Positions 1 to 39,031 of a DNA stretch of 39,031 nt are shown here, in pieces. Origin of the DNA: an uncultured Oscillospiraceae bacterium (GTDB taxonomy: Bacteria > Bacillota > Clostridia > Oscillospirales > Ruminococcaceae); the NCBI GenBank assembly GCA_949285935.1, contig CASEAH010000102.1:1-39031 (forward strand), written 5' to 3'. The notes beneath the pieces were generated by a model, which was not told the DNA's origin, ran no database searches, and saw only the letters and a list, made by a program, of their open reading frames with translations. Position 1 is the stretch's first letter, and each line of letters begins with the position of its first letter. The position numbers were made by a program, and so were the translations under genes.

Positions 1-90
1 GTCTGTCATTTCGGATTTCCATCCATTTTTCTCCTTCCATTCCGACTTCCTTTCCGCTCCATTGTTTTGGTTCGGAAAAAAGTCTATCAT
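1..90 (-). CDS. N-terminus of an unidentified protein, cut by the window edge
   Basis: An open frame starts with ATG at 90 on the minus strand and runs off the left edge after 30 codons. It is preceded by a strong ribosome site (GAGAGGAGG, 5 nt before the ATG). The visible residues begin MIDFFPNQNN and are hydrophilic and rich in Lys and Glu; there is no signal peptide or recognisable motif. An extended -10 like element (TGATAAAAT on the minus strand, around 143-151) lies about 55 bp upstream. The gene runs in the same direction as the PTS operon but is separated from it by a terminator, so it is probably an independent unit. Function cannot be assigned. Confidence 0.55.
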   Translation of the reverse strand, partial: MIDFFPNQNNGAERKSEWKEKNGWKSEMTD

Positions 91-511
91 GTATTCCTCC
101 TCTCTGCCAGAATCCTACATTTTTTATCCGGCGTTTTTTTCCATTTTATCATTGGCGCTGACAGGAGGCAGTGCCCTGAAAAGTTCCCTGACCTGCAGAT
201 CCTTTTTTTGATAAAAACACCTTAGGAACCTTGTGCCACAATCGTTTAAAACTAAACTAGGCGCAAGAAATCTGCAGAGCTTGAAAGATACCATTGAAGA
301 AAAAAGGCCGCATAGAACGTATCAGCGGTGTTTTGCATAGTTTACAGATCTAAAAAGAATGATTGTGCCCGTGTTATCGCATCGATAACACGGTTCCCGT
401 CGCCCCGCAGATATGTTTGGTCGGGATAGGGCATCCTGCGCAACCGATGGAGAGGTTTTGTGGGGGGATAGCATAGACCAAAGACAGCGTAGTGAAAAAG
501 AGTTCCGGCTC
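91..511. other. gene-free stretch between the PTS operon terminator and the left-edge gene
   Basis: No reading frame here has both a convincing ribosome site and a recognisable product. The only clear structure is the 25-bp palindrome at 369-393, listed separately. Short open stretches on the plus strand around 280-352 have no start signal. Confidence 0.5.
369..393. promoter_or_regulatory. 25-bp perfect palindrome, possible LacI-type operator
   Basis: Two 11-bp arms (CCGTGTTATCG / CGATAACACGG) flank a 3-nt spacer. The core TGTTATCG-CAT-CGATAACA resembles the TGTTA...TAACA half-sites of LacI/GalR-family operators. No T-run follows on either strand, so it is unlikely to be an intrinsic terminator. 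The cognate regulator is not in the window. Which gene it controls is unknown; the left-edge gene starts about 280 bp away. Confidence 0.35.
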
Positions 512-557
512 AAAAAAGAAGGGCTGAGCAAGATGTTTTGCACAGCCCTTCTTTTTA
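512..557 (-). terminator. intrinsic terminator of the PTS operon
   Basis: Arms AAAAGAAGGGCTG and CAGCCCTTCTTTT form a stem around a loop of about 17 nt. On the minus strand the stem runs into TTTTTT. It begins at the ptsH stop codon (555-557), so it closes the operon. The A-rich side on the other strand makes it plausibly bidirectional. Confidence 0.75.
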
Positions 558-824
558 TTCGCTCAGTTCATTTTCAATTAAATTTGCCAATGCTTCCACA
601 GCTTCCTGTTCATCCGGCCCCTGGGCAGCGATCAGCGCTTCTTCACCGTGGGCCAGCCCCAAGGTAAGCAACAAAATAATGGACTTGGCATTGACCGCCT
701 TTGCATTACTCAACCGTTGGATCGTAATATCTGAGCGGTATTTGCCGGCGAGACGAACAAATTCCGAAGCCGGGCGGGCATGAAGCCCCGTTTCATTTTT
801 TATGATGACATTTTTTTCATACAT
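555..824 (-). CDS. ptsH: HPr-like phosphocarrier protein
   Basis: This 89-residue protein matches the size and fold signature of HPr, which carries phosphate from Enzyme I to the EIIA domains in the cytoplasm. The active-site motif GLHARPA places the phosphorylated histidine at residue 15. The NAKSI segment carries a serine (48) at the position equivalent to Ser46 of Gram-positive HPr, the target of HPr kinase. The start lies 8 bp inside the end of ptsI, so translation is probably coupled. It is the last gene of a leftward operon that also encodes EIIC, EIIB, EIIA, a regulator and Enzyme I. The general PTS genes usually sit apart from substrate-specific ones, so this HPr may be dedicated to the local transporter. 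Confidence 0.95.
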   Translation of the reverse strand: MYEKNVIIKNETGLHARPASEFVRLAGKYRSDITIQRLSNAKAVNAKSIILLLTLGLAHGEEALIAAQGPDEQEAVEALANLIENELSE

Positions 825-2564
825 CCATATCCACTCCCATTTTCGCTCGAAAGGCTATCAGCGTTTCTTTGATCTCTTTTTCCAGCCCCAAAGCAAGGAT
901 GTTTTGGGCAACGGTTTGGGCCTCCGCCATGCTTATATGGCGGATTGTTTGTTTGACGCCTGCAATGGAGGCAATTCCCATGCTGAACGAGCAAACGCCG
1001 AGCCCCAGTAAAGCGGGAATGGCCAGAGGATCGCCTCCTAGTTCTCCGCAAACGCCCACGCTTTTTCCCGCTTCCCAGAATTTTTGGGCCACATAACCGA
1101 TTAGCCGGAACATTCCAGGATGGTAGTCTTGGTAATAGGGTTTTACCAAGGGATTCATGCGGTCCGCCGCGCAGAGATACTGACAGAGATCATTGGTGCC
1201 GATACTGACAAAATCAACCTCTGCGGCAATGAGGTCGGCAATCATGGCCACCGCAGGGATCTCAATCATAACGCCGATTTTGATGCTGTGATTCCACGGG
1301 ATGTTGTTTTGGTCCAGCGCGATGCCTTCGTCCTGGATCATCGCTTTGAACCGGCGGATGTCCTCTAAAGAGCCTATCATAGGAGCCATAATGCAAAGAT
1401 TTCCAAAAGCAGAGGCCCGAAGCACCGCGCGCAGCTGTGTTCTGAAAATTTGTTCCTGGTCAAAGCAAAACCGGATCCCGCGAAGCCCCAGGAAAGGATT
1501 AGCCTCTACTGGAAGATTCAGATGCTTCAGCTGCTTATCCCCGCCAATATCCAGTGTGCGCAGCACCACCGGCTTTTCCCCAACTTTTCCCCAAAGCGTT
1601 CCGCCACTTTTTTATAGACATTGAATTGCTCCTCTTCGGTGGGCAAGTGGTCATCGGTTAAAAATAGGAATTCCGTCCGAAAAAGGCCGGAGCCGTCACA
1701 GTGGGCTGCTCCCAGCAGCTCCTGCGGATCCGCTGAAGTGATGTTCAGTCTCACCTGGATCCGCTCTCCGTCTTTCGTCACCGGTTCCGTGTCCAGAAAC
1801 TGTCTGATGTTCCGTTGTTTCTGCTCTAACTTTTGACGGAGCAGTTCGGATTTGAAAAGCTCTTCTGGAGTAGGCTGAACGGTAACAGTGCCTTCCAGGG
1901 CATCCAGAAGAACGGTTTCAGAATCTTTCAGTTGTGTCAAGGCATCCTGCACGCCAAGAATCGCAGGGATTCCAAAGCTCCTCGCAATAATGGCTGTATG
2001 GGAGGTGGAGCCGCCCACCTCGGCGATGATTCCCAGCACCTTTTCCCGGTCCAACGCTGCTGCATCACTGGGGAAAAGTTCCTCTGCCACGATGATAACC
2101 GGTTCAGAGAGCATCGTCAAATTTTTTTCTTCTCCGCCTAAGCAGCACCGGATCAATCTGCTTTTGACGTCGCAAAGATCGCTGGCCCGTTCCTTCATGG
2201 CGGTGTTTCCAGATTCTCTAAGTAATTGGGCGTAGGTGCTATAAACTCGTTCCACAGAGGAATCTGCGGACAAGCATTGTGTTGTAATTGCAGCGCGGAT
2301 TTCCTCATCCATGATCGGATCCGCCAGAATATCTTGGTGGGCAAGGAGGATGGCCGCTTGATCAGGATCATTGGTTTGCAGGCGTTCTACCAGGATCGTA
2401 AGTTCCCGGTTGGCCGCGGCTTTGGCCTTTTCAAATGTCTTTAGTTCTTCTTCTATCGCTGCAATTTCAATGTGGCGCATCTCTCTTGTTGATTGAAAGG
2501 GCGTATACAGCAGAACTTTTCCGGATACGATTCCCTCCGATACAGGTTTTCCAAAAAGCTTCAT
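817..2564 (-). pseudogene. ptsI: PTS Enzyme I, frameshifted by an 11-bp tandem duplication
   Basis: Enzyme I takes phosphate from PEP and passes it to HPr. The start ATG at 2564 gives MKLFGKPVSEG and follows AAAGGGG by 8 nt. The phosphohistidine is at residue 189 in GGSTSHTA, the same number as in E. coli. The C-terminal PEP domain holds the GVCGELGGDP motif with the catalytic cysteine. The frame breaks at 1573-1594, where CTTTTCCCCAA is repeated exactly in tandem. Deleting one copy gives a continuous 578-residue protein reading FGEKPVVLRTLD, the normal family length. As written, the upstream frame ends near 1527 after 25 or fewer aberrant residues, leaving the phosphohistidine domain without the PEP-binding barrel. 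A GTG at 1569 opens the downstream frame but has no good ribosome site. This could be a real reversible mutation or an assembly error. Confidence 0.93.
1573..1594. repeat. two tandem copies of an 11-bp unit inside ptsI
   Basis: CTTTTCCCCAA occupies 1573-1583 and again 1584-1594 with no mismatch. Eleven is not a multiple of three, so the extra copy shifts the ptsI frame. The one-copy state is in frame through the conserved GEKPVVLRT stretch. Confidence 0.95.
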
Positions 2565-2610
2565 CCGCATTTCCCCTTTATGTTTCATTTCAATTGCCCG
2601 CTTTTTCAGA

Positions 2611-4770
2611 TTATTCCATGTTGCCGTAGTATTGATAGAAAATCCGGACCAGATCTGATGTGCTGTCTGCGGAGGCCAGGTCGCGGACAAAATTGGGATG
2701 CGTTTCAATTAGATTCAGCAGCTCGTCCAATGCCCTGGCATGCTTTTCACTATCAACTAACGAGAGGGTCATTACAACAGAAATAGAGACTGCGCTTTGT
2801 TTCAGCTGGATGCAGATTGGGTGCTTCAATGTGATCATTGACATAGACAACTTGTTTTCGGGGCGGGGAGCCGCATGGGGCATACAGATTCCCGGTGCAA
2901 GGATGGAATAATTGTTGTATTCATTTTTTACCGCAATCATATCGTCAACATAGCCTTGGGTGATCGCACGGTTAGCCAACAAAATGCCGGCGGATTTTAC
3001 GACGGCTTCATCCCAGTCCTGCGCTTCCATATTTGCGCAAAAATTTTTCTGAGGCAAAATTTCCAGCAATGACGGGAAGCAGGGGGCTTTCTGCGCACTT
3101 TGAGCGGTCACCTCAATTAAGCCCCGAATATCTTTGATCAGCTTTTCTTTGTTTTGAATGGAGCAAGTATTGCCAATAATTCGTATCAGATCTTCAATTC
3201 GATGTTCCAAGTTATTGGAAACTGAGTTTTTCTCTTTGTTAAAAAATGACGCTATTCTGTTTATATCCGTTTTGGTCAGTATGGGATTGACCTGTAGAAT
3301 CGGTTTGACGAATGGGACCGGGATTCTGACGGTAGTTAACACCAGATCTACATTGGAAAAATCATAGTGGTTGATGTCGGACACCGACAGTTTTCCTACC
3401 ACCCTGATCCGTGGAAATTCCTTTTCTAACATGGTCTGTATCAGTTTGACAGTCGCGGTGCCCTGCCCGCACACCAGCGCCACCCGGGTAAAAAACTGGA
3501 GCTGCTGCGCACAGGCCTGTTTAACAGCGGCTTCGATATAAATAGCGAGAAAACCAATTTCGCTTTCGTCAAACGTAATCTGAAAACGACGTTGGATTTC
3601 CCCGGCGGCCTCCGTGCAGAGCGAGTATATTTCTTTGAAATTGTGTTTGATGTCATCCAGCAGCAGGTTGTTTTGGGGGACATTGAACTTGGACCGGATC
3701 ACAGCAAACTTCAGGTGTGACTGCAGGGCATCCATGAGCTCGCTGCCCGCTGATAGGGTTACATGCATTCTTTTCTGAACAATTTCAATGAAAATATCCA
3801 GAATATCGTTTGCAATTTTATTTTCCTGTTCTAGATAGATCCCGTTTTTGACCTTGCTGGTACTTACAATGTAAAGTGCAATGAGGCATATTTCTTCTTC
3901 GATTGCATCTGTATCAGATAAAAACTGGTTTAATACCGGATAGAGAGATTTTTGAATTGAATCATAGCCCGCGTATTTCCGGACTCTCTGAAATTGCCAG
4001 CCTTCTACTGTGCAGCGGCAGCCAGAGAAAATGCGGAAGATGCTGAAAAGGATATAGTAGAAAACCCAGAGAAAAGCATCGGCCGAAAGGGCGATCTCCA
4101 GGTTCTCGGAAATCTCATTTAAAACGTCGATCACCATATTGGGGTCTGCAATCTGGGTGATTTTTTTTAGAAGCAGGCTGTCTTCAATGAGCATGGTTCT
4201 GCGGTCTGGGGGCGGCGCGGGAATGATGCGATTAAAGAAGTTGTATTTGTCCGTATTCTCTGACAAATAACTGGCCACTGCGCTCCTCAACCGCATTTCA
4301 GAGGCGCAGAGATACAGGCCTCTTTTTTTGTCGCGGGACAAGAGAATATCGTTTTCCCTCAGCCAGCTCTCCGCGGCTTTCAGATCTTTGTTGATCGTGG
4401 CTCTGCAGACAAAAAGCTGCTCTGCAATATCCCGCTTCTTGATCCCCGAAGCATTCAAAATCAGCAGTTCGGAAATGATCTTTACCCGCTCTTTCACAGT
4501 GAGGTGAAGATCTTGATTGATGACGGCTCTGCTGTATTCCTGAAGCAAAAGGCGGGCCGCCGGCTTATCATTTAAGAAGATTCCCTTTTTGGGGATAGAT
4601 GAAAGGGCGATTCCGTTTTCATTTAGCCAGCTTTTCAAAAGGTTAATGTCGTATCGAATTGTCCGTTCACTGACATTGATCTTGGCAGAAATGCGCTTTA
4701 CCGTGATTGGAGCATTCTCTTCAGACAATATTTCTAGAATACCCAAACACCTGCTGGTTATTGTGATCAT
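2611..4770 (-). CDS. PRD-containing transcriptional activator, MtlR/LicR type, with EIIB and EIIA domains
   Basis: This 719-residue regulator has two N-terminal helix-turn-helix domains (about 5-60 and 95-160), two PTS-regulation domains (about 190-305 and 320-425), a Gat-type EIIB-like domain with Cys434 in VCGQGTA, and a C-terminal fructose/mannitol-type EIIA domain with His632 in MPHAAP. Such proteins bind DNA and sense PTS flux by phosphorylation. Of the usual PRD histidines only the first one of PRD2 is obvious (about 352, in SHLKFAVIR). The others appear replaced (LYIVS, IYIEA), so control may rest on PRD2 plus the EIIB/EIIA domains. ATG 4770 follows GGGGGG by 8 nt; the GTG 9 nt upstream is less well placed. 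It lies between gatA and ptsI and probably activates this operon. Confidence 0.9.
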   Translation of the reverse strand: MITITSRCLGILEILSEENAPITVKRISAKINVSERTIRYDINLLKSWLNENGIALSSIPKKGIFLNDKPAARLLLQEYSRAVINQDLHLTVKERVKIISELLILNASGIKKRDIAEQLFVCRATINKDLKAAESWLRENDILLSRDKKRGLYLCASEMRLRSAVASYLSENTDKYNFFNRIIPAPPPDRRTMLIEDSLLLKKITQIADPNMVIDVLNEISENLEIALSADAFLWVFYYILFSIFRIFSGCRCTVEGWQFQRVRKYAGYDSIQKSLYPVLNQFLSDTDAIEEEICLIALYIVSTSKVKNGIYLEQENKIANDILDIFIEIVQKRMHVTLSAGSELMDALQSHLKFAVIRSKFNVPQNNLLLDDIKHNFKEIYSLCTEAAGEIQRRFQITFDESEIGFLAIYIEAAVKQACAQQLQFFTRVALVCGQGTATVKLIQTMLEKEFPRIRVVGKLSVSDINHYDFSNVDLVLTTVRIPVPFVKPILQVNPILTKTDINRIASFFNKEKNSVSNNLEHRIEDLIRIIGNTCSIQNKEKLIKDIRGLIEVTAQSAQKAPCFPSLLEILPQKNFCANMEAQDWDEAVVKSAGILLANRAITQGYVDDMIAVKNEYNNYSILAPGICMPHAAPRPENKLSMSMITLKHPICIQLKQSAVSISVVMTLSLVDSEKHARALDELLNLIETHPNFVRDLASADSTSDLVRIFYQYYGNME

Positions 4771-4839
4771 CCCTTTCACCCCCCTTTTGCATTAGATCGT
4801 GATTTGTTGAGAATCATTGAAAATTATAGCGGCTGTCTA

Positions 4840-5310
4840 TTAGTTTTGGAACAGATATGCTTTAATCAACTGGCAGATCTCTTCTGCGTTTCCGGTGCGC
4901 TTAAAGCGATTACACCAATTTTCGTCGATAAACATTTCACTGATTCTGCTGAGGATGTCCAGGTGGAGATCAGGATTTTTCAGTGCCAAAACAAAAACGG
5001 CCTCCACGTCAACAGCTTTTTCCGGATCTTCCATACTGAAAAATGTCACTGGACGGAAACACTTTCCAACGGCAATGGCAGAGGTATTTACATCTGCCGG
5101 AGAGGTGTGAGCCAAAGCAATGTTGATATAAGGGAACATTAACCCGGTGGGATACTCCTTTTCGCGGGCGATCAGGTCCCCGGAAAACTGGCTGTTTACA
5201 AATCCCTGCGCCTCAAGCCTGACAGCTAAGGCGTTCAGGGCGTCTTCTTTTTGGGTGCATGTAAGGCAAGGGTCGATGGATTTTTCATTCATATTGATGA
5301 TTTGTTTCAT
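4840..5310 (-). CDS. gatA: PTS EIIA component, galactitol/fructose type
   Basis: The 156-residue product is a free-standing EIIA of the PTS_EIIA_2 fold, which moves phosphate from HPr-His to the EIIB cysteine. The active histidine is residue 68 in IALAHTSP. ATG 5310 is preceded by GGAG with a 6-nt gap; an earlier in-frame start at 5343 has no such site. It lies between gatB and the regulator gene, each about 70-115 bp away. The gap to gatB contains a perfect 39-bp hairpin. The substrate is unknown; similarity to galactitol components gives the family, not the sugar. Confidence 0.9.
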   Translation of the reverse strand: MKQIINMNEKSIDPCLTCTQKEDALNALAVRLEAQGFVNSQFSGDLIAREKEYPTGLMFPYINIALAHTSPADVNTSAIAVGKCFRPVTFFSMEDPEKAVDVEAVFVLALKNPDLHLDILSRISEMFIDENWCNRFKRTGNAEEICQLIKAYLFQN

Positions 5311-5365
5311 TTCTTGCTCCGTATTTGGTGATTGTTGGACCAATCAAAGCCACAGGGATCTGGTA

Positions 5366-5404
5366 AATTTGAGCATTGGTAAATTGTTTACCAATGCTCA
5401 AATT
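5366..5404 (-). repeat. perfect 18-bp inverted repeat between gatB and gatA
   Basis: The arms 5366-5383 and 5387-5404 are exact reverse complements around a 3-nt centre. No T-run follows the stem in the direction of transcription, so it is not a standard terminator. In mRNA it would make a very stable hairpin between two PTS cistrons and could set their relative levels by blocking 3'-exonucleases. As DNA it could be a binding site. The local regulator has DNA-binding HTH domains rather than an RNA-binding CAT domain, so an antiterminator target is unlikely. Confidence 0.85.
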
Positions 5405-5426
5405 GATACGGCAGGAGATCAGCGGT

Positions 5427-5723
5427 CTATTCAACAATCTCGTTCAAAGCGTTTTCTACTTCTTGAAATACTTTGCCTGCGTTAATGCCGGTCAAAAGAG
5501 GAGTACCGATAATGCTGCGCAGACCCTGTACATTTTTGACAGGACTGGATGTAACCAATACATCGATGGCCCCCAGCTCCGCCTTGGCCGGAATTTCCAC
5601 GAACTTGCAGATGTTGATGGAGACATCCTTCCTGCTCGTTTCCCGGAAATACTTTTCCAGCTTCATGGCGATACTTTTGGAGGTGCAGGTCCCCTGGCCA
5701 CATGCTACCATAATCTTTTTCAT
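5427..5723 (-). CDS. gatB: PTS EIIB component, galactitol type
   Basis: This 98-residue protein begins MKKIMVACGQG; the P-loop-like CGQGTCTSK carries the phosphorylated cysteine at residue 8. This is typical of EIIB-Gat, which passes phosphate to the substrate during transport by EIIC. Two consecutive ATGs (5726, 5723) follow GGGGGG; the second has better spacing (7 nt). It lies downstream of gatC and upstream of gatA. Its sequence is related to the EIIB-like domain in the regulator at 2611-4770, which shares the VCGQGTA pattern. Confidence 0.92.
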   Translation of the reverse strand: MKKIMVACGQGTCTSKSIAMKLEKYFRETSRKDVSINICKFVEIPAKAELGAIDVLVTSSPVKNVQGLRSIIGTPLLTGINAGKVFQEVENALNEIVE

Positions 5724-5797
5724 CATTTTACCCCCCAATATTTTTTATTAGATAACATAAAAGCGCAAAAGTCAATGGCACAGGCCGCAATCAGAGT

Positions 5798-7063
5798 TTA
5801 GTAGAAGAGGCCAAAGACCTTGTAGAGCAGTAAGTAGAGCGGGTTGGCACCAATGCCGAGGCTGTTGCCAATCACGCCTTCGCCATAACCTGCGCCAAGG
5901 GCGTTGGCAACTTCGGTATACATGGGGGCGGTAATGGTGCAGACATAAAGCGCAATGGTAAAGACAATCACGCCAGAGAGCACCCCTCTGAAAATATTTC
6001 CTTTGCAGTAGGGCACGCACATGGATACCAGGAAGGGCGCCGCAATGGCAAGATCCGCCATGGGGAGAAATTTGTTGCCTGGAAGGATAATGGCTAGGAC
6101 AAGAATGATGGGAACCAGCAGTAAACCGGCAGAGATCACGTCAGGCATACCGATGAGAATTGCGGCGTCAAGGCCGATATATAGTTTCCTCTTGAGTCGC
6201 TTCTCAGAAAATTCCCGCATGCCGTCGACGATGGGTAGGGTACCCTCTGCAAAGAAATGAATGCACTTGGGGAACAGAAGCATAAATGCAGTCAGCGTGA
6301 TGGCAAAGGATGCGATGTCGGCGACGGGAAGCTTTGCGACGATACCAAGAATAATACCGATTACAAACCCCAAGGTAGAAGGGTCGATGAGGCCGGAAAA
6401 TCTCTTTTCAATGGCCTCCCGGCTGATGTCAATTTTAGAAAGGAATGGGATTCTTTCCACAATGCTGTTGACCAAGAACCCGATAGGGGCAAAAATGGCG
6501 ACACTGCCATGGGGGATCGAAACACCCTCTAGATCAAATGTTTCAGCAATTTTGGGCGCGGTGATGTCTGCAATTTTGAGTGTAACGGCTTCGACAATAA
6601 AGAAGGTGAGGAAAGCAAAGAGAAGGTTTTCGCCGGAGAAATGGTAAACGACAACCGCGGGAATGGAGTACATGCCCCAGTTGCAAATATCGATGTTGAA
6701 CGTATCGGTAAACTTCACCGCGATCAGCAGGAGGTTGATAACCAAAGTGCCTGCTAAGAAAATGGAAAAATAGGAGAAATGATAGTTAAGGATTGAAAGG
6801 GAACCAGTTCCAATGTCGATCATGGAAAATTTGAAATTGGAGGACTCGATAACCCTTGAAAGAACGGGGCTGGCTGCACTGGCAAACATCCCGATCATGG
6901 TGTTCATGCCGACAACGCCTGTACCTACATACAATGCGCACTTAAATGCGTTCATGATTTTCAGCCTGCCAAGAAAAAGGGCGATGAGGAAAATGCCGAC
7001 CATCATAGAAACTGCAGCGGGTAGATTGAAGAACCAATTTAAGCCATTCATAATACTACTCAT
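5798..7063 (-). CDS. gatC: PTS EIIC permease, galactitol family
   Basis: The 421-residue product is a polytopic membrane protein of the EIIC-Gat family, the translocation channel that hands substrate to EIIB. Long hydrophobic segments cover most of the chain. The family-like stretches include YHFSGENLL, PHGSVAIFAPIGF and GIGANPLYLLLYK at the C-terminus. ATG 7063 follows AAGGGG by 8 nt. It is the first gene of the leftward operon, downstream of a candidate promoter at 7149-7176. The usual galactitol partners (dehydrogenase GatD, tagatose-bisphosphate aldolase GatY) are absent. The divergent neighbours are TrpB- and TrpA-like instead, so the substrate is probably not galactitol. Confidence 0.93.
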   Translation of the reverse strand: MSSIMNGLNWFFNLPAAVSMMVGIFLIALFLGRLKIMNAFKCALYVGTGVVGMNTMIGMFASAASPVLSRVIESSNFKFSMIDIGTGSLSILNYHFSYFSIFLAGTLVINLLLIAVKFTDTFNIDICNWGMYSIPAVVVYHFSGENLLFAFLTFFIVEAVTLKIADITAPKIAETFDLEGVSIPHGSVAIFAPIGFLVNSIVERIPFLSKIDISREAIEKRFSGLIDPSTLGFVIGIILGIVAKLPVADIASFAITLTAFMLLFPKCIHFFAEGTLPIVDGMREFSEKRLKRKLYIGLDAAILIGMPDVISAGLLLVPIILVLAIILPGNKFLPMADLAIAAPFLVSMCVPYCKGNIFRGVLSGVIVFTIALYVCTITAPMYTEVANALGAGYGEGVIGNSLGIGANPLYLLLYKVFGLFY

Positions 7064-7148
7064 TCATGACACCCCTTTTGAAAATTTGAAGCGCGGTTTC
7101 AAAGTCGAAAGAAAGTTCCCCCTCCAGATAAAGGACTTCTTTAATTTC

Positions 7149-7176
7149 ATTCTAACATTTTTGGAATGATTGAAAA
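7149..7176 (-). promoter_or_regulatory. candidate promoter of the PTS operon
   Basis: On the minus strand TTTTCA (7171-7176) and TAGAAT (7149-7154) are 16 bp apart. The -10 box is preceded by TGT, making it an extended -10. It lies 86 bp upstream of the gatC ATG in the AT-rich divergent region. The weak -35 is consistent with activation by the operon's PRD regulator. Confidence 0.45.
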
Positions 7177-7328
7177 GTTTAGATATTTTCACTGATTTAT
7201 GCTGCAGTATTCGACAATAATCATGAGCCTTTCCATTTTGCATACTGGTGTAGCTCTTTCCTAAAAAGCCTTCATTCCCAGGAAAAACAGCAGCTTTTGC
7301 AGGGCTTTTGGATGAAAAAAAGTGAACT

Positions 7329-7357
7329 TTTCCGAAGAAAAGCACTTATGCTAATAT
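7329..7357 (+). promoter_or_regulatory. candidate promoter of the Trp-synthase-like operon
   Basis: TAATAT at 7352-7357 with TGC in front forms an extended -10 box. The sequence 17 bp upstream (TTTCCG) is a poor -35. It lies 57 bp before the TrpB-like ATG. Together with the PTS promoter it defines a 350-bp divergent control region without any gene. Confidence 0.45.
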
Positions 7358-7413
7358 GAATTCGAAGAACTGCGGCGCCAGAAGGCCGCAACGATAAAAG
7401 GAGGGGTGAAGCG

Positions 7414-8424
7414 ATGGCACTTTTTAAAAAAGAGCTTCGATTGGCAAGGTGGTTTGGTGATTTCGGTGGAGATGCCTTTGACAATGACTTCGTTACTCAG
7501 CCGGATAAAGGACCGCAGATCATAAATGCGTTATGTGCGGAGGATTTCGAGCCCTGTTTCAGGGAAATACTAAGCGCCATCCTTCCGGCGCCACTGCGGA
7601 TCAACAGCGTGTTTCTCCAAAGGGGTACGGAGTTGCTCTTGGCACCTGCATACGGCAAGTATTACAGCCTTGCAGGACAGTTGGCGTTGGCCCGGATGCA
7701 AAAGAAAACCCAGATTTATACCGCGACTTATTCTCGAGAGGTGGCGCAGGCAGTGGCTACCGCCTGTCAGAGGTTCGGTTTTGAGCTGACCATTTTTTTG
7801 GGGGCAAAACTTTCCCAGGATGCCCAGCTCGTCCAGACGCTGAAAGATCAAAATCACCATGTAGATCATCAGATGAGCTCGGAACTGCTGGATCTTCCCT
7901 ACTTTTATCTGGAACCAGGCATAACTGACCGCAGTACCAGCTTTGTGCTGCAGGCCGGCGCGAACTACGGCAACTATCCCCAACCGGCGCTGGTTGGTGT
8001 TCTGGCGGGCCTGTATGGGCAGGATCTGAAGAGAGCTTTGCCAACAACGCCGGAATGCCTGGTTGTCCCAATTTCGGACGGAACGGAAGCGATTGGCGCT
8101 TTCAAAGCTTTTATGGAGGACGAGTGCAGACTGATCACGGTAGAAGAAGCGGTTTCCCAAGAATACCATATTGTAGACTATTTTTCCTACACCCTTTCCA
8201 CCCGAAGCGCAGATGCGGAAAAACCCAACACAACTATCTGTCCTGAGCTCGCGTACTGGTGGAGGCAGGGGAAGGTTCTGCGCCTGGGCTGCGACAGGAT
8301 CCGCCCGGTGAACACATCCGATCTGGTTGACACCGGCCTTTCCCCACTGACGGCAAGGGCGGCTGCTCTGGCTTTGGAACAAAAAGAATTTCACAGAATG
8401 CTGGTACTGGAGGGAATGAGATGA
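7414..8424 (+). CDS. divergent TrpB-like PLP-fold protein
   Basis: This 336-residue protein resembles tryptophan synthase beta but is clearly not a standard TrpB (about 400 aa). The N-terminal GDFGGDAF recalls the TrpB GxFGG start. The segment LQRGTELLLAPAYGKYYSLAGQ aligns with [20 protein letters not shown] in TrpB and puts Lys82 at the PLP Schiff-base lysine (quoted here only as landmarks). The next segment reads TATYSREV where TrpB has ETGAGQHG, so the catalytic glutamate is missing. The PLP phosphate loop GGGSNA appears as SDGTEA. It may use PLP differently or be a non-catalytic partner. AAAGGAGGGG lies 7 nt before ATG. Its stop overlaps the next start (ATGA), implying coupled synthesis with the TrpA-like proteins. 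Confidence 0.7.
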   Translation: MALFKKELRLARWFGDFGGDAFDNDFVTQPDKGPQIINALCAEDFEPCFREILSAILPAPLRINSVFLQRGTELLLAPAYGKYYSLAGQLALARMQKKTQIYTATYSREVAQAVATACQRFGFELTIFLGAKLSQDAQLVQTLKDQNHHVDHQMSSELLDLPYFYLEPGITDRSTSFVLQAGANYGNYPQPALVGVLAGLYGQDLKRALPTTPECLVVPISDGTEAIGAFKAFMEDECRLITVEEAVSQEYHIVDYFSYTLSTRSADAEKPNTTICPELAYWWRQGKVLRLGCDRIRPVNTSDLVDTGLSPLTARAAALALEQKEFHRMLVLEGMR

Positions 8425-9260
8425 ACCGTATTGACGCACTTGCGAAAGCCAGCAGAAGAGGTGAAGGCATTCTAAGCGTTACCCTGTGTCCCAATGGCGC
8501 AAGGGAATATGGCAACATGCTGGAACGGGTGGATTTTTTGGTAAACTGCGGCTTAAATCAGCTGATGCTGATCTACCTTGACCCTGATGCCGGGAAAATC
8601 GCTGGGATTGCGCCTACAGAGATGCGGTTGGTAAAACAGGAGACCGCAGAGGGCGTTTACCGTGAAATGTTCCTGGACAACGTAAGAGAGATTCGCCGGC
8701 GGTACTCTCAACTGCCCATTATTGGGACTGTTCAGGTGGGCGAAGCCATCTGTTACGGCGCGGGCAGGCTCTTCCAACACTTTCATGAAGTTGGGGTTGA
8801 CGGCATTGATACTCCTTGCTATGTTGCCTCAGAGGATCCCATCGGTTTCCGGAAGCAGGCAGAAGAGGCGGGAATCCATTTCCTCGGTGCCGTATTTACC
8901 GACAATCTTGACATGAAGGACCCCGACCAGCTTAAAAAATTAGATAATGTAGTAAAAGTCTGCAAGGGCGAATTGCTCTTTGTTCCTACTGTGCAGGGGT
9001 CCACCAAGTCTCTCAGCGGCGAAAAATTTCGACCCATTGTGCAGCATATCCGGGAAGTTCAGGCCAAAAACGATATACACGCCAAAATCATCAGCATCAG
9101 TGGCATCAACACGCCGGAGGACGCATATCAGCTGGTTCATGTAGCTGGCACCGATGGCGTACATTTTTCTTCAGCATTTATTAAGAGGCTCTTGGCCGGG
9201 CAGCCATATGAAGCCATCGGAAAGTGGCTGCGGGAAACAAAGGCCGCTATGCAGTGGTAA
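8421..9260 (+). CDS. TrpA-like TIM-barrel protein lacking the catalytic acids
   Basis: The 279-residue product aligns along its length with tryptophan synthase alpha. PIIGTVQVGEAICYGAGRLF matches the strand-4 region of TrpA, and GVDGIDTP matches AGVDGLIIPD. SGINTPEDA...GTDGVHFSSAFIK matches the C-terminal phosphate-binding region (GIS..E...GADGVIVGSAIV). At the position of TrpA Glu49/Asp60 (LELGxPFSDPLADG) it reads LMLIYLDPDAGK, so both catalytic acids seem lost. It may be a structural partner for the next gene product, a changed enzyme, or a barrel bound to a different phosphate ester. ATG 8421 overlaps the TrpB-like stop. An intact paralogue follows 41 bp downstream. Confidence 0.65.
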   Translation: MNRIDALAKASRRGEGILSVTLCPNGAREYGNMLERVDFLVNCGLNQLMLIYLDPDAGKIAGIAPTEMRLVKQETAEGVYREMFLDNVREIRRRYSQLPIIGTVQVGEAICYGAGRLFQHFHEVGVDGIDTPCYVASEDPIGFRKQAEEAGIHFLGAVFTDNLDMKDPDQLKKLDNVVKVCKGELLFVPTVQGSTKSLSGEKFRPIVQHIREVQAKNDIHAKIISISGINTPEDAYQLVHVAGTDGVHFSSAFIKRLLAGQPYEAIGKWLRETKAAMQW

Positions 9261-9301
9261 CAGTTTTTTTGAATCACGGTTGCGGAACGGGAGGATAATT
9301 G

Positions 9302-10078
9302 ATGAATCGAATGGATAAAGTGTTTGGCCGTCTGGCTGAGCAAGGCAAGAAAATATTGGTGCTCTATTTTCCCATTGGAGATACCATTTTGGATGATGAT
9401 TGCCTGTGGGCGGGCAGATATTTTGACAATGGATGTACTGTTCTGGAGATTGGCTTGCCCTATCATGATCCAGTATTGGACGGAAAGACAGTTAAAGATT
9501 CCATGCAGCGGGCTTTGAAAAACAAAAGCCTGGACGAGATCTTTGCAGCCATTGGTAAGCTACGGAAACAGTTTCCCGATAATATCCTCCAGATCATGAC
9601 CTATTACGAAATTATTCAGGCCGCAGGTATTCAGAATTTCGCAAAAATCTGCGGCGCCATCGGGATCGATGGAGTCCTGACTCCCAATATTCCCCTGGAG
9701 AAGATTCCTCTTCTGGACCAGGCTTTGGGGCAATATGATATCTATAATCTCCGCTTTTCTCCGTTTCACCTTACAGATGCTGTCATGGAAGATTTTAAGA
9801 AGAATGCCAAAGGGTATATTTTTCAGCAAGCGGTAGACGGCGGCACTGGCCCCCGGTCCACCGTTTCGGATCAGGTTGGGAAAAATGTGGCGCTCCTTAA
9901 AAATGCGGGGATTATGGTACCTGTGGTAGCGGGGTTTGGCATTTCCGATGCCAGCCAGGTAAAAGAGACGATTGCAATGGGGGCGGACGGCATCGTGGTT
10001 GGCAGTGCGACCATCTCGCATATTATCCAGGGAGATGGCGTCTCGTTTATCAGAAGCCTGTACGAAGCCACTAAATAG
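9302..10078 (+). CDS. TrpA-like lyase with catalytic residues retained
   Basis: This 258-residue protein is close to TrpA length (about 265). TrpA splits indole-3-glycerol phosphate into indole and glyceraldehyde 3-phosphate. LEIGLPYHDPVLDGKT keeps the Glu49 and Asp60 equivalents. DGGTGPRS matches the loop-6 VTGAR arginine region. GFGISDASQ and GADGIVVGSA match the phosphate-binding glycines. ATG 9302 follows GGGAGG by 7 nt; a TTG just upstream is less likely. No trpC, trpD, trpE, trpF or standard trpB is near. Placed opposite a complete PTS operon, it may act as a retro-aldolase on an imported phosphorylated compound. That role is inference; the barrel assignment is firm. Confidence 0.78.
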   Translation: MNRMDKVFGRLAEQGKKILVLYFPIGDTILDDDCLWAGRYFDNGCTVLEIGLPYHDPVLDGKTVKDSMQRALKNKSLDEIFAAIGKLRKQFPDNILQIMTYYEIIQAAGIQNFAKICGAIGIDGVLTPNIPLEKIPLLDQALGQYDIYNLRFSPFHLTDAVMEDFKKNAKGYIFQQAVDGGTGPRSTVSDQVGKNVALLKNAGIMVPVVAGFGISDASQVKETIAMGADGIVVGSATISHIIQGDGVSFIRSLYEATK

Positions 10079-10092
10079 ACGAAAAACTCAAC

Positions 10093-10127
10093 AAAACCCC
10101 ACGCAGGCTGTCTTGCAGAGGGTTTTC
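10093..10127 (+). terminator. weak intrinsic terminator after the TrpA-like genes
   Basis: AAAACCC (from 10093) pairs with GGGTTTT (to 10126), enclosing a second small stem GCA...TGC. It begins 15 bp after the stop codon. The T-run is short. Confidence 0.4.
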
Positions 10128-10972
10128 AAATCGGAACTGGTTAACGACTAAAAAGTTTACGGGACAAAAGTACCGGCCGGTCCCGCCTGTACTGCGGATA
10201 GAGCACATTCCATGGCGTACATTTCCTTAGGGCATCTGGCATACAGCACGGCAGAACCTTTCCGCCAGAATGTTCTGTCGTTTCCTGGCTTCGCAGTGGC
10301 CGGCGCCGATGCAAGGTGCGACAGCAGTCCGTGGGAATGCTGCGGCGTGTCTATCGGACCAGCGCGGTCTGAACTCCGGAAAATCGTCGTACCAAACCAG
10401 GCCCCCGGTTTAGCCGGAGGGCCTGACAGCGTATTCTGCCCATTATGGGCGGCTAATTGAAACCCTTCATCGTAATCCGTGTGCCGGCAGAAGCTGCAGA
10501 TTTCCCAATTCGACCGTTGAGGCAAAGCAAACTTCTCTGCGCCCCTGTTTCACGAACGCCACATAGTTAAGCGCGCAGAGAAGGAAACGCGCCGGCAGAG
10601 GAATTACTGTCCGATGTACTATGTTGCTTCCCTGCGCTCTCTGGTTCCCCAATGACCTGGGCTGCTTCGCCCCTACTTCTGCTTGTGGCGCGCGTATCAC
10701 CGCCTGCCGTGCTCAATTACTGGTGTAAGTGGCGTCTGCGGACCTATCAGCGACACACGATACTCCAATTTGCAGAGAATGGCCAAGATGAAAGAGCGGA
10801 GTCAACAGACAATTTGCGCCGTCTCCTGGCCGCTGCCCTTCTTGACTGCCGATTTTCGTGGCGTATTTTTTGAAGGGGATGCAGTGCACCATGTGACCTC
10901 AATTTGCTGGAAATTCGAAGAATCCTGCGGAGAGGGGGGGTATGCCAAAGGCGGGGCATCCGGAGCGTACGC
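10128..10972. other. 845-bp GC-rich stretch without a recognisable gene
   Basis: All open frames here lack ribosome sites and look compositionally random. One imperfect hairpin (CAGGCCC ... GGGCCTG, 10398-10425) is present with no T-run. Base composition is richer in G and C than the preceding PTS/Trp-like genes. The stretch may be a decayed gene or a junction between the PTS locus and the bla operon. Confidence 0.5.
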
Positions 10973-11002
10973 TTGACAAAGTCGGTCTATATGTGGTAGA
11001 CT
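10973..11002 (+). promoter_or_regulatory. promoter of the blaI-blaR1 operon
   Basis: TTGACA (10973-10978) and TAGACT (10997-11002) are separated by 18 bp. The -10 box lies inside the first operator, as expected for repression by BlaI. Confidence 0.75.
10984..11002. promoter_or_regulatory. BlaI operator 1 (imperfect)
   Basis: GGTCTAT-ATGTG-GTAGACT has the same 7-5-7 layout as the perfect operator 33 bp downstream, with two mismatched arm positions. It covers the -35/-10 spacer and the -10 box. Confidence 0.7.
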
Positions 11003-11016
11003 TCAATCAAACGGAA

Positions 11017-11035
11017 GGTCTATCTCATATAGACC
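11017..11035. promoter_or_regulatory. BlaI operator 2 (perfect palindrome)
   Basis: GGTCTATCTCATATAGACC has perfect 7-bp arms around a 5-bp centre, just upstream of the AGGAGGG ribosome site of blaI. Staphylococcal and Bacillus BlaI sites centre on TACA/TGTA, so this is a divergent sequence that is defined here only by its position and repetition. Confidence 0.75.
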
Positions 11036-11049
11036 GATAGGAGGGCCCT

Positions 11050-11412
11050 ATGGAAGAAACAAAACTGGGCGTCATCGAGAGCCGCTTCGCGGACCTGATC
11101 TGGGCCCATGCGCCCCTGACCTCCGGAGAACTGGTGAAGCTGTGCCAGGAGGAACTGAAGTGGAAGAAGTCCACCACCTACACGGTGCTGAAAAAGCTCT
11201 GTGACCGGGGACTGTTCCGCAACGACGGCGGCACCGTCACCGCCGCAATTTCCAAAGAGGAATTCCACGCCATGCAGAGTGAGCGGTTCGTGGAGGAGAC
11301 CTTTGATGGGTCCCTGCCGGCGTTTGTCGCCGCCTTCACCAGCCGGAAAAAACTGTCGGAGGAGGAGATCGGTCAGCTGGAACAGCTGATCCGGAAAAGC
11401 AGGGAGGGTTAA
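11050..11412 (+). CDS. blaI: BlaI/MecI/CopY-family transcriptional repressor
   Basis: This 120-residue protein has the winged-helix domain of the BlaI family (residues about 5-75, including KKSTTYTVLKKLCDRGLF), followed by a helical dimerisation tail. BlaI dimers repress their own operon and are inactivated by proteolysis when the partner sensor BlaR1 is activated, classically by beta-lactams. ATG 11050 follows AGGAGGG by 4 nt. Two matching operators lie at 10984-11035, so autoregulation is likely. blaR1 starts 3 bp after the stop. No beta-lactamase gene is nearby. Because blaR1 is interrupted, this repressor may be permanently on. Confidence 0.93.
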   Translation: MEETKLGVIESRFADLIWAHAPLTSGELVKLCQEELKWKKSTTYTVLKKLCDRGLFRNDGGTVTAAISKEEFHAMQSERFVEETFDGSLPAFVAAFTSRKKLSEEEIGQLEQLIRKSREG

Positions 11413-11415
11413 GCC

Positions 11416-13593
11416 ATGGGAGATTTCCTCGCTTATGAGCTGCTGCCCATCGTCCTGAACATGACCCTGACCGCCAGCATCGTGATCGCTTTCGTCCTGC
11501 TGGCCCGGCTGGCACTGAGGCGGGCGCCCCGGATCTGCTCCTATGCCCTGTGGCTGGTGGTGCTGTTCCGGCTGCTGTGTCCGGTGTCGCTGACGGCGGA
11601 CATCTCCCTGATGGGCCTTCTGGACACGCCGGTGACGGAGGTGACGGCCCGCACCAGCGCGGCGGCCTATGTGCCCCGGGACGTGGTCCATAATCCGGAG
11701 CCGTCGGTGACACTGCCGGTGCCCGGGGTGGGCGAGGCTATCACGGAGGCTCTGCCTCAGGGGGAGGAGCAGACTGTGGCCGATCCCCTGGAGGCTCCCA
11801 TGGCCATTGCCACCATCCTTTGGCTGACAGGTACGGCTGCCATGGTGATTTACGGCGTGGTGTCTTTGCTCCGACTGCGTCGGCGGCTGGTGGGGGCGGT
11901 GCCTCTGGAGAAGGGAGTCTATCTGGCGGACCACATCAGTACGCCTTTCGTGCTGGGCCTGGTCCGGCCGAAGATTTACCTGCCCTCCGCCCTGCCGGAG
12001 GGGGAGCGGAGCTACATTCTGCTCCATGAGCGCCACCACATCCGGCGGCTGGATCATGTGGTGAAGCTGTTGGCGTTTTTGGCCCTTTGTGTCCACTGGT
12101 TCAACCCGCTGGTGTGGCTCATGTTTGTACTGCTGGGCAGGGACATGGAGATGAGCTGCGACGAGGCGGTGATGAAGAAGCTGGGGGAGGCCGTCCGGGC
12201 AGACTACTCCGCATCGCTCCTGCGCCTGGCCACCGGGCGGAAGATCATCGCCGGGGCGCCGCTGGCCTTCGGCGAGGGAGACACCCGGGACCGGGTGAAG
12301 AACGTGCTGCGGTGGAAGGAGCCGAAACTCTGGCTGGTGATCCTTTCCGCGGCGGTGGTGGTGGTTTTCGCGGTGGTGTGCGGGACCAACGCCGACAATA
12401 AAAGCACGGTTCAGACGAAAGCCACGGAAAACGGCATGGAGATAACGCTGACCATAAAAGAACCGGTCCGCTCCTACGCTGTGTACGAGGAGGTCTATCA
12501 GGATGGGCGGCTGGTTTCCGGAAAGCCGGTGCTGATCAGCGGATTTTCGGAGGACCACTGGGAAGCAATGCCCTACCGGCACACGTTCACCCTCCGTACT
12601 GAGGCGGCGCAACTGACCGGCGGCGGGTATTCCGGCAAACTGGACATCTAGTGTGAAGAAAACAGCACCGTGTCCCACCGGGCGCTGTTGCTGCCCGGGA
12701 CCGGGTACACCAGGCTGGACAGCGTGGTGGGCACCGGCAATCTGGAAGGAACTCTGTCGGAGGAGACCCACCGCCTGCGGGCAGGCGGCAGCGCGGTGCT
12801 TTACACACTGGTGCTCTCCACGGACGGCTCTATCTGCGTCTACCACAACGGCTGGAGTCTGGCAAAGGTCAACGACACGGTGATCCAATACCGCCTGGTG
12901 ACCTCCTCGGAGACGGCGGAGATTTATCAGGACATGCCCCTGGATCTGGCGCAGAGCCTCTATGACCTGCGGGTGGAGACGCTGAACAGCCCGGAGGACC
13001 CCGGCGCGCAGACCGGAACGCCGGGGCCTTGCCTCTACGCCTACCGGATCTCGGCGAAGTACGGGGAGCTGGCTGAGTGTATTCCACTGACGGAGGAGCA
13101 GCTTGCAGCAATTGAGGGCGAGGCGCTGCAGCCCATTACCCAGGGCTTCGGCTTCTCCGCCTCGCTGCACACGGAAGAGAAGACCATCTCTTACAGCGAG
13201 GTCCCCGGCGTCCCCTGAACGGTGGTGGATCTGGCGGTGGAGCACTGTGACTACCGCTTTGCTGACCCTGGATATATCACAGAGCCTGCACTGGCTGCCG
13301 TGCTGGAGGGGGACTGGCTGAGCGAGCCCCGCCAAGTTGTTGCTGAGGCAGACCTAAACTTGCTGGTGGAAATCCTGAAAACCGCGGAGTTCGGCTATGT
13401 GGGCGGCTGCGGCTATGGCGCCAAGGTGACATTGACTTCCAAAAGCGGAGAGCGGTTCACCTTTTTCAAGGGCACCGACGGCTGCGATACCGTGGCCTTT
13501 GGCTCCTGGAGCAGCTACTTCCTGGGAGACGCCGAGAATACGGAGTTCTGGCAAATCTTCGGCCTGGACCCAGAGACCAAGGAGCCCTTGTAG
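11416..13593 (+). pseudogene. blaR1: BlaR1/MecR1-type M56 metallopeptidase sensor with two in-frame stops
   Basis: The frame stays continuous for 726 codons from ATG 11416 to TAG 13593 but carries TAG at 12649-12651 and TGA at 13216-13218. The first 411 residues hold four or so membrane helices and the M56 zinc motif HERHH (His204, Glu205, His208) with the downstream SCDEA. A last helix lies near 310-330. The remaining extracellular part is not a clear penicillin-binding domain. It continues in the same frame past both stops with normal coding character, including a terminal segment with GYVGGCGYGAKVTL. Both stops are one G-to-A change from TGG (Trp). As written the peptidase half may still be made, but the sensor half is lost. 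Readthrough cannot be excluded. Confidence 0.85.
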
Positions 13594-13644
13594 CAAACTG
13601 CGGAACGGGGCGGACAATTTGCTTTACCAAGGAGTGCAGCATCC

Positions 13645-13797
13645 ATAACGGCAACTTATGTGATCTCCCGCTATTTCATTATCTGCTCCATTGCCGTAGT
13701 GTTGCTTCTGTTGGGGGCGCTGGGCATCCTCATCCTGGTTTTAAGTTACCGGACCGCCCAGCACGGTTCCGTGGTGGATCGTTTGCGGAAGGAATGA
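13645..13797 (+). CDS. small single-pass membrane protein, uncertain start
   Basis: A reading frame in phase with blaR1 continues after its final stop and ends at TGA 13795-13797. It encodes one strong transmembrane helix (ICSIAVVLLLLGALGILIL) and a charged tail ending DRLRKE. AAGGAG at 13629-13634 is the only ribosome site; the codon at correct distance is ATA (13645), one G-to-A change from ATG. GTG at 13660 is an alternative with poorer spacing. The protein would be 45-50 residues. Function unknown; it may be an accessory membrane peptide of the bla operon, perhaps also decayed. Confidence 0.45.
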   Translation: MTATYVISRYFIICSIAVVLLLLGALGILILVLSYRTAQHGSVVDRLRKE

Positions 13798-13834
13798 GGG
13801 GAAAGGGAAACATACCGTGACCCACACCGCGCAA

Positions 13835-13890
13835 AAAACGCAGCGCACCGGCGGGGAAGTTCGGCTTCCCGTCCGGTGCGCTGTTTGCTT
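13835..13890. terminator. bidirectional intrinsic terminator between bla operon and integrase remnant
   Basis: CAGCGCACCGG... at 13841-13858 pairs with ...CCGGTGCGCTG at 13864-13883 to give a long GC-rich stem with a TTCGG-like loop. Plus-strand T-rich sequence follows, and the minus strand continues into TTTTTT. It serves the convergent bla and integrase units. Confidence 0.75.
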
Positions 13891-13903
13891 TACTATGAGG
13901 CTG

Positions 13904-14404
13904 TTATCGTACCCGTGCCATGAGGTTGCCCATGGTCTGCGCTGCCTCGTCCTGTTTCTGGCGGGTGGTGTGAGTGTAGGTGCGCAGAGTGAATCCTGCG
14001 TCGTAGTGCCCCAGCATGGCAGAGACCGTCTTGATGTCTACGCCGTTTTGAAGGGCCAGGGTGGCGAAGGTGTGCCGGAGGTCATGAAATCGGATATGCT
14101 CCAAGCCTGTGTCCCTCAGGATCTTCTCATGAAGTTTGGCGATGGAGTCCGGATGGCACATCTCTCCCATCTTGGGTGAGGGGAACATCCAGGGATTGTC
14201 CGAGTGCTTTTCATGCTCCTGCCGGGGCAGTTCCACCGCCGACTGGGAAATTGAAATCTTCCGGACTGAGTTTTCTGTTTTGGGTCGGCTGATGGTGACA
14301 TTCAAAACTGGGTTTGCTATTTTTTGCCGTGTTGCATCCGCATGTCGCATCGCCAGAATTTCTTCCTTCAGTCCCTGGATGTGTATTTTTTTCCGGACAT
14401 ACAA
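13904..14404 (-). pseudogene. C-terminal fragment of a tyrosine recombinase (integrase)
   Basis: The 166-residue product holds the catalytic end of a phage/ICE integrase: HDLRHTFATLAL with the HxxR pair, MLGHYD, and RTYTHTT with the nucleophilic tyrosine. The N-terminal arm-binding and core-binding domains and the first catalytic arginine region (usually G-R-E-L) are missing; the chain begins abruptly. Complete enzymes are about 380 residues. The product should be inactive. It marks an old integrated element, most of which is gone. Confidence 0.8.
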
Positions 14405-14406
14405 AC

Positions 14407-14441
14407 ACCCCCTATGTAAGTTTGTTTTCTTACACAGGGGG
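14407..14441. repeat. hairpin at the 5' side of the integrase remnant
   Basis: CCCCCTATGTAA pairs with TTACACAGGGGG around a 10-nt T-rich loop, with one mismatch. On the plus strand GTTTTGTCT follows. It could be a weak terminator or an end of the lost element; nothing in the window decides. Confidence 0.5.
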
Positions 14442-14598
14442 CGTTTTGTCTATTGTCCATTTTTGCCGGACCGGTTCACCTTTTTACCTGTCCCTACATC
14501 AGAACTTCTGATTGGACCGTTTTTTGTTGTAGCGAAAGCGGGGCAGCACCTTGTTTTCTCAAGCGGCTGCCCGCTTTTCAGTGATCTGCGCCGGGATT

Positions 14599-17500
14599 TC
14601 AGCCGGCTTTTCTGCGCTTATACAGCCACAATCCGGTTCCTGCCGCTGCCAGAAGCGCCGCCGCTGCAAGCCGCAGCAGGATGTTGTTCTGAGAGGCTGC
14701 TGCCGAAGCAGTTCCATTTCCGGAAACGTTTTCTTCGGGCTGTGTCAGCTCCGGCACAATGGCCATGCCCAGATCAGGAGGAGTGATCTCATCCAAAGTA
14801 AGGGCAGATTCATTCTCCTGGACAGGAGCAGTAACTTCCACCAGACCGCCGGTCTGAGAATTGAAAATCTGGGGAGTGGTTACGGAGAAATTCATCTCTG
14901 CCAGATAGGAGAGGGGATAATACACCCGTCCGACCTCGGTTTTGAGAGCTGCGGAAGAGGGAATGATGATATCCTCGCCGCCGTTCCAGGTAATGTGCAG
15001 GGTAACGCCGTCGACTTTATCCAGTGCTTCCATCACAGACGGGGGCATCCGGTCATAACCCGCGGCATTGGCCTTGACGGTATCGCCGCTTTGAGCCTTT
15101 TCCAGTTCCTTAAGAACCTGCTGCCAGAAGTCATCCTCGCCGTCACGGTAGCTGCTGCTGCCGCCGGACTGGATTTCGGTCCAGCCTACAGCGATGGGGG
15201 AAAGTCCGGTAACGGTAAAGCGGATGCCGTCGGTCGTCTTGGAAACAGACGGAGTCTCCGTTTCGCCAGGAGTCTTTCCAAAGTCGCTGGTGGTGAACAT
15301 ATGGATGACCTTGAAGTTGTGGGTGGTGCGGGAGGTTCCCTCGGGATAAGGCAGCACGACAGTCAGTTTGCCGTTGGAGGGGAAGTTTTCTTTTGTGGCG
15401 GGGAACCAGGTTTTCCGCCATCTTCGCTGACCATCAGGGTCACATCGTAGATGGCCCGGTTTCCTTCCGTCACGCCCAGATTTGTGATCTGGGTTTTGAG
15501 CATCCGCCCAATTTTTGCCGGGGTATTCAGATCGGGATTCTTTTCCAGTTCCTCAGGTACGTTGGAAATGCCTTCTTCAATCTCCAGCTTGTAGTCGTTG
15601 TCATCCTCCACGGGAGGCTCCACAGGCTGCTGATCCACCTTGTTGATGGATGCAGTCACAACAGGACCGGAGGCAGGCAGCTGATAATTGTCTGCCTGAG
15701 CGCCGTTGAGAACTCCGCCTGCCACCGACAAGGTCACATCCTGTGTATGAGGTTCTGCGGTGGCAAAGTCCGGAGCTGTCAGTGCGGTATACGCAAAGGA
15801 CACGTCATCCCCATCCAGTACGCCGGTGATGTTCAGCATACCGGCAACAGCAGCAGCGGAAACAGTGCCATCATAGGCTTTGTCTGTGGTGATGCCATCG
15901 GTATTCCAGGCGAGGGCCTTGGGAACTACCAGAGTAGTGGTGCTGACAGCAGCGCCGGAGAACCCGGTATTTCCGCTGTAGACAGCATAGACGGTATGGC
16001 TGCCTGCGGTGAGGCTGGTTCTGTCCAGGGTGAGCTTCACTTCGCCGGAAAGCTCCTGAGCCGCCCCTGCCTTGTGAGCCTCATCGGTGCCGTCCAGATA
16101 GAACTGCACTGTTCCGGTCAGTTCATCGGGATCGGAAGGATCGGCCTTAGCTGCGGTAAAGGTATAGGTAACGGTATTGCCGTAGGTGACGCCGGTGCGG
16201 TCAGGGGTGAGGGCCAGGTTTACCAGACCCTTGTCGGTGACGGCCACACGGGCCGTCGCTGTGGCGTCAGTATAGTTTTCATCTGCGGCGGAAGCGCTGA
16301 AAAGGAGTGTTCCTCCCACGGGTGTGTCGTTTGGAATGGTATAACTTCCGCTCCAGCTGCCGTCCTCGTTCTTTGTCAGAGGAATGTTCTTCCCGTCCGG
16401 ACCGGTCAGCAGTACCGTGCCATCCGGCTGTATCCATCCGCTTTCCATCAGATTGGATTCCATATTCTTTGCGGCGATGGTGATTTTCACCGGGCTTCCC
16501 ACCTTCTGAGCGGAGGGAGTTGTGGTGAGGGTCAAGCCCATAGCAGCCTTTTGAATGGTGAACCGGTCGGTTCCTTCAAAGACGATGGTATAGTTGGGAT
16601 TCTGCTCGTCTGTCAGGGTGCCCTGGGTCAGGTCATAGCTTCCCACCCCTTCTCCCGGCTCACGGGAGAGAACACCGGTGAGACTGTCGCCGATGACCAG
16701 GCCGCTGTCAGCCGCGCCTGCAACAGCCGAGGTGGTGTAGGTGAAAGCGGGATCGGTCTGGCCGTAGGCCTTGGAAGCTGCCTGAGCGATGACGGACACC
16801 GGACGGCGGGCGATGGTCAGCGCCAGATCCTGCTGGGTTTCCGCCGCGCCATAGTTGCCCTGGGCATCAATGGCGGCCTTTACCTGATAGCTTCCCGCCT
16901 CGGCAGGCAAGCCGTCCCTGTAAGCGCCGTTCTGTGTTTTGTACTGCCACCGGAAGGTTCCGGTATAGGTTTCACCGTTTTGCAGCGTCACCACAGGAGC
17001 GGCAACGGCTGCCGGACTGCCGTTATAGGTGACAGTCTGGGTATTGTCCGTCCAGCTGAGAACCGGTTGGGCGGGATTGATCTGTACCGTTACGGTTCCC
17101 ACCGCGGACTGATACTGAGAACTGTCGGGAGTAAAGATGACCTGATAGGTTTTGCTTCCGATGCTGTCCGGCTTTTGTGTGCTGTCGGCCCAGGCAAAGG
17201 AACCGGCAACAGCGCCGTTAACGCTCTCTGCCGCGCCGCCGGTGAGACGGGATTCCGCCAAAGTCTGGCCGTAGACGATGTCCGAAGCCTCAGGCCACTG
17301 GGTGACGGTTACAGGCACAGAACCAGCTTCATAGCTGAGAAGATAAGCGCCCACTTCAGAAGGCGGCAGGGCAATGAATTTTTCTGCCTCAAAGGGAGAA
17401 CCTTCCAGGGGAACCGCTGTGCTCGGATTCTTACCCATCAGCACCGAAATGGATTTTTCCGCAGAGGCAGGGGAAACGGTAAGGGGGACATCCTGATCCA

Positions 17501-20500
17501 TAGCGTTTGCGGCAAAGGCCAGGCCCGCGATCTCCTCCCCCGTGTCGTCCAGAACATTTCCGGCCTGTATTTCCAGCGTACCGCCGGAGATGGTAATTTG
17601 TTTATCACACGCAATACCGGTGTTCATCAGTGCTAATTTTCCCTCAGAGTTCCCAACGATCCGGAAATCTCCGGTTTGAACAGAGAGCCGTCCCCCGCTG
17701 ATAGAAAATTCATCAGCGTGTACTCCTCCAACAGCTCCTTTCAGTTCTTCACCAGCAGAAGCAATGTGGGTGACACGGCCGATCTGAGATTCCACTTCAC
17801 CGCCGGAGATCTTCAGCTGATTACCGGTCAGACCCAATACTGCTCCATGGGTGGACCTATCACCTATCTGAACGCGGAGCTTGCCGCCGCGAATTTCCAA
17901 GGTATCCCCCTGGACGGCGGAAATCTCCTGTGCGTATTCCCCTCCTGTGGCTTCTATTGCTCCATTCTCAAGGAGAAAAGTTTCACAGCCAATTCCGATA
18001 GAACCATAATTTCCTTCGCCGCCTGCGGCGTACAGCTGTGCAGCGGCATTTTTGACGGCGACGGAATTGGCATGGATGCCGACGCTGTTACCCTCTGACT
18101 TACCGCCTTTTAAAATAAGGGTCACGTCTTCTACGGACACCGCTCCGTCGGCATTCATGATGCCGGCGCTGAAATTATGATCCGCCTGGCCGCCTGTGGC
18201 TTCCAGAGAACCTCCGCCCTGGAATACCATGTTTCCGTCCACCAGACAGAAACCAATACTGTCGCCTTCTTCCAATGAATCTGCGGCGGTCGCCTTGTTT
18301 TTGCCCAACAGCACCACTGTCAGGTCGCCTTCGGCATATACAGCCGCATTATCCTGGGGCCTTTGCGGATTGACACCGGGAACGCCGGTGATGTTGGCGT
18401 TCCGCATGGTCAGGGTGGAGTTTTCAAACCGGAGATTCCAGTTGTCCTCCTCCCCATAATCCGGCTGCAGGGTTACAGCTCCGGCAGCGTCGGTGGTGGC
18501 ATAAGCAGGGCTATTTTCGCTGCCAAGGGTCACGCCTCCTGCTACAACCTTTTGGGCACTGAGTTTTTCAAACACCATAGTCAGCTGGGTGTCGCCGCTG
18601 GGGGTAAAGGTATATTCAGCCTCACTGCTCAGCTGCTCACCCGTGGCATCCTGCCAGTGCAGGAAGGCGTATCTCTCATTGGCAGAAGCGGTCAAGGTGA
18701 TGGATTTTCCCTGGGTTACATACCACTGAGAGACCGGCTGCCCGGTGGTGGAGAGGAGCGCCTGTCCCCCTGCCTCCGGGTCGCTGCCAACGGTGATGGT
18801 ATAGGTTTTGGGGATGACAATGGCGCAATCGACGCTGTTGCCTCCGTTCATTTTGACAGTGACCACAGCATCCTGCCCCTGGGTAAGGCCATTGAGCCAC
18901 TGACCGGACAGTGTGATGGTTGCGGTATTGCCATCCTGTTTGACGGAGTAAAGGGAATTGCTCAGGGATGTACCGTTATGTACAAGGCCGGCGGGGACAT
19001 ATCCATCGGCGCTGGAAACCTGGAAGGATACGCTGCCGGTGTTTCTGTCGTAGGTGACTGGAGAAGTGACCACCCAGTTGCTGTCCACAGAATAGATGGC
19101 TTTCACCACACCGCTGCTGTAGTAACTGCCATGGACGTTGATGTTTGCGTCATAGCAGCCGGCGGCAAGATCAGAAGCGGGCTGGACGCTGAAGACAGCC
19201 TCCGCGCCACGGGCAAGGGTCGCTTTACCGTCGGAAAAGCCGCTGACAGCCTCAATCACATAGTTTTCACAATAGGGCAGGCTGACCGTTACCTCATAGT
19301 CGCCGGTGTTCCGGACAGTGGCCTGCTGTGCCGGTACAGGCTGGCCTTTGATGACGGTGCCGAAATCCATTTGGGTGGGAGTGACCGAGATGGTGCAGGT
19401 GCCGTCAATGGGCTGGATGCGGTCGGCAAATTTTTGCCACACATCAGCGGTCCGGTATCGCTCCAATGATTCCAACGGAACATAAACCGTGGTGTTTTGC
19501 GGAAAGAAATATTTAATTGTCGGCGGGTTTTCCGCCAGGCAAACCACCGTCTTGAGACTGGTACAATCAGAGAAGTCACCCCATGACATATCCACAATGG
19601 TTTTGGGCAGCGTGACAGAAGTAAGTTTGGTGCAGTTGTAAAAGGAGTTATTAATAACAGTGACGCCCTCCGGAATAATGATGGAAGTAATTTTTTGGTT
19701 GTTATTGAAAGCGTTGTGAGCGATCTCTGTGATCCGGTATTTTCCATTGACACCGCCGGTCAGATCCAAATCGCCGGAAAAATCCTGGTTTTTAGCAATT
19801 ATGATGTTGGTCCCGGTGCCGGACTCAATGTACGCATTAAGGCTGACGCCGTCCCGGTTGGTGAGCTTCTTGGTCTCGGGATCAAAGGTCCAGACGGCGT
19901 TTCCGTCCGGTACCACATCGCCCAGACAGATATCGTCCCAATCGGCGGTTTCCCCGGCGCAGACCGGACAGCTGTAATCCACGCTCCCCTCCTTGCAGCG
20001 GGTGGAGCAGGTGCATTTCCATTCCTTAACGAGATCAGCATGGCTGCCAAACGCCTTCTGGTAGGCTTCCACAGCCCCCACCGGCACATAGATATGCTTC
20101 AGCTCATGGCAGTTGAAGAAGGGGTCCGTACCCAGCGCCGGGGGTTGAGAACCCAGGAAGTGAACAGCGATCATGTTGATATTGTTGAAAACACCGTCTC
20201 CCAATGTTTTCAGGCCGGCAGGCAGCGTGACGCTGTTGAAGCTGCAGCTATCAAAGCCACCCTCTCCAATGGTTTTAAGTGTCGAAGGCATGGTGATGCT
20301 GGTCAGATTGTTGCAGGCGAAAAAGGCGTATTCACCAACAACTTCGACCCCTTCCGGCAGTGCCAGTTCTGTCAGAGCGGTTCTCTCAAAGGCTCTCGTT
20401 CCGATTTCGGTGACGGTATTGTTTTCCGGCCAGTTGATGGTTTCAGTGCTCCGCAATTACTGAACATACCGTCCGGTATGCTTGTGACGCCTTCCTCCAC

Positions 20501-21208
20501 TGTAACTGTAGAAAGATTTCTACAGAAAGTAAAAATATAGCTGTCCAAAGAAACGCCACTGGGAATTGTGACGCTGGTGAGGAGGCCACAGCTTCCAAAG
20601 GCATTCATTTCTATTGCTCTCAGGCTTTTGGGGAAATTAACGCTGTTCAGCGATGAGGATTGAAAAGCCTCTCCTCCGATGTTGGTCAGCGTGTCGGGAA
20701 AAACGACCGAGGTGAGCTTACTTGACTGGAACGCCCTGTATCCAATCGCCGTCAAAACATATCTGTTTCCCTCTCTATCGGAAATACCGCCGGTCAGATC
20801 CAGGGTTGAAAGAGAAATCTCCCTGTTCCCGTTAATGGTCAGGTTTCCGCTGCCATCGTCTGTGACATTGTAAAGGGTGATATGGTCATCCGAGGTGAGG
20901 GTATGCGCCTGAGGATCATAGGTCCAGCGGGTGCTGGGCGCCGGTTCCCCCAGGCATACCTCTTCCAGCACGACCCCTTCCGCCGAGCAGACGGGGCACT
21001 GGGAATTGATGGCCCCCTCGGTGCAGCGGGTGTCGCAAACACATTCCAGCGGGGCGGAAGCGCCCACGGGAAGTTCCTCTTTTTCTGGTGTGCCGGCGCT
21101 TTGGCCGATGACGATGCTTTCTGTTCCTTCCTGAGCCGAGGCCGTGACGGGAACCATCGTCAGCACCATGCAGGCTGCAATGAGCAGGCTGATGATCCTT
21201 TTTCTCAT
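14599..21208 (-). pseudogene. giant BspA-like leucine-rich surface protein, broken by two 1-base deletions
   Basis: Read through two frameshifts this is one gene of about 2200 codons. ATG 21208 follows GGAAGGAG by 8 nt. A signal peptide (MRKRIISLLIAACMVLTMV, cut near ASAQ) is followed by two copies of a module: a Cys-rich CxCxxxC...CPVC motif, a WTYDP-type strand and BspA-type leucine-rich repeats. Then come a B-repeat-like segment, a beta-helix-like region, MBG/YDG and Ig-like repeats, and a C-terminal helix with tail YKRRKAG. No LPXTG is present. Frames break near 20441-20443 and 15411-15414. At both places adding one A to a short A-run on the coding strand restores conserved sequence (ALKTINWP; GGKTWFPATKENF). 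Likely a cell-surface adhesin; present as three open segments. Confidence 0.85.
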
Positions 21209-21384
21209 TTCTTTTTCTCCTTCCAAAGATTACAGGGGGTATCCACACTGTCTTTCATGATTTCAAGCAGCTCCATGAGGCTTGAAAAAGGCCTGGGGTT
21301 CTCCGATGGGGGAGATCAGACAAAGCCCTGCCACTCACTGTACTGCGTTCCGGTAATGGTGATTTTCAGGGTTTGTTCTTTCAT
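21205..21384 (-). pseudogene. small cytosolic-type protein gene with internal TGA
   Basis: A 60-codon frame from ATG 21384 to TGA 21205 is interrupted by TGA at 21316-21318 (codon 23). It reads MKEQTLKITITGTQYSEWQGFV, stop, then SPPSENPRPFSSLMELLEIMKDSV (split in two pieces here). With Trp at the stop it matches, from memory, a family of short clostridial proteins with WQG...W...F.S..ELL. AGGAGG lies 10 nt upstream of the ATG. It overlaps the preceding stop (ATGA) and the start of the surface protein (ATGA), so it bridges both by coupled translation. One G-to-A change from TGG would explain the stop. Confidence 0.55.
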
Positions 21385-21713
21385 AACGGCTCGTCCTCCT
21401 TTCCGGAGCCGGTGTTTTTCCGCCGTTTTTCCTGAAAACGGACGCAGAGAATGGTGATGATCACCGCCGCTATGAAGGCGAGAAGCCCCACCATGATATA
21501 TCCTCCCACATCTTCATGAAGCAGGACTGCGCCGTACATACCGGATATTTCAGCGGGAAAATGGACATTTTTTGTGTTCAGCGCTTCCACCAGCAGCCCG
21601 AAACAGACCAGACACGCTTCCGAAAGACCCCAGATGATCTGTTTTTCCTGTTTCATGCGCAGTTGTCTTGCCCGCTGCTTGACCAGTGTGATGCGCGTTT
21701 GGGCGTCATACAC
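21381..21713 (-). CDS. small two-helix membrane protein, paralogue of 23120-23485
   Basis: The 110-residue product has an N-terminal basic helix (RITLVKQRARQLR), one membrane segment near residues 28-45 and a second near 70-92 (GGYIMVGLLAFIAAVII), then a basic tail. The same layout occurs in the sigma-operon protein at 23120-23485 (RFRAVKNRAAQIE ... GYVIVGLLSFVLG), so the two are paralogues. The start is GTG 21713, 8 nt after GGAAGGAGG. The operon continues into the small gene and the surface protein with ATGA overlaps. It may have a regulatory or envelope role; no family name can be given. Confidence 0.75.
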   Translation of the reverse strand: MYDAQTRITLVKQRARQLRMKQEKQIIWGLSEACLVCFGLLVEALNTKNVHFPAEISGMYGAVLLHEDVGGYIMVGLLAFIAAVIITILCVRFQEKRRKNTGSGKEDEPL

Positions 21714-21810
21714 GCCTAAAACCTCCTTCCTTCCATGGGGTGATATATTTCCATATATTTAGGTACAAAAAATTCCAAAAACTCTCACCCGGAAAATAAA
21801 TTTTTTTAAA

Positions 21811-21853
21811 AAAATTGCGGCCAAACAGACAGTCTGTTCAGCCGCAATTTTTG
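21811..21853 (-). terminator. intrinsic terminator of the sigma-factor operon
   Basis: AAAATTGCGGC (21811-21821) pairs with GCCGCAATTTTT (21841-21852), with an inner AACAGAC/GTCTGTT stem. On the minus strand the stem is followed by TTTTTTT. It lies directly after the PrsW stop codon. Confidence 0.85.
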
Positions 21854-21858
21854 CAGGA

Positions 21859-22503
21859 TCATTGTTCTGTGGATTTTGGTTTGAGAAAAATGTGTTTCAC
21901 CACTTTGTTTCCAACGGTACACAACAGAATGCTGGCTACCGGCAGAGCATAGGCGATATACTGTACCTGCCCTTCATAAGCGATCAGCAGATTATAAATG
22001 GCATGAAAAATGATGGAAGTGCCCAGCAGTCCCATGGTTCCCGCTGCCCTCAGCCATCCCCGCTGCCAGACATAGGCAAGGCCATAACCGATAATAGCGC
22101 CGCAGACGATATGCATAGCGCCGGTGCCAAACCCCCGGACAAGAAGGAACTCCAGATTTTCCACCCCATGCTCGATGAGGTAACAGATATTTTCAAAGGT
22201 GGCAAAACCCGCCGCAATGGTCAGAACCGCAGACTTGATCTCCCGGGGTTTCGGCTCAAATATGGCCAGATAAAACAGCAGCGGCAGAAGCTTCATGACT
22301 TCCTCTACTACCGGAGCGATCTCGGCTGTGGCGTTGAAGGCACTGGCATCGTAGCAAGCGACCAAAAAGGTGTTCACATAGTCGGACAGCATGCAGGAGC
22401 CCATTCCGCCAAAGGAAAAGAGGAAAAAGCGCAGGTACCCTCTTCCCAGGCACAAAGCCGTCAGCAGCAGGGGCGCGGCAATGCAGACAAAAAACATTCT
22501 CAA
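21859..22503 (-). CDS. prsW: PrsW-family intramembrane metalloprotease
   Basis: This 214-residue membrane protein shows the PrsW signature: VVEEVMK (EExxK), FATFENICYL (FEN) and a late conserved histidine in FHAIYNLL, spread over about seven membrane helices. PrsW in Bacillus cleaves the anti-sigma factor RsiW and so activates SigW. Here it is the last gene of a four-gene operon that begins with a sigma factor and holds a small membrane protein in the second position, where an anti-sigma factor would be expected. That pathway is inferred from order. The start is 6 bp after the preceding stop, and a strong terminator follows. Confidence 0.85.
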   Translation of the reverse strand: MRMFFVCIAAPLLLTALCLGRGYLRFFLFSFGGMGSCMLSDYVNTFLVACYDASAFNATAEIAPVVEEVMKLLPLLFYLAIFEPKPREIKSAVLTIAAGFATFENICYLIEHGVENLEFLLVRGFGTGAMHIVCGAIIGYGLAYVWQRGWLRAAGTMGLLGTSIIFHAIYNLLIAYEGQVQYIAYALPVASILLCTVGNKVVKHIFLKPKSTEQ

Positions 22504-22509
22504 TATAAA

Positions 22510-23142
22510 TCACAGGTCCACCGCCTTTTTCACTCCGGGCAATAAGAAGAGAAGCTCGGCCGACAGTGTCATATCGATCCAGAAATACGGGTTGCTCCAG
22601 GTATCGCTCACCCAGGGGTAGCTGGAAAGCCAAAGACAGTTTTCCAGTACCACAAAGAGGAGTACCGCCCCATGAAAGAGCAATTTATTTCCCGGTTGTC
22701 CTTTTTTGTCTTTCCAGTAAGCGATTCCCCGGATGGCCTTCCAGACAATGGCAATCAGCAAACTGTACACAATAAGGTTATAGAAAAGTTCACCGATGGA
22801 GATGAAATAGATCATCAGGGGAATACCAAACGCCAGGGCCAGCCATGAAGCACGGCACCGAAAAGCTTGTTCTCCCGGGTCTGAAAGGGTGTACTGCAGC
22901 AGATACAGAAAAAGGTAACAGGCAATCCATGCCATCTCAGAGACATAAAACATCGGGGGCGAATCGGTAATAAGCAGGGTATAGAGCATCCAATAAAGGG
23001 ATGCCATCATAAAGCTGCTGTAAAAGCAGGCGAGAATAAAATACGCCTGTTTCCGGCTGTAATAATACCATGCACCGGCGGCACAGCCTCCCGCCAGCAT
23101 TGCCAGCACCTGCAAAAGATTATCTATGAGCTCCGGAGTCAT
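22510..23142 (-). CDS. polytopic membrane protein of the sigma operon
   Basis: The 210-residue product, starting MTPELIDNLLQVL, has about seven hydrophobic segments (for example AMLAGGCAAGAWYYY, ILACFYSSFMMASLYWML, LLFHGAVLLFVVLENCLWL). No catalytic motif is recognised. ATG 23142 has GAGG 8 nt upstream; it overlaps the end of the preceding gene by 23 bp. It sits between the putative anti-sigma-like protein and PrsW, so it may sense envelope state or assist cleavage. This is a guess from position. Confidence 0.75.
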   Translation of the reverse strand: MTPELIDNLLQVLAMLAGGCAAGAWYYYSRKQAYFILACFYSSFMMASLYWMLYTLLITDSPPMFYVSEMAWIACYLFLYLLQYTLSDPGEQAFRCRASWLALAFGIPLMIYFISIGELFYNLIVYSLLIAIVWKAIRGIAYWKDKKGQPGNKLLFHGAVLLFVVLENCLWLSSYPWVSDTWSNPYFWIDMTLSAELLFLLPGVKKAVDL

Positions 23143-23485
23143 GATTTTCACCTCGGTTCTCCTCTTTGGCTGTCTGGCTCCAACGGCGAAGATGGATGCA
23201 CAGAAGCGTTGTACAGGTACCCAGAACAAAGGACAGCAGGCCAACGATGACATAGCCTGTGGCAACGCCGCTGAAAATGCTCCCTGCCGCTTCCAGCCCG
23301 ACATCATCCGTTGGGACGAACCCGGTCACTGCGGAAGGCAGCACATGGGAGATCACCACGATCATTGCCAGGCAGGATGCCACGGATAAAACAGACAACG
23401 CCTGTGCCTGCCGCCATCTTTTTTTCTGTTCTATCTGTGCAGCACGATTTTTCACCGCACGGAAACGTTCCTCATTACTCCGCAT
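23120..23485 (-). CDS. small two-helix membrane protein, candidate anti-sigma partner
   Basis: The 121-residue product starts MRSNEERFRAVKNRAAQIEQ, then carries membrane helices at about 35-55 (ALSVLSVASCLAMIVVISH) and 80-105 (GYVIVGLLSFVLGTCTTLL). The basic N-terminus would face the cytoplasm. GGAAGG lies 8 nt before ATG 23485. The start overlaps the sigma-factor stop by 11 bp, the usual place for a membrane anti-sigma factor cleaved by PrsW. It lacks a zinc-binding anti-sigma motif. A paralogue lies at 21381-21713 in front of the surface protein. Confidence 0.75.
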   Translation of the reverse strand: MRSNEERFRAVKNRAAQIEQKKRWRQAQALSVLSVASCLAMIVVISHVLPSAVTGFVPTDDVGLEAAGSIFSGVATGYVIVGLLSFVLGTCTTLLCIHLRRWSQTAKEENRGENHDSGAHR

Positions 23486-23967
23486 TTGTAATGCCTTCCC
23501 TTTCCAACAGACCCCGCAGGCTCTGCTTTCCACGATAAACCATATTGGTGATTTGCTTGATGCTTTTGCCCATAATCTGACCAGCCTGGGAATAACTCAT
23601 TTCCTCAAAGTAAACCAGATAAAGGGCTTCCCGGTATTCGTCATTCAGCTGTTCCATACACAAATGCAGCAGACGATTGCGTTCCTTCGTTTTGATCACT
23701 TCTTCGATCAAAGTCTCGCTTTCCGGTTCCTTGTCCATGTCCTCAAAGCTGAAACAGGGATGCTTCCGGCCCTTGTGCCGCAGCGCCATATTGCGGGCGG
23801 ATTTGTACAGGTAAGCGAACACCTCGATCATCAGGTCTTCCGCCTCATGAACATCATGGACATAACCGTTGATATATAGGGCCAGAGTTGCCGTACTGCC
23901 CAATCAATTCTTTCAGCCCCGATTCATCCCCATCCAGATAGCGGCGGTATAAGATTTCATCTTTCAT
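23475..23967 (-). pseudogene. sigma-70 family (ECF-like) sigma factor with N-terminal frameshift
   Basis: The main frame gives sigma region 2 (ALYINGYVHDVHEAEDLMIE) and region 4 (LNDEYREALYLVYFEEMSYSQ, then IKQITNMVYRGKQSLR). ATG 23967, 8 nt after GGAGG, opens an N-terminus MKDEILYRRYLDGDE that runs LIGQYG and then falls out of frame near 23885-23895. Total length 493 nt leaves one base too many, so one extra base in this zone explains the break; the intact protein would be 163 residues. From memory of the family, about 15 residues between EVFA and YLYKSARN in region 2 are also missing. It heads an operon with a membrane protein, a polytopic protein and PrsW. Confidence 0.8.
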
Positions 23968-24042
23968 TTATACCGCCTCCTGCCAATCATCATATCAGCT
24001 CTACCTGTCAGCAGATGATTTCAGTTCTTTGTACAGTCTATT

Positions 24043-24270
24043 TTATTCATTTCTCAGCATGTTTTCAAGCTGATAAAAGAATCCTTCATGAACAAACAAG
24101 ACCACAGCATCATTTTTCAGTTCCATTGCCGGGGAAATCTTTTCGGGTATAACACAGTCCAGCAACACGCCTTCATCCCCGGGAAATATCTTCCGTAGCT
24201 CTGACAAGCAGCTGAGCACCTGTCTTTTCTGCCAACCGGGCAGGTGCTGTCTCAGAACAGACTGCATCAA
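24043..24270 (-). CDS. hypothetical protein, possibly a truncated gene
   Basis: The frame encodes 75 residues, from a poor start (TTG/ATG near 24267-24270) to LENMLRNE at the end. The same frame stays open to about 24312 without a start codon and with plausible residues (DGRKGLAKGTEPLYLM), suggesting a gene that has lost its 5' end. No ribosome site is present at usual distance. Product unrecognised. It lies upstream of the sigma operon in the same direction, next to the AT-rich scar. Confidence 0.35.
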   Translation of the reverse strand: MMQSVLRQHLPGWQKRQVLSCLSELRKIFPGDEGVLLDCVIPEKISPAMELKNDAVVLFVHEGFFYQLENMLRNE

Positions 24271-24470
24271 ATAAAGAGGTTCTGTTCCTTTGGCAAGGCC
24301 CTTTCGTCCATCTATGCTTCAAAATAATGCCGGGCGCCAATTTTTTTCATGCCCCTTTGTTTTCCTGTTTATAACGCAGCTCTATACTTGAAAAGCATGG
24401 ATTTTCCTAATATATCTTTATAGAATATTTCATTGTGCATGCAGAACTGTAGGACATAAAAATATATTAA

Positions 24471-24647
24471 AAAATTGAAATAATTGCTCGTATTACCGGG
24501 AATATCGGACATATTACAGAAAACTCTTTGATACCTTGGAAAGATCATAGAGAATTGAATGAGCCGCCTCGTACAGATTCAACTTTGTACTACTCTGGTT
24601 TAGAGGCTATAGCAGCAGTGATTTTTCAGCAAAAGGATAACATATGA
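24471..24647 (+). pseudogene. 58-codon fragment of an unidentified protein
   Basis: An open frame without a start codon reads IARITGNIGHITENSL then PWKDHRELNEPPRTD and ends FQQKDNI. Residue use looks like real protein. Its TGA overlaps an ATG (ATGA at 24644). It is the tail of a gene whose front is missing. Confidence 0.35.
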
Positions 24648-24711
24648 GAAAAGTAAAAGTATGCTATAACAAGAACGCATACTTTACAAAGGATAAAGAA
24701 AGGAGGATCTG

Positions 24712-24816
24712 ATGTCCACCGACAAGTTTACATCAAAGGATTTTTTGACATTTATAAGGGTACTAAGACTGTCTAAACTGATGAAAAATTTCAACAATAC
24801 GAGGGGAAAAGTTTGA
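24712..24816 (+). CDS. 34-residue small protein, unknown
   Basis: MSTDKFTSKDFLTFIRVLRL and a basic tail NNTRGKV. AAAGGAGGATCTG gives an excellent ribosome site, and TGATG couples it to the preceding 22-codon frame. The product could be a translated remnant or a true small peptide. Confidence 0.3.
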   Translation: MSTDKFTSKDFLTFIRVLRLSKLMKNFNNTRGKV

Positions 24817-24923
24817 CCATCAGTCAGGTGAAATAAATTTCGCCAAAACAAAAAGAGACACAGTTTGCAGATCTCTGGCAGAATGAAGTTGCGATACAAA
24901 CATTCGAAAGAAGACGGCAAACT

Positions 24924-25345
24924 ATGTCCAAGAAGATTGTACAGCGAAACGAGAAAGTGATCAAGGAACAGCTCAAGGAGTGGGTGCGCGGCAGTGTAGA
25001 GAAAACTCTCAATAAACTGATGGAGACTGGAGCAGAGAAGCTGACCCAGTCCGCTCGGTATGGGTGTAATGAGCAGCACCAAGACTACCGCAGCGGCCCC
25101 TACAACCCCAACCTTACCACCTCCGGGAATGCCGCCCTCAAGGCGGCCAGTCTTCTTTTGAGACCGCCATCATTGAGGGGTACCGGCGCTGGAGGAGCAG
25201 CGTGGAAGAGGCCTTCATTGAGATGTACCTGGCCGGAGTGTCTGTCCGGCGTGTGGGAGACCTTACCGAGGTCCTATGGGGCAGCAAGGCCTCTCCCTCC
25301 ACCATCAGTGAGCTGAACAAAAGAGCGGCGGGCATGTGGCCATAA
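24924..25345 (+). mobile_element. degraded IS256-family transposase remnant
   Basis: Two frames together match the N-terminal half of an IS256/mutator transposase. The first gives EKLTQSARYGCNEQHQDYRSG and PNLTTSGN (family: ERxxxRxDYRxGxYxRxLxTTxG). After an indel near 25130-25155 the second gives SSFETAIIEGYRRW, VEEAFIEMYLAGVSVRRVGD and LWGSKASPSTISELNK, ending TAA 25343-25345. The catalytic DDE core and the rest are absent. Terminal inverted repeats were not found. It is a dead insertion sequence fragment. Confidence 0.8.
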
Positions 25346-25487
25346 AAAATTATTTTATTTCCGGCATCCCCTTATTATATGAGTGTTTTTCTTCCCTCCT
25401 CTTTGTCAATGCTATGAGAGGCAGCAAACTTAATAAAGCGGGACGGTCCCGCCTTGATGCCTCTGCTGCGGTAAGGAGGAAAGAAAA

Positions 25488-27098
25488 ATGGAAAAACGGG
25501 TGGTATGCGCTTATGTGATGATCCTGGCAATGGCGACCTCCATGATCCTGCGGCTGGCGGTGCTGGGAGGCGGAGGCGAATTGAAAGCTGCGGCGGCAGG
25601 ACAAAGCATCTACACTTTGGAAGTGGGGGAAGAACGGGGGATCATCTATGACAGGGATCTGAAGCCCATGGTCTGTAACAGCAGCCGTACGGTACTGTCG
25701 GTGGTCCCAGGGCCGGAAACCCTGGCCTCCCTGAAAGCCCTGCTGCCGGAGGCGGAATTTCTCCAGGATTTGGGATTGCTGGAGTCGGGAAAGCCGGTTC
25801 TGCTTACAACCGATGCTCCTCCCGGGAGCGCCCCGGGTGTGGAGGCTTTTTCCATTCCCATCCGGTATAGTCCGGATCAGACGGCGCCTCATGTGATTGG
25901 TTATCTGGATACCCAGGGCCAGGGAGTGACAGGTGTTGAAAAGGGATATGACCAGTTCCTCCGTTCCTGGGGAGGAGAGATAAAAACCAAATACCTGGTG
26001 GATGCCAGAGGCGGCGTATTGGGGGGAGAAGTATATGAAATTGAAGACAGCCGTTCCCCGGTTAAAGGGGGTGTGGTGCTGACGCTGGATCGGGATATTC
26101 AAAAAATGGTGGAAAGGGCCGCACAAAAACTGGGAAAAGGCGCTGTGGTGGTAATGGAAGCGGCTACCGGGGAGATTCTGGCCATGGCAAGCTGTCCGGA
26201 TTATGATGTGACCAATGTGGCAGAAGCCTTGGATGATCCGGACAGCCCCCTTTTTAACCGGGCTACTGCGGCATATAATGTGGGTTCTACCTTTAAGATG
26301 TGTGTGGCGGCAGCCGCCCTGGAACAGGGATTGACCATGGACTATGAATATTTTTGCGGTGGTTTTTATCAGCTGGAGGATGTAAGGTACCATTGCCATA
26401 ACCGGATGGGGCATGGTTTGCTGGATATGACAGGAGCCACCTGTCACTCCTGTAATCCTTACTTTGTCAATCTGGGCCAGCAGGTAGGCGCCCGCAGACT
26501 GTATGAAATGGCGTATGCCTTGGGGTTTGGATCGGCGGCGCGTTTGGCGGAGGGCATTACCTCGGACGCGGGAAGCCTTCCGCCTGTTTCCCGCATTGAT
26601 AGCGGGGAACTGGCCAACCTTTCCTTTGGGCAGGGAAAGCTTACGGCAACGCCGGTGCAGCTGGCTCAGATGTATGCTGTCATTGCCAATGGCGGAATGT
26701 CCGTTGTGCCTACGCTTTGCCGGGGCGTCACCACGGACGGGGCGCACCTGACCCCAGATGAGCAGTCCCCCACCCGGCGGGTGATGTCGGAGAGAACCGC
26801 CCGCAGCCTCAGGCAGATGCTGGGAGAGGTGATTGCCGACGGCAGCGGCGAGGCTGCTGCCCCTCAATACCTTACGGCGGGAGGAAAGACCGCTTCCGCC
26901 CAAACCGGAACCTATGATGACGAAGGCCAGGAAATCGTGCACGGCTGGTTCGTGGGAATCTATCCCCTTGAGTCCCCTCAGTATTCCATTGCCGTTTTCC
27001 AGGAAGGGGGAGGATCCGGAGGTGAGGTCCCGGCAGAAGTATTCAAAGAGATTTGCGAAGGTCTCTTTTTGCAGAACAGTCAGACATTGGCAGGGTAA
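25488..27098 (+). CDS. class B penicillin-binding protein (transpeptidase)
   Basis: The 536-residue protein has a short N-terminal membrane helix (residues 5-25), a dimerisation-type domain beginning RGIIYDRDLKP, and a transpeptidase domain with SxxK at Ser267-Lys270 (STFK), SxN at 321-323 (SCN) and KTA at 467-469 where most PBPs have KTG. It crosslinks peptidoglycan outside the membrane. AAGGAGG lies 8 nt before ATG 25488. It is shorter than typical division PBPs (about 650-720) and lacks PASTA domains; this resembles accessory or sporulation PBPs of Clostridia. It stands alone, between the IS remnant and degV. Confidence 0.92.
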   Translation: MEKRVVCAYVMILAMATSMILRLAVLGGGGELKAAAAGQSIYTLEVGEERGIIYDRDLKPMVCNSSRTVLSVVPGPETLASLKALLPEAEFLQDLGLLESGKPVLLTTDAPPGSAPGVEAFSIPIRYSPDQTAPHVIGYLDTQGQGVTGVEKGYDQFLRSWGGEIKTKYLVDARGGVLGGEVYEIEDSRSPVKGGVVLTLDRDIQKMVERAAQKLGKGAVVVMEAATGEILAMASCPDYDVTNVAEALDDPDSPLFNRATAAYNVGSTFKMCVAAAALEQGLTMDYEYFCGGFYQLEDVRYHCHNRMGHGLLDMTGATCHSCNPYFVNLGQQVGARRLYEMAYALGFGSAARLAEGITSDAGSLPPVSRIDSGELANLSFGQGKLTATPVQLAQMYAVIANGGMSVVPTLCRGVTTDGAHLTPDEQSPTRRVMSERTARSLRQMLGEVIADGSGEAAAPQYLTAGGKTASAQTGTYDDEGQEIVHGWFVGIYPLESPQYSIAVFQEGGGSGGEVPAEVFKEICEGLFLQNSQTLAG

Positions 27099-27127
27099 TT
27101 GTAATTTGAAGTGATTCTGTGTATAAT
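27099..27127 (+). promoter_or_regulatory. degV promoter
   Basis: TTGTAA (27099-27104) and TATAAT (27122-27127) are 17 bp apart; the -35 starts on the PBP stop codon. A spare AAGGAGGGG follows before the true ribosome site. Confidence 0.7.
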
Positions 27128-27170
27128 CTCAAGGAGGGGTAAATATCCAGAGACAAAAGGAGGAATGTTC

Positions 27171-28052
27171 ATGAGCCAAAGACCGTATGTAATCACCAGT
27201 GACAACACCACCGACCTCCCTTACAGCTATTTTACGGAAAATAACATAGGTGTCATGCATGTTGATTATAGCATTGGCGATATAATTTATGATGACTTTG
27301 ACAAGGACCTGGACAACAAAGAGTTTTATGACCAAATCCGCGGAGGGGCCATGCCCGTTACCCAGCAGGTAAATCCTCAAAAGGCCAGGGAGAAGCTGGA
27401 GCAGTATCTGAAACAGGGAATGGACGTGCTGCATATCGCCTTTTCTTCCGGACTCAGCGGCACCTACAACAGCGTCCGCATGGCACGGGAGGAACTGGCG
27501 GAGGAATACCCCGACGCCAAAATTGTGGTGATCGACAGCCTGTGCGCCTCCATGGGAGAGGGGCTGCTCCTCTATAAAGCAGTGGAAATGAAAAAAGCGG
27601 GCCGGTCCCTGGAGGAAGTGGCCCAGTGGGTGGAAGAGCACAAGCTTTGTCTGTTCCATAATGTGGTGGCTGATGACCTGTTCCATCTTCAGCGGGGAGG
27701 ACGCGTAAGCAAAGCCGCCGCCATTATGGGGACTGCCCTGGGCATCAAACCGCTGATTTACGTCAACGACGAAGGAAAATTGATTCCTTACGGCAAAGTG
27801 CGCGGGAAAAAGGCCGCTCTCCAGCAGATGGCGGAGAAACTGGCCCGGGACATCCAGGGCTATGACAATGATATTGTTTTTATCAGCCACAGCGATTGTC
27901 CTGAGGATGCCCGGCAGCTTCAGGAGATGATTCAGGAGAGGACAGGCATCCAGCGGTTCATGATAAACTATATCGGACCTACCATCGGTTCCCACACCGG
28001 CGTAGGGACTGTGGCACTCTTTTATTTTACAGGCAGCCGCAAGGTGAATTGA
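27171..28052 (+). CDS. DegV family fatty-acid-binding protein
   Basis: The 293-residue protein shows the two-domain DegV fold: N-terminal ITSDNTTDLP, the lipid-pocket motif SSGLSGTYNS, IDSLCASMGEG, and the C-terminal GTALGIKPLI and GPTIGSHTGVG. DegV proteins bind fatty acids in the cytoplasm and, in FakB members, deliver them to the kinase FakA. No fakA is nearby, so the lipid partner is not shown. ATG 27171 follows AGGAGG by 7 nt. Confidence 0.93.
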   Translation: MSQRPYVITSDNTTDLPYSYFTENNIGVMHVDYSIGDIIYDDFDKDLDNKEFYDQIRGGAMPVTQQVNPQKAREKLEQYLKQGMDVLHIAFSSGLSGTYNSVRMAREELAEEYPDAKIVVIDSLCASMGEGLLLYKAVEMKKAGRSLEEVAQWVEEHKLCLFHNVVADDLFHLQRGGRVSKAAAIMGTALGIKPLIYVNDEGKLIPYGKVRGKKAALQQMAEKLARDIQGYDNDIVFISHSDCPEDARQLQEMIQERTGIQRFMINYIGPTIGSHTGVGTVALFYFTGSRKVN

Positions 28053-28149
28053 TACTGCCGGCAGCATCTAAACGGTGTTTCGCTGCTGCATGGGACTGCT
28101 GAAAAATAAAAGCCCGGCAGCGGCTCATGCCAAAACAATCCCTGAAAAA

Positions 28150-28210
28150 AATAAAGCCGGCACCCGTATGGAAAGCGGTTCACGCTTCCCCTATGGGTGC
28201 CGGCTTATAC
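28150..28210 (-). terminator. intrinsic terminator after thiT
   Basis: AAGCCGGCACCC and GGGTGCCGGCTT form the stem, enclosing a second GGAAGCG/CGCTTTCC stem. On the minus strand TTTATTTTTTTC follows. It may also stop degV transcription from the other side. Confidence 0.8.
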
Positions 28211-28264
28211 GTTATCAGAAGCCGATTCAGCACGGCTCCCACCGAATTACAAATGATACAGCCA

Positions 28265-28834
28265 TCAGGCTGCAAACGCCTTTCTGCCAGAGGACTTCAT
28301 GATGCCCACCACTACGGCGGTAGCAATGCAGGTGATGATAATCTCAGGAATCATGTAGCTGCCGTTATAGGTGAGAGAGTAGAGCCAGACAGGCATATCC
28401 TCCGGCGCATAGCCGCCCCAGATAAGGACACCGGACAGAAAGCTGCAGAGGTAGCGGATGAGGCCCACCACGGCAGTGCTGACGATCACGCCCAACGTCT
28501 TGTTGTGGAAGGGCTTGGCGAAGATGCAGGCTGCGCCCAGAGCGGTGAATGCGATGAGGTAATCCAGCAGCACACAGCCCGCCATGGTGAGCAGGGTGGT
28601 GCAGTAGAGAACATTTTTGAAGCCCAGGAACATCTGGATCAGGCCATGAACGAAGCCGGTGAAAATCCCCCACTTGGCGCCATGGCGGTAAGAGGCAAGA
28701 ATGATGGGCATCATGCTGCAAAGGGTGATGGAGCCGCCCTGGGGCATCTCAAAAATGGGGATATAGCCCAGAACGGTAGCCAATGCGATCATCAGAGCGC
28801 ATTCTACAAGGATTTGGGTTTTGCTTTTTCTCAT
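28265..28834 (-). CDS. thiT: ThiT, substrate-binding subunit of an ECF thiamine transporter
   Basis: This 189-residue membrane protein (six helices) matches ThiT: MIALATVLGYIPIFEMPQGG and SMMPIILASYRHG near the N-terminus, GFVHGLIQMFLG, and WGGYAPEDMP in the thiamine-pocket region. It captures thiamine and works with a shared EcfAAT module encoded elsewhere. ATG 28834 is chosen over an upstream ATG because GGGTTCCCT-like upstream sequence gives AGGTTCCC only for this one; the site is weak. A TPP riboswitch with terminator lies upstream, so expression falls when TPP is plentiful. Confidence 0.92.
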   Translation of the reverse strand: MRKSKTQILVECALMIALATVLGYIPIFEMPQGGSITLCSMMPIILASYRHGAKWGIFTGFVHGLIQMFLGFKNVLYCTTLLTMAGCVLLDYLIAFTALGAACIFAKPFHNKTLGVIVSTAVVGLIRYLCSFLSGVLIWGGYAPEDMPVWLYSLTYNGSYMIPEIIITCIATAVVVGIMKSSGRKAFAA

Positions 28835-28892
28835 AACAGGGAACCTCCTCAAAATTGTCCGCCTGTATCCTGCCGTGGGGAATGGAGAGAAG

Positions 28893-28931
28893 AAAAAACG
28901 GCGCTTGGTGGAAGCTCCACAAAGCGCCGTT
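28893..28931 (-). terminator. riboswitch-controlled terminator of thiT
   Basis: ACGGCGCTT...AAGCGCCGT with an inner GTGGA/TCCAC stem runs into TTTTTTC on the minus strand, 58 nt before the thiT start. It is the expression platform of the TPP riboswitch. Confidence 0.88.
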
Positions 28932-28939
28932 CAGGCATC

Positions 28940-29037
28940 CGCTATCACTTCCTACGCTGGCATGATCCAGATCAGGTATAAGGGTCATGGGATACCGTCC
29001 CATATCTCAGCCCGCACATACGGACCCCCCTGATGTG
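28940..29037 (-). ncRNA. TPP riboswitch (THI element)
   Basis: The minus strand carries the conserved GGCTGAGA, GACCCTTATACCTGATCTGG and ATGCCAGCGTAGGAAG segments in order, starting shortly after GGGGGG. These form the pyrimidine- and pyrophosphate-sensor arms. TPP binding would favour the downstream terminator and shut off thiT. Confidence 0.95.
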
Positions 29038-29042
29038 GCTTT

Positions 29043-29071
29043 AGTATATCGCGCAATTCGTTGACTGTCAA
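29043..29071 (-). promoter_or_regulatory. thiT promoter
   Basis: TTGACA (29066-29071) and TATACT (29043-29048), 17-bp spacer, on the minus strand. The predicted start is at the first bases of the TPP riboswitch. The -35 shares one base with that of the divergent phosphatase promoter. Confidence 0.85.
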
Positions 29072-29088
29072 GAGTTTTGTGCTATAAT
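29061..29088 (+). promoter_or_regulatory. promoter of the HAD phosphatase gene
   Basis: TTGACT (29061-29066) and consensus TATAAT (29083-29088), 16-bp spacer. It is back-to-back with the thiT promoter. Confidence 0.8.
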
Positions 29089-29171
29089 GGACCCAGCGCC
29101 CCCCGTGGGGGCTTCCCCGGAACCGGAACCAGGTCCCGGTGGAAAAACCATACAGCAAAGGTGGTCGCATT

Positions 29172-29825
29172 TTGAGCAAGGCAGTAATATTTGACCTGGA
29201 TGGCACCCTCATTGACTCCCTGGCGGATATTGCCCTGTGCTGCAACACGGCACTGGAGATTTCCGGCCTGCCCCAGCATGATGTGGATGAATACCGGGAG
29301 TTCGTGGGGAGGGGCGTAAACGTACTGATGACCCGGGCCATCGGCGAGGAAAAGGATGCGCTGTACCATCAAAAGGTGCTGGCGGACTATAACACCATCT
29401 ATGGAGATATTTGCAGCGGCGGGTGCCGGATGTTTCCGGGGATCCCCCAAATGCTTCGGAACCTGCGGGCAGCCGGAATTTTGACGGCGGTGGTCTCCAA
29501 TAAACCCCATGCCCAGACAGAGGCTGTTTACCTCAGCACCCTCAATGGGCTGGTGGATGCCTGGTATGGGCAAAACCCGGGGTGGCCCACAAAACCCGAT
29601 CCCTGCGGTGTGCGGTATGTGCTGGAGCAGCTGGGGCCGGATGTGGAACCCATCGCTTATGTAGGCGATTCGGAGGTGGATGTGGAGACCGGCCGCAACG
29701 CGGGGATGCCTGCCATTGCGGTCTCCTGGGGGATGAAAAGCCGCAGCTTCCTGCTGGATACCGGAGCAGATGCAGTGGTGGACACCGTGGAGGAATTGGA
29801 AAAACTGCTGCTGGAAAAGGCTTGA
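29172..29825 (+). CDS. gph: HAD hydrolase, phosphoglycolate phosphatase-like
   Basis: The 217-residue protein has all HAD motifs: FDLDGTLIDS (nucleophile aspartate), VVSNKP, KPDPCG (lysine) and YVGDSEVDVE. A helical cap lies between about 15 and 90, as in Gph and related small phosphatases. Substrate is uncertain; 2-phosphoglycolate and pyrophosphate are both known for this clade. TTG 29172 follows AAAGGTGG by 7 nt and is preferred; GTG 29139 would add an odd 11-residue extension. The stop codon lies inside the next promoter's -35 box. Confidence 0.88.
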   Translation: MSKAVIFDLDGTLIDSLADIALCCNTALEISGLPQHDVDEYREFVGRGVNVLMTRAIGEEKDALYHQKVLADYNTIYGDICSGGCRMFPGIPQMLRNLRAAGILTAVVSNKPHAQTEAVYLSTLNGLVDAWYGQNPGWPTKPDPCGVRYVLEQLGPDVEPIAYVGDSEVDVETGRNAGMPAIAVSWGMKSRSFLLDTGADAVVDTVEELEKLLLEKA

Positions 29826-29850
29826 CAAAGAAAATTTTTTGGTTTAATAT
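29822..29850 (+). promoter_or_regulatory. promoter of the T-box operon
   Basis: TTGACA (29822-29827), 17-bp spacer, TAATAT (29845-29850). The -35 box includes the TGA stop of the preceding gene. Confidence 0.85.
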
Positions 29851-29877
29851 GGTTGCAACAACAAAACACGCCCACAA

Positions 29878-30147
29878 AAACGTTGAAGAGGACACGGCGT
29901 CCCGCAATTCGTTTCCAGAGAGTATGCGGTTGGTGAAAGCATATAAACGAAGGGTCGCCTCATCACCTTGGAGTTGGGTTCCCCAAAGGCTGTAATGGTC
30001 CGGTAGGGAGCCACGCGTCGGCTGCGTTACCGGCCCGGGGGTTGTCAGACCCTTACAGAGCGGCGCTCCGCCAAGGCGGGCGCAATATGGGTGGTACCGC
30101 GAGCAGTTTATGCCCGTCCCAATTTACTGGGGCGGGCTTTTGTTTTT
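29878..30147 (+). ncRNA. T-box leader, specifier probably ATC (isoleucine)
   Basis: Stem I is built by GGCGTCCC/GGGTCGCC, TTCGTTT/AAACGAA and TATGC/GCATA, with AGAGAG and GGTTGGTGAAA in the usual distal places. The specifier loop's 3' side is TCATCA between GGGTCGCC and CCTTGGAG. ATC at 29962-29964, followed by A, is the codon in the usual position; His or Ser codons in other registers cannot be fully excluded. The T-box itself, ATATGGGTGGTACCGCG, is at 30085-30101. A terminator, GCCCGTCCC/GGGGCGGGC then T-rich, ends at 30147. Uncharged tRNA should open the operon downstream. Confidence 0.93.
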
Positions 30148-30186
30148 GGCGCCGCGGCAGCGGCAGATAGGACAGGAGGCAGAACG

Positions 30187-30765
30187 ATGGAAGTAAGACT
30201 GATGGAAGTGGCCGAGAGGATCCGTACCCTTCGGGAGATTCTGGATATTACCGCCGAGGATATGGCCCGGGCCTGCAAGATGACCGAGGAGGAATACCTG
30301 GTTTTGGAGGAGGGAAGCGCCGATTTTTCCTTTTCCTTCCTGCTGAAATGCGCAGAGGTGCTGGGTGTGGATATGGTGGAACTGATTACCGGAGAAGCGC
30401 CCAAGCTTTCCTTTTATACCATTGTCCGAAAGGGAAAGGGGCTTCCCATCAACCGCCGCAAGGGTTTTACCTATGAGCATCTGGCATATCTGTTCAAGGG
30501 CAAGGAGTGCGAGCCCTTTTTGGTGACAGCACCGTATTCCCAGGAGGAGCAGGATCGCCCCATCGCTCTGTCCCGCCACACCGGGCAGGAGTTTGACTAT
30601 ATTCTCAGCGGCTCCCTCAAGGTGGTTTTTGAAGGCCATACCGAAGTTTTGGAAGCGGGGGACAGTGTGTATTACGATTCCGCCCACGGCCACGGGATGA
30701 TCGCCACCGGAGGCAAGGACTGCACCTTCCTGGCAGTGGTGCTGAAAAAAGACGACGAGGAATGA
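30187..30765 (+). CDS. XRE-family regulator with C-terminal cupin domain
   Basis: This 192-residue protein has an N-terminal helix-turn-helix (residues 8-62, ITAEDMARACKMTEEEY) and a C-terminal cupin barrel (about 110-190, RHTGQEFDYILSGSLKVVFEGH, then LEAGDSVYYDSAHGHGM, shown split). Cupin histidines are present, so a small ligand or metal may bind. ATG 30187 follows AGGAGG by 7 nt. It overlaps the acyl-CoA synthetase start by ATGA. Such pairs are common in Clostridia; the regulator probably senses a product or substrate of the enzyme. Confidence 0.9.
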   Translation: MEVRLMEVAERIRTLREILDITAEDMARACKMTEEEYLVLEEGSADFSFSFLLKCAEVLGVDMVELITGEAPKLSFYTIVRKGKGLPINRRKGFTYEHLAYLFKGKECEPFLVTAPYSQEEQDRPIALSRHTGQEFDYILSGSLKVVFEGHTEVLEAGDSVYYDSAHGHGMIATGGKDCTFLAVVLKKDDEE

Positions 30766-32444
30766 GGGACGCGCCCATGGAAAAGATGGAAAACCTGTAT
30801 CAAAAATATTGTGAAGAAACCTTTGACGCCCAGGGCGTTCTTAAGACCTTCCGCCCGGTGGTACCGGACAATTTTAACTTCGGATACGATGTGGTGGACT
30901 ATATCGCCGACCACGAGCCGGGCCGCCGGGCCATGGTATGGTGCAACGATCAGGGGGAGGAACGGGTCTTTACCTTTGACGACATCCGCCGGTACAGCAA
31001 CAAAACCGCCAACTATTTTCTCAGCCTGGGCCTGGGCCGGGGCGACAAGGTAATGGTCATCCTCAAGCGGCATTATCAGTTCTGGTTTACGATCATCGCC
31101 CTTCACAAGATCGGCGCGGTCATTATTCCCGCCACCAATCTGCTGACCAAAAAGGACATTGTGTACCGCATCCAATCAGCGGATGTCAAGGCGCTGGTAT
31201 GCACGCCGGACGGAGATGTTTCCCACAGCGCGGATGAGGCCATTGCGGAAATCGACTGGCCGGTCCGCAAGCTGATGGTACGAGGTGCCCGGGATGACTG
31301 GGAGGATTTTGACGCCGGGGTGGAGGCAGTCTCGGATCACCTGGACCGCATCCCCAACAAGGCTGATGATCCCCTGCTGATCTACTTTACTTCCGGCACC
31401 ACCGGCTATCCCAAAATGGTGATGCACAGCCACAGCTATCCCATTGGCCACATCATTACGGCCCGCCATTGGCACAATGTGGTACCGGACGGGCTGCACC
31501 TCACGGTTTCGGATACCGGATGGGGCAAGGCAGTTTGGGGCAAGCTGTATGGCCAGTGGTTTTGTGGAGCGGGCGTTTTTGTCTACGATTTTACCAAGTT
31601 CCACCCCAGCGATCTGCTTCATAAAATTGAGCAGTACCGCATCACCACCTTCTGCGCGCCGCCCACCATTTACCGGTTTTTTATCAAGGAAGGCATGGAG
31701 GGTTACGACCTGAGCAGCCTGCAGTACGCGACCACTGCCGGCGAGGCCCTGAACCCGGAAGTATATAACCGCTTTAAGGAGTACACCGGACTGGATCTGA
31801 TGGAGGCGTTTGGTCAGACGGAAACCACCGTATTGCTGGCCAATCTGGTAGGCTCCAAGAGCAAGCCGGGCTCCATGGGAAAGCCTTCCCCGCTGTTTGA
31901 CGTCCATGTTCTGGACAGCGACGGCAGCGAGACCCAGGTGGGTGAAGTGGGTGAAATCTGCGTCCGTGCTGATGGACCCCAGGCGGGCCTTTTCCTGGGC
32001 TACTATAAAAACCAGCAGCTGACGGATGAAGCCTGGCATGATGGTTACTACCACACCGGCGACACCGTTTGGCGGGATGAGGATGGATATTACTGGTATG
32101 TGGGACGAACCGACGATGTTATCAAGGCGTCGGGATACCGTATCGGACCCTTTGAAATCGAAAGCGTGCTGATGGAGCACCCTGCGGTCCTGGAATGTGC
32201 GGTCACAGGCGCCCCCGACCCGATCCGGGGAACAGTGGTCAAAGCTACCATTGTCCTTACCAAAGGCTACCAGCCTACCGCGGAGCTGACCAAGGAACTC
32301 CAGGATTACGTCAAACATCAGACTGCTCCCTATAAATATCCGCGGATCGTGGAGTATATGGACGAACTTCCCAAAACCATCAGTGGAAAGATCCGTCGGG
32401 TGGAATTGAAGGAGCGGGACGCCCGGAAGGCTGCCCAAAACTGA
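30762..32444 (+). CDS. AMP-forming acyl-CoA synthetase, MACS/ACSM type
   Basis: The 560-residue protein is an ANL-superfamily ligase that joins a carboxylic acid to CoA with ATP. The P-loop YFTSGTTGYPK ends at Lys218; AFGQTET, YYHTGDTVWRDEDGYYWYVGRTDD and the catalytic-lysine tail KTISGKIRR near the C-terminus are all present (listed as separate motifs). The sequence style is that of medium-chain/branched-chain synthetases (TGWGKAVWGKLYGQW) rather than acetate-specific enzymes. Start ATG 30762 overlaps the regulator stop. With a T-box that probably reads isoleucine upstream, activation of 2-methylbutyrate for isoleucine synthesis by reductive carboxylation is a good candidate role. Confidence 0.9.
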   Translation: MRDAPMEKMENLYQKYCEETFDAQGVLKTFRPVVPDNFNFGYDVVDYIADHEPGRRAMVWCNDQGEERVFTFDDIRRYSNKTANYFLSLGLGRGDKVMVILKRHYQFWFTIIALHKIGAVIIPATNLLTKKDIVYRIQSADVKALVCTPDGDVSHSADEAIAEIDWPVRKLMVRGARDDWEDFDAGVEAVSDHLDRIPNKADDPLLIYFTSGTTGYPKMVMHSHSYPIGHIITARHWHNVVPDGLHLTVSDTGWGKAVWGKLYGQWFCGAGVFVYDFTKFHPSDLLHKIEQYRITTFCAPPTIYRFFIKEGMEGYDLSSLQYATTAGEALNPEVYNRFKEYTGLDLMEAFGQTETTVLLANLVGSKSKPGSMGKPSPLFDVHVLDSDGSETQVGEVGEICVRADGPQAGLFLGYYKNQQLTDEAWHDGYYHTGDTVWRDEDGYYWYVGRTDDVIKASGYRIGPFEIESVLMEHPAVLECAVTGAPDPIRGTVVKATIVLTKGYQPTAELTKELQDYVKHQTAPYKYPRIVEYMDELPKTISGKIRRVELKERDARKAAQN

Positions 32445-32669
32445 GTTGTCGGCACCAGCTGCAGGGCGTAGGGAGTGCTTTCCGGAAGCTTTTGTTTCCT
32501 TCTGTGGAAGAAGTACCCGGAGAGCTTGCCTTCTTCTGTGAAATCCAGCATCGCCTGTATAATCAGTGACCGTGTAAGAACCTGGTATCGGGCCTTAAGA
32601 GGCAGCACAACAGCCTGACAATCGCACACTCTTATCGGGACTTTTATCAGGCAGAGCTCATAAAACAAT

Positions 32670-32719
32670 AAAATCGGCATCCTTATGAAAGGCAGAGGCC
32701 TCATAAAGGATGCCGATTT
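32670..32719. terminator. long hairpin, candidate terminator of the acyl-CoA synthetase operon
   Basis: AAATCGGCATCCTTATGA and TCATAAAGGATGCCGATTT pair over about 18 bp. It lies 226 bp after the stop codon. Flanking T-rich and A-rich tracts allow function on either strand. Confidence 0.6.
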
Positions 32720-32786
32720 CTCTATATACGCTTTAGCACAAGGCCGGGGCTGTTACAAAACAGACTCGCCAAAAAGAATGTACAAA

Positions 32787-32833
32787 AACCAGCCTCACAG
32801 GAAGTTGAACTGCTTCCAGTGAGGCTGGTTTTC
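32787..32833. terminator. second hairpin with T-run
   Basis: AACCAGCCTCAC and GTGAGGCTGGTT with an inner GGAAG/CTTCC stem, then TTTTC on the plus strand. It could back up the previous terminator. Confidence 0.6.
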
Positions 32834-33149
32834 ATTGCTTGCTTCTCATCCGTTGTGCAGATCGCTATTGCATTTTCATTTCACAGCGACCCTGTAAGAA
32901 AATTTCAGATTCAAACGTCGGGGGAAGGGAAAAACAAACAGGAATTTTGCTGCACCTCAAAGGCGTTTAAGCGTTTCAGGTACGCAAATGCCCGTCTGCA
33001 GGCTGTAAGGCAGGTGCTGCAGGCGGCAGGAGCAGGGGGTTGCCCCCTCGCCGTGGCTGGCGGGGGACTTGCACAGCCGGGAAGTCCTGCCGATTTCCCG
33101 GGGAATAAAACCGCCATACACAAATGTTTTGCGATACCGGGAAAGAAGG

Positions 33150-33860
33150 TCACTCTCCTTCGATCATTCGGTAGCCGACGCCCACCTCGGTAAAAATATA
33201 GGCCGGTTCGGCGGGATTTTTTTCAATTTTGCGCCGGATATTGGCCATATTGACCCGGAGAATCTGATTGTTCCCTTTGGCATTGGGTCCCCAGAGCTCC
33301 CGGATAATATAGTCATAGGTGAGGACCCGGCCGGCGTACTTACCCAGAAGAGAGACCAGCTTGTATTCATTCTGAGTAAGATGTACGTCCTGCTCATCCA
33401 CAAAAACCCGGCGCTTATCGTAATCAATGACCAGTCCGCCGGCCCGGAAAACGCCGGTTTGAGCGACCCGCTCATCGGCAGCCCTGCTGCGGACATGGCG
33501 CAGCGCGGTACGGATCCGGGCCAGAAGCTCCGAGGGGCCGAAAGGTTTGGTAACATAATCATCTGCGCCAAGATCCAGCGCCGTCACCTTGTCCCGTTCA
33601 TGGGTCCGGGCCGAAACCACAATAATGGGCACCCGGGACCATTCCCGGATGGAACGGATCAGCTGCAGTCCATCCATATCCGGCAGCCCCAGATCCAGCA
33701 GAATAACATCGGGGCAGTGGGAGGTAGCCAGGGCAAAGGCCTCCGCCCCTGTTTTGGCCAGAAGAGGATCATATCCGTTGGCGGTAAGAATGGTGGACAT
33801 GAAGCTGCTGATGTTGTTCTCGTCCTCGATAATCAGGATGGTTTCCTTGATATGGTTCAC
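33150..33860 (-). CDS. kdpE: KdpE-like response regulator
   Basis: The 236-residue OmpR-type regulator has a receiver domain (1-120) with Asp56 in VILLDLGLPDMDG and Lys in VTKPFG. Its winged-helix DNA-binding domain (about 140-235) includes LTQNEYKLVSLL and ends FTEVGVGYRM. This is the KdpE subfamily. The start overlaps the kinase stop by 4 bp (ATGA). The kdpFABC potassium pump genes are absent from the window, so the target may be another potassium system. Confidence 0.93.
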   Translation of the reverse strand: MNHIKETILIIEDENNISSFMSTILTANGYDPLLAKTGAEAFALATSHCPDVILLDLGLPDMDGLQLIRSIREWSRVPIIVVSARTHERDKVTALDLGADDYVTKPFGPSELLARIRTALRHVRSRAADERVAQTGVFRAGGLVIDYDKRRVFVDEQDVHLTQNEYKLVSLLGKYAGRVLTYDYIIRELWGPNAKGNNQILRVNMANIRRKIEKNPAEPAYIFTEVGVGYRMIEGE

Positions 33861-34960
33861 AGGGCAGAATCCTCCTCCATGGGTAAACTAAAACGAAACA
33901 CAGCGCCATGGCCGGGAAAGCTTTCCGCTTCCATCTGGCCGCCGTGAGCTTTGACAATGGACATACAGACCGAAAGACCGATGCCCATGCTGCGCTTTTT
34001 GTCAGAGCGGTCCGAATCCATCTCCATACCGTAGCCTTCAAAAAGATGGGGGAGCATGGCTTTTTCAATGCCTTCCCCGTTGTCCTCTACCTCAAAAACC
34101 GCCTGATGCTCCCGGCGGAAAACCCGAAGTTCGATGCGGGTAGCGCCTTTGGCGTGAAGAGCGGCATTTTCCAACAAATTAAAAATCACCTGCTGGATCA
34201 GGATAGCGTCCATGGGCACCATCAGCAATTCTTCGGGAACGGATACGGTTACCGGAGGCCGGGAGAAGCTTTTGCGGAATTTGCGGAGGGTCTCCTCCAC
34301 AATCTCCTCCGCCGCTTCTGCTTCTTTGGTGATTTTGGCGGCTTCCCCTCCGATGCGGGTAACGGACAAAAGATTTTCTACCATGCGGATCAGCCACTCC
34401 GCATCCTCTTTTACCTCCGAGAGGAGTTCCCGCCTCTGACTCGGGGTCAATACCTCGTCGTTTTCCAGTATGGTGGAGCTGGCGCCCAGAATGGAAGTGA
34501 GAGGAGTGCGCAGGTCATGGGATACGGCCCGGAGCAGATTGCCCCGCAGACGCTCTTTCTCCGCTTCAGCGTGGAGTTTTTCCTGTTCCTTGATCTGGGT
34601 GGTCATGGCGCTGATGATGACGGAAACCGCCAGCATACTGACGAAGGTGATCGGATAGCTGGAGCGGGTAAAATTAAAAGCAAAATAGGGGTATGTAAAA
34701 ATGTAATTGACCCCCACCACTCCGGCCACAGAAGCAGCAAGGCCATAAAAATATCCCCGGGTACAGCGGGAAATAAGCGCCACCGCCAAAAGAAAAATCA
34801 TGGACACATAAATATCACTGTCATCCAGCATCCGCAGCAGCACGCAGACTCCTCCGGCGCATCCGATGATCAGGACGGCAGTGAGGGTGTCCCGTAAAGA
34901 CAGGGGAAAAAACTGCCTCAGGCGCAGCAGGAAAGATTCTTTGCGGGGGGGATGGATCAT
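33857..34960 (-). CDS. kdpD: KdpD-type sensor histidine kinase without the N-terminal KdpD/Usp domains
   Basis: This 367-residue kinase starts in the four-helix DUF4118 membrane region (residues about 25-125), followed by a short coiled linker, the H box AVSHDLRTPLTSI with His148, an N box (FNLLENAALHA), and G boxes (EDNGEGI, GIGLSV). Full KdpD is about 900 residues with cytosolic KdpD and Usp-like domains that bind ligand; they are missing here. Because the start (ATG 34960, GGAGACCT upstream) looks natural, this is a short form rather than a truncation. It partners with KdpE. Confidence 0.9.
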   Translation of the reverse strand: MIHPPRKESFLLRLRQFFPLSLRDTLTAVLIIGCAGGVCVLLRMLDDSDIYVSMIFLLAVALISRCTRGYFYGLAASVAGVVGVNYIFTYPYFAFNFTRSSYPITFVSMLAVSVIISAMTTQIKEQEKLHAEAEKERLRGNLLRAVSHDLRTPLTSILGASSTILENDEVLTPSQRRELLSEVKEDAEWLIRMVENLLSVTRIGGEAAKITKEAEAAEEIVEETLRKFRKSFSRPPVTVSVPEELLMVPMDAILIQQVIFNLLENAALHAKGATRIELRVFRREHQAVFEVEDNGEGIEKAMLPHLFEGYGMEMDSDRSDKKRSMGIGLSVCMSIVKAHGGQMEAESFPGHGAVFRFSLPMEEDSAL

Positions 34961-35135
34961 AGGTCTCCTTCCGGGAAATGGTCCCTGAGTTGAGCGGGAA
35001 CCAAGACTTCCCTGTATATAAGTATACTATGGATGGCAGTAAAGGATCTGACAAGAAAACGCCGGAAGTGAAAAAAATTTAACGGCAAAACATATGGATG
35101 TTGAAATTCAGAACAGGAAGGTGCGTCCGGTTGGG

Positions 35136-35591
35136 TCACGCACGGACATAACGCTGCCGGATATTTTTCCACAGCCGGGTGACGGAGGAAACGACCAGCA
35201 CGCCCACCGCCAGGCTACCCGCAATCCCCAGGGTATGCAGGCCGGTTTCAATAAAGGCGGCAGTGTCTCCACTGATGCAGTGCTCCATGGTATAGTAAAT
35301 GCCTCCGCCCGGCACCAGGGGAAAGAGGGCCACCAGCAAAAAGGTGGTAACAGGAGAGCGGAAGACCCGGGCCATAATTTCTGAATAAATGGAAATGACC
35401 ACGGTCGCCAGAAAATAACAAAGAAGATCGTTGCCCAGCGGCTGGGTCAGCAGATAAACGCTCCAGCTGAGAAAGCCTCCAAAGGACGAAAAGAAGATTT
35501 GTACAGGACGGCGGATATTGAATACCACCGAAAAGCCCGCACAGGCCAGACCGCTGAAAATACTGTCCACAAAAATTTTTGTATAATCCAT
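35136..35591 (-). CDS. ThrE-type exporter, small subunit (DUF3815)
   Basis: The 151-residue membrane protein has four or five helices and the family stretch LVPGGGIYYTMEH. In Corynebacterium ThrE exports threonine and serine as one ten-helix protein; here and in many Firmicutes it is split in two. The larger half ends 2 bp upstream. ATG 35591 is preceded by GGGGG at 8 nt. The start of the frame extends upstream inside the partner gene, but only this ATG has a site. Confidence 0.88.
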   Translation of the reverse strand: MDYTKIFVDSIFSGLACAGFSVVFNIRRPVQIFFSSFGGFLSWSVYLLTQPLGNDLLCYFLATVVISIYSEIMARVFRSPVTTFLLVALFPLVPGGGIYYTMEHCISGDTAAFIETGLHTLGIAGSLAVGVLVVSSVTRLWKNIRQRYVRA

Positions 35592-35593
35592 GG

Positions 35594-36358
35594 TTACGCC
35601 CCCCATGCAAGCTGGAGCAAAGTGATGGCCATACCGGCACCCAAAGCCAGCGCAGTGCCTACCAGCAGCGCATCCACCAGCCGCACCAATCCGGCTACCC
35701 AGTCCCCTGCAATGACGTCCCGCATGCAGTTTGTCAGCATGACACCGGGGACCAGGTTCATCAGTGTGCCGATAATGATTTTGTCTGAGTTGTGGCCCAG
35801 CCCCCAGCGCACGGCAAACAGCGCCATAATGGTAACAATGGCGCTGGCGATAATGTTGCGGAAAAAGGGGTTGGTACCCAGATCGTCCATGAACGCTACC
35901 GCGATCCGGATGACAACGCCGGTGACTCCGGCACAGCATGCGTCGAAGAAATCCCCTCCGAATACAAGAGCAAAACAGAAGGCGGTGAGGGAACAGGCGG
36001 CTACATGAAGAGGGAGGGTATATACCGGGCGGTTCATGATAGCAGTGATCTCCGACATCACCTGTGAAAAGGGTGGGGTATCCCGGCACACCCGGCGGCA
36101 GAGATCGTTGAGACACTCCACCCGGTCCATATTGGAACCGGGCGCGCGAAGGCGTTTGATCTGGGTAAGAGGGTGCCCCTGGTCGTCGGGGATGGTGATG
36201 ATCAGCAGCGACGGAATGGCAAATACCTGAGGCTCCTTCACCCCATATGCCTCCAGCATCCGTTCCACCGATTCTTCCACGCGGTAAATTTCAGCGCCGC
36301 TGCGCAGCAAACCAAAGCCAAGCTCAGCCGATACGCTGAGCAGCTGGTTGTATTCCAT
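35594..36358 (-). CDS. ThrE-type exporter, large subunit (DUF1212)
   Basis: The 254-residue protein has an N-terminal cytosolic part with the family signature RSGAEIYRVEESVERM and five helices after about residue 115, including the GTLMNLVPGVMLTNCMRDV loop. It would export threonine, serine or related small compounds with the subunit at 35136-35591. Translation of the pair is nearly continuous (2 bp gap). mutY ends 34 bp upstream, so they may be in one operon. Confidence 0.92.
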   Translation of the reverse strand: MEYNQLLSVSAELGFGLLRSGAEIYRVEESVERMLEAYGVKEPQVFAIPSLLIITIPDDQGHPLTQIKRLRAPGSNMDRVECLNDLCRRVCRDTPPFSQVMSEITAIMNRPVYTLPLHVAACSLTAFCFALVFGGDFFDACCAGVTGVVIRIAVAFMDDLGTNPFFRNIIASAIVTIMALFAVRWGLGHNSDKIIIGTLMNLVPGVMLTNCMRDVIAGDWVAGLVRLVDALLVGTALALGAGMAITLLQLAWGA

Positions 36359-36392
36359 GTTAGAAAGCCTCCGTACCGTTTCAAAATGGTTG

Positions 36393-37481
36393 TTACCGTG
36401 ATGGCGGCAGCGCCAGCGCCTCCATATAGTGCCGGAAAGCCGATGGCAAGGCGTAGGCAGATGACAATTCTCCAGTACTGACCCAGGTGAAATCCTCTGT
36501 GCCGCAAGGATTTTCCACCTCTATCTGCCAGCCTGTCATATCCCAGCGGACGTGGGTAAAAATATGCCGGGCCGGCCCCAGATCCCGGGGAGGTTTCAGG
36601 GGCTTTGTCCCCCAGCTTTCGGCCACGGCGGCCGCTTCCTTACCGGAAAGGAGACCCTCCGCCATGGGAAACTCCCACATCCCGGCCAAAAGACCCCGGG
36701 AAGGCCGCTTCCGGAGCGCCACTCGGTCCCCCCGGGTGAGGAGCAGAACCGTAAATGACTGCGCGGGGCGAGGGGGCTTTGCAGCCTTTACGGGAAGGGA
36801 AGCTGCCCGGCCCGAAGCACGGCCCATACAGATGGCGGCCGCGGGACATTTTTCGCACAGAGGAACCCCTCCCGGCAGGCACACCATGGCCCCCAGGTCC
36901 ATCAACGCCTGGTTAAAATCCCCCGGCCGATGCCGGGGAATGATTTGCCCGATCCACTTTTCCACTTCCCGCTTCACCTGGGGAGCGGCCATATCCCGGT
37001 GATCCTCCAGCAGCCGGGCAGTCACCCGCAGCACGTTGCCGTCTACTGCAGGAACCACATGCCCAAAGGCAATAGAGGCGATGGCCCCGGCGGTATAACC
37101 GCCCACCCCCGGCAGAGTACGGAGCAGCGCCGGATCGTCGGGAAGCTGCCCGCCCCACCGCTCCATGACCATCTGCGCCGCCTTGTGCAGGTTGCGCACC
37201 CGGCTGTAATAGCCCAGCCCCTCCCAAAGCTTGAGCAGCAGAGCCTCATCGGCCTCCGCCAGAGCCTGTACATCCGGAAGACAGGATATAAACCGCTCAA
37301 AATAGGGTTTCCCCGCTTCCACCCGGGTTTGCTGGAGCATGATCTCCGAGATCCAGACCCGGTAAGGCGTAGGTTCCTGCCGCCAGGGCAGTACCCGGGC
37401 ATTCCGGTCATACCAGGGCAGCAGCAGTTCCGGAAGGCCGGTCAGAGGAGCCGGGATCCCCTGTTCCTGAGGGCTGCTCAT
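36393..37481 (-). CDS. mutY: A/G-specific adenine glycosylase
   Basis: The 362-residue enzyme removes adenine opposite 8-oxoguanine and so limits G:C to T:A changes. The helix-hairpin-helix LPGVGGYTAGAI and catalytic Asp147 (VDGNVLRV) are present, with Glu46 (ISEIMLQQT) near the N-terminus. The iron-sulfur cysteines occur in CLPGGVPLCEKCPAAAIC. A NUDIX-like C-terminal domain (about 230-355) includes FPMAEGLLSGKE. The start overlaps the previous gene's stop by 4 bp (ATGA). It is complete, so the C-to-T/G-to-A lesions found earlier in the window are not the type that its loss would cause. Confidence 0.95.
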   Translation of the reverse strand: MSSPQEQGIPAPLTGLPELLLPWYDRNARVLPWRQEPTPYRVWISEIMLQQTRVEAGKPYFERFISCLPDVQALAEADEALLLKLWEGLGYYSRVRNLHKAAQMVMERWGGQLPDDPALLRTLPGVGGYTAGAIASIAFGHVVPAVDGNVLRVTARLLEDHRDMAAPQVKREVEKWIGQIIPRHRPGDFNQALMDLGAMVCLPGGVPLCEKCPAAAICMGRASGRAASLPVKAAKPPRPAQSFTVLLLTRGDRVALRKRPSRGLLAGMWEFPMAEGLLSGKEAAAVAESWGTKPLKPPRDLGPARHIFTHVRWDMTGWQIEVENPCGTEDFTWVSTGELSSAYALPSAFRHYMEALALPPSR

Positions 37482-37957
37482 AAATCCAGAGCAATGGTCT
37501 TGCCGGAGAGCCGGTAGGGAAGGTACCGGACGCCGGCCATATCAAACATCCGCTTGGAGGCAATGACGGCCTCGGTATCGGCGTACTTGTCCGACAGATA
37601 GATCACCGTGCGGATGCCGCTCTGGATAATGGCTTTGGCGCACTCATTGCAGGGGAACAGAGTGGAATAGACCTTGGCGCCCTTCAGGGAACCGCCTGCA
37701 TAGTTGAGGATGGCATTGAGTTCCGCATGGCAGACAAAGGCATATTTGGTATCCAGGACACCGCCTTCCCGCTCCCAGGGCATTTCATCGTCGCTGCATC
37801 CGGTGGGCATGCCGTTATAGCCTACCGAAAGGATCTTGTTGTCCTCACTGACGATACAGGCTCCCACCTGGGTGCTGTCGTCCTTGCTTCTCTGGGCCGA
37901 AAGCAGGGCGATGCCCATAAAATACTCGTCCCAGGAAAGATAATTTTTACGTTTCAT
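37478..37957 (-). CDS. dCMP deaminase family protein (ComEB-like)
   Basis: The 159-residue protein carries the zinc motifs HAE (His77-Glu79) and PCNEC (Cys103, Cys106). It matches cytidine/dCMP deaminases, which turn dCMP into dUMP for thymidylate synthesis. ComEB proteins in competence loci are related, but no other com gene is here. ATG 37957 starts MKRKNYLSWDEYFM with a weak GGAGG 14 nt upstream. mutY follows with a 4-bp overlap, linking two nucleotide-quality genes. Confidence 0.93.
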   Translation of the reverse strand: MKRKNYLSWDEYFMGIALLSAQRSKDDSTQVGACIVSEDNKILSVGYNGMPTGCSDDEMPWEREGGVLDTKYAFVCHAELNAILNYAGGSLKGAKVYSTLFPCNECAKAIIQSGIRTVIYLSDKYADTEAVIASKRMFDMAGVRYLPYRLSGKTIALDL

Positions 37958-38040
37958 CAGTCTGTAACCTCCGTGGGTTAAAATCCGCTGCGGATCGCCC
38001 TGCGGGCAAGCCGGCGCAATCCGTCAAAGGGTCTCAAGCT

Positions 38041-38069
38041 ATTGTACCATGTTATCTTTTGCGGCGCCA
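38041..38069 (-). promoter_or_regulatory. candidate promoter of the deaminase-mutY-thrE operon
   Basis: On the minus strand TGGTACAAT (extended -10, TACAAT at 38041-38046) lies 84 bp before the deaminase start. No good -35 box is visible. Confidence 0.4.
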
Positions 38070-38085
38070 CAGTTTTCGGGAAGAT

Positions 38086-38811
38086 TTACAGCCCTGCCGC
38101 TTCCGCCAGCACCTGGCCGATGTCCTCCCGAAGTACCAGATCCGCCATGTCGTCATAAGGGGTGGGAGTGCGGTTGATCAGGCACAGTCTGCCGCCCTTT
38201 TTCTGGTAGCGGACCAGCCCCGCGGCAGGATAAACCACCAAAGAAGTGCCGCCCACAATCAGCAGGTCCGCCTTTTGGATCAGGGAAACAGAACGTTCCA
38301 CCACTTCCGGATCCAGCTGCTCGCCATACAGTACCACCGAAGGCCGTATGACGCCCCCGCAGGAGCAGCGGGGAACTCCGGGAGCCGCCAGGATCTCCTC
38401 CATGGTGTAGCGGCGGCAGCAGTCCAGGCAGAAATTACGCAGGGCGCTGCCGTGCAGTTCCAGAACATTTTTGCTGCCAGCTTTTTGATGAAGGCCGTCG
38501 ATGTTTTGGGTAATAACAGCCTCCAGAAGTCCCGCCTGTTCCAGCTTTGCCAGGGCCAAATGGGCCTTGTTGGGCTCCGCATGGGGATAGAGCATCACCG
38601 ATTTATAGAAACGGAAGAACTCCTCCTGATGCCGGATAAAATAGTCGATGGAAAGCATTTTTTCGTAAGAAGGGCCCTGATGCTCCTGATGATAGATACC
38701 GTGGGCGCTGCGGAAATCGGGAATGCCGCTGCCGGTGGAAACGCCGGCCCCGCCCAGAAAAACTGTGGAATGGCTTTCTTCCAAAAGCTGTTTCAGGGTC
38801 AATGCCATCAT
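38086..38811 (-). CDS. Sir2-family NAD-dependent protein deacylase
   Basis: The 241-residue protein shows FLGGAGVSTGSGIPDFRS (NAD site), TQNIDGLH and LHGS (catalytic His), and four zinc cysteines (CLDCC, PRCSC). Sirtuins remove acyl groups from lysines using NAD. The GTS and the NRTPTP segments near the end are also typical. AAAGGGGAG lies just before tandem ATGs (38811, 38808); an ATG at 38832 would add seven residues but lacks a good ribosome site. It is monocistronic. Confidence 0.93.
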   Translation of the reverse strand: MMALTLKQLLEESHSTVFLGGAGVSTGSGIPDFRSAHGIYHQEHQGPSYEKMLSIDYFIRHQEEFFRFYKSVMLYPHAEPNKAHLALAKLEQAGLLEAVITQNIDGLHQKAGSKNVLELHGSALRNFCLDCCRRYTMEEILAAPGVPRCSCGGVIRPSVVLYGEQLDPEVVERSVSLIQKADLLIVGGTSLVVYPAAGLVRYQKKGGRLCLINRTPTPYDDMADLVLREDIGQVLAEAAGL

Positions 38812-39031
38812 TTTTTCTCCCCTTTGTCCCATTTATCACAGAGCCATGATAACTTTCTTTGGCGGCCGGCTTTTGTAAACATGCCGCCTGAGGATATTAC
38901 TGAAACGCATCAAGACGATCCAAGATGGTACCGCCTCCGGATGCACAGAATCCCCTGTTCGCAGATTTTTCTGATATTTTGAAAGGATTTGCCTCACCCA
39001 TCAGGATGGGCAATCCATGTTTTTGCATCTG
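38812..39031. other. right-edge intergenic sequence
   Basis: No supported gene or RNA is seen. A small hairpin (GCC-CATC...GATG-GGC) appears near 38995-39012. Confidence 0.4.

Follow-up and report, generated by a model that had tools for sequence, protein, structure and literature searches.

A private phosphotransferase system opposite TrpB- and TrpA-like proteins: a possible catabolic module in an uncultured Oscillospiraceae bacterium

Tryptophan synthase is a textbook two-subunit enzyme with channelling, and we know of no TrpA within a degradation route fed by a phosphotransferase system (PTS). What, then, would three Trp-like proteins do beside a PTS? The question is raised by a locus on contig CASEAH010000102.1 of assembly GCA_949285935.1, from an uncultured Oscillospiraceae bacterium, of which we analysed a stretch of 39,031 nucleotides (hereafter the window). 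The first-pass annotation had placed a leftward GAT-type PTS with regulator, ptsI and ptsH opposite one TrpB-like and two TrpA-like genes, with a shared control region of 350 bp. We confirm that this gene set is real, in content and order as described, and that the control region measures 350 bp; the interval given for the locus (2564-10078) was too short, as ptsI and ptsH lie outside it, at 555-2564. The features are as follows.

555-824, minus strand: ptsH, private HPr (PF00381, 102 bits; 33% identical to the HPr of the Fournierella cluster introduced below).
817-2564, minus strand: ptsI, private enzyme I (EI), frame broken, with Pfam EI domains on both pieces.
2611-4779, minus strand: PTS-controlled PRD/EIIA regulator (HTH_11, Mga HTH, PRD and EIIA_2, plus a weak IIB-like stretch).
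4840-5343, minus strand: EIIA (PTS_EIIA_2, 98.9 bits), FruA/GatA-like, 32% identical to the Fournierella EIIA.
5427-5738, minus strand: EIIB (PTS_IIB, 32.1 bits), UlaB/GatB-like.
5798-7063, minus strand: EIIC, GAT family (PF03611, 163 bits against a cut-off of 24.2).
7064-7413, no strand: divergent control region, the 350-bp gap between the EIIC and TrpB-like genes.
7414-8424, plus strand: TrpB-like protein of 336 aa, PLP/serine machinery mostly lost.
8421-9260, plus strand: TrpA1, a remote TrpA-like barrel without Glu49/Asp60, its start overlapping the TrpB-like stop (ATGA).
9299-10078, plus strand: TrpA2, a TrpA-like barrel that retains the catalytic and phosphate-binding residues (ATG at 9302; TIGR00262, 152 bits).

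The transporter is of the GAT family, combining a PF03611 EIIC with separate EIIA and EIIB proteins, and is not a galactitol PTS by the signatures used here: its EIIC scores 306.6 bits with TIGR00827, under the GatC cut-off of 542, and no galactitol-1-phosphate 5-dehydrogenase occurs among the cluster proteins. The best NCBIfam matches of EIIB are ascorbate IIB and then galactitol IIB, both far under cut-off. Akin to the ula and gat operons, the locus has the PF03611 EIIC, the three separate EII proteins and PRD-type regulation; the PTS product of the ula system is the substrate of UlaD, a ribulose-phosphate-type barrel, and UlaA belongs to the same Pfam family as the GAT EIIC. Other EIIC-GAT genes are present in the genus. 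Unlike those operons, and apart from its sub-threshold EIIC, the cluster lacks a GatD-type dehydrogenase, an aldolase and any Ula enzyme, and the Trp-like proteins stand in their place. As the first-pass annotation had stated, ORFs and Pfam reveal no dehydrogenase, kinase, isomerase or standard aldolase among the cluster proteins, and the Trp-like proteins are therefore the sole local candidates for carbon chemistry. The control region does not match any Rfam family at E values up to 1 and holds imperfect inverted repeats only, from which no operator motif could be defined; promoter-like sites in 6900-10400 are not in excess (4 versus 3.3 in shuffles).

The PTS had been called complete, which is true of its gene content and not of its state. 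An exact 11-bp tandem duplication at 1573-1594 (TRF: period 11, 2.0 copies, 100%), which could be a recent event or an assembly fault, splits ptsI into two frames, seen as ORFs 1527-2708 and 817-1569; all eight other cluster genes are open. A further frame break lies at about 20430 on the same contig. With its private ptsI broken the module could be decaying in this genome, though another EI-type gene, in a single open frame, exists on a separate contig (C70).

Is this assemblage more than a chance neighbourhood? All nine components (TrpB-like, TrpA1, TrpA2, EIIA, EIIB, EIIC-GAT, PRD/EIIA regulator, EI and HPr) recur within 10 kb, in a different gene order, in a Candidatus Fournierella metagenome-assembled genome (G685). 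Their presence together in another genus answers the call for conservation in relatives and argues against chance, with every statement on conservation made here referring to two genomes, this one and Fournierella. Between them TrpA2 is the best conserved of the three Trp-like proteins (64% identity), TrpA1 and the TrpB-like protein have diverged equally (42-43%), the EII parts are 31-32% identical and the regulator counterpart (L037:8796-10694) is 22% identical. The ATGA overlap of the TrpB-like and TrpA1 genes is present in both genomes, and in Fournierella the EIIA gene sits between TrpA1 and TrpA2.

The PTS genes may not have been inherited together, since between the two loci the EII parts share no more identity than they do with unrelated GAT systems (34-37%), and the private EI resembles the other EI of its own genome (55/42%) more closely than that of Fournierella (44/33%). 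A tree of 22 chosen EIIC-GAT proteins, 15 of them hand-picked from over 400 plasmid records, joins the EIIC proteins of the two loci as sisters (support 88/63, not starred), and this leaves independent recruitment unsettled for the EII parts despite their low identity. EI looks, from these comparisons, to have been recruited separately, and it is the only PTS part that gives that picture.

One reading of these observations, which we rate as the least probable of those weighed here, is that this strain acquired a rare set of genes that has since partly decayed and no longer has a function here. It would account for the broken ptsI, for the absence of the cluster from 9/9 other genomes of the genus (several of them 59-86% complete) and for the G+C content of the cluster genes, 45-52.5% versus 55.6% at 28000-39031, yet 50.5% at 21000-28000. 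Against it stand the eight open genes, the strongly conserved TrpA2 pocket described below, the intact ptsI of the Fournierella cluster and its G+C content, which resembles that of its own flanks, as well as the possible recent or artefactual origin of the 11-bp duplication on a contig with a second frame break.

Searches for further members, in samples of relatives, class and family that overlap, brought up no third cluster. With the TrpB-like protein, 21/61 genomes of relatives match at E<=1e-3, 20 of them at 23-30% within residues 81-263 and taken as ordinary TrpB; 1/391 genomes of the class sample match at E<=1e-12, namely the genome under study; and 5/396 of the family sample match at E<=1e-10, comprising this genome, Fournierella G685 and three others (G577, G734 and G802) whose partial matches (29-30% over residues 82-246, with TrpA alongside) we likewise take as ordinary TrpB. 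Within the genus of G685 the protein was found in 1/5 genomes, G685 itself. Two exact peptide patterns run against 84,980 species genomes, an approach that would miss relatives without those peptides, returned 56 stretches and a single relative, on the same Fournierella contig. The TrpA2 profile matched 35/385 genomes of the family sample at E<=1e-36 (560 bits for G685, 149 for the runner-up) and 27/391 of the class sample at E<=1e-30 (555 bits for the genome under study, 134 for the runner-up), the lower-scoring matches being taken as ordinary TrpA. Viral contigs gave no match, and phages gave 10 records at 28-31%. Plasmids gave no match to TrpA1, 12 records resembling the TrpB-like protein (27-29% across roughly half of the query, and trpB in the annotated cases) and 109 resembling TrpA2, the best at 31.8% among the matches listed (60 of 109). 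Two plasmid TrpA proteins considered as PTS-linked were rejected, lying in trp operons in Enterococcus raffinosus (by eye, from ORFs) and Lactobacillus helveticus (as annotated).

By content this is not a tryptophan pathway, as had been proposed: indole-3-glycerol-phosphate synthase (IGPS) was found in 0/10 genomes of the genus (3/10 at least 90% complete), the same sample holds no TrpA beyond the two in the window, and the cluster has no other trp gene. We thus did not find TrpA2 in a cell with the IGPS and TrpB that a TrpA of tryptophan synthesis would have. The genome has three other PALP matches, two of them cysteine synthase- and desulfhydrase-like by eye and the third, on contig C110, scoring 56.6 bits; because the genome is 89% complete, the absence of IGPS and TrpB is not certain. 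With no route to indole-glycerol phosphate detected inside the cell, the phosphorylated substrate most likely arrives through the PTS.

The labels of the three Trp-like proteins fared unequally. TrpA2 alone of the trio passes its model, the NCBIfam trpA equivalog (152 bits versus 102.35), the other two being remote relatives. In a panel alignment (E. coli numbering) it retains Glu49, Asp60, Tyr102, Thr183, Gly184, Phe212, Gly213, Gly234 and Ser235; both TrpA2 members carry Glu at 49 and Asp at 60, where panel TrpA proteins have Glu (52/53) and either Glu (31/53) or Asp (22/53), respectively. Of twenty pocket positions, those known from the Salmonella/E. coli structures, 19 are identical between the two members (permutation p 0.001). 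TrpA2 has the residues that cleaving a glycerol-phosphate side chain by a retro-aldol reaction requires, in line with the lyase first proposed. It differs from most panel TrpA at Thr24, Asn104, Tyr175 (here Phe), Leu177 (Val in 47/53, Gln in both TrpA2) and Ser178, and from 53/53 in having Asn at the Asp130 position; a supposed change of Ile153 to Arg was dropped, the Arg sitting at 152 and residue 153 being Phe. In view of these differences and of a very long tree stem (3.1 changes per column, flagged as a possible long-branch effect), TrpA2 may catalyse something other than retro-aldol cleavage.

TrpA2 could instead be an isomerase or epimerase in PTS-fed catabolism, a housekeeping aldolase elsewhere cleaving the skeleton. 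Other ribulose-phosphate-type barrels act in this way, both TrpA-like proteins are very divergent barrels (the stem of TrpA1 reaches 4.9 changes per column), and no local aldolase would be needed if the genome has a general one; we nevertheless consider this alternative unlikely, given that TrpA2 keeps Glu49, Asp60 and Thr183 in both genomes and nearly the whole pocket. A different possibility is suggested by BX1/IGL, stand-alone indole-glycerol-phosphate lyases that exemplify a TrpA-type lyase outside tryptophan synthesis, as predicted for TrpA2, which matches the BX1 structure 1tjr (E 2.6e-22). The PTS might take up indole-3-glycerol or a close aryl-glycerol, from which TrpA2 would free indole and glyceraldehyde 3-phosphate. 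The indole-contact positions of TrpA2 are mostly hydrophobic (Tyr23, Val65, Met100, Tyr102, Leu127, Phe153, Phe175 and Phe213), and the genus has no detected tryptophan pathway. However, TrpA2 has the changes Leu177 to Gln, Asp130 to Asn and Tyr175 to Phe, and unlike BX1/IGL it sits in a PTS context, with no source of indole-glycerol phosphate found in the genome; moreover, the TrpB-like protein could hardly convert indole to tryptophan and, to our knowledge, there is no evidence for free indole-glycerol as a nutrient, so that we judge such salvage very improbable.

The TrpB-like protein had been proposed as a partner or as a PLP enzyme acting on the aglycone, and the latter role does not fit what we found. 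It falls short of the NCBIfam trpB model (TIGR00263, 40.6 bits versus 392), and its Fournierella counterpart matches no Pfam family at E<=0.01. Glu109, the GAGQH serine loop, the GGGSN phosphate loop and Ser377 are invariant in 50/50 panel TrpB proteins; here, in the window and in Fournierella respectively, Glu109 is replaced by Ala and Gly, the serine loop by YSREV and FRKEQ, and the phosphate loop by SDGTE and ADGTG, with only Gly234 kept, while the C-terminus with the Ser377 region is absent. At the Lys87 position the window has Lys and Fournierella has Trp, with Lys one residue later; as the alignment can shift by one residue, we dropped loss of Lys87 as a claim. The former PLP pocket is conserved no better than the rest of the protein. 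Given the loss of these elements, with little left even of the phosphate loop, the protein is probably not a PLP enzyme. Its structure model is poor (pLDDT 56, pTM 0.58), and the active site was therefore not read from it; Foldseek nonetheless ranks TrpB first (E 4e-9, TM 0.43).

Such a protein might act as a pseudo-beta subunit that activates TrpA2, giving one stimulated lyase with TrpA1 as an accessory. The analogy is with plant TSB-like, a TrpB pseudoenzyme that has Ala almost always in place of the same Glu and activates TSA, and which is reported to have arisen through two key residue changes (PMC12727527). At this indole-activating position the window protein shows the same Glu to Ala change and Fournierella has Gly; the cluster proteins have in addition lost the PLP loop, the serine loop and the C-terminus. 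The second plant change (Asp to Glu), which we take to correspond to E. coli TrpB Asp305, is not seen, the window having Pro and Fournierella Asp in a poorly aligned stretch. The known interface is poorly preserved on its TrpB side: Lys167, Arg141 and Arg175 are not conserved, in a weakly aligned stretch. The ATGA coupling and matched divergence point to TrpA1 rather than TrpA2 as the partner, from which TrpA2 is separated by EIIA in Fournierella, and unlike TSB-like/TSA the pair lies in a PTS operon. We regard activation of TrpA2 by this route as quite improbable.

TrpA1 itself retains the TrpA fold at a distance (Pfam Trp_syntA 29.1 versus a cut-off of 27; 21.9, under cut-off, in Fournierella). 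It has lost most catalytic and phosphate-binding residues of TrpA, keeping part of the phosphate site, with Gln at the Glu49 position, Gly or Met at position 60 in its two members, and an altered pocket by alignment (Gln47, Asp130 and His248). The two TrpA-like proteins are thus not equivalent: TrpA2 keeps the catalytic set and TrpA1 does not.

Taken together, our results give an even chance, in our estimate, to a PTS-fed catabolic module in which TrpA2 is a lyase and the TrpB-like protein and TrpA1 carry out a linked step. The GAT-type PTS would import a polyol- or sugar-like compound and phosphorylate a terminal hydroxyl; TrpA2, through the Glu49/Asp60 acid/base pair and the phosphate site, would split a C-C bond of the product and so supply glycolysis with a three-carbon phosphate, which is probably glyceraldehyde 3-phosphate. 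The overlap in both genomes and the equal divergence count for the TrpB-like protein and TrpA1 as partners, which may form a second complex of TrpA:TrpB shape, the TrpB-like protein serving as a non-PLP partner. This complex could make the PTS product cleavable, for instance by isomerising or epimerising it, or handle the second fragment, and the PRD regulator would switch both divergent transcripts with PTS flux. Of the functional reading that we started from, the exclusion of a tryptophan pathway, the conserved neighbourhood and the TrpA2 residues stood, while the PLP role, the equivalence of the TrpA-like proteins and the intactness of the PTS did not. Aryl polyols and C-glycosides, the substrate class first named, stay hypothetical candidates.

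The locus resembles tryptophan synthase in that TrpA2 passes its model with the catalytic set, and in its B-then-A order with an overlapping start as in trp operons. It departs from it in the TrpB-like protein that fails the TrpB model, in a second, non-canonical TrpA, and in lacking any other trp gene in the cluster, with IGPS not found across the genus sample either. More tentatively, and at somewhat less than an even chance, tryptophan synthase may have been wholly turned into a sugar or polyol degrader, with a PTS feeding a TrpA-derived C-C lyase, and a PLP-less TrpB and a second, re-invented TrpA forming a new enzyme of two subunits that readies the substrate or completes its processing. 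Among the literature matches listed, judged by titles and the starts of abstracts, we found nothing joining a PTS with such Trp-like proteins. A TrpB relative stripped of most of its PLP machinery and a TrpA relative with an altered pocket amount to a natural experiment on reuse of the alpha/beta scaffold, and the cluster points to a substrate that can be sought and hints at an undescribed breakdown route for an imported compound.

The gene content described in the first-pass annotation was borne out for both the leftward PTS set and the rightward Trp-like trio, which are separated by 350 bp:

minus strand: EIIC-GAT, EIIB and EIIA
minus strand: regulator with HTH_11, Mga, PRD and EIIA_2 domains
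minus strand: ptsI and ptsH
7414-8424, plus strand: TrpB-like gene
8421-9260, plus strand: first TrpA-like gene (TrpA1)
9299-10078, plus strand: second TrpA-like gene (TrpA2)

The extent assigned to it (2564-10078) did not stand, because that interval begins at the ptsI start codon and leaves ptsI and ptsH (555-2564) outside. The window is the entire contig C102 of a genome of 2.44 Mb in 110 contigs (89% complete). G+C content of the cluster genes is 45-52.5%, as against 55.6% at positions 28000-39031; the stretch 21000-28000 is also low (50.5%), and acquisition of the cluster is therefore only possible and not established by G+C. Downstream lies an ordinary pair resembling, by eye, a BlaI-like repressor and an M56 peptidase (11050-12651, plus strand). 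Elsewhere in the window, a T-box leader (29874-30124, plus strand; score 95.1, marginally over the gathering score of 93) is followed by ORFs judged by eye to encode an XRE-cupin-like regulator (30091-30765) and an acyl-CoA-ligase-like protein (30762-32444), and an ordinary TPP riboswitch (28932-29041, minus strand) precedes an ORF (28265-28852) for a small membrane protein that resembles, by eye, part of a thiamin transporter.

The PTS had been called complete, which holds for its gene content but not for its intactness: the frame of the private ptsI is broken at an 11-bp unit present in two exact tandem copies (1573-1594). The halves (ORFs 1527-2708 and 817-1569) are out of frame with each other; one matches the Pfam N-terminal and mobile domains and the beginning of the PEP-binding domain, and the other the remainder of the PEP-binding domain. 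The duplication may be either genuine or an assembly fault. The ptsI copy in the Fournierella locus (below) is intact, and contig C70 of the window's own genome carries a further EI-type gene in a single open frame. A second frame break occurs in the window at about 20430 (20372-20456), where a very large gene, surface-protein-like by eye (15363-21226, minus strand), is split into two ORFs, 284 and 1697 aa long.

Another genome of the same family carries a second copy of the cluster, with a TrpB-like protein 43% identical across residues 1-334; a scan of species genomes gives its contig as DXAC01000118.1, from a MAG of Candidatus Fournierella merdigallinarum. All nine components are present in a different order, on a single strand: regulator, HPr, EI, HAD hydrolase, EIIC, EIIB, TrpB-like, TrpA1, EIIA, TrpA2. 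The HAD-family hydrolase (L037:6017-6688, minus strand), between EIIC and ptsI, is absent from the window's cluster and might point to a phosphorylated by-product. Conservation of the neighbourhood, on which the first-pass proposal hinged, was thus found in one Fournierella genome. The module was detected in none of the nine remaining members of the window's genus (59-97% complete), and among five genomes from the Fournierella MAG's genus the other four also lacked a match, so conservation rests on two genomes. The module is conserved yet rare, the set being present in two genera.

The TrpB-like stop codon overlaps the start of TrpA1 (ATGA) in the window and in Fournierella alike, and the two proteins have diverged equally (42-43% identity between genomes), while TrpA2 is set apart, behind EIIA in Fournierella. 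These features suggest a TrpB-like:TrpA1 complex, with TrpA2 separate.

We compared the TrpB-like proteins with a panel of 50 TrpB sequences (48 from 57 fetched loci, plus E. coli and E. raffinosus; E. coli numbering). Both members have lost the panel-invariant (50/50) His86, Glu109 and Gly111-His115, and likewise Gly232, Gly233, Asn236, Glu350 and Ser377-Gly378; other invariant residues, such as Gly13, Gly14, Gly93, Thr110 and Gly234, are retained. At the PLP lysine position the window has Lys, and the Fournierella Lys is one residue off, where the alignment is ambiguous. Only 9/24 comparable PLP/serine-pocket positions are identical between the two members, not above the 43% overall (p 0.77), as against 21-24/25 in four true-TrpB pairs of similar divergence. 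Since invariant residues are lost and the pocket is no better conserved than the rest, PLP-dependent serine chemistry is unlikely. The proposal that the TrpB-like protein serves as a PLP enzyme accordingly fared poorly, Glu109 being among the losses. The nearest precedent found is the TSB-like pseudoenzyme of plants, which has Ala almost always in place of this glutamate and activates TSA (PMC12727527). Foldseek still matched a weak model of the TrpB-like protein to TrpB.

TrpA2 was set against 53 TrpA sequences (51 from the 57 loci, six of which yielded no full-length TrpA, plus E. coli and E. raffinosus; two entries repeat one gene). It retains Glu49, Asp60 (panel: Glu 31/53, Asp 22/53), Tyr102, Thr183, Gly184, Phe212, Gly213, Gly234 and Ser235. 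Among 43 tabulated positions it departs at Asp130 (Asn; panel Asp 53/53), Tyr175 (Phe; Tyr 52/53), Leu177 (Gln; Val 47/53), Thr24 (Pro; Thr 50/53), Asn104 (Glu/His; Asn 51/53), Ser178 (Ala; Ser 49/53) and Ile153 (Phe; Leu 40/53), with further, smaller substitutions at others. At 20 positions that we take to be catalytic or pocket sites, the two TrpA2 members are identical in 19 (permutation p 0.001), compared with an overall identity of 64%; four true-TrpA pairs at 42% identity share 18-19 of the same 20. TrpA2 would thus be a working enzyme with its reaction centre retained and its aglycone side partly altered. Its position among TrpA is unsure: the stem measures 3.1 changes per column, and the node uniting it with E. 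coli TrpA was flagged as long branches meeting.

The claim that this is not a tryptophan pathway by content was upheld. IGPS (PF00218) was found in none of ten genus genomes, the window's own included (three of them at least 90% complete), and in all 14 control genomes; TrpA (PF00290) occurred in one of the ten, solely as the window's own pair. There is so no cell-made indole-glycerol phosphate in sight, and a phosphorylated substrate most likely comes via the PTS. Beyond the window, the own genome has three PALP-family matches, two of cysteine synthase/desulfhydrase type by eye and a third on contig C110.

The EII parts of the two loci are 31-32% identical, no closer to each other than to other GAT systems (34-37%). 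Common descent is possible, since a tree of 22 chosen EIIC-GAT sequences joins the two (88/63, 92% of bootstraps, not starred); the private EI looks to have been recruited separately. Single EIIC-GAT matches occur in seven of the nine other genus genomes (one partial), and a second copy on contig C106 of the own genome forms, with those of G002, G003 and G005, a clade apart from the window's EIIC. Of four related plasmid GAT loci inspected, two carry galactitol-1-phosphate dehydrogenase beside the PTS, one has other dehydrogenases and an aldolase, and one has neither sugar dehydrogenase nor aldolase annotated; the window's cluster, in comparison, is without galactitol-1-phosphate dehydrogenase, other dehydrogenase or aldolase. 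In the plasmid collection, the window's EIIC has its best match in a Klebsiella stretch (L099:1187-7239), next to genes annotated as phospho-2-dehydro-3-deoxyheptonate aldolase, FGGY kinase, SDR and 2-hydroxyacid dehydrogenase, with no annotated EIIA or EIIB.

Judged by title, nothing relevant to a PTS with TrpA/TrpB-like clusters appeared among the literature matches listed. PMC10101011 describes E. coli evolved to use D-tagatose via an altered PTS, after class II aldolase expression. The cluster is a real, very rare PTS-linked module made from three remodelled tryptophan-synthase proteins; our best guess at its role is a catabolic one in which TrpA2 acts as the C-C lyase, and we give this an even chance.
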